64,000 bases of DNA, from NCBI GenBank assembly GCA_025765615.1, contig JAIVFJ010000212.1, positions 1-64,000 on the forward strand. The letters are read 5' to 3'. Positions 1 to 64,000 of this stretch are shown here, in pieces. Below the pieces are notes generated by a model. The model saw nothing but the letters and a program-made list of their open reading frames with translations, searched no databases and was not told the origin of the DNA. Positions within the stretch are counted from its first letter, which is position 1; every line of letters starts with the position of its first letter. Both the position numbers and the translations under genes were made by a program. Source of the DNA: Zopfochytrium polystomum (Eukaryota; Chytridiomycota; Chytridiomycetes; Chytridiales; Chytridiaceae).

Positions 1-43
1 CTTTGTAAGAATGGTCTCAACCAAACCAAAATTCGTTCATTAC

Positions 44-978
44 CTGCAGAAGTTCACTCTGTTTGGAAACAGCCAGCTGAAGTGACTGGATCTCCTCTTC
101 TTGAGCCTTCATTATAAAATTCAAAGGTTAGGGGATGAGGAATTGTGAGAATCATCTCTTTGCCATATATGAATTTGTTACCAGAAGAAAATCTTTTTGT
201 TTGGCAACAATCATGAAAAATGACTTGGCTTCCTCTTCAAGTATCTCCAATTGAGCGCACTGGGCTTCCAGCACGGACTTGCAGTGTTTGTGGCAATTGG
301 GGGGGGGGGTGCTGTTCCCTGGAAGTGCTGCAGTGGGAAGTGCCTGTGTTATGGGAAGTTGATATTGTAGCTGGATTAGGTTAATGTTGTCAGTTGAATA
401 TATATTCTAGGTGGTTTGATGATGAAAAAGAACTTGCACTCACTACCCAAGTCAGGGGTTTTCCCCTTTCCAGTGGTAGAAAAAGATGTAGCTTGAGGAA
501 TCTGGTCTATGAGTGTTTGCTTTGAATGAGCGTAAGTTGCAGGAGTAAGGAATTCTGGCAGCTGTTTCTGCTGCTGCTGCTGTTGCTGTTGCTGAGGTTG
601 CTGCACATGTGACTGGGCAGAATGGCCAAACTGTTTCTGAGAGATACCAGCACCAGTGGAGCTGCTTATGCCAGCTCTTCGTTGCTTCTGTTGTGGAAGT
701 TGCTGAGTGGACTGTTGGCGCTTTAAGGGGACACCAGGCGTGGTCTGGGCAAAGAAAGTGTGCTGTGGGGCTGACTGTTGGCGAAAGGTGGATGGTGGTG
801 GCATTGTGGTGATACGTGGGGTCTGTGGAGCACTTGAATCATTCAAGTGCTGCATGTTTGTAGTTGAGGGTGCTTCCACAGTGGTGCAGAGAGAGAGAGA
901 GCGATAGTGTGTGTGTCTGATGGGTTGTAGTTCTTTGTTCTGGGGGGAAGTTGGAGGCTGGGTATTTATATTCCTCAA
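44..978 (-). CDS. Q-rich coiled-coil protein, 5' part of a gene running off the left edge
   Basis: The gene is read leftwards from the ATG at 978. Inferred exons are 447-978, 182-327 and 44-106, then a donor at 43/42 leads out of the window. The joins keep frame: phase 1 across the donor GTAGTG and acceptor ctgcag, phase 0 at the next. The first exon is polar and low-complexity (Ser/Thr/Pro/Gln) with a nine-residue Gln run. The following exons look like a coiled coil, with repeated Leu/Glu/Gln spacing such as LEAQCAQLEILEEEAKSF. No known family was recognised, and the protein could be a structural or scaffold component. The C-terminus lies outside the window. The reading frame and consistent intron phases make a real gene likely, but the exact start is uncertain. 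Confidence 0.5.
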
Positions 979-999
979 TTGAGCAGCTGTTTATTTGAT

Positions 1000-3120
1000 T
1001 TTAATTCTTATGTCTTGGCCTTTTAAAAGATTGCTTATCATTCAAAATTTTCCTCTTTCCTTTTTGGGCATGTGTTGTTTGCCCAGTCATTCAAACTTTC
1101 CTTTCTTGGACTGTTTGTTGTTTGCCCAGGCAGTCAATCTTCCCCTTTTTGGACTGTTTTTTTTTTGTCTTTTCTTTCTTTCTTCTTTCCTTTGCTTTTA
1201 AGCCCAGGCTCTTTCCTTTTTGAGCTACTTGATATAACCTTGGCAGTCTTGTTCCTTTGCTTGCATTGCTTCTTGGCAATCACGGCACACAGACAATGGT
1301 TTATTTGAAATGCTCCTGAAGATTTCAAACCATTTTCCCTCTCTGTGGGGAGACCAGGCGCTGCACACAGAGCTTGGTTGATTTGAAATGCTCTGAATAT
1401 TTCAAATTTCAAATCACCCTCTCTCTGTGGGAAGGGGTTTACAACACCTCCCCTGAGCAAAAGTCCTCTCTGACGCAGGTTGCAACTTGTTCAGATAGCA
1501 AAACAGGTCAACGTCCCTGTGGGAGTGCAAACTGGGCAGAAGTTTCTTATTAAAAACACAACACTCTCACTCCAATTTTGCCAGTAACCCTAAGCTCTTT
1601 TTGCCCACTTGCCCTTGGTCACTTTGCTTCGCTTGCTCCCTCGTGCAAGTCTGTAGGTCAAACCTCAGTTGCACTCCTTCTTTATTTCTACCTCTCAGCC
1701 ACTTGCTTTGCTTTGTGGCCTTGACCCATCTACCTTCTTGTGATGCCTTCCCTCATGACATCGCCTTCTACACTGCAACTTCAACACAGTTGTCTCATAT
1801 CCTGTCTGCTTGATTGGGCAGTCGCAAAATAGTGAGTGGGTCAATAGTTGTCCTTGTTATAGTCGCTGGGAGAACACAACTATACCAAGTACCAGTTGCC
1901 GAGATTACTTCCTCTTTCTGAGGGTTTACTTCCATGAAAAATATACAATGTATTATACCAAGTCACAGTAGAGTAAATGCTCAACAAGTTAATAACAACC
2001 TAACCTGTGACTGACAGATACTTGAGAACCTCATACCAACTTCTCTAACTCAGTCATCTGCGACTGTCACATAAAAGTGCTGAATATTATTGCACAAAAG
2101 CAAAGAACCATGTGGAAGTTTCACAGAACTATCTAACCCTGACAGAAGATGGCCTCTAGCGCCTCATCTTCTTCGAGAGCTTCCAGCCACTGCAAAGCCC
2201 GCACCACATTGTATGAGACCCCTCCATCCCCAGGGGCCAGCATCTTTTGTCACTTTGAGGTGGCGGCTGTGGGGTTGTTGCTCCATGAGCTTGCGCTTGT
2301 CTGCGGCATCTCCCAAGCTGTTCTGGTCGCCTGTTCTCTCCTTGTACGCAGACAACTGATCATCACCAATCGTTGTCCAGCTCTTTGTCCATGTCCCTTC
2401 TCTTCCTTCTGCCAAAATCAAAAAATGGACGGAACGGGCGGAACTGGCAGGAGAATGTGGGTTGGGCACGGCGTGTTCGCTAATCGCCATGGTAGCCGTG
2501 GCTGCAGTGGCTGAAAAGGTGGTGGCCACAACGCCGCTTGTGGTGGTTTTGTCATCCACATCAAGTGGAGCTGTGGTCACTGCTGCAAACCTGGGAGCTA
2601 CGGCAGGTCCCACGCGTGGTGTAGCTCTTGCTGCTTTCATCCTCAATCAATCTGTCGCCACTCTTTCAGCCCCTAGCCCACTGCTTGCAACTCCATCTGC
2701 TCCAGAACCTCGGCACCATGTTTGCAGCGATTGTGATCACACCTGGCCAACAGCTCACACTGGCCGCCATCAAGCCAGCTTGAGCTCATGAATAGCCCTG
2801 GGAGACAGCAGCCTCAACACATCTGCGCTGACCACATTTCCACTCATGACAAAAGATCAGCAAGCAAACATTCATGCTCTACACTATGCAAGAGCAGGCG
2901 TCAGTGCTTTTCCCAACTTGCAGTCTCTGATCGCTGTTAATTAATAATTTTATTTAGTTTTCTCCCTGGTTTTCCATTGTACCACAATCTGCCTATAAAA
3001 AGCAGTTGCTCACTTGCCGCTGACGGCCCACTCCACCAGCCACTCGTCGTTGTAGTGCCAGAGACTCTAACCGATGCAGCAACAAAATTGGATTTCCTGC
3101 AATGTCGTGTAGAAGCGAAG
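1000..3120. other. Region without a recognisable gene
   Basis: This stretch is mixed in composition, with pyrimidine-rich runs at 1,140-1,200 and several short frames on both strands. The longest coherent frame is minus 2,164-2,646 (about 160 codons, Ala/Thr-rich then basic). It matches nothing recognised and could be an exon or noise. The right end leads into the 5' part of the LINE. No RNA gene is visible. Confidence 0.4.
1288..1433. repeat. Imperfect ~70-bp tandem duplication
   Basis: Two adjacent units share the order gGTTkATTTGAAATGCTC, ATTTCAAA, then CCCTCTCTGTGGG. The first spans about 1,288-1,360 and the second about 1,368-1,433. The second unit carries an extra internal copy of ATTTCAAATTTCAAAT. 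They are diverged enough to be old. No coding role is seen. Confidence 0.6.
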
Positions 3121-3126
3121 CAGCCC

Positions 3127-3656
3127 ATGGCAAAGGGACTTGAGCCGTTTGAGGTCGATAAGAGTCGCCTCCGTCAACTTCTCTGTCATTGGTGCACCCA
3201 CGTCATGCCAACTGACGAGGTTGAGACGTTGCTCTTGTGCCTTCATGTCTTTTTTTTTCTCCCCCCGACAAGGTGATGGAATGCTGGGTGTATGAGGGGG
3301 ACAAGGAGAAGTTCATCAAGGCTTGTGCTGATGCTGAGATTGCTGTGGACACTGATTGTGAGCCCTGGATGCCCTCGAAGTTGAAGGATTCTTCCGAAGC
3401 TCAGGAAGCAGCTGCGCAGGCGTATATCTGCTGGGTGGCTGGGATCTTGAACCATCCATTCTTCAGACCACCACCAAATGTTGCCAAGTCTATCTATGCA
3501 TCTGTGCCAAAGAAGTTGGAGACACTCTTGAGGGGGAAGTTGAAGGACCTCTCTCTATACCCATCTTCGCCTCCTGGTGGGAACGGGAAGGGGAGGGAAA
3601 CTGAGACTGAACCCACTGCTGTGCGTGCAGGCGATGCTAATGCCATGGAAACATGA
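3127..3656 (+). pseudogene. LINE ORF1 (gag-like), frameshifted
   Basis: An N-terminal frame starts at the ATG at 3,127. It is out of register with the continuation from about 3,270, the shift lying at the T/C homopolymer run near 3,248-3,267. The C-terminal part is an acidic and then basic segment of about 125 codons with no zinc knuckle visible. Its TGA stop (3,654-3,656) overlaps the ATG of ORF2 (3,653-3,655) as ATGA. It is assigned as ORF1 because of position and this coupling, not homology. Confidence 0.55.
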
Positions 3657-6068
3657 GCAAGTCAATGAGATTTGGATTTTTGAATGCCCATGGATCCTTA
3701 GCTGGACATTCAGATCAAGTTCAGGAAATTTTTTCAGATTTTCAAGTAGACTATATGTTGTTTTCAGATATTGGAATGTGGAGTTCTGACAGTATGAGTG
3801 CAGTTTGGGGTGTTGTTGCTGAGGCAAGGGGTCGCCCCCTCCTTATCAACCTGGGTGGAATGTTGGAACAAGGGCAAAGAAAGGAGTCGCTGTTGTGGTG
3901 AGTGGGGACCTGGACAGTGATGCCCACCTGGTGGTGCAGACCCTGCACAGGTCCCCCAAGGGAGAATGGATGATTGTGAGGATGTTGGAGCTGATTGTTG
4001 GATTGACGTATTTTGCGCCAAGTGCACCTCTGGAATCTCTGCAGGAATTTCAAGATCAAGTTAGCCAAGTTAGCACTCTTTTGCCTGCAGCACCCTTTAT
4101 GATCATTGGAGACTTCAACATTTGGATGCGTGAATATGGATGCTGCACCTCTGCTCCTGCTGAACGTGTTTGCTGGCTGCAGGACTTGCTGCGACCTCCT
4201 TCCCAGTGGACCACAATGATAGAGGGATGGGCTGGTGGACCTGGTGGACGGGGGGTCACTGATCTTCTGTTTGTCAACCAGCATGCTCTCCCCTTTGTTC
4301 AGAACCTGGTTGTCCATGATGACCCTTCAGAGTATGTTGGCTTCTCAGATCACAGGCTGTTGACTTTCACCTTCAATGGAGATCTGACCACCAAGCCCCC
4401 GTTTAGCGCCTGAATGTTCGGAGACTTATGATGAGACAGACCAAGTATGCTGGCTGCCTTGAGAAGACCAGGAAACCCATCAGAGCTCAGATCCATTCAG
4501 TTTGGAAAGAAGTTGAAACTGCCACTGAGTCCGGAGAGCTCTGGACTTTTGAGAGGCACTTGGCTTGTGTGGATGCAGTTTCAAACTCTGTTGTGAAGTG
4601 GCTCATGGACAATGCGGTTAAGGTGGCTGCGAAAGTTCGCTTTAGGGGTGGATCTGGAGGACCAGAGGTCCGGGAGAAGCATCTCAAGGAGCTAAAGCGC
4701 TGTCGCATGGAGGCGCGAAGGGCTGCTGAGGCTCACTCAGATGACGATCCTGTGGGGCAGAAGATGGCCTGGACTCAGTTCCGTCAGTGGAATAAGATTG
4801 TGAAGATGGCCATCAAGCAGTACAGGAAGCGTGTATATTCCGCTGTGCGTGACTTTGCTGGTGAGGCCAAGCGCATCAAGTGTCAGAAGGTGCGTTCAGA
4901 TAGAAGCCAGTGTGCACTTGATCCCCAGAAGATGGGCCACTACAAAGACCATTTCCGCACAACCATAGGGCATGACCCAACCGGAACTGATGTCCCTAAC
5001 GCTGTGGCCCTTGAAGAATCAGCAGTTACTGTGAACAAAGTCCCTCTGAAGCAGTTTGAAGTCTCCTGGATTAAGAAGGTTCATGTTGAAGAAGCCTGCA
5101 AGAATGCCCCCAGGGGCAAAGCCCCTGGCGAACACATGCTTTTTGGGGAGTTGGTCTTTATTGCTCCGCACTTGGTTGCTGCAGTCCTGCACAGATTCTT
5201 TCAGCTGGTGGCCTCTCTTCATGTGGTTCCTTCTCTGTGGTCTGTGGCCAATGTGGCCTTGGTCTACAAGAACAAGGGCTCAACAGCGATGTTGCAAACT
5301 ACAGACCTATCTCCTTGTGCTCAAGGATGCGACTTGTGTATGAGCAAGTGATTGCACCCCAGGTTGAGCGCGTGGTTGAAGGCATGATTCACAGGGCGCA
5401 GGGTGGTTTCAGAAGGAAGCGGTCCACCATGGACCAGCCCTACACTTTGCATGAGCTCCAGCAGTTGAACCCCCAGATGCATGTGGTGTATTTGGACATT
5501 AAGACTGGACAAACAGGAGTCTGGTGTGGGACTGCCTGCGGCAGGGGCGGCCCTGCATCTTATGTTTGGAGTGGTGCCTTTGGCAGCCAGGAGCAAGATG
5601 CTGAATGCCAGATACATTTTCAGACTGCACCACATTCAGGATGCTTGCAACACAACAGCTCAGATGTACAGGCACATGGTGGAAAAGATTGTCTCAGGGG
5701 CCTCCTTGGGACAGTCCTTGACAAAGTTTTCGCTTGACTATACGGATATTCAGGATTTTTTGAACTTGGTGAGGTGGCCCTCCTTTGTGGAGTTGCCACT
5801 TGTGGTCCCCACAACCAAGGCCTATGACATTGAGTTGCCAGTGGTGAGAACAAAGAACATTGAGGCTGCAGACATGCTGGCAATGCACAAGTGGGCTTTG
5901 GTGAGGTGCCAGCAGAAATCCTCCCCTACTGGGGTGGCGCGGGCTTTGGAGGTGCCTTCACACATGGGGCCATGCCAAGTTATTCGATCTGGTGCTGCAT
6001 TTAACAGGAAGTGGCTCAGACACCTGCTGATGTGGATGGCTGGGGGGGGGGGGGGTCGGGCCTCTTAG
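3653..6068 (+). pseudogene. LINE ORF2: EEP endonuclease plus reverse transcriptase, degenerate
   Basis: The endonuclease part shows LNAHG near the start, IIGDFNIW at about 4,100-4,125 and SDHRLL near 4,350. These are the metal- and DNA-binding motifs of EEP nucleases. The RT part has ANYRPISL, GFRRKRSTMDQ and VVYLDIK (about 5,295-5,500). Frame changes occur near 3,890, 4,410, 5,285 and twice between 5,500 and 5,560. After YLDIK and a remnant of DCLRQG the sequence jumps to the C-terminal KMLNARY region (about 5,600). The palm segment with the catalytic FxDD motif is missing. The C-terminal domain then runs open to 6,068. Confidence 0.75.
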
Positions 6069-6091
6069 TTTCCGTTGGTGGTTGTTCCTCG

Positions 6092-7870
6092 TTAGCACAG
6101 CTTCAGTTGGAACTGGGAGAGTACATTTGTTGCAAATGCGATATCTGGTCGAGTTTGTGTTGCGAGGTATTGAATTTTCATGAGTGTGGATCGATACCAG
6201 CTTGAGTCACTCTCACTGAGTTCGATTGACGTTTCATCATGCATAAAGGTGATAGAAATTGGAGTTGATGCAATATCGAGGTTGTCCCACATTTCCTCTT
6301 CAGTGAGAATTGTCCTGGTGTATTCGTCTAGGCCCATCCAAATGCCTTCGGCGTTGCGCTGGAGGTGGATGCAAATCACTTGGCTGACAGTGGTTTCCTC
6401 GAGGGACATGCTGTACTCAGCACAAAAAGCATCCTCAATATTTGCGACACAAGCTGGGGTGTTGGCCATGACATTGATGTCGTTGAGAAAGACAAGACGA
6501 GCTTTCCATCACTTCAGCCAGCCAAAGGGGTCAAGCTTGTAGGCATAAACCCATTTGCAGAACATTGCGTGTTCGCCAGGAGGAAGAACTGCCCATTCCC
6601 AGACCTTGTGCTCGTCCATGAGAGAGTGAAGCTCCTCAAGCTCAGATACAGTCCATTCTTTGTTATAGTCTGACGCGTGGGCTTCCTTGTGGGAATGTGG
6701 CACTGGTGGGAGTTGTGATTGGTGGATTGGTTCTTTAGGGAAGCGTGGTTCTGGTTTAGCTGATGCAAAGTAGAGTCGCAAGAGATGGCAAGTGATTGTT
6801 TGATTTGCAAGTAGCTTGCGAAGTCCAGTTGGTGCATCTTTGATGTTGACAATGACAGGTTCCAGTTCAGTGTTGATGGATGCTGCTATGTGGTCTGCTG
6901 TTGGAGCTAGGCTCTCTTCAGGTTCGTCTTCATCTTAGCCCAAGACGAAAGCGAATGTGTCAGGGTTCCAACCATAGTCGTCATCATCATTATCTTCTTC
7001 CATATCTTGGGGAAGAGTTGGAGGTTGATCTGAGGAGTTTGTTGATGATGGTGGGGGCTGTCCCCCCTGGAAGCCTGGCGCAGTTGCTGGCTAGTACAAG
7101 TGGAGGAAGCACCGTCAGGAGGAGAGTTGGATAATTGACAGTAAGAGTCAAGTGGTGGCTCAACTGGTTCGAAAGAAGGAGAGTCGTCAGTTTCAGGAAA
7201 ATCTGTAAAATCATCAGAGAGAGAAGTTAAGAAATCAGAATTAAGAGATTGAAGCTTAGCGTCACTGCGGACAAGGCCAGGAAAGACATGCTCATGCAAG
7301 TTATAGTGGTGTGTCCGAAGAATAGTCCGTGCAGTAAAGTTGTAGCTGAGGGCAATAGACTCGCTGTCTGTGTCAAAACCCAAGAAGAGTCCAAGTGAGG
7401 CCCGAGGAGAGAACTTGGTCTTGTGTGAGTTTGCAGGTTCTGTATACTCATTTTTGAGTGTGGGTAGATGGGGACGTCAAGTTTGTTGTTATCTACCATG
7501 GCTGTATCCCAACTATTTGAGGCTGCCATAGCAAGAGGCCATTGCAGACTATTGATGTGGACAACACGAGAGGGAGTATTCCAGAAGTCAACGCCATGAC
7601 TCTGTGTAAAGCTGCCATTAGTTGTGTGCAAAAGTGCTCAATGCTGCTGTCTGGTCAAAGCTTGACTTTGTAGACCCATTTGTTCTGCTTGACATTGACA
7701 TTCTTGGGTTGGTCAACAACTTTGAAGGCTGCAAGCGTTCTGAGGGCGTTGATCTTTGGTTGCTCTGATGTAATCCATCCACTCATGGCCTCTGTGTGTG
7801 TTACTGGGTCTGGGCATTTGGTGCTGGTCAAATATGTTTGTCCAGACTGAGTGCACACATGTGTAGCTGG
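6092..7870 (-). pseudogene. Decayed Ty1/copia polyprotein (integrase end and reverse transcriptase)
   Basis: On the minus strand, fragments follow the copia order with stops and frame changes. The integrase C-terminal 'GFDTDSES...' segment lies near 7,260-7,383, followed by an acidic linker. The RT N-terminal block with WEWAVLPPGEHAMFCKWVY is at about 6,540-6,700. The RT C-terminal block with YRSTLMKIQYLATQTRPDI lies near 6,110-6,200. Another RT-start-like piece (FKVVDQPKNVNVKQNKWVYK) sits at 7,655-7,750, so two copia copies may be joined or rearranged here. No LTRs were identified. The whole is inactive. Confidence 0.7.
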
Positions 7871-8379
7871 AACTCTGGTGGTGGGTTTCTAGTTGGTGTT
7901 TCAGCAATTATTGTCTTCAGAGGAAGGCTTGGTGGCGTCAGTAAAGTTACATAGTTATTTATGAGCATAAAGATGCAGAAAAGGAAATGGAGAGATGATT
8001 GGTAGTTGAGCCTTCTGCACGAAGTGGCAGGGTTCGGGTTTCTCTGATCCTCGCACTATGCATCAATCTGTTCCAAGGTCTGCTCACTGAATATGACGCC
8101 AGTTGCGCTGTAACTGCTGCTGAGGGTCTGGATCTGTCGGGTTGGAGCAGGCTCAATTGACCTAATTGTTGCCATTTAAGCTGCGTACGTTCCAATGGCC
8201 AGACTTGTAATAGGCGGCTGCACCATGGACTGCATGAAGTGAGGGCTGATATCTGCCATCATTGACAACAGAGAGCACCTTCAGGGATACCTGAGGTCAC
8301 AGGCATGCAAGCGTACCGTCTTCCTCTGGTAAAACGCTCACCTCAGAAACAAGATCGTCCTCACCACCTGTGATGTACT

Positions 8380-9827
8380 TGTGAAGGCAGCTCGACGACT
8401 TCTGCATGCATGCAGCAGACCACGCGTCGGGCCTCAGAGCACCGCCCTGGACGCAGAAGTAAATAATGGTTGTCCTTGATTACTTCACTCGATGGGTTGA
8501 GGCTATTCCAGTACCCGAAATTACTGCTGAGACTGCCACCCAGGCTCTTGTGGAATAGGTATTCTGCCGACATGGAATTCTTGTTTACCTTCATTCTGAT
8601 AGAGGTCAACCCTTCACAAGCGCCCTGTTTAGCGCACTTGGAAAGGCCTTGGCTTGAAAAAGTCCTTTACAACACCACACTGGCCTCATGCTAACAGTGC
8701 TGTCAAACGGTCTATACAAACTTTGAAGGCAATGATTTGTGCGTACATTGACCAGCAAACCCATGATGACTGGCCTTCCATACTCCCGTATGTCCTTTTT
8801 GCATACCAAACCGATGTCCATGCTTTGACTGGAGAAACGCCATTTTTCCTGATGCATGGAAAAGATGCACGTTTACCTGTTGACTTGTTCACTGGTGTGG
8901 ATTGAGAAGATTTTGCCTACACTGTAGATGACAGTGACACTGACAAGGACAAAGAAACTGCCCTCTCTATCTCATCTACTCCCCAAGGTGAAACAGAGAA
9001 AGAAGCTCCTTTGCCAGATGCTGGTCTCGTATGAGCCTCTCACATTTGTTGGAGAACGAAAACGCTTGAGGTTTACAACCTCACTAGAAACCCCTTCTGA
9101 AGAAGCTGAAGAGGAGTCTTGTCTCTCTTCTGTTCAAGATAATGAATCTCCTGCAAGTTATGTTACTAAGGCTGTGTACCCTTCCAAGGCTTTGCCGCTC
9201 TTCCCAGTTGTGCGTTGTCTTCATTCAAGTAACAAGCCTCTCAGCGACACTCATGCAGCACTTGCCAAGACGCCTTTGGCCTTACCCAACGCAGTACCGG
9301 CTTCATGAGATACTGAGTGAGTTGATTGGACAGTTCTCTGTCGATGTTCTCTTCATTTGGCATGAAGCTCCACCTCCCCCGCCTCCAGGTGTGAGACCTG
9401 AGAAAATCCCAAAGTTCTCAATGCCTAACTTCCTGCAATTGAGCCTCTCTGAGCCTGCTCTTGCAATTATGCTCCACTGTTCTGCCATGGACGGCAGCGC
9501 GTTTTACCTCTACTCCAGCTCCAACTACGTTTGCAGAGCAGAGTTGATTTACCCTGTCATGTCACACTTCTCGAATGGCTTGATTGGATATTCGAGCAAT
9601 GGAAGTCTTCCACACTTCCATCTCGACAAGCAGGGAGAACTGAAGTCGGTTGATATCACCCCTGAACCATGGAATAGGGAAGCACCTATTACTGCAATCA
9701 AGCTCTGGCCTGGTCTTTCCGCACCAATTCTGCAAGTCAGCCTGTTCCTGGCCCACCAACACCACAAACTCAACCTGTGCCCCTGAGGAGGAGCACACAG
9801 TTGAAACCTTCTAAGTTAGAAGTGCCC
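8380..9827 (+). pseudogene. Decayed Ty3/gypsy-type integrase and 3' pol region
   Basis: In the plus frames the retroviral-type integrase core is recognisable. DYFTRWVEAIPVPE is at about 8,475, followed by HSDRGQPFTSALF near 8,595. Then TTPHWPHANSAVKRSIQTLK (the glutamate position reads Lys) and SVHALTG-like text run to 8,905. Stops and shifts break it near 8,560, 8,650 and 8,905. Downstream, a Pro/Thr-rich tail with RRSTQLKPSKLE ends near 9,820. It sits directly upstream of a purine tract and the long terminal repeat at 9,869, consistent with the 3' end of one old LTR element. Confidence 0.7.
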
Positions 9828-9851
9828 CCTTTGTCACACCTGTGGGTGTGA

Positions 9852-9868
9852 GATTAAAAAAGAGGTAC
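9852..9868 (+). promoter_or_regulatory. Polypurine-tract-like run before the long LTR
   Basis: A purine-rich run (ATTAAAAAAGAGG, then TAC) directly precedes the TGTGAGAC end of the repeat. This is where plus-strand priming would occur in an LTR element. The assignment rests on position and composition. Confidence 0.45.
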
Positions 9869-11258
9869 TGTGAGACTACACCAAGGTCTCAGTGATAAAG
9901 TCTAGGGATTTTATTCGCAAAAACAAGTGTACCTGTCATAAAACCACAAGGATCGGGGTGACCCCTATTATTCCTGGTTCTTTAGTTTCCAAGGCAATAT
10001 CAAAGTGTATTTGCGGTTAACCCGTCTTTATTATTGGGCCTGCTTTTACTACTTTCGTCTTAACAGTTTCCTTTGCACCAGGGTTTTCTCAACTCTTTTC
10101 TTTTTTGGTGACTAACAGAGACTGCCCGACTGCCTAGGGATGGGGTGCCTGACAGGCCATACCCCATGCCTGCCTAATTTATTATTTATTTTTGGCACTT
10201 GTACATACACGCATAAGGTTGGGGGGACTTTAAGCATATGTGGTGGATGCTCCAAGTCAGGGGTTTTGACTTGTCAATTTTCTCTCTCTCTGTTTTTGGG
10301 CCATTTCTCTTTCCCTTTTTACTTCAATCTGACTTTGGCACCAAGACAGAGTCCCTTCAAATCCATCTGGCTCACGACGGCGAGGGTAGTGAGAGGTGGT
10401 CTGCACCCAGGTGAGTACATGGTCCCTTTGGGGGCTCCTCTCAAGGGGCCGCAGGTGGGGAATGCAGCTGGCCCCACCACTGAATGTGTGGCGCTGCTGG
10501 CTCTGTGTTGGAGTGAGGATCACGGGCACTTGCCCTCCACGGGGGCGACAGCGGTGGCATCATCGACCTTGCAAGGGTGTTGGTGGCCAGTTGCACGGCC
10601 CCCAACACCTGAGAGTTCGATCTACAAGTGCCTGCCTCAGTCCTATTCCTGTGAGAGTGAGATGTGTGAGTACGAGTGCAATGCGATAAAGACCGTTGGT
10701 CAAGTGATTGTACCGACACAGCCCAGCGGGGTGTGTGTATGATCGCAGGTGTTTCCGCATGCGAGTTCCCTGCTGGCGACCTTCCAACCCCTACATAGTT
10801 GACTCCCTTCTCTCTATCCCCCTTCTCGCTGGCGACATCAAGGGCTCCTGCAGCACTGTCCACAACGAGGGCGCTAGGTTGCGCCCTGTCTGTCCCATTG
10901 CTATTAACCGCTCCTGTTGTGTTTGAGATTAGGTTCCAGAGATAAACACCCCCATTTCCCTCTTCTCTCTTTTTTTTCTGCAGTTGTGTTGCACCCTCAG
11001 GAGTGCCCTTCCATTTCCCCTCGCACCAGCCTGTGGCCACGCCACCGATCCTTCAGAGGATTGTCCCTCTGAATGTTCATTCATTGGGTTTGAGACCCCT
11101 GTTAGACAGATCAGCTGGGATACTTCATGGACTAAGCAAGTAGTAGGGTTGAAACACCCCCTAGACAACAGCCCAATAAAGTTAGTTTTAGCCCATTATT
11201 TGCTTTCCCTCACTCTGGGCCCACATCCCAGGGTCAAAGGAGTGAGTATAGTCTCACA
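9869..11258 (+). repeat. Long terminal repeat, family II, copy 1 (about 1.39 kb)
   Basis: The repeat begins TGTGAGACTA and ends TAGTCTCACA, giving a short terminal inverted repeat with TG...CA ends as in LTRs. It follows the gypsy integrase remnant and a purine tract, so it is read as that element's 3' LTR. Two further diverged copies are at 23,480-24,356 (inverted) and 55,280-56,515 (interrupted). A conserved block of all three contains TTATTATTGGGCCTGC and CAGGGTTTTCTCAAC. No matching target duplication was found. Confidence 0.65.
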
Positions 11259-12374
11259 CGCCACGGTTACCCACAGCCGAAGCCTTTGCCCACCAAAAAA
11301 AGGTTTAAAAAAGAAATTGGAGGAAACCACGTGACAGCAACAGCCTGCCGAATGCGGCTCCACCGACGACCGACGACCCTCCGCAACATCATGCGGCGTC
11401 CCCTAAAGCTCCTTCGTTCACGCAGTTGGCTCTGGAAAGTCCTCCCTCCTCAACCATCGCCGACGAAATAAAAAGGTGCCGCGGTATGGCCACCGTCAGC
11501 GGAACAGTCAGCTCCGCCTGGCAGCGACCTCTCTCTGGCCGTCTGCAGCAGCGCGTCAGACTAGAGAGCGCTGTCTTCCAGGAATCACTGCTAATTGTAC
11601 TTGACTTTCGGCCTTTGATACTCACGTTGGGAAGGCTCTGTTTGAAAACTTATCGCACTCACGCTCTAGTACTACCAGCTCGTCGGGGCTTATCCCTCCT
11701 CACTCTCCCCCGATCTATACTCCGTGGGCAGCAAACAGTCACCCCTGCCATCACGTTCCTTCCTGCACGGCCACCAAATCCAGCCGCCATCACCAACCAC
11801 CAAATCGTTGCTATTCCATCAGGCAGCCTGGAGCAACAACGACAACGACAAGTCCTTGATCTCTCGATAGAATGACGGAGGTCGTCTCCTCCTCCCCACT
11901 GGCGCCAGGGGCGGGGGCGCAGAGGGTTTTGGCAATCACTGTCAGGTCCTCTTCGCATTCCCAGGTGTGTGAGATATTCCGATCCTGCCAGTCGCAGAGA
12001 TCACTCTTCCCATCTCAGAACCTATCCAACAGCGCCGCCTTTCCATGGCTAAAAAATTCCTTCACATCCACCCTCGAATTTACTGTATAGGATCCACAAA
12101 AACGATTCATCAGCATTAGGAACTACAAATGATTGTCCAGCCCTCACCAACGCTCGACTCTCCTGCCATCAACCGCATGGCTTCAGATATCTCGCTACAG
12201 CTCTCCGTGTATTCAGAGTACAATTCGGACTACAAGCACGACGATCACATAAAGAGCGACAGCGGGGGAGGAGGAGACATCGAGGTTTCAGCCGCTGGCT
12301 CCTCCCTGCGAGATTTCTCGGCAGTGGCGGCATCGTGAGGAGCCATCGCCAAATCGCTCGACGTGGGGTTGACG

Positions 12375-12530
12375 TCGTCTCCCGGCAGGCTGGAATCAGA
12401 GCGTCGCTGTCTCCGCAGGGCGTGTGGATCGTTTCAGGCTCCAAAGACACCACTGTCCGTGTCTGGACGTAGTCCTGCCATGGTTCTTGAAGGCCACACT
12501 CGCAAAGCAGTGCAGCAGTCGGGTTATCCT
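12375..12530 (+). pseudogene. WD40-repeat relic
   Basis: One plus frame reads like the end of a WD40 blade (VSGSKDTTVRVW, about 12,430-12,468) and then stops at TAG. After a frame change the next blade start (VLEGHTRKAV) follows at about 12,481-12,510. The order fits a Tup1-like or other WD40 propeller. No intact flanking blades were found, so this is a fragment of a decayed or transposon-captured gene. A pair of real exons with a short intron is a weaker alternative. Confidence 0.4.
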
Positions 12531-12984
12531 CAGGGAAAGCGGCATTGGCTCAGAAGTCGCCGAAGCCGTGGCCACGGTGCAGCAGCTTTCCTCGCCCTCT
12601 CCGTGTGCTGAGCCACGGCTGCCGCGAGCTTTGGCGCGTGGAAAGCCCACTGGTGCGTGCTCCACAACAGCGCCCTGTTGAACTCGTCCGTCGCTGTGTC
12701 AGGATCCACCGCCACGTGGTGCTGGCCGCAAGTAGCCAGGCAGACGACCTGCATGAGACAAAATAACAAGTTCCAGCGCAGTACACCAAAGATCAATGAC
12801 CCGCCGGCTCCACTGGCAGCTCTGTTGACAACGTCCATTGCTGTCGAGGCAGGCAGTGGCAGTGATGACAGAACAGGGGCCGTTGCACAAAACTGAGGCA
12901 ATAGCGGTGTGGCGGTGGCAGTGGCACTGTTGAGAATGGTTGAGTCTCGGAAGGCACCTTCACCATGTATGGGGTTCAAATAGA

Positions 12985-13340
12985 TTGCCATTTCTTCCTA
13001 TGGAAAAAACGCAGGAAAAAAGGATCAACCTTGATCCCTTTCTTGCACCATTTTCTTTTCTGGGAATTAAAAAAAACAAGCTCAGCTTAAGAGCACAGTT
13101 CAAATGGATCTCCAGCACCATCTCCATCTGCAAAAAAAAGTGATGGTTCAAGCCCTCCACCACCCTTTTCTTCGCCTTTTTTGTTTATCTTCATTACTAT
13201 TTGTCTTTGTTTTTCTAATTTTTTATCCTTTTGATTTGTTTTTTCTTTTTGCAATGGAGATGGAGCAAAAAAAGGTCCAACATTGCTCCTTTTCTTGCTC
13301 CATTTCTTCCTATGCAGGAAATGGAGCAAGAAAAAAATGA
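12985..13340. repeat. Diverged repeats around a GGAGCAA/TTGCTCC palindromic motif
   Basis: Related strings such as CCATTTCTTCCTATG occur at about 12,989 and 13,299. Near them are GGAGCAA and TTGCTCC words in both orientations with A-runs. This looks like an old rearranged repeat. No function is proposed. Confidence 0.4.
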
Positions 13341-13520
13341 GGGGAATATTCCAATTGGCCAAAAAATCAAAAAATCAATTTTTTTTAAAAATGAAAAACT
13401 CTGGTTCAATAATAAATGTTTGGCAAAGAAAATTGCCATCAATCACCAGCAAGCCTCATGCAATGCTGTGGTTAGCCAACTGCGCTATGCTACTGGTTGA
13501 GCAGTGGCGTCCATCTTAGC

Positions 13521-15190
13521 TTAAGTGGTTTCTGCATTGTTGGCAGGCTCTTCAAGACAACAGAAATTGGCTCGTTTCCTCTTACAAGAAGAGGCCCCTG
13601 CCTTGGCTTTTGCGGCAGTTTTGGCATTTGTGTTGGCATCATTGGCAGAGGCTTCGGTATTGGATGAGGTGGCAAGAATGGTGGCAGTGTCAACGATGGC
13701 TGAGGAAGTGTCATTGGTATCACTGGTGTTGGTAGAGTCTGCAGTGGCTGAGGCAGCTTCGACAGTCACTGAGTGAGTGTCAGCATCAATGCCATTGGCA
13801 TTGGTGGCAATGTTGGTGAAAACCTCAGCAAGTCTAATACGAGCAAGTTTGCGTGCTTTCTGCTCCTTCTGATACCTTTTCTTCTTCGCTCTTTGTTTCT
13901 CAGATAACGGTGGTTTGACTTTTGTAGCAGCAACAGCATCAGTGGTTGAGGCTCTGTTGTTGGCTGAGGTGGTGGCAGTGCCAGTGGCTGAAGCGACATC
14001 AGCATTGTTGGCGTCATTGGCGTCCTGAGCGGCCGAGGCAGCATTGACACTGTCTGAGGCTCTGTTGGCATTGGAGGTAGCTGTGTTGGGTGTGTTGGTG
14101 GAGTTTGTGCGAGGGTGTTGAGCTGCTTTCTGCCTCTTACGTGCCTCAGCCCTCTTCACACGAACTTGAACAGGCAATGTTGAATTACGCCGGTCCTCCT
14201 CCAACTTTGCTTGATGGGCTGCAGTGTGCAAAGCTCTCTTTTCCTCCTTCGGCTCAAGCTCTGCTTTGTTGTCCCGAATGTGATAAAAATCCGAATTTAC
14301 AAACAGCAAATTTTGCCATGCTGCCCACAAGGATAGGATCTGAAACCGGTACTTAAAAGCTGAATCTGGTGTAAATATAATGATTGTTTTGTGCATTTGA
14401 TCCTTTGGAGCCACGACAGCTGTAAGGTTATGTGACCCTAGCAATCTGCTAACATCTGCATCCACACTCATTGGAGCTGTTCTGTGAATTGAACTCAGCT
14501 GGAATGAAAAGAAAGTTCCAAATCCAAGCTGAATCCTTGCTTTGTACTCCAGATTTCCAAAAATCCATGGGAATTTATCCTGATGATCTTTGATAGCTTG
14601 TTCGGTAGGGCGATCAAACAAGACTCTCTCCATCTTCTTTTGACAACAGGAACATTGCTGTAGGTTGAATCGCCAATGGTTAAAGCTCTTGAGTTAGTCC
14701 ATTCTGGTGGAAATTATATTGAGTTGTCAGCTGGGCTTTTATGAAGCAAAATGATTGAAGACTTACCTTGATTTGTGCTAAGTCCTGGCACTGCTTCAGC
14801 AAGTTGAGAGTCTCTAGAACACACTGTGATTAAAGCAAATTGCAGAAAAATTTGTCAAATAAATCTGGGGTACAAAAGAACAATAACTAAAAACCTAACC
14901 TGTGTGTTCATTTGGTGTATCATTGCTGTAATAGAAGGCAGTGAGCTGCTGCTGTGCCATGAGATTGTCTTGATCCGCCAAGGATTCAGTTTCAGAGGCC
15001 CTGTCATTATCGAGTCTTTCCTCGGAACAATTTTCATGATAAGCAGCAGTGAGCTGCTCCTCAGTTGTGGGATTGTCGTGATCTGCCTTAGATTCAGTTT
15101 CAAAGCCATCGACTTCTGGAAACTCCTCCTCCATGCAAAAATCACTGTCCATTTCCAATTCAAATTCGGCAGCACAATCTGACATTCAAA
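13521..15190 (-). CDS. Uncharacterised multi-exon gene, Ala/Thr/Asn-rich basic protein
   Basis: The main open exon (13,521-14,633, 370 codons if started at its ATG) has an N-terminal folded-looking part. A charged helix follows (EPKEEKRALHTAAHQAKLEE), then long Ala/Asn/Thr-rich repeats and a KRKR motif near the C-terminus. Upstream there is a small open exon at about 14,772-14,828 bounded by acag and GTAAGTC. An acidic exon at about 14,901-15,185 begins with an ATG and ends in a GTTAGG donor. The join of the small exon to the main exon could not be made in frame, so the structure is provisional. No domain was recognised. It lies among transposon relics and may itself be mobile-element derived. 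Confidence 0.4.
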
Positions 15191-15221
15191 ATTTATCAAA
15201 GAGAGATATTGAATGACTTTA

Positions 15222-15930
15222 TCAGATCTCTAGCCTAACAAAAAAAAATAAATGGAAAAAGGAAACTGCACCAGAAAAATCAAAATCATCTTCCACATTG
15301 TGTGACCAATAGTTACATTCATCAACAGGATAGTCTGCAATGGGATCAAGATTCATGACAAGCAAGCAACAAAAAAGTAATTTGATATGTGAGACAAGCG
15401 CAAACCTGGCAATTAAAAATATATGCTTACAATGGATATCATTTTCCCTGTTCTCTTCTACATGGGGAATGACACTAAAGTCATGGGGCCCTTCAAAGTT
15501 AGCATAGCTGGGATCCAGAATGTGATAGTGATTCAAAAAACTTCCAAAGTCTGCATAACTGTGATCTGGAATATGATTCTCTGGCAAAGAACTACACATG
15601 TAGTTGTCACTTTCTGTTGTGGGAGGTTTGTCAAAGGATTTCGGATGTTTGAGCAAACAATCCCGACTGTCGGTGTGAGGGGTGCAACAATTCAAAAAAA
15701 AAAAATGCCAGGGACGAAGAAAGAGATGTGTCCGAGTGGATAAATGACGGGAGCAGCAGTGCTGACGATTGTTTAGCCAAAGGGGATGCCGACTTTGCAT
15801 TTGCGAGTCGTCCAGCACCGGCGCGTGGGTGCAGCCAGACGACAAAGTTGCTGCGGACAAAGGCGTCCGGCGTGAACTTGTCCCCATCGTCGGCGATCGA
15901 CTGGAGCTTGGCTGTCACACGCGACACCAC
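15222..15930 (-). CDS. Uncharacterised open exons
   Basis: Two minus-strand open stretches are visible. One (about 15,435-15,630) is acidic and rich in His, Tyr, Phe and Asn, ending in a GTAAGCATA-like donor near 15,430. The other (about 15,740-15,940) is GC-rich and reads like a globular exon (RVTAKLQSIADDGDKF). They are out of frame with each other and separated by a poly-A run at 15,695-15,704. They may belong to one gene with the locus at 13.5-15.2 kb, but this cannot be shown. Confidence 0.25.
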
Positions 15931-15939
15931 CGGCTGTTT

Positions 15940-18892
15940 AAAAGGGAAAAATGGAGGGTTAAGGAAGAATTAAAAGTGGGGTCACACGATACTTCTCTAC
16001 TCGCCTTCTATTTCCCAATTTTCATTCTTAATCTCTACTCTGCCACTTCTCTCCTTTTCTCTAACATCGGCGAGCAGTTCGGACAATCAGCACGTGGGAT
16101 CCAGCGGAAACAGACACACACGCCTCCCCCTCCGCTGGTGGTGGTTGACAGTGGCACACTCAGGCGGAACGAGCAGGTCTGCGGCTCGTACATCACCCGC
16201 ATCTTGGCAAAGTCAGCAGGCCAGGGAGCGACGCATCTTCCGCCACCGCTGAGTGGGAGGCTGTGGCCGTGCTGCTGTTGCTGTGCCTGCTCATATTGAG
16301 GTGCAGTCCCGCGACCGTCGTCGGCTGCCGGCATGCAGCGCTTAGCGCCGAAGAACAGAAACACGCCTGCTGCTGCAGGGTGCCGATGCTTCCCGAACCG
16401 TGCGCCGCTGGGCTTCCTGCTGGTCTCCCACCAGCACACGGTGCGCATGCCCTCGCTCTGCGGCAGTGGGACAAGCGGTCCTCCCAGAGATCCGCTGCCA
16501 CGTTGCGTGGGACACCTCTAACGCAACCGACGCGCGCCGCGTCGAGGGACATTGCAGATAGATTCACCCTCGAAGCGATACTGTGCTGAATCACGGCATG
16601 GACCCACACACCATGCCTGCTCGGCCCTATCCCCAAAGGTGCGGAATGGGAAGATGGCAGCAATCAATCCGAGCAAGTGGGTGAAGAAGTCTATGGAGGT
16701 AACGGTGGTACCCTTGCTCTCAATCCGGAAGTAGTTGAGGTACTAGTTGGGGTGATCCATGGCATTGATGCCAGAGAGAAGCTGGAGGCCGTGGAGTTGA
16801 CAAAGGCGTTGACCGTCAGCCGATTGAAATTCCTACAATCACGAATGTAAGGTTTTGGGATGGAAAGAAAAACTTACAAAAGAAGAGCACTTACCACAGC
16901 TCATACTCCCACACCACCGTCAAGAGTACAACAGCTTCCCTGGCGGGGCTCGTGCTGCTCTACCCAAACTTTAACAGATTCAAATTGGGCTGTTGGGGTG
17001 AGGCAAAGTGTGTGATGCTGACCACCAGCACGGCAAGGAATTTTGCCATGAAAAATGCGTCTGGGATGCGAGCGTGGATGTCGAGCGTCGGATCTGTGAC
17101 TACCACTAAACAAGACTCAGATTTCTAATAGACACCTCCAAACCAGTCGCTCACCCTGCAGCAAAACACACCTCCCACGCAGACAGGACAGCCAAGGTTT
17201 GGGAACAGAAAAGCAAAATAGGGATAAAGTCTGGCCTGCAACTGCAAGGGGAGATGGTTGAGGAGGTGAGCCTACATCCTGTGCATGACGATAGAGGATG
17301 TGAGAGCTTACCGGCTTTGGCAGGCTGGACTAGAAGGAGATCGTCAGCAATGTCTTTCCCCACTCAGCGTCCCTTTTCTGGCTGCACTTCTCTGCTAGAT
17401 GATTTAAGCCAACCCTGTGTGACTGAGTCGAGTGGTGTGGATTCCTGGGGAAAAAAAAATGCACTTTCCCTTGCCTTCAAAAAGATCAACACAGCAGACT
17501 GCCAGTAGAGAATATTGCAAGTGGCAGCAGGAGGCCAGGTTTTCACTAGCAGATGCCAAGGACTTTGGAGTGGTCAAAGTGGACAATGGAGAGCATGCTG
17601 GAGGTGAGGTCAAAGTTGACGGTGCAGGCTTTTCTTTTTCTTTGGGGGAGGGGTCAGTCAGATCTGATCATTGGCTAATCCGCACAAAAATAGATCAATA
17701 TACTCACAAACAACCTTCCTCTGCGCACGTGCAGTCCTTCAACACCTTTTCCAGCGCGTACGGCGCAACCTTGAACGCTGCAACTAGGGCCAGGACCTCA
17801 TCTCCAACAGCTCACCTGGTCAGCAGAGAGCATTGCAAGACCCGCCCCCCCCAGACAAAGACTATTCAAAAAACCACTCTGGAGAACCTTTCTCAGACAT
17901 GAGCTGGGAGACTTAGGTACTGGAGCTATTCAGAGAACCACTCCCAGAAACAAGACAGGTGGACCAGGAGCTCAACATCCGTCACTCAAAAGTGAGGAGG
18001 AGCATCACTCCCTACCTCACACCGACTCATTCACTGGGAGGACCTTCAGGGCAACTATACAACTTGACGCACAGCGGGATGAAAGACACATGTGGGAAGC
18101 TTGACAATCATCAACCAAGCAGGCGTAAGGATTTGTTGCACACTGAAGGCAGCCTGTAAGAGTGTAACTGGGCTGGAACTACAGTGGGTACCCCCGCCTG
18201 CAAGGGACAGCTGAAAGAGGGGACAATGGGGGGGGCAAGAGGACCAAATGAAGCGTGTATGACCCTTTGAAGAGGGGGACTTGTACGATGGCCGAAGTGG
18301 GGATTCAAGTGGGCTGAGCGCCATTGCGCCAGTTCCAGTTTTCTACATATAAAAGAATAGTTGTGTGAGCTAGGCAATCACCACACAAGACCCACCTTCC
18401 TCCTGCTTGCAGTGTGGTGGGAAGCCTATTGCAATAGGCGAGGACGGGGTGCTGGGTGGGCGGCTGTGGCGAAGGCGAGGGGGGAGACTGGACAACCTGG
18501 TGGCTGATTCTATGAGATCTCCTCTTCATCTTCAGGGGCTCATCTATAGTCTAGTGGCAAAAGGGATAAGACAAGTCTTTAAGATGGGAAGCTCCTGGTT
18601 ATTAGCAGAGCCAGTACCCTGGATTTAACTCAAACTCAACAAAACAAAGATGGATGATGTGATTCAATTCTGTCTTTATTCAAGGACAGCTAGACCAAGT
18701 GGAGTTGCTCAATGAAGAGTACCCCACAGGCCCAGGTTCAAGCCCTGACTATCCAACATGGTGACCAACAGGCAGTAATTCAACAAAGGAATGCCCTATA
18801 GCAGTATGGCATCTGCCAGTATCACAGAGACAGAGCTCAATGTGAGAACCAACCAGGTAGGGGAAGAAAACCTCACTCTGGCCTGGGGAAAT
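15940..18892. other. Long region without a supported gene
   Basis: Only short, interrupted frames occur on either strand, with GC varying from AT-rich (17.4-17.7 kb) to GC-rich (16.1-16.6 kb). No domain, repeat family or RNA gene was recognised. The right end is the insertion site of element A. Confidence 0.4.
18888..18892. repeat. Target site duplication of element A (left)
   Basis: GAAAT immediately left of the LTR is repeated exactly at 22,848-22,852 right of the other LTR. A 5-bp duplication is typical of Ty3/gypsy integration. Confidence 0.9.
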
Positions 18893-19245
18893 TGTCAGGA
18901 ACAGGGCAGGACAGGACAAGGCAGACAAGGAACTGAGAGGAGTGATGATTGTATTGGAAACAATAATTCACTTGAGGGATGGGACAGGTTCCCCATCCCC
19001 CTTTTATACCTTTTGAGAATGTTCCTTGTCAAGACTCAAAGAATGTTCCAGAAAGAGCAATTAGTAATACAATGATACCAATGATACCAATGACAACAAG
19101 ACAAGTCAGGAAAGCAAAGAAGGTTCCAGAAGGTTCCACAAGGTTCCATGAAGGAATGTTCTAGAAGGTTCCAGAAGGTTCCAGAAGGTTCCATGAAGGA
19201 ATGTTCTAGAAGGTTCCAGAGGTTTCCAGAGGGTGATTCATAACA
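18893..19245 (-). repeat. 3' LTR of chromovirus A
   Basis: It ends TGTCAGG...CATAACA on the plus strand (sense TGTTATG...CCTGACA). It appears identical to the LTR at 22,495-22,847. It contains the heat-shock-element array (19,119-19,233) and a TATAAAAG box (19,001-19,008, minus). The pol stop codon abuts it directly. Confidence 0.95.
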
Positions 19246-19261
19246 TCATCTCCCCCTTTTA
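19246..19261 (-). promoter_or_regulatory. Polypurine tract of element A inside the last pol codons
   Basis: The sense strand reads AAAAGGGGGAGATGA directly against the LTR end. The purine run encodes the final Lys-Arg-Gly-Arg of Pol, and TGA is its stop codon, so coding sequence and plus-strand primer overlap completely. Confidence 0.8.
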
Positions 19262-21564
19262 GGCCTCTTCTGCAACTTGGTGGGGTACCTGGTCTTGAAC
19301 TCGAGCAGAAGGTCTTGGCAGTGAGTGAGGTTTGACTCAGGCTCCCAGGTGTTGTCAGCATCTGAGTAACCTTTCCACTTAACAAGGAACTTGAGTGTTC
19401 TTCCAAACCACTTGGCATCCAAGATTTGTTCAACCTCAAATTCCTCTTCACCTTCTACCTCAACTGGAGGAGGAGGAGGAACAACTCTGCCTGGAATGGA
19501 ATTGGCCACAAACTTCTCTAAAAGGCTGACATGGAAAACTGGGTGGATCTTCATGGATGCAGGGAGATCCAGCTTGAAGGTGACTGGATTGATTTGCTCC
19601 AAGATCTTGAAAGGTCCCAACTTGAGGTTGTCTAGCTTGGGACTTGGTCTTTTGGTCTGCAAGTTCTTCCTCAGAAGCCAAACTTGCTGACCCACAGCAA
19701 GGTCATGGTCCATTCTGTGAGTGTTGGCAAATCTTGAGGCATCTTCTTGGGCTTGCTTCAGGGTGGAGTCCAGGAAGGAGTTGATGATCTTGAGCTTATG
19801 TAAGTGTGAAGCCGCAGCAGGAGCTTGGACATTGGATAGGGTCTCTTGTCCCAGAAGATCTCCTCTTGGATTGAAGCCATAGGTTGCAAAGAAAGGAGAT
19901 AGCTGGGTGCTTGAGTGGAGAGAATTGTTGAGAGCAAATTCTGCCAGTGGAAGGAGGGTGGGCCAATCATCCTGTTGATAGCTGACATAGCACCTCAAAT
20001 ACTGCTCCAGAGTCTGGTTTGTTCTTTCTGTTTGTCCATCAGTCTGAGGGTGATAAGCAGTTGACAGTTGAGACTTGATTCCAAGGGCTGCTGTGAGTGC
20101 TTTCCAAAATTGAGATCTGAACTGTGGTCCTCTGTCACTGATGATTGACTGAGGCAGCCCATGGAGCCTGAATATGTGCTGCAAAAACAGGTCTGCTGTT
20201 CCTTGTGCATCTATATTCTCAGTGCAGGGGATAAAATGGGCCAACTTTGTCCTTCTGCAGATGACAACAAGGATAGAGTCAAATCCATGGGATGGGGGAA
20301 GTTTCACAATGAAGTCCATGGATATTGATGACCAAGGGCTGATGGCAATTGGGAGGGGCTCCAGAAGTCCATAGGGCTTGTGTCTGCTGGATTTGTTTCT
20401 TTGACAGGTTTCACAGCTGCTGACATAGTTCTTGATGTACTTCCTCATGCCTGGCCAGTAGAAGTCTCTGGAAACAAGCTCATATGTCTTGTGCTCTCCT
20501 GGGTGTCCAGCTGTTGCTGCATCATGCCTTGTCTTGAGTATCTCAAGTTTTTCCTCTTCTTGGCTGATTTGAATCTTGTGAGGCTTGGGGTCCTTGGAAA
20601 TAGCATGGGCCCACACACTGTCAGGAAACAGTGAAAGGTGTGTCTTGGATGGTGGGGTGAAACCATCTCCCCCTTCAGGTGCAAGGTCTGTCCTTCTGTG
20701 CTCATCAGCAGTGGGGCTTGAATTGTTGACTGGGAACTGTGATTCTTGAATCTTTGACTGAGGGTTCTGTTCTTGGCAAAGACTGTGAGTTGTGGAGCTT
20801 GAATCTTGAATTTGGACTGTGAACTGTGGTACTTGAATCTTTGACTGTGGGTTCTGTGAACTACAGACTTGGCCATGACTGTGAGCTCTATGAGCTGTAC
20901 TGGAATCTTGACTATGAACTGTGAACTGTGAAATTTGAATCTTGGCTGGGATCTGTGAGCTGCAGGCTGATACTGGAGCTGTCATTTGTGGTTGACCTTG
21001 GATACTAGGCTGAGAACCTTGAATCAGGGACTTGAGAGCATGAGACTTGGAGGCTTGACTTGAGTTTTGGGTGACTGTTCCAATTGGTGGAGGTTGGACT
21101 TGACCAGTGACCCAATCAATGTCAGGGTTCTGGGCTTGCAGCCATGGTAATCCCAGGATGACAGAGAATGTGGGTGAGCCAAGATCCAATACTTCCAGGT
21201 TGACCATGGATGGTGGAAAGTCTTGGATGTGGAGGTTTAGCTTGGTTTCATGGCTGATTTCCTTGAACAGAGCATGATTGGCAAAGTGGACCTTGAGGGG
21301 TGTGGATTTCTTGATGGTGGGAATGGCACAAGACTTGGCAAGGGTGGCATCAATGATGTTGCAGGATGATCCAGAGTCTATAAGGGCCTTGGTTGTGATG
21401 GTTGACTTGGGTGAGAGTTGAATCTTGACATCCATGGTGAGTTGGTGGGGCTTGGAATCTGAGGTGTTTGTGGTGCTGGTGGTGGTGATGAAACAGGGGC
21501 AGCTTGGAGGAGGGTCCAGGGAATTGCCCCTCAGTGAGCCTGGACCTGGGAGTTTGGGTGCTTC
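19246..21564 (-). CDS. Pol of element A: protease, integrase, chromodomain (no RT/RNase H)
   Basis: The frame is entered by -1 frameshifting from gag at 21,552-21,558. An in-frame ATG at 21,613-21,615 would give 789 codons. The protease has the DSGSS active-site motif. After a repetitive Gln/Ser/Pro linker (units of SKIQVPQFTV type), the frame passes at about 20,700 straight into the RTDLAPEGG segment. In element B that segment follows RNase H, so about 470 codons are missing. The integrase then shows the HHCC zinc finger, the D-D-E core (MDFIV, SDRGPQF, QTERTNQ) and a GPF motif. A chromodomain (LVKWKGY, NTWEPE) is at the C-terminus. The last codons double as the polypurine tract. Confidence 0.9.
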   Translation of the reverse strand, partial: EAPKLPGPGSLRGNSLDPPPSCPCFITTTSTTNTSDSKPHQLTMDVKIQLSPKSTITTKALIDSGSSCNIIDATLAKSCAIPTIKKSTPLKVHFANHALFKEISHETKLNLHIQDFPPSMVNLEVLDLGSPTFSVILGLPWLQAQNPDIDWVTGQVQPPPIGTVTQNSSQASKSHALKSLIQGSQPSIQGQPQMTAPVSACSSQIPAKIQISQFTVHSQDSSTAHRAHSHGQVCSSQNPQSKIQVPQFTVQIQDSSSTTHSLCQEQNPQSKIQESQFPVNNSSPTADEHRRTDLAPEGGDGFTPPSKTHLSLFPDSVWAHAISKDPKPHKIQISQEEEKLEILKTRHDAATAGHPGEHKTYELVSRDFYWPGMRKYIKNYVSSCETCQRNKSSRHKPYGLLEPLPIAISPWSSISMDFIVKLPPSHGFDSILVVICRRTKLAHFIPCTENIDAQGTADLFLQHIFRLHGLPQSIISDRGPQFRSQFWKALTAALGIKSQLSTAYHPQTDGQTERTNQTLEQYLRCYVSYQQDDWPTLLPLAEFALNNSLHSSTQLSPFFATYGFNPRGDLLGQETLSNVQAPAAASHLHKLKIINSFLDSTLKQAQEDASRFANTHRMDHDLAVGQQVWLLRKNLQTKRPSPKLDNLKLGPFKILEQINPVTFKLDLPASMKIHPVFHVSLLEKFVANSIPGRVVPPPPPVEVEGEEEFEVEQILDAKWFGRTLKFLVKWKGYSDADNTWEPESNLTHCQDLLLEFKTRYPTKLQKRPKRGR
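21509..21558 (-). promoter_or_regulatory. -1 ribosomal frameshift signal (slippery CCCAAAC plus stem/pseudoknot), element A
   Basis: The heptamer C CCA AAC lies in the gag frame (sense strand, 21,558 to 21,552). A 5-nt spacer and the perfect 8-bp stem GGTCCAGG/CCTGGACC follow. GGGGCA in the loop can pair with TGCCCC just downstream of the stem (the latter extends a few bases left, to about 21,496). Pol is in the -1 frame and is open from this point. Confidence 0.85.
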
Positions 21565-22454
21565 TTCCTTGGGCAGTCCTTGACAGCATGCTCCTTGGAG
21601 CCACAGTAAAAACACAGTCCCTGCTGGGCCCTCCTTGTTTTCTCCTCTTGGCTCAGAGGACCCTTAGGAAGTGTCTCAACTGCATCCACTTGCATGGGTT
21701 CAGGAACTGTAAGAGCTTGAGGAACTGGGGTAGGTCTTGATGTAGTTCCTACTTGTCTTTGCTTCAGCCTCTTGGAGTAGAGTCTGTTGTCAATCTTGAT
21801 GGCAAGGAGAATGTACTCTTCCAAGGTCTCGGGGATGTGCAGAGACTGGGAGAGCATGTCTTGGATAGACTCATGGAGACCATCATGGTACAGCTCCATC
21901 AGAGCTGCATCATTGTATCCAGAGTCTCTGGCTAGTTGCTTGAATTGGTTGGTGTAGGCCACACAAGATTGCTTTCCTTGCTTGATATGCTTGAGCTTGG
22001 ATCTTGCTGTCCAAGATGCGTAGGGGTCACCAAAGGTAGCTTCCAGCCCCTCCCAGAGCTCTTGCAGGGTGGTGGGTGTGCTTGGGAGAGATCTGTACCA
22101 TGATTGAGCTTGACCAGACAGGAGGGTGCTTGTGAAAAGAACCTTGACTTGCTCACTGGGAAATCTTGAAGGTTGGAGAAGGATGACATTCTCCACAGTG
22201 GCCATGAAGTTCCTAAGGTCTTTGGCCAGCCCAGTGAACTTGTCAGGGCTGGGAACCTTGGGCTCTCTTGCTTGGTTGGCTTGAGGCAGGGGAAGAGCTT
22301 GATGTTCTTGTTGGTGAAGTTGTTGTTGAAGCTGGTGCTGCTGGTGAAGGACTTGTTGTTGAAGTTGGTGTGTCTGTCTTGAAAGGGCTTGTAATTGGTC
22401 CATCAAGGCTTGGAAGGCAGTTGCATCAGGGAAGGTGTTGTTTGGGTCAGACAT
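21531..22454 (-). CDS. Gag of element A
   Basis: The protein is 307 aa and begins MSDPNNTFP. It has a Gln-rich N-terminal coiled segment, then a retrotransposon gag core (WYRSLPSTP, LWEGLEATFGDPY). A CCHC zinc knuckle (CFYCGSKEHAVKDC) is near the C-terminus. It packages the element RNA into particles in the cytoplasm. The start lies 40 nt after the LTR, the first ATG in the leader. It appears identical in protein to the Gag of element B. A slippery heptamer lies over codons 300-301. Confidence 0.95.
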   Translation of the reverse strand: MSDPNNTFPDATAFQALMDQLQALSRQTHQLQQQVLHQQHQLQQQLHQQEHQALPLPQANQAREPKVPSPDKFTGLAKDLRNFMATVENVILLQPSRFPSEQVKVLFTSTLLSGQAQSWYRSLPSTPTTLQELWEGLEATFGDPYASWTARSKLKHIKQGKQSCVAYTNQFKQLARDSGYNDAALMELYHDGLHESIQDMLSQSLHIPETLEEYILLAIKIDNRLYSKRLKQRQVGTTSRPTPVPQALTVPEPMQVDAVETLPKGPLSQEEKTRRAQQGLCFYCGSKEHAVKDCPRKKHPNSQVQAH

Positions 22455-22481
22455 GATGGCAGAGAGTAGTGGGAGAGGGTG

Positions 22482-22492
22482 AAGTGAATTAT
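22482..22492 (-). promoter_or_regulatory. Primer-binding site of element A, self-priming type
   Basis: Two nucleotides inside the 5' LTR the sense strand reads ATAATTCACTT. It is the exact 11-nt reverse complement of AAGTGAATTAT at 22,565-22,575 within the LTR, 35 nt from the first T of the TATA box. No match to a usual tRNA 3' end (TGG...) is seen. Confidence 0.8.
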
Positions 22493-22602
22493 GATGTCAG
22501 GAACAGGGCAGGACAGGACAAGGCAGACAAGGAACTGAGAGGAGTGATGATTGTATTGGAAACAATAATTCACTTGAGGGATGGGACAGGTTCCCCATCC
22601 CC

Positions 22603-22610
22603 CTTTTATA
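22603..22610 (-). promoter_or_regulatory. TATA box of element A
   Basis: The sense strand reads TATAAAAG inside GGTATAAAAGGGGG, downstream of the heat-shock elements and upstream of the self-primer sequence. The same box occurs in all four LTRs of the two elements. Confidence 0.85.
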
Positions 22611-22720
22611 CCTTTTGAGAATGTTCCTTGTCAAGACTCAAAGAATGTTCCAGAAAGAGCAATTAGTAATACAATGATACCAATGATACCAATGACAACA
22701 AGACAAGTCAGGAAAGCAAA

Positions 22721-22835
22721 GAAGGTTCCAGAAGGTTCCACAAGGTTCCATGAAGGAATGTTCTAGAAGGTTCCAGAAGGTTCCAGAAGGTTCCATGAAG
22801 GAATGTTCTAGAAGGTTCCAGAGGTTTCCAGAGGG
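22721..22835 (-). promoter_or_regulatory. Heat-shock-element array in the U3 of element A
   Basis: The units nGAAn and nTTCn alternate at exact 5-bp spacing in blocks of four, eight and four, separated by TGAAG or CAAGG interruptions. An extra perfect trimer (GAATGTTCCAGAA) lies at 22,643-22,655, and a dimer (GAATGTTC) at 22,619-22,626, just upstream of the TATA box. This is the binding pattern of heat-shock factor HSF trimers. Confidence 0.85.
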
Positions 22836-22847
22836 TGATTCATAACA

Positions 22848-22852
22848 GAAAT
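22848..22852. repeat. Target site duplication of element A (right)
   Basis: GAAAT, identical to 18,888-18,892. Confidence 0.9.
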
Positions 22853-23479
22853 CATAATCACTCTTTCAGCCACACCCCCCCTCCACCCAGTGTCTCTCCT
22901 GCCTCCAAATTTGGGGTGAACATAATTTGAGGCTTTGAGGCCACATCAGTGCAGGGACAGTGGATTGAAAGGTGGGAAAATGAGAAAAAAAAGGAAAATG
23001 AGTAAAAATAAGAATGAATAGGATGAATAAGGGGTGTGCCTATTCAGCACAAGTAACACAGGATGCTCTTTTATAGTGATAAACACTAGAGCCCGTGAGG
23101 GATGTGATGAATGGTAATAAAAATAAATATAGGGGGCGAATATAATGACATAGCCACAACTGGGGAAGAGCTTTTAGGGAGACCCCAGCTAAGACCATGA
23201 TCAGTGAGATTGGGAATCCCACAATTCTCACCCGCCTGCTTCCACCCATAGCTTTCCCACAAGGAGCAGATCACCTTCGATCTCATGGGTCTGCAATTGG
23301 CTCACATAGGCCGTCGTTGTCTGCGAAGCAGCGGTGGCGGCGGCAGGCGCAAGGTGTTCGATGACGACAGCTGCTTCCAGCGGCGGGCGGCTGACAACAA
23401 CGGCTGCTTCTGGCGCTGGGCGGGCACGGTCGCACCATTTTTTCCCCTACTGACATGACACCTTTTCTTCAGCTTCCTC
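22853..23479. other. Short spacer between element A and the inverted LTR copy
   Basis: No gene was recognised. The stretch holds an A-rich segment at about 22,980-23,030 and a GC-rich segment at about 23,320-23,420 with no coherent frame. Confidence 0.4.
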
Positions 23480-24356
23480 ACACGCGCACAGGGAGCACAT
23501 GGGAAACGGGGTGAGTGAGTGTCGTCGCCAGCACAGGGGGATGTGGAAACACCTGCGATTGTACACGCACCCTGCTGGGCTGCTTCGGCACGATCACTCG
23601 ACCAGCGGGCTTTATCGTATTGCACTTGTACTCACAGCAATAGGACCGAGGCAGGCACTCGTAGATCAAACACCCTTGTGGGGTCGATGACGCCACCACT
23701 GTTGCCTCTGTGGCGGGCAAGGGCCTGTGATCCTCACTGCAACACAGTTCGTGGTGGGGCCAGCTGCATTCCCGACCTGCAGCCCCACAAAGGGACCATG
23801 TACTCACCTGGGTGTGCACTACCCTCACCTCCGTGAGCCAGATGCATTTGAAGGAACTCTGTATTGATGCCAAAGGACAGAAATCAGATTGAAGAAAAAA
23901 GGAAAAAGAGAAATGGCCCAAAAACAGAGAGAGAGAGAGAGAAAATTGACAAGTCAACCCCCCCTGACTTGGAGCATCCACCACAAATGCTCTAAGTCCC
24001 CCCAGCCCTATGCGTGTATGTACAAGTGCCGAAAATAAATAATAAACTAGGCGGGCTTGGGGTACAGCCTGTCAGGCACCCCATCCCTAGGCAGTCAGGC
24101 AGCCTCCGTTAGTCACTGAAAAAGAAAATATGTTGAGAAAACCCTGGCGCAACAGAAACTGTTAAGACAAAAGTAGTAAAAGCAGGCCCAATAATAAAGA
24201 CAGGTAAGCAGGAAATATACTTTGATAATGCCTTGGAAACTAAAGAACCAGGAATAATAATAGTAGTCCTGATCCTTGCAGTTTTATGCCAGGTACGCTT
24301 GTTTTTGTGAATAAAATCCCAAGACTTTATCACTAAGACCTTGGTGTAGCCTCACA
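23480..24356 (-). repeat. Long terminal repeat, family II, copy 2 (inverted, truncated)
   Basis: The reverse complement from 24,356 begins TGTGAGGCTACACC. It follows copy 1 (9,869 onward) block by block: GGGCCTGC, CAGGGTTTTCTCAAC, GGTGGATGCTCCAAGTCAGG, and TACGAGTGCCTGCCTC near the end. Similarity stops near 23,480, so the distal part is lost. A purine-rich stretch (GTGGAGGTAAGGGG) precedes the start, as for copy 1. Confidence 0.7.
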
Positions 24357-27300
24357 CACGCCCCTTACCTCCACTCATACTTCTTCCCTTTTTCCCTTCT
24401 CTCTTCTCGAAAGATTAGATGTGGCAAGGAAATGGCAGAAAATGTTTCCTCCATTAAGTTTTCTGTTGTCTTTGTCTACCTACGTCACGTTCGGCCCTTT
24501 CTCTTTTCTGGAGTCAATGAACGCTGCGCAGGAGCCCATTGTTAGAGTGTTCGAATTGATACAGATTGCCTCGCCAGCACTATGGTTCTTCATTAAAAGG
24601 AGCTTTGCAAGCTGGTACACAGAAGTATACTCGTTGCACCAGATGAATGTCATTACGTGAGGCAGCTTCATAGACGCTGGTTGCTCAACGCAACAGTGGA
24701 AACAATCGAGACGTTCCCAGTCACGATGAGAGCTGGTATTAACCAGCCCAGCTGTCGGACTTAACTGGGTTCGGATGACAGCTGCCTGGGTGGCGAGGGT
24801 GAAAATTACAATGGCTATTGTGAGATTGTATCGTCTGCGTCTGGGGCAGTGTTCTGAGGCCTGATGCGTGGTCTGCTGCATGTGCATAGAAGTCATCGAG
24901 CTGCCCTTTGGAGCGAGGGCACTTCCCAAGTACATCACAGGCCTGGTTAGGGCTGAATAACATTCAATTGTGAATTGCGTCGCAATTTCATTCTGCACCT
25001 GTGGTTGAGGACAAGGCCATCTCTTTTCTTTTTTAGTACAGTCAAATAAAAATAATAATTAAGCCCTGTCTGTTTTTCTGTTGACACACCCAAAGAAACA
25101 GAAAAGGCCGCCAACCCAGCCAATGGGCGACAACATTTCAAGATACACAGACATTGAAAACAAATTTTGTTAAACCCTAAAATTTGGCCATGCTCCAAAA
25201 AACACCTTGAATTTTGAACATCCCAAAACTTGCAAGACTTAAAATTCAAGGACAGTTCAAATTTTGGGCGGTAAGAGATTTAAGGCTGTTGAGCACAGCC
25301 AAATTTTGAGGTTTGGAACAGCCGTCAGTTTTCAGCACTCCTAAAATTTGAACTGCTTGCAAAATCCTTGAATTTTAAGCCCATTTTGCAATTGGAGTGA
25401 CCTAAAAAAAAAAAAAAGAGCAACAGGGGTGATGGCCACACAAGTACAGAAGAAGTTAAGCACGAAGATCGTCCATTATTATCCCGCTGTAATGTTGTCA
25501 CCCTGAATGTCAATCCCAGGATGGGTGGTGCAAGGTCAGGAAGATGTGTGGAGAGCATTTTAGTCTTGAAACAAATGTTACCACAACTTATGGCACAACA
25601 AACCATTATTTTTCTGACAATGAAAGAACTAGTTGTTGTTGTCTTATTTTCAAGCCAAAGGTTTTTGGCTTGGAAATAGGTGAGTGGTCGTTCTCCTGAG
25701 CAGACAGGCACAATTCCGCCCGCACATCAGCGATCCTACATACCTCTCTCTCTCTTGGTGGATCCATTTGCGGTGGTGGGCAACTACGACAGCCTTTCTT
25801 TTTTCTGACTCGTGGTAGCAGCCCCTTTTCCCTTTGTGTTCCCTTTCTCTTGGCTGCACACACAAACAACATCCCCTTTCCCCTTCAAGCTGTTTATGAC
25901 TTTATGTTGACCTTCGTCTTCCTTTCTTTGTTGATGTTAGGTATCAATCACTTGTGCTGTTCTTTGATTTGATAGTGAGGTGGGGTTACTCACTGTCACA
26001 AATGCCTTTTTCTTATTAGACTGCGTGGTGCAGGGAGCGGTATTTTTCAAGGCAGATCTCAATCCAATTTGAACTTAAAGCAAAAGCTCAAGTTTCTACC
26101 TCCTCCCCAAGTTTCAGGACCCGGGTTGTCGTGAAGTTATTTTTTGGCGCCGCAATTCCTTTTCTCACTTTTCTAATTGTTTGTGCTGTGTTTCATTTTG
26201 TTCTTTCATAAATTTTTCTGGTGTCTCTCTTTCTCTTTTTTGTCTGCTTCCCCTTTGGGTTGGTGTCTTTTCTCATACTATTCAAAGCGTTTTGTACCGG
26301 AGAGTAAAAAAGAAAAAAAAGAAAAGCTCGACGGCACAGCTCCCCCCCCCCCCCAAAATTTGGCCGTCGGAGCGGGGCTTGTGGGCGTAATCGTCGTTGG
26401 GGCGCGCGTGTGTGTGTGGTGTTTGCCGTGGCGCGTACAACAAGAGTACGGGGGAGGGGGTTGTTTTTCGTTCGTGGGCATTTTGTCGGGAGAAAAAGTC
26501 GCCGCCGAAAACGGAACACGCCCCATAACCCTGCCAACTCCCCGCACGGCAAGCGGACCGTTGGACACGGGGTGGAGGGGTGGCGTTGTGCGTCCTCGCC
26601 TGACGCACAAAGGGGCCGCTGCGCTGGATCGCCTTTACCCCGATTGGGAAGTGTTTTCATTAATGTTGAAGAAACAGTTTTTTCCCCGCTTGGGATGGGG
26701 GGGGGGCCGCTCGTGATAGTTGTAAGTTTAACCCCTTATTCATAGGAAGCAAGCGAAGAGTGGAGAATGGAAAGAAGGATCGTTTATTTTTCTTTTTTTT
26801 TTTTTTTTTTTGGTTCGTTTTTCAGGTTCTCTTTTTTTCTTTCTTGAGAAGGTTTTTTTTTTTGGCGCAGGGAATAGTGTCGTGGGGACGTTTGGCGAGA
26901 GGGTTCTCAAGAGGGAAGAAGAAGAAAAAGGGGGAAAAAAGGGAATAGAGGGAAAGGAGTGTGGGTAGAAAAAGGAGGAAACGCGAAAAACCGGAGATAA
27001 AACGAGAAGGGATAGATCCACTTGAAGAAAAGTCGGTCAACAACTTGAGCAAAAGAAAGAACCCACAAACAAAAAGAAAACAAAAGAAAAAAAAGACTTG
27101 AAACCGCCAGGCCAACGTTCTCTCCAGGAGGTCAAAAAAAGGGAACAAATGAGGTGAATCCAGTGGAGCTTCTAGATCTTACAGCGACCAAACGAAATGA
27201 GGATGCAGAACAAACGTGAGAGGTAAGGAAATTAAGCAACGCCTGCAAGTGCGAGGGAAGAAAAAAAAAAAAAGGGAAACCAGTAGAAAACTTTAGACAA

Positions 27301-27373
27301 ATAGTATAGCACGGCTAAAAGCGCAGCACTCACAACAACAATTATAGAAGGGGGGGGAAAAAAAGGAATTTTT
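24357..27373. other. Region without an assured gene, includes one possible membrane-protein fragment
   Basis: A minus frame at 24,480-24,998 (172 codons) has two hydrophobic stretches (YNLTIAIVIFTLATQ and a later FIWCNEYTSVYQLAKLLL). It lies upstream of LTR copy 2 in the same orientation, so it may be remnant retroelement or gene sequence; no family was recognised. From 25,180 to 25,400 the sequence is built from permutations of AAAATTTGAA and its complement. From 26,100 it becomes GC-mixed with long homopolymers. The right end is the 3' flank of the reductase gene. Confidence 0.35.
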
Positions 27374-29371
27374 CTAGTCCACAAAAGTCTCCCAGTCGTC
27401 GCGGGAGCCCATGGCCTCCATCTCGTCGCGGATCATCTTGAGGTATCCCGACCACGCCTCGTCGACGGAGGGTCCCCAAATGTCCTTTACGGCGCCGACA
27501 ATGTCGATCGGCAGCGGGCCGGGAGCCAGCGAGAGGTCCGGGAGGGACGACTTTTCGACGGCGCGGTCCTGGTCGGCCTTGAGGGTGGGCAGGCCGAGGA
27601 CGGCGCGGGTCCTGACGACGTCGAACTCGACGACCTTGCAGATGAACGGGTCGTAGACCTTGAGGAGGTTCTTTGCCGGGATGTACGGTTCCGCGATCTT
27701 GACGGAGGTGCTGTTGAGGACGGCGATGGGGACCTCGTCGCCGCGGCCGCAGGCGACGTGGTAGATGGGGACCTCGGCCATGTGAGCGTTGGTGGGGGCG
27801 GCGGGGTTCTTTGGGCTCAGGCGGTGGGAGGCGGGCAGCCTGTGGAGGGCGTGGGCGGAGGCGGCGACGGCGAGGATCTGGTTGACGGCCAGGTCGACGG
27901 GGATGATGTCGAGCTTTGCGCCGGGGGCGATCAGGTCCACGGAGAAGGGGTGGGCGGCGAGGACGGCGCAGACGGGGCTGGACGGGTGGCCGGCGCCCCA
28001 GGCGGGGCGAGGGTACGCGGCGGCGGGGCCGAGGGTGGCGAGGCGGACGATGCGGCAGGTCTTGCCATGCAGCGGGCGGCCGACCTGGGAGGTGAAGAGC
28101 GAGTTGATGCACGACTCTGCGTAGGTCTTTGCCTCAAAGTAGGTGTTGACGTGTGTTGCGTGGGCGTCGACGCGGGAGCCGCAGCCCTCCGGGGTGAGGG
28201 ACTCTGTGACGAGGGAGCCGTCCTTGAGGTACCATCCGACGTAGGTTGTGGAGATGTGGATGTGAGTCTTGACGCTCTTTGTGAGGAGGGAGAAGCGGGC
28301 GGTGAAGTAGGCGAGGTCGGCCTGTTATGTTGTAGTTGTTGTAGTTGTTGTAGTTGTTGTTTGTATAGAAATCGTTGGAGTCGCAGTAGTAGTAGTAGAA
28401 GAAGTAGGATGATTTGTTTTTTTGTTGTTTTTGTTGGTTTGTTTGTTTTTTTTTTTGTTTTTTTTGTTTGTTTTTTTTGTTTAGGGGGGAGAATTCCGCC
28501 ACCGCGACGCCGCAGCAAACACGGAAACAGTGGATGTGATGATCAAGATTATTAATGCAAGGAGCGGAGGCAAAGAAAAGAACAACAGAAAAGAACAAAT
28601 CAAAACAAAAATGAAAAATGAAAAATGAAAATGCAAAAAATGAATGAATGAATGGATGGATGAATACGACGCTTAACTTACCATCGACTCAAAGGCCTTC
28701 GTGAGGGGCAGCGTGAAGCGCGTGTCGCCCGCGCAGTGTATCACAACCTCCGTCTGCCGCACCTTTTCAAACTCTTTGTCGCTCAGGCCAAAGTTGGGCC
28801 GCGTGCAGTCGCCGTTGACCACAATCAGCTTGGGCGCGAGCAGCTGGCCTTCCTCCGCCGTCGCGAGGTGCTGCACCGACTTGGGCAGTCGCTTGAGCGC
28901 GTCCTCGTCCGTCTTGCCGCGGACGACCGCAATGACCTGCTGCACGTTGAACGACGGGTCGCACAGGAGCCGGTGCAGGAGGGCCGCGCCGACAAAGCCG
29001 GCTGCCCCCGTGACCATGACGCGGGCTCCCGCGAGGGCGTCCTGGATCGAGAGGTCGTGCACAACGGCGTCGCCGTCGTCTATGGGGTGGGCACTAGGGG
29101 CTATCGCCGCGTCGACCACGGTAGAGTCCGACGCCCCGTCGCTGGTGGCGGCCGCGGCCGCGGCGTTCGAGCGATCGTTTTTGCGGGTTGCCTTTTTGGA
29201 TGATGATGATGATGAGGAGGAGGGAGAGGCTGGTCGGGGACCCAAGAGTTTGAGCACGCGTGTGAGGAGGGACTCTGCGCGCGAGTAAGTCGAGCGCGCT
29301 GCTCGCGGCCTGGGCGAGTCCCGCCCCCCGCCGACAATCGTGCTTGAGAATGAAGATCTCGTCGAGGTCAT
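27374..29371 (-). CDS. Fatty acyl-CoA reductase-like NAD(P)-binding protein
   Basis: There are two exons, 28,682-29,371 and 27,374-28,321. The 360-bp T-rich intron has donor GTAAGTTAAG and acceptor aacag (phase 0), giving 545 aa. After a Ser/Ala-rich N-terminus of about 110 residues, the Rossmann motif TGAAGFVG (121-128) starts an extended SDR domain of the male-sterility/NAD-binding type. The active-site YFEAK (YxxxK) is at 291-295, and YHVACGRGDEVP lies toward the C-terminus. The family reduces fatty acyl-CoA (or carrier-bound acyl groups) to alcohols. The substrate here is unknown, and a separate C-terminal FAR domain is not obvious. The start was chosen at the first ATG after a possible 5'-UTR acceptor (ccctgcag). 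Confidence 0.8.
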
Positions 29372-30428
29372 GGTTGGTGGTGGTGGTGGTGGTGGTGACG
29401 AGCTGTTTGTGTATTTGCTGCCTGCAGGGGGGGGATGGATAGGTGGATGGATGGATGGATGGGATGGATGGATGGATTGACTGTTAGAATGATCAAGAGG
29501 GGTCCGGCTTTGCTCGTTGCAGCGGCGGCCGCCACTGCAGGAAAGGTTTTGGAAGGAATGAAGGACAAGGAGCGCCAGGGAAGAGTGCAAAAAGGGTGCA
29601 AAAGAGAGCAGAAAGAGCAGGAAGAACAGCGCGAGAGAGAGAGAACAGTGAGAGAGAACAGTGAGAGTGGAACAGTGAGAGAGAGAGAGAGTGGGGGCGA
29701 GCGCGAAGATGCTGGCCTGACCTGACCCCGACCCGCTAGTAGTAATGTAGTGTAGTAGTTACGACGACCGGTGCGTACGCGATCGAATCCAATCAATCAA
29801 TGAACGGGGTCTCTTTCCTCTCGTGTTGTTCGTTGTTCTTATATTTTTATATCCGGCTTGTTTGCTTCTTCTGTTTGTTTCTTCGTTTGTTTGTTTCTCT
29901 GTTGCTCTTTTTCTTGCTTTTTTTGTTTTATTTGTTTTCTCCCGGCCCTGCCGCCGCGTCTTTGATTTTTTCTTTTTCTCTCTTTCTCTCTCTCTGTCGC
30001 TCTCTGTCTCTCTCTCTCTCTGTCTATCCAATATCTACCTCTCTCTCTTTGTTCGCGCAGAAAAAACAAATACGCCATTGTTAAGTGTTTCGGTCTTTTG
30101 TCTGTCTGTGGTGACGTGTCCCTCCCTCACTGTCTCGCGCCTTTTCCTGTCTTTTTTTGCGCAGAAAATTTCTTTCCTTTCTTCCAAATTTTTTTTTTTC
30201 GGAGCGAGAAGTTAAAAAAAAAAGAAAATTTTTAATTTTTTAATTTTTTAATTTTGGAAGCGGTGAGATGGAGTTGAGCCACATTTTCTTTGTCTTGGCT
30301 GCAGTGTTGCCACTCATTCGGCGACGGGGCGGGGCGGTTCCGCTCTGCAAGCTCTCTCTATCTCTCTCCTCTGTCCTCTCTCTCTGTCCCTCTCTCTCTC
30401 TCTGTCTCTCTGTCTCTCTGTCTCTCTG

Positions 30429-30469
<41 letters not shown>

Positions 30470-31031
30470 CTCTCTGCTCTCGTTCTGTCTTGCTCCCTCC
30501 CTTCAATTCCCTCCAGCAGTCGGCCGGCGTCCTGGTGCCTCCCGCGCGCGTTTTTTTTTTCTTCTTCCCCGCCCTGCCTCATCAATCAATCAATCAACCA
30601 ACCAATCAACCAATCAATCAATCAACTTCAGGAGGGGGCGCGGCTGAAGGGGGAAGTCCAGTCCCGCGAAAAATCCGGCGGCGTCTTGGGAGACAGATGA
30701 GGAAGAAGAAGAAGAAGAAAGAAGGGGAAAGCTTGCGGAACATCGATCCAGACAGGGACGCTCCACGGACCGAGTGCCAAAAACATAAAATAAAATAAAA
30801 TAAAGAAAAGAACAAACAAAAAAATTAAATCGACGGAAATGTTGAGCGGGGGTTCAGCACTCGGCCGATGGACGCTCTACGCTGGTTTCTCCCTCGCTCA
30901 CTCACTCACACATACACACACACACTCTCGCTCTCTCTCTCAAACTCCACAAACAGGTCAAGCACCGACGAACGGGGGCTGCACGCCTATTCTATTCACA
31001 ACGACGAAAAGCGGATCGCAACCCCCTTCAT
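29372..31031. other. Spacer with microsatellites between two minus-strand genes
   Basis: It holds (ATGG)n at about 29,435-29,475, GA-rich repeats at 29,630-29,695, CT/CTGT arrays at 29,965-30,050 and 30,345-30,470, and (CAAT)n-like repeats at 30,585-30,630. It is the upstream region of the reductase gene and the 3' flank of the coiled-coil gene. Long frames here come only from the repeats. Confidence 0.6.
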
Positions 31032-33383
31032 TCACCCGCTCGACGACCCCGACGACGGCGGCGACCCCGCGCGCGACGACGACGACGCGCGGCCGCCGCG
31101 CCCCCGCGTCGTCGCAGACCCGTTGCTGCGGCGGCGGCTGTGGCCCCGGCCCTCGCGGCTGCCGTCGCGGCTGCTGCCGCCTCGCGGTCCCCCTCCTCCC
31201 GCCGCCGGCCCGCCTCCGCCGCCGCGCTCGCGGCTGCGGCTGGCGCTCGCACCGTGGGCGGCGCGGCGCGGGTGGTGGTGGTTGTTGTTGTGGTGGTTGT
31301 GCTGGCCGCCGCTCGCGTCGGAGCGGACGGCGGCGTCGACCTCGTCGGCGCTGGGCGACGGCTCGTGCGGGCGGTGGAGGGTAGGAGCGCATGTTGCGCA
31401 TCTATTTTGTTTGTTTTTTTGTTTGGATTTTTAAATAAAAGAAAAAAAAAAAACGGGGCGAGCGAACAACACACACAAAAAAAAAAAAAAACGAAAAGGG
31501 CTCACCAGGTGCATGTAATTCTCTCCCGACGCCTCGACCTCGGCAATCAGCTCGCCAAACGCCTTGCGCGCGCTCATCTCGCGCGCAAACTTGTCGAGCT
31601 GGACCTTGAGGTCCTGGTTCTCCTTTGCCAGCGCGCGCAGCCGGTGCGCCGCGTGGTCGCGCGTGTTGCGGAGCTCGGCGACGTCGTCGATGAGGAGGCT
31701 TTTTGCGGAGTTGCCGGATTAGCTTTGCGAGAAGGACCAACGACAAACACGACAAGGAAAAAAAAAAAACAAAAAAAAAAAAAAACAATAACAAAACCTC
31801 TTGTCCTGCCCGATCTGCACCAGCTCCGACTCTTGCGCGCGCGCGCGCGCCTCGAGCTCGGCGACGCGCTCCTCGAGCACGTTGCGCGTCTCGAGCGCCG
31901 CGTTCAGCGCGTTTTCCATCGAGCTGACCTGGCTCGCGCGCGTGTGTGTGTGTGTGTTTGTGGCTGAGACAAAAAGAACAAGAAGAATAAAGCGAACCCG
32001 CACGCAAACAAACCTGCGCGCGGTAGTCCTGCAGCTTGCGGTCCTTGTTGTCGAGCGAGATCTTTTGGATGGCAAGGTCGTCTTTTATTTTCTCGAGCTC
32101 CTCCTTGGCCTCCTCGGCCTCGCGCAGCCGGTCCTGCTTCTTTTGATCTTTTGCTCGCGCGCTTCAAACTCCTTAAAAAAAACCAAAAAAAAAAAAAAAA
32201 AAAAAAAAAGGAAATTATTATGGAGGGGCCGAGGGTTGTTTTTGCAACCGAAGAAAAGACACACGACTGACCCTCCTCAGCCGTCTCTGGACCTCGTCGA
32301 CCTCGGCCCTGAGCGTGCAATTCGCCTTGACGAGCTCTTCGCAGTCGGCGGCGATGCGCAGGCGCATCTGCTCCTCCTGCTTGGCGCGGGTGTCGGCCTG
32401 CGCGACGGCGGTGGTCAGCTCGACGTTCTCGAGCCGCAGCGCCTCGGTGCGCCGCGCGAGGGAGTCCATGTCGTGCTGGAGCGTGTGCGCGTCGTGGTCT
32501 TCGATCTTAGACTGATTGGGGGGGTTGAGGTTTGCGCGTGTGTGCGTGTGCCTTTAGTCCTCCCGACGGCTCACAAACCCCCCACAACCACCCCTCTTTC
32601 CTTACATTCAAAATCACAATCTCCCGAACCGCCTCCTCCACGCGGACTTTCAACGTGGCGTTGACGTGCAGCAGCTCGTCGACCTGCTCGCGGTAGCGTT
32701 TCGCGTCGTCTTCTGCGCGGCGGGCCTCGACGGCGAGGTGCTGCTTCTCGGCGGCGGCGCGGCCCAGCGACTTTTCGAGGCGGGCGGACTCGGACGTCGC
32801 GATTTCGTGCTTTTTGCGGAGCGCGAGGAGCTCGCCGTAGAGCTTGTCTTTTTCGGTGGTGTGGTGGTCTTTGTTGCGGGTGGGTTGGGGGGGTTAGGCG
32901 GGGGGGCGAAAATCCGCCCTTCTGCTTCGCTCGACTCTCACCTTTCAAGCTTTTGATGTCCTGGCGCAGCTCTTCGCGCTCCTTTTCCAGACTCTGGATG
33001 CTGAGGGCCTGCAGGTGGTTCTCGGTGCGGTACTGCTCGAGCTTTTCCTCAACTTGCTTTTTCCAGATTTTTTTTTTTTTTGGAGGTAAAAAAAAAAATT
33101 TTTTTTTTTTTTTCAAGGGTCAGTAAAGGAGAGCCCAGCAGAAATCTACAGGGGGGGGCGAAAGGAGAAAAAAATGAAGCCAACAAACAAACCTCCATCT
33201 CCTGTCGATGCACCTCCTGCAGCTCGACGTACTTGTACTTGAGCCCCTTGATGGCCTCGTTCAGCGGCGCGGCGCCCTGACGCACGGCGTCGGGCGGGCC
33301 GGCCCCGCCTGCCCCACCTCCACCTCCGCCTCCACCTCCTCCGAGACCGAGGCCGAGCGGGTCGTCGTTGGCGGTTTGGTTTC

Positions 33384-33420
<37 letters not shown>

Positions 33421-34124
33421 GAGTTGTAAGTCGAGGATTTTTGGAAACCTGTATTTCTTCGCGTGGGCCGGCGAAAAAAAAAAAAAAAAAAACGAACCCA
33501 CCAGGCCCCCCCGTCCCCGCCCGGCCCGGCCCCACCAAAAAGACCAACTCACATAAACCGCGTCTCGAGCTCCAGCAAGTACACCTGCTGCTGCAAGTTG
33601 CGAATGTACTCCTCCTCGACGGCGGAGCGCGCCGCGCCGCCGCCTCCTCCGCCTCCACCACCTCCTCCTCCGTTGTGGCCAGTGCGGGTTGTCGACGGCC
33701 GCGGGTGCGGGGCTCCGGAGGTGGCGGCGCGGGGCTGGTTGTGGTGGTGCGGCGAGGATTGGCGGGGCGCGCGGGGGATGTGACGGCTTGGCGGGGGGGG
33801 GGGGGGGGGGGGGAGGAAGGGGGGAACGTTGTTTTGTTTTAGCGGTAAGTTGGTGCATTAATTGGGAGGGGATTGGGGGTTTGAGGAAGGGGCACGGCGG
33901 TGCGTACTGGCCGGGCCGAGGTACGATTTGGACGGCAGCATGGCGTGGTGGGGTGGCTGCTGATGATGATTGTGGTGCTGGTGTTGGTGGTTTTGAGGAT
34001 GATGATGATGATGGTGATGGTTCGGAGGTGGAGTCGGTGCGGCGGCGTACTGCTGGTACTTGCAGCCGGTGTTGCTTGACCGGGTGGACGCCGAGTAGGC
34101 AGGGCCGGCCGACGCCAAGGTCAT
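31032..34124 (-). CDS. Ten-exon coiled-coil protein with His-rich N-terminus
   Basis: Exons read leftward are 33,908-34,124, about 33,553-33,800, 33,193-33,385, 32,942-33,056, 32,606-32,868, 32,272-32,511, 32,014-32,139, 31,798-31,928, 31,506-31,698 and a last exon ending at TGA 31,032. Phases agree at every join except into exon 2, and the acceptor of the last exon is also unresolved. The N-terminus is His/Gln/Pro-rich. A conserved-looking EEEYIRNLQQQVYLLELE follows, then a Gly-rich stretch and roughly 400 residues of heptad-rich coiled coil (Glu, Leu, Arg, Ala). The tail is Ser/Gly/Arg-rich. The family was not identified; a cytoskeletal, basal-body or scaffold role would fit, but only by architecture. 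Several introns end in A-runs just before the AG. Confidence 0.7.
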
Positions 34125-34674
34125 GGCTGGGCACGGGCGAGTGCGGAGGGGGGTGTGTGTGTGTGGGCGTGGGTTTGTCGAAAGCGAGGGGAGTTTGTCG
34201 GAGGGTTTACTTTCACACCCTACCAACAACCAACCTGTGTGGAGCGTGCTCTGCCTGCTCCGCTGTGCTGCGGCCGCTCAGCATCATCCGCTACCCTGCA
34301 TCTCCGTGGAGCATTACTTTCAAAGGACCTTACGCGGAGTGCCGACGGAAGCGCCTTTTGGAAGGTGCAATGTGTGGGCGGTCGTTCAATATCATATCCA
34401 GAAGGAGAAGGAAAAAGGAAAAAAAAAAAAAAAAAGAAGAAAAAAAAAAAGAAAAGGAACAAAATGGGCGGCATTCACATACAATAAAACGAGGAGAATT
34501 GAAGCAGGCAGAGATAAGCAAGTGAGAGAGCTAGAGGTAGCAACAGAAAGAGAAACGGGGGGAAGATTGGTGGGTTGGCAAGGGCAAAGATAGCAACACG
34601 ATGTTTTAAAAAGGAAAAAACGAAAGAAAGAAAGAAACGGGATTCCCCAACAAACACACCCGAGGCAAGGCTGC

Positions 34675-36900
34675 TCATGAATCCACGGCCATCCCCTCAC
34701 CCTCGTCCCCGCTCCCGTTCGCGGCTACTTTCGCCCGCTTGACGCCAACCTTCTCCCCCGCCAGCTCGTCCTCGTCGTCAGAGTCGGAGTCGCTGTCGCT
34801 GTCGTCAGACTTGTCGTCTTCGTCCATCGCCGCCCCCTTCCCCGTTTTCCCCGCGGCGACCGCCGAGGCCTTCGCTGCCGCCGCTGCCGCCGCCGCCGCC
34901 GCCGCGCGGGCTGTGGCTGCTGCGGCTTCCGCCGCGGCGGCTGCCGCGACGATGGCGCGAGCCTTGGAGCTGTCGCGGCCGCGCTTCTTGGTTGCGGGCG
35001 CGTCAGGGTCTTTGGCCTTGCTAGATTTGGCAGGGGGGCGAGCCGGCTTTGGAGGTGGGATTGGGACCTGGAATGGGAGAGGTGTTGCAGGAAGGAAGTG
35101 AAAGAGCAAAGTCAGAATCCAACTTCAGTGTCACGACTGAGAAAAAAAGGAGAAAAGACGACCAAGACAACACCCACCGGAGGAGCCGCTGGCACGTCGG
35201 ACTGCGACGCCAGGAGGGCTTCATTCTGCAAAGTTTAAATGTAAACAAGCATGAGAATCAGGTAGGTTGCCATGAAAGGCGGTCGAATATTCCAATTGTC
35301 CCACCCAAAATTAACCCCCCAAAACCCCGCGCTCCTTACCCGGACTTGCGCCATGTCAAACACGCACGCGGGGTGGTTGTCGTCCTCGCAGAGCAAGTCA
35401 AACAGAGCACGCATGCCGGCCGTCCTTGGTCGGGTTCTCGGTGGACGGACGGATAAAGTGTGTTGTCTCAAAGAGGAGGGAGAGCGTGTACTTCATTTGC
35501 TTCAAGCTGGCCTGCCAAGCAGCAATCGACGAGAGGGTTCGTCAGACAACATTCAAGCCCACGACCAAACACTTACCACCCTGCTGAACCCCTTGCCACC
35601 GTCCTTGGTGGCAAACTTTTGCGGTTTCGCCTTGAACCACCTAATGACAACCGCTGTAATGGTACGGGGCGGGAAACATCCAGTCGCGCCAGAGCCGCAG
35701 CAGCACCTGCCCGTCTTCGCCCTTTAGTTCCTCCTCGGCGTGCTTGCGCATGAGGTAGATAAAGTCGCGGTAGGTGGCAATGAACTGACGGTGCACCTTG
35801 AACGATGCCTTCATCTGTCCGTACAAGAGGGCCGCGTACACTTCGAGCTTGGACGCAACGTCAATGAATTCCTTGCCCGTGATATCCGTGAGCTTGGGGT
35901 TGCCCGCATCGTCAATCAGGCCTTGTTATTCAACCCCCAAAAACATTAGAGAGCCAACAACAAACGTTAGTTACGTACGCTAAAATTAGCAACAATAAAA
36001 AAAGCCCACAAAAGCAAAACCCCCCATACCCCGATGCAGCGCCTCATTCAGCTCGTTCTCCATAGCATTATCTCGTAAGCACGAAGCGAAAAAGCGGTCC
36101 GCGATTCTCCACGCATTCGTCAGGCCAGCGGGCAGCTTTGCAAAGCCCGTCATCGAGTCGATCTCGACGCGCGGGACGACGGGCGCGGCGGGGGCAGCCG
36201 GCTCGGTGGAAGCGGCGGCGGCGGCGTCATCGCCGGCGGCTGCGGCTGCTGCTGCTGCTGCGGCGGCTGCTTTCTTTGAGACGCGCTTCTTTGCAGTGGA
36301 CTTTGCATCGGCTGCTGTCGCAGCCAGCGGGGGTTTTGCGACAGGAGTGGTGGCCGCGGCGGGAGAGGAGGAGGGGGAGGAATGGGCAGGGGCGGAGGAG
36401 GAGGAGGAGGAGGAGGATGTGGCAGGGGCTTTTGGGGGGCTGACGGGAGGGGTGGACGCGGACGGCGTGGGGGATGTCGCGGCGGCGGCGGCGGCAGGAG
36501 GCGACGGGTGGTCCTTGTGTGGTTCTGGCTCTGCGGATGGCTCCTTTGTGTCCAAAGATTCCTTGTCAAGCTGTTCTTGTTTGGACGCCGACGAGGGCGA
36601 CGCCGCGGCCGCAGCAGGATCGGAGGCCGCGGCAGTAGCAGCCGCCGGGGCCTCGGGTGCGCTTGGATCCGTGTCCTCCATCATAGCATCGTCGTTGCGC
36701 AGTGGCGCGGCGACGGCAGCGGCGGCGACGACGGCTGCAGCTGCAACCTTCTTCTCCTCGGCGGCGGCGGCGGCGGCGAGGGACGCCGAAACCTCGGGCT
36801 TCTTTGCGGACTCGACGGGCTTGGCGGCGGCGGCTGCGTCGTCCGAGACGGGCGGCGGCGGCGGCGTCGACGGAGCCGTGTCTGGCGCAGCCGTGAGCAT
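34675..36900 (-). CDS. Ala/Lys-rich nuclear-type protein, family unknown
   Basis: Exons are 36,030-36,900, 35,666-35,921, 35,577-35,640, 35,340-35,511, 35,178-35,225 and 34,675-35,067, about 593 aa. The N-terminal 220 residues are Ala/Pro/Ser-rich with a KKRVSKK basic patch. A folded core follows, spread over exons 1-4, containing TNAWRIADRFFASCLRDNA, KEFIDVASKLEVYAALLYGQ and FDLLCEDDNHPACVFDM. The C-terminal exon is Lys/Ala-rich with KKRGRDSSK, an acidic Asp/Ser run and VKRAK, typical of chromatin-associated proteins. Two places need either ultra-short introns (35,641-35,665, 25 nt; and about 22 nt within 35,340-35,511) or correction of one extra base to keep frame. No known domain was recognised. 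Confidence 0.65.
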
Positions 36901-39519
36901 CTTTTGTTTTCGCTGCTGGGATTGGGGGGGGGGGGTTCTGGTGGGTTCGCTTCCAGCCGATCGGGGACGGTCTGATGGGTGTGGGAGATCTGTTGGGCAG
37001 AGGCGACGATGAGAACAGGAAAGAATCGTTAGATTAGACCAGGGAGGGGCCTCGGCGGCGTAAGGAAGGGTCGGTTGCTGGGAGAGCAGGCCTGGGGCTC
37101 TCCCTTTTGCAGAGGCCCCGGCTTAAGTAAGACCTGGACAGCGAATCAGGAAGGGTTGGCGAAGGGGGTCAAAGGCAAAGGCGGCGGGTTGAGAAGAGCA
37201 GGGAGTGAGAAGGAGAGGGGGGCAGGCCCGACTCTAGGTCCGCAGTCCATCCGTCCGTACTCTGTGTTTCGACTGGCCTCCTTTTTTCCGACTGGAAAGG
37301 GGTTTGCCTCTGTGGCCTCAATCACGCTTCGTTATGAGTCACTCGGTGTGTCGGGTGGTAGTATCTCGCACGCAGTCACTCTCTCCCAAGCACACAGCAC
37401 GAGGCACACCACCCCCAAAACGGATACCGATACCTTTTTTTCCCCTCCTTCTCTCTCTTCACTTGCGCAAATGCGTTCGTTTGGTTTTCCTTCCCAGCAG
37501 CAGCCCTTTTCTTTTAATATTATTATTGTTGTTGTTGTTGTTGTTGTTGTATTATTTTAATCCTGCCACCCCCCGCTACTGCTACCCCCCTCTCCCCCCT
37601 TCCCTTTCCCCCACTCTCCACTCCCTCTTCCTTTCGGGTCTGTCTTTTTTACCTTTTCGATAGGGAATGTAACGACCACGAATGGGACCGAATGACGCTT
37701 TTTTTCTCCTTTTTAATTTTGATTAGCTTAGCGGCAAAACAGAAAAAGAACAAAGAAAAAAGAAAAAAAAAGAAAAACTTGCGAGCTACAATTACACGAT
37801 GAAGTTGATTGATTGGCTTCGAGTTTTCCAGTTAGCATAGCATGATTATCACCCAAGGATAAAATTATTAAAAACGTAAAGAAATAGACTTCTTATATAT
37901 TTTTTTCCTTTATCGTTTTTGTTTTGACATATCGATTGCTTTGACCAAAACATGTTTTCTTGTTTTTTTTTTTTTTGTTTTTCTTTCTCTCTCTTTTTTT
38001 TTTTCTTTCGTTTTTGGAACGGACTATCCCCCTGTATTCCAACAAAAACGAGCCCCTCATATGCTCAGCACGACGTGTAATTTACCACAAGTAATACTCA
38101 AAAAGACAGACAGAAAAAAAAGAAAAAAAACAGCGTTCGCTTGGGTCGGCGAGGGAACGAATCCCTTTTTTGGGCATTCGGGCGAGGCGGGGGGTTAATT
38201 ACGTCGTCGGAACCACATGATGGAGGGGAAGTATGTCTTCCCAAATGGAAGCGAAAGGAGTAACACGTATCAGTCTCGTTTGGCCAGGGCGAAATTTTTT
38301 CCTACTATTCCAACCCCCCTTGTATTCAAAATCAAACAGAGCGAGAGGACAGCGACTGACCCCGCCCCCGGGTTAACCCGGAAAACGACAAAGGGAGTGC
38401 CGTCTATGCACCAGTTCCTACGTCAAATCATCGTCAACCAATGTTGGCAGCTTCCCCCGCTGTCTTTTACATTCCACACTCCTGCCCTTCACTCCCCTCT
38501 TCCTCGTTTTCTTTTTCGGCTTTTTATTTTCGGTTCAGAGTCTTGTCAGGCTGCACAAGACGAAGGGGCGGAACAAGCACCGGGTGGGGGAGGGGGGAGT
38601 GGGAGGAATCGCCGACGAGAGGAGGGGCGGGAGGGGAGGGAATGAGCGTGGATGAAACGCAGGAACTCGCAGCTTTTGGGGGGGGGGGGAAGGGGGGTGA
38701 AAGGGGGCACAATCGAAAAACGAAAACACAAAAAAAGGTAGCAAGCTCACAAATTATGAAGTGACACGAGAGAGATAGGGGGAGGTGGTCGGTGCTGTTC
38801 GACGAAAAAAAAAAAGTCACAAATGGATCGAAAGTGTGAGGTGAAGGGGGCGTGGTGGAAATAAAGGGAAACAAAAAGTCGGAAACCCTTGCAGCGCGCA
38901 TGTGGAGCAGGTTAGAAAAGAAGTCCGGGAGTGCCCAAAGCAGGTGAATAGCGGTGCGAGATGATTGGGGGAGGGGGGCGGGTTGAAGAAAGAGATGAGG
39001 ATAGGAGAGGAGCGGAATAGTTGGGGAAGGGGGCTTTTTCGCGTGCGAACAGGTATCATTCCGCTTGCTGCCCCTCCCATCCTCAAGCGCTCCGTGGGCC
39101 ACGTTTCTCAAGGGCGGGGTAAAAGAGCACATCATCAATAGAATCCAAGAGCACAAGACCAAAAAAGTAGGGGGGAAAAGCAAAAACGACCAAGCAACAA
39201 TAACTGACTGAATAAAACAAGACGAAAGTGTCCCCACGAGGCGCTTAATCGATTCCCGCCCAATAATCGGCAGCTTTCTCTCCGTCCTGTCACCTCAGGA
39301 GCAGGCCGAGAGCGTATAACAAATGATAGAGTCAGGGATACTTAACAGGGAGATTCGATTGTTTTTTGTTTTTTTGTGTGTGTTTCGTTTTGATTTCCAA
39401 TCCGGTGCGGGGGTCGATGCGAGCCGAGACGCTGACGACAACAGAATCAAGAAGCATAGACAGACGGGCATCGGGCCGAACTCCACCCCCCCACCAAGAA
39501 GAGAAGGGAGCGGTCCGAA
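36901..39519. other. Intergenic region upstream of the Ala/Lys-rich gene and downstream of the 7-TM gene
   Basis: No convincing gene was found. It contains a (TTG)n run at about 37,527-37,551, several poly-T and poly-A tracts (37,680-38,130), and purine-rich stretches at 38,570-38,720 and 38,955-39,030. Long frames in this interval are unbalanced in composition and lack domains. Confidence 0.5.
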
Positions 39520-41154
39520 TCATAGCCCGTCGCCTCTCCCGACACCGACCGCTGGCCGGTAGCCAATGAACCCTTGCGACCCGATCTCCGTCACGCTTCC
39601 TTCGCTCGCGGTGGTTGCGGCGATCCACCATCCGTCGCTGTCCGCGTCTTGTTCGTCCGTGTCGACGCCTTCCCGGTATGGGTAAAATGCCAGCTGCCTT
39701 TCCAGCCCTCCCGCCATGGCGGCGTTGCGGCCCCGCGCGGCGGGTCTTGGGGAGTCGATCGGGTGTATTGACGCGACGGGCGAGAGAGGGCCGGGCGAGG
39801 ACGAGGCGAGGATGGGGGGAGTGGCGGAGATGGGGGCGGAGGCGAGGCGCGGGGAGGAGGCGCCGAGGCGCGGGAGGAGGGATGAGATCGAGTTGTAGTG
39901 CGGGATGGGATCTCGCGGCGGTTCGTACGGGTTTTCGGTCGCCGTCGCTCCGGGGGACAAGGCAGGCAGCGGGGGCATGAGAATGACCGTCGGCCGCCGG
40001 GGCACGCCGCCGAGTTTCCCGTCGTCCGGTCCGCCGCCGACACCGCCGACGCCTCGCGCGCTCTGCTGCTGCTGTTGCATGCCGTACGGCGCGCATCCGT
40101 CCATCGCCTCCATCGGCACGCCGTTCACCGAGACCGACTGGCGCGGCTCGGACTCTGCCGGTCCGCTCGGCGTCGCGTACAGCAGGAACCGAGTCATCAG
40201 AATGTCGAGGAGCAGGAGCGTCGTGTACGAGCCCTTGACCATCCACGCAAACTTGGACACGTTCTGCAGCGTCAGGTAGTCGATTGCGTCGTGGTTCGAG
40301 TAGTGCACGACAAAGTTGACCACGCAGATGAGGAGCGTGTTGATGAAGATGACTGCGAAACGCGGGATGGAGGAGTTGAGGAGGGTGCGGAGGACAAATT
40401 GGCCTTGCTGAAGCGCAGGGTTTGACTTTTGGGAGGCGTACTCGAGGACGTTGAGGGCGAGGAGTACCATCAGGATCAGATCGGCGGAGCCCCAAATGAG
40501 GAAGGCGTAGTTGTGGGCGAGCTCGATGTTGGAGTCCATCAAGCGGTTCGCGGCGTATCGGAGGCGACCAATGTTGAGGCGGGCCGCCATGAAGCCCATG
40601 AGGAGGAGGACGAGGATCCTTTGGATGACACTGTCAACTTTGGGATTCCGAATGACGACTTTGGTTTTGATGTAGGAGTAGTACAACCGTCTGCAGCAGG
40701 GGGGCGTGGTTAGAGGGTTTGCGGTACGTGCCATGATTTGGTATGAAGCTGTCCCACGTGACCAACTTGAAACGGAAACAAAACATGCCGAAAAAACACT
40801 TGCCATGCTCTCGTGGAGGATCCAATTGACCTCGTTCGCAAACAGGATCCACGTGAACCTCGAGTACGCACCGGGCTGCTGGTACCCGCAATTAGCGGCC
40901 GCGACCCAACCGTCCTCCATGAGGGTGCCAACCATCCCGGCGATGGAGTGGATGAGCAGCACGTTCCAGAGCGACTTTTTCGACGAGAAGGACCAGCAGT
41001 AGATGGCGAGCACGCATCCAATGAGCTTGGACCAGGCCTGGCCGCCGTTGACCGACTCCAGCCAGCAGATGTCGAACCGGGTTTGCGGGAGGGTCGAGTT
41101 GATGACGAGGTAAGGGGTGGACGTGGCCGGCAGTGTTGGAGTCCCGTCCGACAT
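39520..41154 (-). CDS. Seven-transmembrane protein with Pro-rich cytoplasmic tail
   Basis: It is a 544-codon open frame starting at the ATG at 41,154. Seven hydrophobic segments can be picked out: LIGCVLAIYCW, VLLIHSIAGMVGTL, FTWILFANEVNWIL, ILVLLLMGFMA, FLIWGSADLILMVLLAL, FAVIFINTLLICVVNFVV and YTTLLLLDILMTRFLLY. A short extracellular N-terminus carries an NST site. The last 200 residues are Pro/Ser/Ala-rich with a poly-Gln run and an acidic end. This is the layout of a receptor-like 7-TM protein, but no GPCR family signature was identified. A 113-bp segment at about 40,692-40,804 is bounded by GCAAGT and ctgcag like an intron, yet removing it breaks the frame, so it is kept as coding. Confidence 0.7.
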   Translation of the reverse strand: MSDGTPTLPATSTPYLVINSTLPQTRFDICWLESVNGGQAWSKLIGCVLAIYCWSFSSKKSLWNVLLIHSIAGMVGTLMEDGWVAAANCGYQQPGAYSRFTWILFANEVNWILHESMASVFSACFVSVSSWSRGTASYQIMARTANPLTTPPCCRRLYYSYIKTKVVIRNPKVDSVIQRILVLLLMGFMAARLNIGRLRYAANRLMDSNIELAHNYAFLIWGSADLILMVLLALNVLEYASQKSNPALQQGQFVLRTLLNSSIPRFAVIFINTLLICVVNFVVHYSNHDAIDYLTLQNVSKFAWMVKGSYTTLLLLDILMTRFLLYATPSGPAESEPRQSVSVNGVPMEAMDGCAPYGMQQQQQSARGVGGVGGGPDDGKLGGVPRRPTVILMPPLPALSPGATATENPYEPPRDPIPHYNSISSLLPRLGASSPRLASAPISATPPILASSSPGPLSPVASIHPIDSPRPAARGRNAAMAGGLERQLAFYPYREGVDTDEQDADSDGWWIAATTASEGSVTEIGSQGFIGYRPAVGVGRGDGL

Positions 41155-41531
41155 TGTGTTGATCTGGTGGCGGTTGTTTGTGCGGTGTGTGTTGTTTTCA
41201 AGCAGTCCGGGGGGCGCGTGCGCCCGCGTTGGGAGAGCGAGAGAAGAAAAGGCTCGAGGAAGAAGTTGAGTGTAGTAAAGCTAGCTGGCTGGCAGGCAGG
41301 CAGGCTTGCTTGCTGAAGAGGTTCAGGCAGAAGGGGGGAAAGGGGCGATGATGCGTGTGCCGCCCCCCACCTTTGGGTCGCTCTGCACTCGAAAGTGAGG
41401 ATGATGAGGCCGTCAAGCAACAACAGGCAGGCGATTGGAGACAGGTGAGGCCCAACCGACTTTCAATGTAACGGGGCCAAACTGAACCGAGTTTTTCTCG
41501 ACCTTGTTGTCTGTCTGCGTGTCTCGCTCTT

Positions 41532-41565
<34 letters not shown>

Positions 41566-42579
41566 GTCTGCCTGTCTGCCTTTCTTTCCCACTTCCTTTC
41601 CTTCTGTCTCTCTCTCTATCCCCCTCGCTCTCTCCTATGCTCTGTCTCTTTGTCTCTGCGTCTCACTGGTAACATACTGGTTGTTATTTGATCAGTCAAA
41701 CCCCCGATTTGTCGTGGAGGGCCAGACGGAGGGGACCGCGTGATGCTTGGCGAAGCTCCCACTTCACTGCATATACATACATATTTAGTATCCCATGTAC
41801 ATTTTTTGCTTGAGTTTAGGGGTTGGTAATTAATTGGGAAAGTGAACAAGGGCCATGAGGTCAGGGAGTTTCATTGTGCATGAGCAACTCACGCGTGTGT
41901 TTCTCGTTTATCCATCCCGTCGATCCCGCATGATCCTCTCCATGCATTTTCCGTCCTTCTTCTTCGATCTGTTTTTCCGCGGGCAGTGCCGTTTGCATTC
42001 GTATTTCTAATGCGCTCAGACCCCCAGCGGTCAATAGCCTCTCTTTAGTTCTCACGGGGAGGATGACCAAAAAACACGGGAAAATCTGTTTACAGAGGCC
42101 CATCACACAGGACAAAGAGCTACACACACGCTGTCATTACTACTACTCGTGACGGTAAAGAGAAGGAAGAGGAAGGCAGGGGCATGGGGGCGACGGCCCA
42201 GCCAGTCAGCACACCGCCCCAACCTGGAACCAAGGTAGACAAACGACAGCAACGTATTCCATGCGTCGCACTGGCGTGGTTTCACGCCGTACGCGTGACA
42301 CGCCACGGACCCCCTCCGCACCACTGGCACGCAGACACACGGGTCAAACCATACAAACCCGGTCGGTGTGCACAGTGCTGGGTACGTGGTCCTATTGGCC
42401 ATATCACCTTTGATATCTTAACCCATTTTTGGCACGTTGACAGCCTCCCAAAAATAAAAGTTAGCCCCAAATTGAACCTCGCACATTTATTCTTCATACT
42501 GGCAGAAAGCTCATCGCCAAAAAAAAACAGCAGATTGTGAGATCCTCTACATCTCTGAAGGCTCATCCCGTAGTGTAGA
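41155..42579. other. Upstream region of the 7-TM gene
   Basis: No gene was recognised. CT-rich microsatellites lie at 41,531-41,580 and 41,605-41,640, and a purine-rich stretch follows the ATG region. The segment 42,180-42,540 has no coherent frame. Confidence 0.5.
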
Positions 42580-43093
42580 CAGTCTACTCTGAGTGAGTGA
42601 GTGGAAGGAGTGAATGAAGTGGTGATGTGTGTTTGTGGGTGGTCCTTCTCCCTAACTTGGAGAGAAAGAGAAAAAACTCTGTTATGAATTATGGATACAT
42701 AATGATGATATGCATGCTGTAATAGTTGCTAGGCAAGCGTGACCTGCACAGGGTAAAAACCTCTCCTATATTGTCTGCTTGAGCAGAGGAGGAGGAAAAC
42801 TGTTATAACTGGGTTTTCTGTTCCGTATTGTCCACTTTCATGGGCACCACACAACTTAACTGTGACGGCCCAAGCTGGCACACCACAGTTGCCTCCCTGA
42901 GTGGAATGCCAGCCCTTCCCGTTATTTGCTGTCTCGCCACAGCCAGCCACTGGGCCATGACTAACCGAGCTGGGGTGTCCTGATTGGATGGTTTCTAGAC
43001 CCTTTCCCCTTTTTGCTTCGGTCCCCAGGATCTGAACCCAGGCCCCCAGGTAGATACAGCAGGTGTTAGGCCACTGCACTACGCTGCCCCCCC
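42580..43093 (-). mobile_element. tRNA-derived SINE sharing its tail with the 55.6-kb fold-back element
   Basis: Reading leftward from 43,093, a tRNA-like head carries an A-box TAGTGCAGTGG (43,071-43,081). A B-box GGTTCAGATCC (43,028-43,038) starts 43 nt further on, close to tRNA spacing. The body runs to about 42,840. From there to 42,580 the sequence matches one arm plus the centre of the fold-back element at 55,624-56,300 (AACAGTTTTCCTCCTCC, GGAGAGGTTTTTACCCTG, GCTAGGCAAGCGTGAC). No target duplication was found. Pol III transcription would be expected from the boxes. Confidence 0.65.
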
Positions 43094-43149
43094 TTCAAAG
43101 TCAACAAGCAAAGTTCTGTTGACAGGAGACATCCAACATCGCTGGCCGT

Positions 43150-43955
43150 GCCACACATTACATGATGCAGCAGAGCGGCTTGCTGGAATGGTGGATGGAT
43201 TTGAGCCCATTGCACCGGACTTGGATTCGCTATGTGATGTGTGTCAGCACACAAAGCTTACACGCCCACCATCTTGACAATCCAATAACCCCGGAGCATG
43301 GCATCCACTTGACCTGGTCCACATGGATTTCACACCAATCAAGGCAAAGGTGCTGAATGCGAGGAAATGGCTCCAGTCCTAACAGACACCTTTTCTGATC
43401 TGAAAGTTGCCTTTGCCATGAAGGGCTGGTTGGGGGAGGAGATACTGTCCAATTTTATGCTGTGGCTCCCATGGGCAGAGTGAGCATGTGACTGGACGCT
43501 GAAAGCTATTCAGTGCGACAATGTGAAAGAATTCTACCAGGGGCAGTTTGCAGACAAGATGAAAGATATTGGAGTCAAACTGCAAGCTCCTATCGCTTAT
43601 GAGCATGAGCAGAATGGAAAGCGGAAATTGCAAACAGGAATTTGTTGCACCAAGCACACTCAGCCCTGCTTGATGCTCAGATGGGTAAGAAGTGGTGGCC
43701 TCATGCACTAGCCACTGCTGTTTAAGTGAGTAATCAATTGCTTGTAAAGGGACTCTCTCTCACTCAAATCAAAACTGACTTGGCAAGCTCTGGTATTTAG
43801 CCTGGGGATGGGCTCGCTATTCTGCTGAGCATTTGACTGGCAAGAACAAGTTGAATGAGTGGAGTCAGGTTGTGTGCATGCTATCATATGCACAAGATGG
43901 AAAGGCGTACAATGTTCTGGACCCTTCCACAAATGAAATATTTGTCTCTTGGAAT
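43150..43955 (+). pseudogene. Old copia integrase fragment, left of element B
   Basis: Plus-strand pieces match a copia integrase: the zinc-finger end CDVCQHTKLTRPPS, then DLVHMDFTPI (first catalytic Asp), CDNVKEFYQGQFADK (second Asp) and AYEHEQNGK. The C-terminal module AQDGKAYNVLDPSTNEIFVSW ends exactly at the element B insertion point. Several stops and shifts separate the pieces. The remainder continues at 49,261. Confidence 0.75.
43951..43955. repeat. Target site duplication of element B (left)
   Basis: GGAAT, repeated exactly at 49,261-49,265. Confidence 0.9.
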
Positions 43956-44308
43956 TGTCAGGAACAGGGCAGGACAGGACAAGGCAGACAAGGAACTGAG
44001 AGGAGTGATGATTGTATTGGAAACAATAATTCACTTGAGGGATGGGACAGGTCCCCCATCCCCCTTTTATACCTTTTGAGAGTGTTCCTTGTCAAGACTC
44101 CAAGAAAGTTCCAGAAAGAGCAATTAGTAATGCAATGATACCAATGATACCAATGACAACAAGACAAGTCAGGAAAGCAAAGAAGGTTCCAGAAGGTTCC
44201 ACAAGGTTCCATGAAGGAATGTTCTAGAAGGTTCCAGAAGGTTCCAGAAGGTTCCATGAAGGAATGTTCTAGAAGGTTCCAGAGGTTTCCAGAGGGTGAT
44301 TCATAACA
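43956..44308 (-). repeat. 3' LTR of chromovirus B
   Basis: 353 bp with TG...CA ends. It retains the intact 11-nt self-primer sequence and the same heat-shock array and TATA box as the other LTRs. Confidence 0.95.
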
Positions 44309-44324
44309 TCATCTCCCCCTTTTA
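44309..44324 (-). promoter_or_regulatory. Polypurine tract of element B inside the last pol codons
   Basis: AAAAGGGGGAGATGA on the sense strand lies flush with the LTR, coding for Lys-Arg-Gly-Arg-stop exactly as in element A. Confidence 0.8.
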
Positions 44325-47300
44325 GGCCTCTTCTGCAACTTGGTGGGGTACCTGGTCTTGAACTCGAGCAGAAGGTCTTGGCAGTGAGTGAGGTTTGACT
44401 CAGGCTCCCAGGTGTTGTCAGCATCTGAGTAACCTTTCCACTTAACAAGGAACTTGAGTGTTCTTCCAAACCACTTGGCATCCAAGATTTGTTCAACCTC
44501 AAATTCCTCTTCACCTTCTACCTCAACTGGAGGAGGAGGAGGAACAACTCTGCCTGGAATGGAATTGGCCACAAACTTCTCTAAAAGGCTGACATGGAAA
44601 ACTGGGTGGATCTTCATGGATGCAGGGAGATCCAGCTTGAAGGTGACTGGATTGATTTGCTCCAAGATCTTGAAAGGACCCAACTTGAGGTTGTCTAGCT
44701 TGGGACTTGGTCTTTTGGTCTGCAAGTTCTTCCTCAGAAGCCAAACTTGCTGACCCACAGCAAGGTCATGGTCCATTCTGTGAGTGTTGGCAAATCTTGA
44801 GGCATCTTCTTGGGCTTGCTTCAGGGTGGAGTCCAGGAAGGAGTTGATGATCTTGAGCTTATGTAAGTGTGAAGCCGCAGCAGGAGCTTGGACATTGGAT
44901 AGGGTCTCTTGTCCCAGAAGATCTCCTCTTGGATTGAAGCCATAGGTTGCAAAGAAAGGAGATAGCTGGGTGCTTGAGTGGAGAGAATTGTTGAGAGCAA
45001 ATTCTGCCAGTGGAAGGAGGGTGGGCCAATCATCCTGTTGATAGCTGACATAGCACCTCAAATACTGCTCCAGAGTCTGGTTTGTTCTTTCTGTTTGTCC
45101 ATCAGTCTGAGGGTGATAAGCAGTTGACAGTTGAGACTTGATTCCAAGGGCTGCTGTGAGTGCTTTCCAAAATTGAGATCTGAACTGTGGTCCTCTGTCA
45201 CTGACGATTGACTGAGGCAGCCCATGGAGCCTGAATATGTGCTGCAAAAACAGGTCTGCTGTTCCTTGTGCATCTATATTCTCAGTGCAGGGGATGAAAT
45301 GGGCCAACTTTGTCCTTCTGCAGATGACAACAAGGATAGAGTCAAATCCATGGGATGGGGGCAGTTTCACAATGAAGTCCATGGATATTGATGACCAAGG
45401 GCTGATGGCAATTGGGAGGGGCTCCAGAAGTCCATAGGGCTTGTGTCTGCTGGATTTGTTTCTTTGACAGGTTTCACAGCTGCTGACATAGTTCTTGATG
45501 TACTTCCTCATGCCTGGCCAGTAGAAGTCTCTGGAAACAAGCTCATATGTCTTGTGCTCTCCTGGGTGTCCAGCTGTTGCTGCATCATGCCTTGTCTTGA
45601 GTATCTCAAGTTTTTCCTCTTCTTGGCTGATTTGAATCTTGTGAGGCTTGGGGTCCTTGGAAATAGCATTGGCCCACACACTGTCAGGAAGCAATGAAAG
45701 GTGTGTCTTGGATGGTGGGGTGAAACCATCTCCCCCTTCAGGTGCAAGGTCTGTTCTTCTTGACAGGGCATCAGCCACAGTGTTAAGGTGGCCAGGAGAA
45801 TAGCACAGCTTAAAGTCATACTCAGAGAGCAGTTCAGCCCACCTGGCATGCCTCTGCTTGAGCAACCTCCTTGCCCTGAAGAAGGTGAGGTTCTTGTGAT
45901 CAGAATAGACAGAGATGCCTTTAGAACCAGCCAAGTAGTGTCTCCAGAATTTGAATGCTTCCACAATTGCAAGCAACTCCTTGTCATGGACTGTGTAGTT
46001 ACACTCAGCACTGTTCAGCTTCCTGGAGTAATATGCCACTGGATGCAGAGGAGCAGAGGGTTCCTGAGAGCTTGGCTGGGACAGAACAGCGCCAAGGGCA
46101 TAGTCTGAGGCATCAGTTTCCAAGGTGAAGGGAAGCAAGGGATCCACATGCTTAAGGAGTGGTGCACTTGTGGTTGCTGTCTTAAGAGCTAGCCAGGCTT
46201 GCTCTGCTGCTGGGGTCCATTCAAACTTGGTGGTCTTCTTGGTGAGATCAGTGAGAGGCTTGGCTATGGCAGAATAGTTGGCAATGAAGGTTCTGTAGAA
46301 GTTGCAAAATCCAAGGAAGCTTTGAACATCCTTGATGGAATTTGGAGCCTTCCATTCAAGAATAGTTTGGATCTTGTCTGGTGCCATGGAGATCCCTTTG
46401 TCAGACACAATGAACCCCAAAAACTCAATGGAGGTCTTGTGGAATTCACACTTCTCCAGCTTTGCATAGAGGTGATGCTGTCTGAGTCTCTCCAAGACAG
46501 TCTTGACATGTCCCATATGGCTTGCAGTGTCAGATGAAAATACCAGGATATCATCCAGGTAGACAATGACAAAAAGGTCCAGAATATCCCTGAAGATGTC
46601 ATTCATCATGCCTTGGAAAATAGCTGGAGCATTGGTAAGTCCAAAGGGCATAACCAAGTACTCAAAGTGACCGTATTTGCATCTGAAGGCAGTCTTCCAT
46701 TGATCCTGGGGCTTAATTCTGACCAAATTGTAGGCACCTCTGAGGTCAATCTTGGAAAATATCCTTGCATGGCTCAGTTTGTCCAGTAATTCAGAGATGA
46801 GAGGCAGTGGATAGCGGTTCTTGACTGTCATCTCATTGAGATCTCTGTAGTCCACACAGGGTCTCAGTCCCCCATCCTTCTTCTTGACAAAAAAGATGGG
46901 AGCTCCAGCTGGTGACTTGGAAGGTTGGATGAATCCCTTGTTCAGCATTTCTTCAATGTATTCTTGGAGGGCCTTGGCTTCTGGTGGAGAGAGGTGGTAC
47001 AGTGGCTTGAAAGGTGGGCTGCAAGTTTCATCCTTGAGTGGGATTTCACAGTCATAAGGCCTCTGAGCTGGTAGCAGGTCTGCCTTGGTCTTGGAAAACA
47101 CATCAGCATAAGGGAGATATTCTTTTGGTAGCTTGGATGCCAGCAAAAGGTCTGATGGGTCCAGGTTGTCGTGCTCCTCAGCAGTGGGGCTTGAATTCTT
47201 GACTGGGAACTGTGATTCTTGAATCTTTGACTGAGAGTTCTGTTCTTGGCAAAGACTGTGAGCTGTGGAACTTGAATCTTGAATGTGGACTGTGAACTGT

Positions 47301-47976
47301 GGTACTTGAATCTTTGGCTGTGGGTTCTGTGAACAAGAGTCATGGCCATGACTGTGAGCTCTATGAGCTCTACTTGAATCTTGACTGTGAACTGTGAACT
47401 GTGGAACTTGAGTCTTGGCTGGCTGTGAATCTTGAATCAAGGGCTTGAGAGCATGAGACTTGGGGGCTTGACTTGAGTTTTGGGTGACTGTTCCGATTGG
47501 TGGAGGTTGGACTTGACCAGTGACCCAATCAATGGCAGGGTTCTGGGCTTGCAGCCATGGTAATCCCAGGATGACAGAGAATGTGGGTGAGCCAAGATCC
47601 AATACTTCCAGATTGACCATGGATGGTGGAAAGTCTTGGATGTGGAGGTTTAGCTTGGTTTCATGGCTGATTTCCTTGAACAGAGCATGATTGGCAAAGT
47701 GGACCTTGAGGGGTGTGGATTTCTTGATCGTAGGAATGGCACAAGACTTGGCAAGGGTGGCATCAATGATGTTGCAGGATGATCCAGAGTCTATAAGGGC
47801 CTTGGTTGTGATGGTTGACTTGGGTGAGAGTTGAATCTTGACATCCATGGTGAGTTGGTGGGGCTTGGAATCTGAGGTGTTTGTGGTGCTGGTGGTGGTG
47901 ATGAAACAGGGGCAGCTTGGAGGAGGGTCCAGGGAATTGCCCCTCAGTGAGCCTGGACCTGGGAGTTTGGGTGCTT
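44309..47976 (-). CDS. Pol of element B: protease, RT, RNase H, integrase, chromodomain
   Basis: It is read as a Gag-Pol fusion by -1 frameshifting at 47,965-47,971. From an in-frame ATG at 48,028 the frame is 1,239 codons. Using that numbering, the protease DSG is at 80-82 and a repetitive Gln/Ser linker follows. The RT has the catalytic YLDD at 490-493 and a GYH-like FRCKYGHFEYLVMPFGL block. RNase H has the ETDASDYALGAVL motif and ends near VADALSR. The integrase has the HHCC finger and the D-D-E core (MDFIV, SDRGPQF, QTERTNQ), then a GPF motif. The chromodomain (about 1,173-1,230; EVEQILD, LVKWKGY, NTWEPE) would direct integration to marked chromatin. The last codons form the polypurine tract. 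Confidence 0.95.
47909..47971 (-). promoter_or_regulatory. -1 frameshift signal with predicted H-type pseudoknot, element B
   Basis: Slippery CCCAAAC is at 47,965-47,971. A 5-nt spacer is followed by stem 1, GGTCCAGG (47,952-47,959) with CCTGGACC (47,926-47,933). Stem 2 is GGGGCA in the loop (47,938-47,943) with TGCCCC (47,909-47,914). Connecting loops are 8, 4 and 11 nt. The heptamer lies in the gag frame as C CCA AAC, and the -1 frame continues as Pro-Lys-Leu into Pol. Confidence 0.88.
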
Positions 47977-48867
47977 CTTCCTTGGGCAGTCCTTGACAGC
48001 ATGCTCCTTGGAGCCACAGTAAAAACACAGTCCCTGCTGGGCCCTCCTTGTTTTCTCCTCTTGGCTCAGAGGACCCTTAGGAAGTGTCTCAACTGCATCC
48101 ACTTGCATGGGTTCAGGAACTGTAAGAGCTTGAGGAACTGGGGTAGGTCTTGATGTAGTTCCTACTTGTCTTTGCTTCAGCCTCTTGGAGTAGAGTCTGT
48201 TGTCAATCTTGATGGCAAGGAGAATGTACTCTTCCAAGGTCTCGGGGATGTGCAGAGACTGGGAGAGCATGTCTTGGATAGACTCATGGAGACCATCATG
48301 GTACAGCTCCATCAGAGCTGCATCATTGTATCCAGAGTCTCTGGCTAGTTGCTTGAATTGGTTGGTGTAGGCCACACAAGATTGCTTTCCTTGCTTGATA
48401 TGCTTGAGCTTGGATCTTGCTGTCCAAGATGCGTAGGGGTCACCAAAGGTAGCTTCCAGCCCCTCCCAGAGCTCTTGCAGGGTGGTGGGTGTGCTTGGGA
48501 GAGATCTGTACCATGATTGAGCTTGACCAGACAGGAGGGTGCTTGTGAAAAGAACCTTGACTTGCTCACTGGGAAATCTTGAAGGTTGGAGAAGGATGAC
48601 ATTCTCCACAGTGGCCATGAAGTTCCTAAGGTCTTTGGCCAGCCCAGTGAACTTGTCAGGGCTGGGAACCTTGGGCTCTCTTGCTTGGTTGGCTTGAGGC
48701 AGGGGAAGAGCTTGATGTTCTTGTTGGTGAAGTTGTTGTTGAAGCTGGTGCTGCTGGTGAAGGACTTGTTGTTGAAGTTGGTGTGTCTGTCTTGAAAGGG
48801 CTTGTAATTGGTCCATCAAGGCTTGGAAGGCAGTTGCATCAGGGAAGGTGTTGTTTGGGTCAGACAT
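47944..48867 (-). CDS. Gag of element B
   Basis: It is 307 aa with a Gln-rich N-terminal segment, a gag core and a CCHC knuckle (CFYCGSKEHAVKDC). The protein appears the same as Gag of element A. The start is the first ATG after the leader. The stop TGA lies within the loop of the frameshift-stimulating stem. Confidence 0.95.
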   Translation of the reverse strand: MSDPNNTFPDATAFQALMDQLQALSRQTHQLQQQVLHQQHQLQQQLHQQEHQALPLPQANQAREPKVPSPDKFTGLAKDLRNFMATVENVILLQPSRFPSEQVKVLFTSTLLSGQAQSWYRSLPSTPTTLQELWEGLEATFGDPYASWTARSKLKHIKQGKQSCVAYTNQFKQLARDSGYNDAALMELYHDGLHESIQDMLSQSLHIPETLEEYILLAIKIDNRLYSKRLKQRQVGTTSRPTPVPQALTVPEPMQVDAVETLPKGPLSQEEKTRRAQQGLCFYCGSKEHAVKDCPRKKHPNSQVQAH

Positions 48868-48894
48868 GATGGCAGAGAGTAGTGGGAGAGGGTG

Positions 48895-48905
48895 AAGTGA
48901 ATTAT
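48895..48905 (-). promoter_or_regulatory. Primer-binding site of element B
   Basis: Sense ATAATTCACTT, two nucleotides from the LTR as in A. The matching primer segment in this element's own 5' LTR (48,978-48,988) carries one mismatch (plus strand G at 48,985), whereas the 3' LTR copy still matches. Confidence 0.8.
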
Positions 48906-49015
48906 GATGTCAGGAACAGGGCAGGACAGGACAAGGCAGACAAGGAACTGAGAGGAGTGATGATTGTATTGGAAACAATAATTCGCTTGAGGGATGGGAC
49001 AGGTCCCCCATCCCC

Positions 49016-49023
49016 CTTTTATA
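49016..49023 (-). promoter_or_regulatory. TATA box of element B
   Basis: Sense TATAAAAG, same context as in A. Confidence 0.85.
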
Positions 49024-49133
49024 CCTTTTGAGAGTGTTCCTTGTCAAGACTCCAAGAAAGTTCCAGAAAGAGCAATTAGTAATACAATGATACCAATGAT
49101 ACCAATGACAACAAGACAAGTCAGGAAAGCAAA

Positions 49134-49248
49134 GAAGGTTCCAGAAGGTTCCACAAGGTTCCATGAAGGAATGTTCTAGAAGGTTCCAGAAGGTTCCAGA
49201 AGGTTCCATGAAGGAATGTTCTAGAAGGTTCCAGAGGTTTCCAGAGGG
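49134..49248 (-). promoter_or_regulatory. Heat-shock-element array in the U3 of element B
   Basis: It has the same 4 + 8 + 4 arrangement of alternating GAA and TTC units at 5-bp pitch as in element A, with no change in the array by eye. It lies upstream of the TATA box in the direction of transcription. Confidence 0.85.
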
Positions 49249-49260
49249 TGATTCATAACA

Positions 49261-49660
49261 GGAATGTGCGGTTTGAGGAGACTCTCACTGGTCACCTGAC
49301 TGATTCTACCTCGAAAGCTACTGTTTCCTCACACTCACGCCAACGGCGTCGCACCAATACTGGATCTGATTTGGATGATGATGATGTCCCTCTCACTGGC
49401 GAGGGGGGAGCACCAGCTGCTGACACTGCCAGTGAGAGTAAGAGTGAAAGTGATACAGACTCAGAAGCGTGGGAAAATGCGGCAACAAGTCCACAGCCAG
49501 GCTCGCCAGTGTGCGTGCCGTCAACAGAACAGCCAAGCACCCCTGTGAGTCAGCCATCACCACCTCACTCACCACAGGAGCGCCGTAGCGAGCGCATACA
49601 GATGCAACAAGACTGTGAGCGTACTCAGTGAGAACAAGCAGTATGTGATTTCCTGGAACG
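49261..49660 (+). pseudogene. Old copia pol fragment, right of element B
   Basis: The frame resumes with NVRFEE, the continuation of the copia integrase C-terminal module interrupted at 43,955. An acidic, Ser/Asp/Pro-rich linker follows (GSDLDDDDVPLTGEG, SQPSPPHSPQERRSERI), as between integrase and RT in copia elements. It ends at a stop near 49,631. The first five bases are the right target duplication of element B. Confidence 0.75.
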
Positions 49661-49830
49661 CAAGAAGAAGTGTGGGAAAATGCGACAACAAGTCCACAGC
49701 CAAGAAACCTTGCGAGTCAGCCATCACCACGGGAGTGCCGTAGCTAGCGTATACAGATGCAACAAGACCGTTAGCATACTCAGCGAGAACAAGCAGTACG
49801 TGAGATCCTGGAATGCAAGAAGGGAAAGAA
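49469..49830. repeat. Imperfect tandem duplication within the copia remnant
   Basis: The string GTGGGAAAATGCG...CAACAAGTCCACAGCC begins at about 49,469 and again at about 49,671. Each unit continues through ACAGATGCAACAAGA to GAACAAGCAGTA and TCCTGGAA. The second unit lacks about 45 bp, so the copies are about 205 and 160 bp long. Confidence 0.7.
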
Positions 49831-50340
49831 TCTCACCCGCTCCCGCGATCCGTCGCTCCCGAGATCACGACAACAATTCCAACACATTTTTACTCAAAAT
49901 CCTTTTCGATATTATTCTATGATGCCTTCCTTGATTGGTGGGGGGGGAGTTGGGAGAAAGCCTTAATGTTTTTAAAATGATAGAAGGTCTCGCGGGACGG
50001 GTCGCGAGAGAGACAGAGAGCAAGCGCCGAGTGCGAGAAAGTGAGAGAGAGACAGAATGTTGTTTTGTGTATGCATGTGAAAATGTGAGAGATGCCGCGG
50101 GAAGGGAAGGAGGCTACACGCCCCGTGTCATCCCCCGTGGGGGTGGGAATAATCTTAATGCGGGGAGGGCTAGGATGATGAGGAGGGATAGCACTGCAAT
50201 GAGTGAGTTTTACTACAGATTGAACAGAGCGAAAAAAATGTTTAAAAAAAAACTGAATGAATGAAAAATGAGGGCAGCCGCAACCGCGCGGGGTGGGGGC
50301 GTGCCACAAGAACGAGCCCCACCCGAGAACACAGGGTGAT

Positions 50341-53338
50341 TCACTCAATCTCCTTGAACAGCTCGTCGATGGCGCGCTGCAGCTGCCTCACGTCGTTGAC
50401 GGCCGCGTCGTTGGGGTCGTTCGCGGCCACGGACGCGGACGCGGACGCGGGTGCCGGTGGTGCCGGCGGCGGCGGGGGCGGCGGGGGCGGCGCGGGAGGA
50501 GCGGCCTTTGCGTGTTGCGGCGCGGACGGCGGGGCGGCGGCGGCGGCGGCAGCGGCGGAGAGGGGTGCGTCGTCGTCGGCGGCTACGTCATCGGCGTTCT
50601 GGCCTTCCTGGCCGTTATCGTCGCTATCGTTGTCGAAGTCGTCGCGATCTTCTTCCTCCTGGATGGGCGGGGCGGACGCGACGGGCCTCGCCGCCGTCGC
50701 CGACGCGTGGTGCTGGAGCGCGGCGGGGGACGGGTGGAGGACGGGTGCTGGGGCCGCCGCCTGCGTCGACGGCGGGGGTGCGGCGGCGGGCGGGGCCGGG
50801 TGGCGGTCGGAAGCGGCAGTTGGGCGGCGGGGAGGCGGCGGGGCGGGGGGGTGGGAGGTCGGGGGCCGCGGGGGGTGGGATGACGCTGTGTTTGGTTTTT
50901 TTTTTTGGGGGGGGGGGATTGTGTGTGTGTGAGTTTGATTTGGAGTGGGACGCGCGCTGCTATTTTTTTTTAACCGTTTGAGGCGTGGGAGCGCAGTGAT
51001 GCGGCGTCGTCGTGGCGGTGCTGGGGGCGAGACAGCGTTGGGAACTCTGGCGGCGGGGCGGCCGCGGCGACGATTGGGTGCGGGTGGAAAGCGGTGGGCG
51101 GCGGTGGCGCGTCGTGGTGGTCGAATTCGCTTTGCCAGTCTGCCCCGTCGTCGTTACGGAGAGAGGGGGCGTGCTCGGCCTTGGGTTGTCCGTCAACGAC
51201 GGTGCTTGGGTGCAGGATGGTGATGGGTATTTCGACGGAAACACTGGGACTGTGTTATTGTTTTAATTTGGATTTAGTCGCTGACTGCGCGGGGTATGGA
51301 AATAAACGATGGGGGGCCAACAAGGGCAGCTGGCACCGACCGCTTTTGAGGAAACGCGGTGACCTGAACAACGTATGAGACCTCGATCAGAGTGGCGTTT
51401 TGGATAGAGCGTGAATGGATCTGCACTCGGTAAAATTCAACGATTAGACGACGGACGCAGCAGCCCTCATCTCGCTCTCTCTGTGTACTCACCGGAACAA
51501 CCAGCTCCGCCATCACTGTCCGCGTCTCGTCCTGCCTGACGCCGGCCCACAGCGCCTTCTGCTTGAGCGCCAGCCCGCCCTTTGCAGCGAGCAGCTCCTC
51601 GTCGTCCCCTCGAGTTTTCTGGAGCGCGACCGAAGCGCCGTAGGACGACGACGAGGATTTTCGAGGGACGACGTAAGTCCGCTCGGACACGGTGGTGCGC
51701 GAAAAGTGAGCGGCGACGCGCGCGTTGGTGGCCTTGTCCACGGTGAAAGACTTGAGCCTCCGGACGAGCGAGACCGTGAGCGATTTCACCTGCAACAAAA
51801 GAGGTAGCGCAGCGTTAAGTTTTTTATCGCTCAATCCGGCCGGTCGCGTTTCCTTAGGGGAAAGAAAGAAAGAAAGAAAAAGAAAACACAACAACCCCCC
51901 AGTTCCCACAAACCTTTTTCTTCGACTCGTTCTCGACCGCGACCTCGACATACCCAATCGACCCCGCCACCCACACATTCGCCGCCGCCTCCTCCTCCTC
52001 CGCCACCACCCCGCACCCGCCGTCCCCAATCCTCCTCAGCACCTGACACTCTGCCCGCAGCACGACCCTCCCGTCCCCCGCGTCTCCACCACCGCCAGCC
52101 TCCGCCCTCCTCCTCCTCGCACTCCCGCCGCCGCCCATCTTCCACCACCACTTCGGCACGTCGGCGACAGCGGTGGCCGCCAGCCTCTGCCCGGGGTTGC
52201 GGACGTACCCGCCGCCGAGTCCCGCGGCGAGGGCGGCGCGGTCGAGCCCTTGGACGGCGACGGGGAGCTCGAGGAAGGCGACGCATGCGGCGGGGTTGTT
52301 GACGCCGCGTTTCCATTCGACGGAGGCGGCGAGGAGGTAGCGAACGCCGCCAACGGCGGGGAACCACGCGGAGGACGGGAGGAGGAGGGCGGAAGCGGTG
52401 GCGGAGGCGGGTTGCGGTGAGGCGGGCGGCGGGACGCGAAAGTCGTAGCGGTGGACGCCGGCGCGGGAGGGCCACATGCCGTGCTCGTCGTGGGGGCCGC
52501 CGGTCACGGCGGCGGTGGGCGGGTGGCGGTGAGTTTGCAGGGCAACGGTGTTGGCGAGGAAGGGGTGGCGGGTGTGGGTTTTTGGGGTCGCGATTCCGGT
52601 TTCTTAATGGGTGTGTGAGAGAGTGTGTACGTGTTAGGTGTTCCCGTTGGGGGAAGAAAAAAAAAAAGAAACAACAAAAAAAGGGCAGAACCGTTCGAAC
52701 GCACCTTCGATCCCAAACAGGTGGACCTGGATCTTGCCAATCTTGAGGTGGGTCGCGTTGGTGCAATGGATCTCGAGGCGGCCGGTCAGCGGCTCGGAGG
52801 TGACGTGGGTGCCGCGGTCGCACGAGAGCTTTAGCGACAGGCCGGCGACGCGGGAGCGCAAGTCCTTTTGCGGCATGGTCAGGGGCCAGAGGGCTTCGTC
52901 GACGGGGCTAGCGGGGATGATGGACGGCACGTGTTCTAGGGGTGCTGGCGCGGCGGCGGCGGGTGCGGCGGTTTGGACGACGGGGTTGTGGAGGGAGGCC
53001 GCGGCGGCGGCGCTGTGGATGGAGGCGCGCGAGGCGTGCAGGTCGTGGAGGGAGGCCGGGCGGTCGGCGTGGTGGAGCGACGTCGCGGAGGCGGAGGCGA
53101 GGGTCTGGCTGCTGGTGATCGCGAGGGCCATGGACGCCGCCTTCTGGTCTGCCGGGGACGACGACGACGACGACGACGTCGACGCGTGCTTGCCGGAGGA
53201 GGGGCTGCGACGCGATGTCGCCGACGCGATCTGGTTCCGCCGGGCGGTGCCGGCGGTAGGCTTGAGCGCGTCGTTGGTAGGACTCGCCGCCGCCGCCGCG
53301 AGCGGGTTCTCGGTCCACGCGACGACGCCGGTGCTCAT
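50341..53338 (-). CDS. Alpha-arrestin (arrestin-domain protein)
   Basis: Six exons are inferred: 52,705-53,338, 51,914-52,602, 51,493-51,789, 51,356-51,420, 50,975-51,243 and 50,341-50,885. All phases agree, giving 832 aa. After an Ala/Ser-rich N-terminus, the arrestin N-domain begins near residue 170 (LSLKLSCDRG, TGRLEIHC, KIQVHLFGIEG). It continues with HRYDFRVPPP and GGVRYLLAASVEW. The C-domain shows VKSLTVSLVRRL, TLIEVSYVVQV and, across an intron, VSVEIPITIL. The tail is Pro/Ala-rich and ends in a short helix (QLQRAIDELFKEIE). Alpha-arrestins are adaptors that bring ubiquitin ligases to membrane transporters and receptors. No PPxY motif was seen, so how it would recruit a ligase is open. 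The fourth-intron donor (GTTTCC) is non-ideal but required by the domain. Confidence 0.85.
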
Positions 53339-53701
53339 TCTGTGAAGGGGGGAGGGGGAGTGAGCGTGTTTACCAACGAGATTGATACGAGTTATCGTAC
53401 TTGTCGAGAAAATAAATACCTTGTATCTTTTGCCGGTAGAAAAATTGTCGGCAACTCTCCAGAAGAAACATTTAGCAGTTCAATCAAGCCAAAAAGAAAA
53501 AGAAAAAAAAAGAAAAAAAGAAGGAAGCAGGCACTTTCATGGTCCATTCTTCATTGTTCATAAAGGAAAACTTGCTCCATTCTTCGTATAAGAACAACTT
53601 GGCCCTTTCCTTCCTTCCTACCCGCGCCGACGAAGCGAATCGCCCGCGACAGTCACTTTCACGGCACCCAGGATGCAGAGAGAGAGACTGAGTCGAGAGC
53701 C

Positions 53702-54815
53702 TCAATCGTCGTCCTCCTCCAAATGCACACGCGCGGGATCAAGAAGCGCTGCGCCATTCAAGTGTCCGCCCGTCGCCGCCGAGTCGCCATTGGAGCCGTA
53801 TCCCGACGGGGCGGCAACGGGCTCCCGGGAAAAGACGAGGCTCTGCCGCGAGACTCTGCGGGCCTGCTCGGGGCTGTGGGTGATCCACAGGCACGTTCTG
53901 GTCGTGAGAGTCTTTTCCACCAGAAGCGTTGTTTCGGGGTCCAGCGCGCTTGTCGGTTCTGTCGGTGGAAGGAAGTGGTGTGCGTAAGCCAAGTTGTTTG
54001 CGTGAAACTGGAAGACTCACCATCCAGGAGCAGGACATCGGGGTCCCGAGAGACGGCGATTGCAAGGGCAACGCGCTGAATCTCTCCACCCGAAAGTTGG
54101 TTCCACGGCTTGAACCAGACGTCGGTGGGAAGGTTCCAAGCGGCCCCGATATCGATCTGCGTTTTGTTTTTTCAAGTTTTTTTGAAGTTCAGAAGTCATT
54201 GAGGAAGAAGCGACAGCCCCTTTGAAACCTCCACACACCGGATTGGGCAGCGACGCAAACTCTGGCCTCGCCTTTTGCGCCGCAAAGCCGTTGAGGGTGT
54301 CGATAAAGTCTCTCGGCGAACCGGGCAGGGTAGGCGGCCGCTGCGGCACGTACAGGATCCGCGATCGCCAGGCGGGGATGCCCCATTCCTGCGGCGACTT
54401 GCCGTCCAGTGTGATGGTGGCGCCCGCCTGGTACGGCACGAGCTGCGCGATGCACTTTAGGAGAGTCGTTTTGCCGGTTCCTATTTTTTTTAGGTTTCTC
54501 TTTGATTCAGCAAGGAGGAGTTGGGACGAGGGGAAGGAGGCGGACGATGCGGGAAAGAACTCTCTGCTCTCGCTCACCAGATGGGCCCTTGATGGTGAGG
54601 ACGGTGGGATCGAGCTTGTGAATGGGGAGAGAGAAGGTGACGTCTTCAAACAGCAGCCGCGTCGTCGAAGGCGCGATGGCGGTGGTGGTAGTGGTAGTGG
54701 AGGTGGTGCTGGCATGAGCGTCGGGGGCTCGGTCGAGCGAGACGGAGAGGCCTCGCACCTGAAGGACGTGGGGCTGGGCGGCAGCCGCCGCCACGGGCGA
54801 CAAGGAAGAAGGCAT
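53702..54815 (-). CDS. Soluble ABC-transporter ATPase, FetA/STAR1-like
   Basis: Four exons (54,578-54,815, 54,239-54,480, 54,021-54,156, 53,702-53,958) give 290 aa with consistent phases. Walker A GPSGTGKTT is at 77-85 and is cut by a phase-1 intron. The signature LSGGE is at 181-185, Walker B VLLLDEP at 201-207, the D-loop SALD follows and the H-loop His is at 233. There is no membrane segment, so it must pair with a separate permease. The compact single-domain form with a Thr-rich insert before Walker A resembles bacterial FetA and plant STAR1, whose partners are UPF0014 permeases. That assignment is by form only. No such permease lies in the window. Confidence 0.85.
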
Positions 54816-55279
54816 TGATCGCTTTGGGTTTCTGGAAATTCCACGGTGGAGACTGAGGAGCAGGAGAACGGCGGCCGCACAGACAGACTAATAGGCAGGT
54901 AATAGGCCGGCAGACAGACAGACAGACACCAATGCCCTTACAGTCAGCAGCCAATCCTGGCCCTCTTACCTAATAACCCTATCCTGAACACACAATATCC
55001 TGCAAGCTTTACTTTTTGGATTCAGGTTTCAACCTTGGTTTAACCCGAGATTTCTCTAACCGCTATCCTAACCGGCATATAGTCAGAAAATTTCGCTATT
55101 GTCCTGAGCAGGAAAATCCTAGTTTGGGCTAGGGTTGCGGGTTTAACCAGGGAACTACCAGAGCTTACTAACAGCGGCAAACACCAGTCGGGCAAAAGGT
55201 GAATTCGAATTTGACATAAATAAATTGTTATAGCTTAGACTTTGACGTAGTGTACAGGGGTATGTAAGGTAGAGCGAAG
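54816..55279. other. Divergent promoter side of the ABC gene, then repeat flank
   Basis: No gene was found. A TAGGC/CAGACAGACAGACAG run lies at 54,890-54,927. The stretch 54,960-55,200 is AT-moderate with no coherent frame. Confidence 0.45.
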
Positions 55280-56515
55280 TGTGAGACAGCACGGAGGTCT
55301 CAGTGGTAAAAGCTAGTGAATTTATTCACAAAAACAAGTGCACCTATCACAAAACCACAAGGATTGGGACCCTATTATTATCCCCAGTTCTTTAGTTTCC
55401 AAGGCGTTATCAAAGTGTGTTTGCGGCTAACTTGTCTTTATTATTGGGCCTGCTCTTAGTACTTTTGTCTTAACAGTTTCTGTTGCGCCAGGGTTTTCTC
55501 AACATGTTTTCTTTTTCGATGACTAACAGAGACTGACTGCCTGCCTAGGATGGGGTGCCTGACAGGCTGTACCCCACACCTACCTTATTTGTTATTTATT
55601 TTTGGCACTTGTACATAATGTTAGGCGGAACTGACTGGTTAGCAGCAAGGGGCACAAGACGGACCCGAACCTATTGTGACTGTCAGTTATCGTTCTCATG
55701 ATGCCCATGGGAGAGCGAGCCACCACCAATGCAGACCTGGGTGCTGGCTTGCGCTGATGACAAATACTCTGAGTATTAAGTGGAACGGAAACCTGGTGTC
55801 AACAGTTTTCCTCCTCCTCTGCTCAAGCAGATAATATAGGAGAGGTTTTTACCCTGTGCCAGTCACGCTTGCCTAGCAACTATTACATCGTGTATATCAT
55901 CATCATGCATCAATAATTCATAAAAGTGTTTTTTTTCTCTTTCTCTCCAAGTTGGGGAGAAAGACCACCCACAAACACACATCACTTCATTCACTCCTTC
56001 CACTCACTCACTCACTCAGAGTAGACTGTTTACAACTGTAATAGTCGCTAGGCAAGCGTGACTGGCACAGGGTAAAAACCTCTCCTATATTATCTGCTTG
56101 AGCAGAGGAGGAGGAAAACTGTTAACACCCAGTTTCTGTTCCACTTAATACTCAGAGTATTTGTTGTCAGCGCAAGCCAGCTCCCAGGTCTGCATTGGCA
56201 GTGGCTCGCTCTCCCATGGGCATCGTAAGAACAATAACTGACAGTCACAATAGGTTCGGGTCTGTCTTGTGCCTCTTGATGCTAACCAGTCAGTTCCACC
56301 TTACAAGAGGCAGTGTGGAGTGCTGCCACCAACCCCTGAGGGTTTGATCTACAAGTGCCTGCCTCAGTCCTATTGCTGTGAGAGTGAGATGTGTGAGTAC
56401 AAGTGCGATGCAATAAAGCCCATTGGTCAAGTGATTGAGTGGTTGCATCCAGGCGCGGCGCATGGTCAATGGTCAGTGTTTCCATGTGCAAGTTCAGGAG
56501 TACGAACAGGTCAGA
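55280..56515 (+). repeat. Long terminal repeat, family II, copy 3, interrupted
   Basis: The left part (55,280-55,620) begins TGTGAGACAGC and follows copy 1 through GGGCCTGC, CAGGGTTTTCTCAAC and GGCACTTGTACATA. The right part (about 56,330-56,515) resumes with GATCTACAAGTGCCTGCCTC and TGTGTGAGTACAAGTGC. Between them lies the fold-back element. About 430 bp of the copy 1 interior is missing, so a deletion accompanied or preceded the insertion. A purine-rich run (AAGGTAGAGCGAAG) precedes the start. Confidence 0.7.
55624..56300. mobile_element. 677-bp fold-back (MITE-like) element with ~260-bp inverted arms and TTA duplication
   Basis: The left end GGCGGAACTGACTGGTTAGC and the reverse complement of the right end GGTGGAACTGACTGGTTAGC begin two arms that match almost throughout. 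The arms run to about 55,887 and from about 56,036, enclosing a spacer of about 150 bp. TTA flanks both ends (55,621-55,623 and 56,301-56,303). A 3-bp TTA duplication with GG-starting termini fits PIF/Harbinger-type non-autonomous elements. No transposase is present. The spacer and part of an arm recur at 42,580-42,840. Confidence 0.75.
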
Positions 56516-56838
56516 GGATCTTGAATAAAGTACTACCAATATGCATATACTCTAACAGGCTCCCCACTGTTTTTTTTGCCCAAAGCTGTTGCTGCTGTTG
56601 CTGCTGCTGCTGCGGACCGGAAATCCCAAGTATTTACACAGTCACTCGCACTGTAAAGGCAGGGCAAGCCAAAGAATTAACAGACAGTGCCATCCTTTTC
56701 TCTTTTTGACCCGCCCAAAATTTTGTCCTCGAATGGAATTCCTATCATTTTCTCGTCCATTTTTCTGATTGGCTCGCGAGGGCTTTCGTCGCGTCGCCAA
56801 AAGCAGAGCACAACCAACCAGCGATCTCTCTCCAACTC

Positions 56839-56873
<35 letters not shown>

Positions 56874-57233
56874 GAAAAAAAGGTTCAGGCCGCCACCGCC
56901 AGATTCCTTTCGTTCATCAGCCGTCGTCGTCGCCTCCCTCCCCCCCGTTCCCCTTAAACGCGTGCGCGATCCTCCAAAGGCATACCTACATGTACGCTAC
57001 AAACATACATACGTCCCTTGCCTCAACCAATCTTCGACCCTCGCTTCGCTGCCCCTCCCCGACCGCCTCCCACTCCCTTCACCGCCAATCCCCCCACCAT
57101 CTTGCTCAGGCATAGATCTCCCCCCTTCCATCGCGTGTTTGGCGTGTGATTTTTAACTCGATTCCACCATCCCCGATCTTATCATCACCGCCATCCTTCG
57201 CTTTTCTCCCCTGTACCTTTTTTCGCTCTGGAG
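56516..57233. other. Upstream region of the SDR gene
   Basis: It contains a (CTG)n-like run at 56,586-56,612 and a (CTGT)n run at about 56,843-56,870. It then becomes pyrimidine-rich (56,930-57,230), as is common in fungal promoters and leaders. No TATA box of standard form is evident close to the start. Confidence 0.5.
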
Positions 57234-59011
57234 ATGGCACCCAAAGTACTGGTCCTTGGCGGTGTCGGCTTCGTCGGCCGCAACTTTGTCGCGCACCTCG
57301 TGAAGAACAACCTCGCGGACAAGATCCGCGTCTCCGACAAGGCGCTGCCCGCGACCGCCTACCTCTCGCCCAGTCACAAGGCCGTTTTTGAGGATCCGCG
57401 CGTTGAATTTAAGCAGGCGAATCTTGTCAATCCAGGCAAGTGGCGGTTGTTGGTTTGGCTTCGAAAGTTTTCTTCGCAATGCGTTGAGGGGGCGAGGGAT
57501 TGATTGAGTGTTTTGTTGTTGATTGGAGATTACTTTACGCACTGCAGCGGCCATCGAGAAGGTCTTTACGCTCGACGATGGATCCCAGTTCGACTACGTG
57601 TTCAATCTCGCTGCAGAGACGAAGTATGGGCAGTCGGATGAGGTGACACCAAAAAATTTCAGATTGCTCCCGATTCAAATCGGAAAAGAGTGTCCCTAAA
57701 TTGTGATCCCTCCAGGTCTACCAAGAAAAAGTCTTTAGCCTTTCCGTCGCGTGCGCGAAGGAGGCGGCGAAACGATCGGTCAAGGTATACGTGGAAGTCA
57801 GCACGGCTCAGGTTTACGAGTCGGACAAGGTGAAGCATCAAACTATGATTCAGCTATTCTCCCTGTTCTCACGCGTTTAATGCGCCTTTTTTTGTTTCTT
57901 TCAGAAACCATCCACTGAGGAGGCAAAACTCAAGCCCTGGACGAGCATCGCGAAGCATAAGCTCAAGGCCGAGGAGGAGTTGAAGAAGATTGCCGGGTAT
58001 GAGAAAAGCTTGCCACTCTTTACTCAGGTTCTGACGTCGCCTTGCAACAGCCTGAACCTTGTCATTGTTCGACCCGCCGTCATCTATGGTCCCGGCGATC
58101 AGCTTGGCATAAGTATGAACAACCACACTGATCTTGCCCCTTCGTTCTCGCGATAGTTGGCGATGAATGTTAACCCAACACCCTTTCAATAGCTCCGCGT
58201 CTCATTATCGGAGCAGTCTACCGTCAGCTAAAGAAAGAAATGAAGCTTCTCTGGACCAAAGATCTGAAAATCCACACGGTTCACGTCAACGACGTCACTC
58301 GGGCTCTCTGGGCCGTCGCCGCTACCCCCGAGGAGGGCGGCTTGCGGAAGGGCGCAGTGAAGCCGGGAGAGGTGTACAACTTGGCGGACGAGAACGACAC
58401 GGGTATGGCTTTCGTTTTTTTTCCCTTCTTTTTTTGGTTTCCTTTGTGTGTGTGTTGTGTGTGTTTTGGCTCGTCCGGTACAATGGAAAACTTCTGCGGT
58501 TTGACATAGCCCTTACTTTCTCGTTTCGCGACCCAGACCAAGGCTCCATCAACTCCCACTTGCAGACCATCTTTGGCATCGAGACCGGCTTCCAAGGCAC
58601 CATCATTTCGCAGTTTGCCAAACTGAACCTTGACTCGGTCACTGAAGACGTCAACGACGAGCACCTTCAGCCGTGGTCCGAGCTGTGCAAGGCCGCCGGC
58701 ATCGTCAACACCCCGTTGACGCCGTACCTTGACAAAGAGCTGCTGAAGGACAATGCGCTGAGCGTGGATGGGAGCAAGGTTCGTTGTACTGACGTGCTGC
58801 TTTGGTCACTGCCGGATTTCTGAATCTCCCTGTTCCCGGCCACAATTTTTCCCCGCTCTCGTTTCCGCCGCTTTGTTTCTTTCGTTCTTAATTCCAGATC
58901 AAGTCTATTGGGTTCACGTACGAGGCACCGAAAATGACCGATGCTGCGCTGAGAGAGGTCATTACAGAGTTTGAAGCGACAGGCATCTGGCCAAAAGGCG
59001 CAACTGCTTGA
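57234..59011 (+). CDS. Extended SDR (NAD-dependent epimerase/dehydratase-like)
   Basis: Eight exons (57,234-57,435, 57,548-57,642, 57,716-57,829, 57,905-57,996, 58,051-58,112, 58,193-58,402, 58,537-58,778, 58,898-59,011) give 376 aa with every phase consistent. The nucleotide-binding motif GGVGFVG is at 9-15. NLAAETKYGQ and VEVSTAQVYES follow the usual epimerase order, then VRPAVIYGPGD. The catalytic YxxxK is altered: the aligned stretch is TSIAK (150-154), so the Tyr is missing. It may bind NAD(H) without classical SDR chemistry. The first intron must use a GC donor (G|GCAAGT) because no GT donor keeps frame. Confidence 0.88.
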
Positions 59012-60078
59012 TGAAAGGCACGTCCAGCTGGGCTCGTTTACTGGTACTGCAGCGTTGAGGTGAATGGAACTGCAGTCAGTGGAGAAGGTTGAGAGGGGGC
59101 GGAGCAGGGTGGAGAGAGAAGGGCTATTGCGAAACCGCTGGGCAGCGGGTTTCCCTTGGATTTACTTTTCACTTTACTTTTCCTTTTTTTTTTCTTCTCT
59201 TTTCGCTACTCCTGCATTGTTGCGACTTTTGTGCCTTTTAAAACGGCTGTTGTGCTTGTTCTTCTTCCCCTTTCGCCGTCTCTGCTCTTTCTCGTCACCG
59301 TTGTCCTGGCCAGAATTTTTTTTTTTTTTTACTTGTTCTTTTTTTTTGTTTTTTTTTGTTTCCCTTTTGTTGCTCCTCCATTCTTCTTTCCCCCTTTCTT
59401 TTCTTTTTACAAGAACAGTTTTCGAAGTCGAATGGGTCAGCCCGATGGGGAGGCGTTTTTGCCCCGGTCGAAAGGCGGGTCGGTGCGTGTGCGAAGAAGT
59501 TTGGAAGAGAGAGGAGAGTCGTTAGCCCCGTTTGGATTTTCGAGAGACGAAAAGACGTCCCGCTGGCTTCGGTAGGGGCGCTCTGCGTGGTGGGCGTGAT
59601 GTGCATGCCAACAAGCGAACCGGCTTCCGCTTCTTGTCCCGCTTGCAAACACCGCAAGCAGACAAAAGGAGAGTCGCAGCTCATTTGCAAAAACAATCAA
59701 TGACCAAAAAAGGGAAGTTGGAAAATAAAACGCGCATGGGCATGAAAAAAATTTTAGTTTGATTTGGCAATCATGGCCGGCTTCGAAGCGCATCCGCTTC
59801 CACAATTTTTTTTTCTATTTTCTTTGAAACAATTTTTTTTTTTTGGGGGGGTTGCGCAAACACCTGTGATTGCGCAATCAACCCATCCAATCCATGCAAT
59901 CCAAAAAAAAAATAAAAAAAATTCATGCATGCACTTCCAATAATTGCCGCCGTTGAAGAGCTTTTGAGTCTTCCCCCTCTTCACTCGTAAATGGTACGTG
60001 TGGCCAGCTCGTCCTTATCGGGAGGGAACAGCGCGTCTCCCGCCCCCGCTCTGTCCCAAAGCCGTGTGCAACAAGGCC

Positions 60079-60121
<43 letters not shown>
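60079..60121. repeat. (CT)n microsatellite
   Basis: About 21 uninterrupted CT units, some 240 bp upstream of the start codon at 60,364. Confidence 0.9.
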
Positions 60122-60125
<4 letters not shown>

Positions 60126-60229
60126 CCTATCTGTCTGCTCACCCCTCAACGCCATTCAACGGCAAAGCAAACCGACCCTGCACCAATCAGGCGCCAGCCC
60201 GGCTGTCGTCATCGCAATGCCCACGCTGC

Positions 60230-60237
60230 TATAAAAA
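60230..60237 (+). promoter_or_regulatory. TATA box of the EXORDIUM-like gene
   Basis: TATAAAAA lies 127-134 bp upstream of the ATG, in the GC-moderate stretch after the CT repeat. Confidence 0.5.
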
Positions 60238-60363
60238 CCTCCCTCAACCTCAATGACCCCAACCCCGCAACCGCCCCCTCTCGAATCCCTCATAACACTC
60301 TTCTACCTCATACTCAAAGGAAACCCGCAATCTCTACTAATACCTAGTGTGCAACAACAAAAC

Positions 60364-61797
60364 ATGAAGTTCGCTGTCGCCGCCGCCGCCGCCTCGCTCG
60401 CGCTCCTTGCGTCCGCAACCGCCGGACCCGCCGCCGCCAGGCCCGCCACCGCTCCGTCCAAGCCCGCCGTCGTCCTCGACAAGAAGATCGCGGGCGTGCG
60501 CTACATGGACCACGTCGTGTTTTCCGACAGCGCGGCCGCCCTCGGCCGCCGCGACGGCGACGCCGCTGCCGCCGTTCGCTTGAACCGTCGCGGAGGTGGC
60601 GGAGGGGTATTTAACTCTTTTTTATTTTTATTTTTTATCTCACGCGCATTTTGCTGACCTATTCCCGCGCCACCCTGCACTCGGAAAACAAAAAGTCGTC
60701 CACGACCTCCACCACGTCGTCCACCAGGAGAACTACCACCTCCACCTCCACCAGCACTTCTACTGCTCCCACCACGCCGCCCACGACGGTCACCACCACT
60801 ACCACTACGAAGCCGACGACGACGACGACCGCGACGACGTCGACTTCGACCGCGAAGCCCACACAGAAGCCAGGGTATAGTGTTTGGAGCACATCTCCCG
60901 CTTTCCCGCGACGCATCCCCAACTCATTTTGACTTTTTTTCTTTTTGTCCATATATATGCAGTCTTCTCAAGTACTACGGCGGACCCGTCATCTCCAACG
61001 TCGAAGTGACCATCGTGAGTTGGAAAGCACATCCAAAAGAGTAGAGAAAAATTAACTTGCTAATCCTCTCGCGCTACATTCCTTCGCATTCCAAAAATCC
61101 CTTACTCGCACTCTTCCCCCTCCCTTTCCAGCTCCTGTGGGGAGCGGCCAACTACGCCAGCGACCTCGAAGGCTTCTACAGCGGCGTGACCAACTCGACC
61201 TACTTTGACATGCTCGCGCAGTACTACACGCCGACGCAGACGATCGGGCGCGGCACGTTCGTCAAGAGCATCAGCCTGACGGGCCTGCCCTCGTCCAAGT
61301 CGATCGACGACAGCGCGATCCAGACGTACCTGCGGTCCCTCGTTTCGGCGGGAACCATCACGCCCTCGGGCAACACCTACTACCCGATCCACTTTGCGCC
61401 CGGCTACTCGATCACGCAGGGCGGGCAAGGTTCCTGCCAGGTGTTTTGCGCGTACCACGGGACGATCGACGTGTCGGACATTTCGTCGACAAAGTACCTG
61501 TACTACGGCGTGCTGCCGGACCAGGGCGGCTCGTGCGCGGGCGGGTGCGGGTCGGCGGCGACGACGTTCCAGAACCTGTGTTCCGTGTCGTCGCACGAGC
61601 TCGTCGAGGCGACCACGGACGCCGCCGTCGGCGTCGCGAGCGTCGTCGGGAGCCCGCTGGCGTGGTACAACACGAACCAGGGCGAGATCGGCGATATTTG
61701 CAACGCGCAGCAGGGCACCGTCGTCGGCGGGAACGGCGTGACGTACACCGTGCAGAAGGAGTACTCGAACAACGCGGGCGCGTGCGTGCTTGCTTGA
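60364..61797 (+). CDS. Secreted EXORDIUM/PHI-1-like protein with HELxE motif
   Basis: Four exons (60,364-60,606, 60,696-60,874, 60,963-61,014, 61,132-61,797) give 379 aa. An N-terminal signal peptide (MKFAVAAAAASLALLASATA) is followed by a basic pro-region with RR sites. A Thr/Ser-rich linker of about 60 residues, probably O-glycosylated, comes next. The domain starts at LLKYYGGPVISNVEVTILLWG, the typical opening of EXORDIUM-type proteins. It has Cys pairs near 260-308, HELVEATTD at 313-321 and GEIGDIC at 342-348, which together look like a zinc-metallopeptidase-type site. The protein probably acts in the cell wall or outside the cell; activity is not established. The second exon's acceptor follows an A-run (acaaaaag). 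Confidence 0.85.
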
Positions 61798-62513
61798 ACG
61801 CAGTGTCTCCCCACTTTAGTTCTTTCGATGCTCCCCCGCTTGCTTTTCCTTCTTTGTTTTTTTTTTGTTTGTTTTCCTCCTACCCCTTCTCTCTCTGCTG
61901 GATTCGGGCGGGTTGGACACCTCCGCGCCGCAATTAAGCCCCCTTTTGTTTTGTTTTACTGACCTCGCTCGAAACAGTACCCCCGTGATTATCAAGCGCC
62001 TCAATATCTCTCTATGTCTCTCTTTCTCTGGCCCTCTGTCCGTCTCCTCGCCTTCCGACCCTTTACCCGTGCCTCCAGTTTCGGCATCCCCCCCCTCCCA
62101 AAAGGCAAGAGCAAAGGGGCGGCGATAAAATAATGCCCGCTCCGCCACCCTTCGCTTTGAAACGGAGGAAAAGGGGTTCTTGGGGAATGGGTGCTTTTGG
62201 CTTTTTGGTTGATGTATTTTTCTTTCGTAGTGATTCAAAAAAAAAAAAAACGCGAAGATCTTTTATCGCCAAAATATAAGAAGAAAATCCGAACGAAAAA
62301 AAAAAAAAAGGCGAGGCTTCAGGCACCTGCGCACCCAAAGACTGCGCAAAGACGGCAAGATGCCATTTGGGGCGGAGAGCTCCTGCACCCCACAGAAAAG
62401 AAAAGAAAAAAAATTCTCGGTCATTCTGGCTGGCTGGCTGCACCTTCAAAAAAGAAAATTGACCACTCGGTTGTTCACTGAACAAGTATTACCAAGCACT
62501 AGATGTGAAGAGA
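61798..62513. other. 3' flanks of two convergent genes
   Basis: It contains T-rich (61,850-61,880) and A-rich (62,235-62,310, 62,395-62,415) runs and no supported gene. Confidence 0.6.
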
Positions 62514-63952
62514 TTATCCCTGTGTTTTTTTCCGATTGACCAAAACTCCCTCCACACCATCACCACCAAATAGAACAAAGGTCGGCTCGTCATCCCCCGC
62601 CGCAGCCGCCACCGCGAGCCATCGACTCGTCGAGCAGCGCCTCCCTCTTTTGCCAGTCGACAGCGTCTGCGGCGGGCGGCGGGGACATTCGCCGAGGCCG
62701 TATCCGGCGGCACCGCCACCACCACCGACGACGACGACCGACGTGCGTCGTTGGCAAAACGGCGCCGCAAGGGCAACAATGTGCCCGGCGACAAAGCCAA
62801 CGGCGAAGTCCGGGGACGCGAACCACGCGGCCACGGTCGCGTTGAGGATGGACTGCGGCGGATCAGGTACAAAGGGTTCAGGCTTTTTTTTTTTTGGCGT
62901 GTCGAGCGGGGCGGCGGGCGGGCGGCCAAGGAGGTCCTCCAGCAGGATTCGCTCGGACGCGGCGCGGTGGTGCAGGAAGCTGGCGATCTGCGGCGCGCAG
63001 AAGCCGCGCGGTCGCGCCGCCGAGGATGCGGTGGTGTGGATGAGCGGCTGGATCGTCGTCGTCGCCGCAGTCGCCAAAGATGGCGTTGTCGGCGTCGTGT
63101 CCTGCTGCTGCTGCTGAGCGCAGCAGTCGTCGAGCGTTGTGTCGCGGCCACCGCGTTCGGAAGCTCTGTCCAGCACGGTCTGGGCGAGCTCCAGGAACGC
63201 GGCGGCCGTGAGGAGCGGCACGATGCAGTACGTCGGAAAGGTGATGTCGAAGCGGTCGCAGAGCGTCGGCACGGCTGCGATGGCGGTCGCGGAAGGTCCA
63301 CGCGGTGGCGAACGCTGCACGCAGCGCCCGCTGCTGCTGCTGCTTCGCGCGTTGTTCGTTCGCCGCCGCTGCCGTCCGCCATCAGCCCCGCCCAAATCGC
63401 ACACCAGGGCAGCGGGGAGATACGCAGAATGCGTGTCGAACGCCAGCAGGATAAAACGTCGAGCATCTTTGAAGGGATTGCGGAAACAGCTTTTTTGGAA
63501 GTACAGAGCGTCTCTCACATCTATCCGTCACGCAGCAAAGATACCAGCACCGCCGCCTCACTTCCTTTTCTAACGGCGAGGCGAGAAGGCGCGGTGTGGC
63601 AGGTCGTCAGGATAAACGTCAAGTTGATGATCTGCCGAAAAAGGGAGTCAGAGAATGGCTTTCAGAAAAAACCGACTGACCAGTCGGTAGCTGAACCCAA
63701 ACAGCATACGAGCGACCGAATAGTTTTGCAATATCTAAAGGAGTGTGTTGATTAAAATTCTTATAATCAATGGTCGTGGGGGGGGAGGGGAGGGGAGAGG
63801 GAGTTGGGAATGGCCACTAAACGGTAAGACAGCTCGGCGAGAATCAGGAGGGACTGGAGAATTGCAAGGGACGGTGAGTCTAGGCGCTCGACCACGCGCG
63901 ACCGTGCGTATTCGTAGTAGTACATCAGCGCGTGGTTCGGGGTTAGGATCGA
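62514..63952 (-). CDS. Zinc-cluster-type fungal transcription factor, C-terminal part (runs off right edge)
   Basis: Minus-strand exons 63,823-63,952, 63,575-63,631 and 62,514-63,520 join in phase 1 each time, giving about 397 codons to the TAA at 62,514. The first exon reads HALMYYYEYARSRVVERL, then SPSLAILQSLLILAELSYR, the pattern of the fungal-specific middle homology domain (Fungal_trans). It is followed by HHQLDVYPDDLP. Later parts have helical hydrophobic stretches (FPTYCIVPLLTAAAFLELAQ, NATVAAWFASPDFAVG) between Ser/Thr/Pro-rich segments. The N-terminal Zn2Cys6 DNA-binding domain would lie beyond the window and was not seen. Such proteins are nuclear regulators of metabolic genes. The long last exon may contain a further intron. 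Confidence 0.6.
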
Positions 63953-64000
63953 CTTTTTGGTCGGTTATTGGGGGAGCGGAGGGGTTGGGGGCTTGAGAGA

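Follow-up and report, generated by a model that had tools for sequence, protein, structure and literature searches.

The window considered here, meaning the whole 64-kb stretch of DNA that was analysed, holds two LTR retrotransposons on the minus strand, which we call A and B (Table 1). In each, the LTRs begin with TG and end with CA and the target duplications measure 5 bp, as expected of Ty3 chromoviruses; gag and pol occupy distinct reading frames that overlap. Searched in pieces, the pol frame of B gives matches to the Pfam families RVT_1, RT_RNaseH, Integrase_H2C2, rve, SH3_Tf2-1 and Chromo. The sequence-only reading had assigned the elements to a Tf1-like chromovirus, which the SH3_Tf2-1 and chromodomain matches in B and a self-primer in A bear out; judged by these features, the element is a chromodomain Ty3 retrotransposon of Tf1-like type. 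The fungal host is likewise supported, in that the 13 other proteins matching a window gene are all from chytrids, the best being from Zopfochytrium polystomum (57%), which makes the host a chytrid with kinship to Zopfochytrium. The window gene at 39523-41154 has no Pfam match, and its listed relatives come from chytrids only, at least seven of them from Zopfochytrium polystomum. A second dispersed repeat family is present in direct and inverted copies (9869-10768, 23961-24356, 42660-42816 and 55372-56495), including an inverted pair (55619-55887 and 56037-56305) that is 93% complementary with its arms 149 nt apart.

Table 1. Features of elements A and B in the 64-kb window, in window coordinates.
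Feature	Position	Strand	Basis
Element A 5' LTR, 353 bp, starts TGTTATG, ends CTGACA	22495..22847	-	identical to A 3' LTR (353/353)
HSE block 1, 4 units, A 5' LTR	22801..22818	-	unit scan
HSE block 2, 8 units, A 5' LTR	22756..22793	-	unit scan
HSE block 3, 4 units, A 5' LTR	22721..22738	-	unit scan
HSE trimer, A 5' LTR	22643..22655	-	unit scan
TATA-proximal dimer GAACATTC, A only of the two elements	22619..22626	-	sequence
TATA box TATAAAAG, A 5' LTR	22603..22610	-	sequence
Proposed self-primer of A, 11 nt, predicted RNA 5' end	22565..22575	-	exact complement of 22482-22492
Primer binding site of A, 2 nt inside 5' LTR end	22482..22492	-	complementarity to self-primer
Element A gag open frame, 307 aa	21531..22454	-	Retrotrans_gag E 2e-12
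Element A pol open frame, lacking RT and RNase H through an in-frame internal deletion	19246..21615	-	frame comparison
Purine-rich tract AGGGGGAGATGA ahead of A 3' LTR	19246..19257	-	sequence
Element A 3' LTR, array 4-8-4-3	18893..19245	-	unit scan, LTR comparison
Target site duplication of A, 5 bp	22848..22852 and 18888-18892	.	sequence
Element B 5' LTR	48908..49260	-	array 4 (49214-49231), 8 (49169-49206), 4 (49134-49151), 3 (49056-49068)
Element B gag open frame	47944..48867	-	open reading frame
Element B pol open frame	44309..48028	-	RT, RNase H, integrase, SH3_Tf2-1, chromodomain
Element B 3' LTR, array as in B 5' LTR	43956..44308	-	351/353 identical to B 5' LTR
Target site duplication of B, 5 bp	49261..49265 and 43951-43955	.	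sequence

The proposed self-primer of A is an 11-nt exact complement that starts 35 nt past the start of the TATA box, and shuffling the 30-nt region 1000 times gives a match of at least 11 nt in only 4 cases. In the 5' LTR of B the match is just 7 nt long, and one of the two differences between the LTRs of B falls within it. Self-priming from the 5' end of the RNA is known in Tf1 and has been proposed for Tj1 (PMC4600332), and the predicted self-primer supports the Tf1-like identity. The present element is like Tf1 and Tj1 in this arrangement and in its SH3_Tf2-1 and chromodomain matches; unlike those elements of fission yeasts, it has gag and pol in separate overlapping frames and carries the array of heat shock elements (HSEs) described below, no such array being mentioned in the available part of that source (PMC4600332). 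Because the self-primer of A marks the RNA start independently, the array would lie about 110 bp upstream of a working TATA box, and TATAAAAG is likely the promoter of the genomic RNA.

Element A belongs to a derivative that has lost RT and RNase H while keeping gag, the protease region and integrase, and the same deletion junction is found at two further loci, L051 (on both strands) and L077. An identical junction at several loci implies that this defective derivative has multiplied, presumably helped in trans. For the RT/RNase H piece at 45701-47200, the top-scoring named relatives are from vertebrates, chiefly frogs (Lithobates pipiens 59%, E 0). The highest identity listed for this piece, 75%, belongs to an environmental contig (P0017), the gag search gives 68% (P0135), also on an environmental contig, and a search of viral_contigs for relatives of the element found none.

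The U3 of the A 5' LTR contains alternating GAA and TTC units which, read toward the TATA box on the minus strand, form blocks of 4, 8 and 4 units, a trimer, a dimer and then TATAAAAG. This array is confirmed as it was first described from the sequence: the 4-8-4 blocks keep a 5-bp pitch, the additional trimer follows them in each of the four window LTRs, all of which share the 4-8-4-3 layout, and the TATA-proximal dimer is restricted to A. Tolerating a single CTC or TTG triplet as a mismatch lengthens each outer block to 6 units. Over the whole window there are 16 runs of at least 3 units, 12 of at least 4 and 4 of at least 5, every one of them inside an LTR, compared with 0.89, 0.03 and 0 expected from 200 dinucleotide shuffles of the window; a chance origin, for which 16 runs would have to be set against 0.89, is rejected. 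Shuffling the U3 itself (n = 2000) never produced a run longer than 3 units. In the U3 the GAA/TTC alternation occurs 16 times at the 5-bp pitch and 0 to 2 times at pitches of 3, 4 and 6-14, with a count of 9 at pitch 15, which is the third neighbour.

In the genome, whose 761 contigs total 80.2 Mb, about 2,190 LTRs are marked by a U5 tag of 33 bases at no more than 3 mismatches (1,077 + 1,117; reversed control 0 and 0). This number may include both haplotypes, since some pairs of loci on different contigs look the same (HSF L023/L024 and HSP70 L099/L100). A genome-wide motif scan, akin to the scan of LTR copies that had been named as a check, finds the array throughout the family: perfect tetramers of HSE units number 7,339, while the reversed pattern gives 10, and there are 2,229 + 2,234 pentamers against 0 and 1. 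On average there are 3.3 tetramers for each LTR tag, consistent with a mix of arrays that hold 2, 5 or 8. All 22 pentamer sites that were read, among 27 listed, lie in this LTR, as do all 25 once one site beyond the list and two window sites are included. On contig C1, block 1 of this LTR is present in 19 of 19 listed tetramer clusters, which reach to 2.5 kb before the contig end, and tetramers are present in 17 of 17 LTRs with an exact U5. An array peculiar to the window copies is rejected by these genome-wide U5 tags, pentamers and tetramers.

Within the span of the listed pentamers on contigs C1-C5, 35 of 57 exact-U5 LTRs have no pentamer nearby. Twenty of these 35 were fetched, and all 19 informative ones keep at least one tetramer (the sequence read for the twentieth, L087, belonged to another LTR, with array 4-8-4-3, and was left out), so that the proposal that many family members lack HSEs is rejected. 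The arrays of the 19 are mostly 4-4-3, with 4-3 in L088 and no trimer in L086. When places were instead anchored on the TATA box, 63 of 64 had at least one tetramer, the exception at C2:370901 being other sequence by eye. No member without the array, a result that the sequence-only reading had named as refuting, turned up among the LTRs read, though array size varies. At C2:370901 (L073, near 1900) the surrounding sequence is unrelated and free of HSEs, and the TATAAAAGGGGGA site there may serve a different repeat family as its promoter. Among 593 RT candidates 132 were scored, each with 100% rounded identity, which points to a recent burst.

The array varies by whole modules. Both ends were found for 58 LTRs, a non-random sample chosen by similarity to the A U3, by pentamers, or by an exact U5 without a pentamer; in it the main lengths form 45-bp steps, 263 bp (n = 1), 308 bp (n = 16), 353 bp (n = 18) and 398 bp (n = 12), and the other 11 LTRs measure 307, 315, 319, 354, 355, 358 or 363 bp. 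The usual array series is 4-3, 4-4-3, 4-8-4-3 and 4-8-8-4-3, with 3 to 27 units per LTR. Short 4-4-3 elements are as recent as the others and abundant too (for example at C1:658-663 kb, with identical RT), which indicates that a long array is unnecessary for spread. At C1:658100-673900 (L082, L083, L084, L071) lie two opposed elements whose target duplications are exchanged (AGCTA/GGTGC in one, GGTGC/AGCTA in the other), as expected from inversion by recombination between copies, and the second of the pair has LTRs of unequal array size, 308 and 398 bp. Five LTR tags in the same orientation at C6:360064-372780, spaced exactly 3,171 bp apart, form what by its layout is a head-to-tail array of elements with common LTRs. 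At C2:369950-370650 (L087, L073) a solo LTR flanked by the target duplication CTGTA abuts a U5 of this family in the opposite orientation, which may reflect a nested insertion.

On the host side, the HSF DNA-binding domain gives 14 exon-level matches, and the recognition helix SFVRQLNMYGFHK is intact in three distinct host sequences (L022, L023/L024 and L026/L027); by these matches the host has canonical HSFs. Each of the three HSP70 genes ending in EEVD (L100, L105 and L106) has one tetramer in which 11 of the 12 core letters agree, situated upstream of a TATA and between -216 and -307 relative to the ATG. These HSEs were found by a relaxed 4-unit score only, and in these EEVD-type genes; the score was reached by 3, 3 and 1 of 300 shuffles, respectively, and 28 other host pieces of 600 bp, drawn from 14 loci and in some cases overlapping or duplicate, score at most 9. 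Two other HSP70 stretches score 7 and 8 of 12, their true promoters lying maybe further upstream. A scan of ten HSP70 loci for a perfect HSE trimer found none; in it L104, L105 and L106 were cut from wrong starts (for L105 and L106 the true ATG was placed afterwards) and L107 was read in a wrong frame. The near-perfect HSP70 sites suggest that the host uses the canonical 5-bp HSE, and the retrotransposon array is far denser than these promoters with one imperfect tetramer each. In a 257-Gb collection of prokaryotes, organisms without HSF, perfect HSE hexamers occur in just 83 stretches.

We consider it probable that the array acts within the U3 of this Tf1-like chromovirus as an HSF-responsive enhancer, driving the genomic RNA and hence copying under stress. 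Host HSF would bind the 5-bp-phased nGAAn units as cooperating trimers and, once bound, would activate the TATA box about 110 bp downstream; the genomic RNA would then start about 35 nt past the TATA, and the element would be copied when HSF is active, as in heat or another stress that damages proteins. Promoter strength may depend on how many 45-bp modules are present. The sequence-only reading had likened the arrangement to HSF-driven promoters: the position of the array upstream of a TATA box marked by the self-primer upholds the promoter part, while the link to HSF is read from the motif. Counting against the enhancer are the spread of the 4-4-3 elements as well, the 7-nt self-primer match in the B 5' LTR and the lack of an array in the HSP70 promoters.

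HSF can act without heat. The array might accordingly serve expression at a basal level or in development, such as in sporulation, with HSF bound and heat not a meaningful trigger; such activity would leave an identical sequence, and the host has several HSF-domain genes (the 14 exon-level matches) that might provide it. We nevertheless regard this as unlikely, as arrays so dense are expected of a strongly inducible HSF promoter and the HSP70 promoters of the host have the same type of site.

Variation within block 1 bears on whether the array has an HSF function at all. With its flanks held fixed, block 1 has 1,472 exact copies in the genome; leaving its 12 core bases free raises this to 1,585, and leaving its 6 spacer bases free raises it to 1,756, so that 113 copies show changes at core sites and 284 at spacer sites, about five times more per site in the spacers; the contrast keeps p = 0.001 after a 20-fold thinning of the counts, the copies not being independent. 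Six fetched copies include four different spacer variants, which thus do not go back to one inherited change. When 46 LTRs from three length classes, a small sample partly selected through HSE matches, are compared column by column, variation is seen at 3 of 153 core sites and 10 of 114 spacer sites, and at 2 of 27 sites in broken triplets and 38 of 765 elsewhere; the overall direction agrees with block 1, with no contrast in the 398-bp class.

These counts weigh on the reading of the array as a neutral minisatellite, in which a 10-bp unit would read nGAAnnTTCn by accident and have been propagated 45 bp at a time through slippage or recombination. Its appeal is that TRF scores the array as a tandem repeat with 10- and 45-bp units and that copy number does change by whole modules. 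However, all unit positions of a neutral minisatellite should vary alike, and in block 1 they do not, given the excess of changes in spacers and the at least four spacer variants in six fetched copies; the trimer stands apart, outside the tandem array, and no LTR of the family among those read lacks a tetramer. Gene conversion between modules, which have their cores in common and not their spacers, is the main alternative to selection for the lower variation of the cores and could account for part of the contrast. On balance we hold a neutral minisatellite to be decidedly improbable. Binding of the array by a factor other than HSF has in its favour that HSF binding is deduced here from the sequence, and is the least credible reading, as strict GAA/TTC alternation at 5 bp is the signature of HSF trimers and the cytosolic HSP70 promoters of the host share the site type.

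HSE-bearing LTRs are already known; new about this array are how large and regular it is, that it varies by whole modules, that it is present through one family of about 2,190 LTRs and that its bearer is a Tf1-like element of a chytrid. DIRS-1 of Dictyostelium is a tyrosine-recombinase element and not an LTR/integrase element. The likeness, going by the title of a paper on it, is a heat shock promoter in the terminal repeats, with the class of element differing. In Arabidopsis, HSFA2 binds the LTR of the Ty1/copia element ONSEN, which has eight copies in Col-0 and whose activation needs HSFs; as here, the LTR contains HSEs (nTTCnnGAAn) (PMC3907296). In the present element the HSEs lie in U3 upstream of the TATA box. 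Among fungal LTR retrotransposons, Cryptococcus TCN12 has one putative HSE and TCN3 two in their LTRs, and both are mobilised at 37 C (PMC12810828). The present family shares putative HSEs with these elements but, unlike ONSEN, belongs to the Ty3 chromoviruses, resides in a fungus and numbers about 2,190 LTRs that vary in 45-bp modules and, unlike TCN12 and TCN3, has a dense phased array; heat activation of ONSEN and mobilisation in Cryptococcus have been observed, whereas this family is known from its sequence (PMC3907296, PMC12810828). The Magnaporthe Ty3 element MAGGY, also a fungal LTR element, is cited for stress-induced activation of its promoter in a paper whose text does not contain the terms "heat shock element" and "HSE" (PMC3978060). 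Caenorhabditis Helitrons carry tandem HSEs bound by HSF-1 and are similar as transposable elements that spread HSEs, but they are DNA transposons and, in the available part of that report, the HSEs are not presented as their own promoter (PMC6927752).

An array this regular had been called unusual, which holds for its density and scale and not for HSEs in LTRs as such, these being known in plants and, as putative sites, in Cryptococcus (PMC12810828). We found no fungal precedent for such an LTR in searches of one open-access library, in agreement with a 2026 Cryptococcus study whose available text describes TE activation via the host heat-shock machinery as undescribed in fungi (PMC12810828).

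The finding provides a fungal family in which about 2,190 LTRs carry an unmistakable candidate enhancer; since module number varies naturally in a series, a dose-response test is feasible without designed sequence. It is conceivable, although we would put it forward only tentatively, that the family tunes its heat-shock dependence by gain and loss of 45-bp modules and has sown thousands of HSF sites, enough for stress-linked bursts and for competition with chaperone promoters for HSF. The family raises the question of what effect thousands of strong putative HSF sites may have on the heat-shock response of the host.
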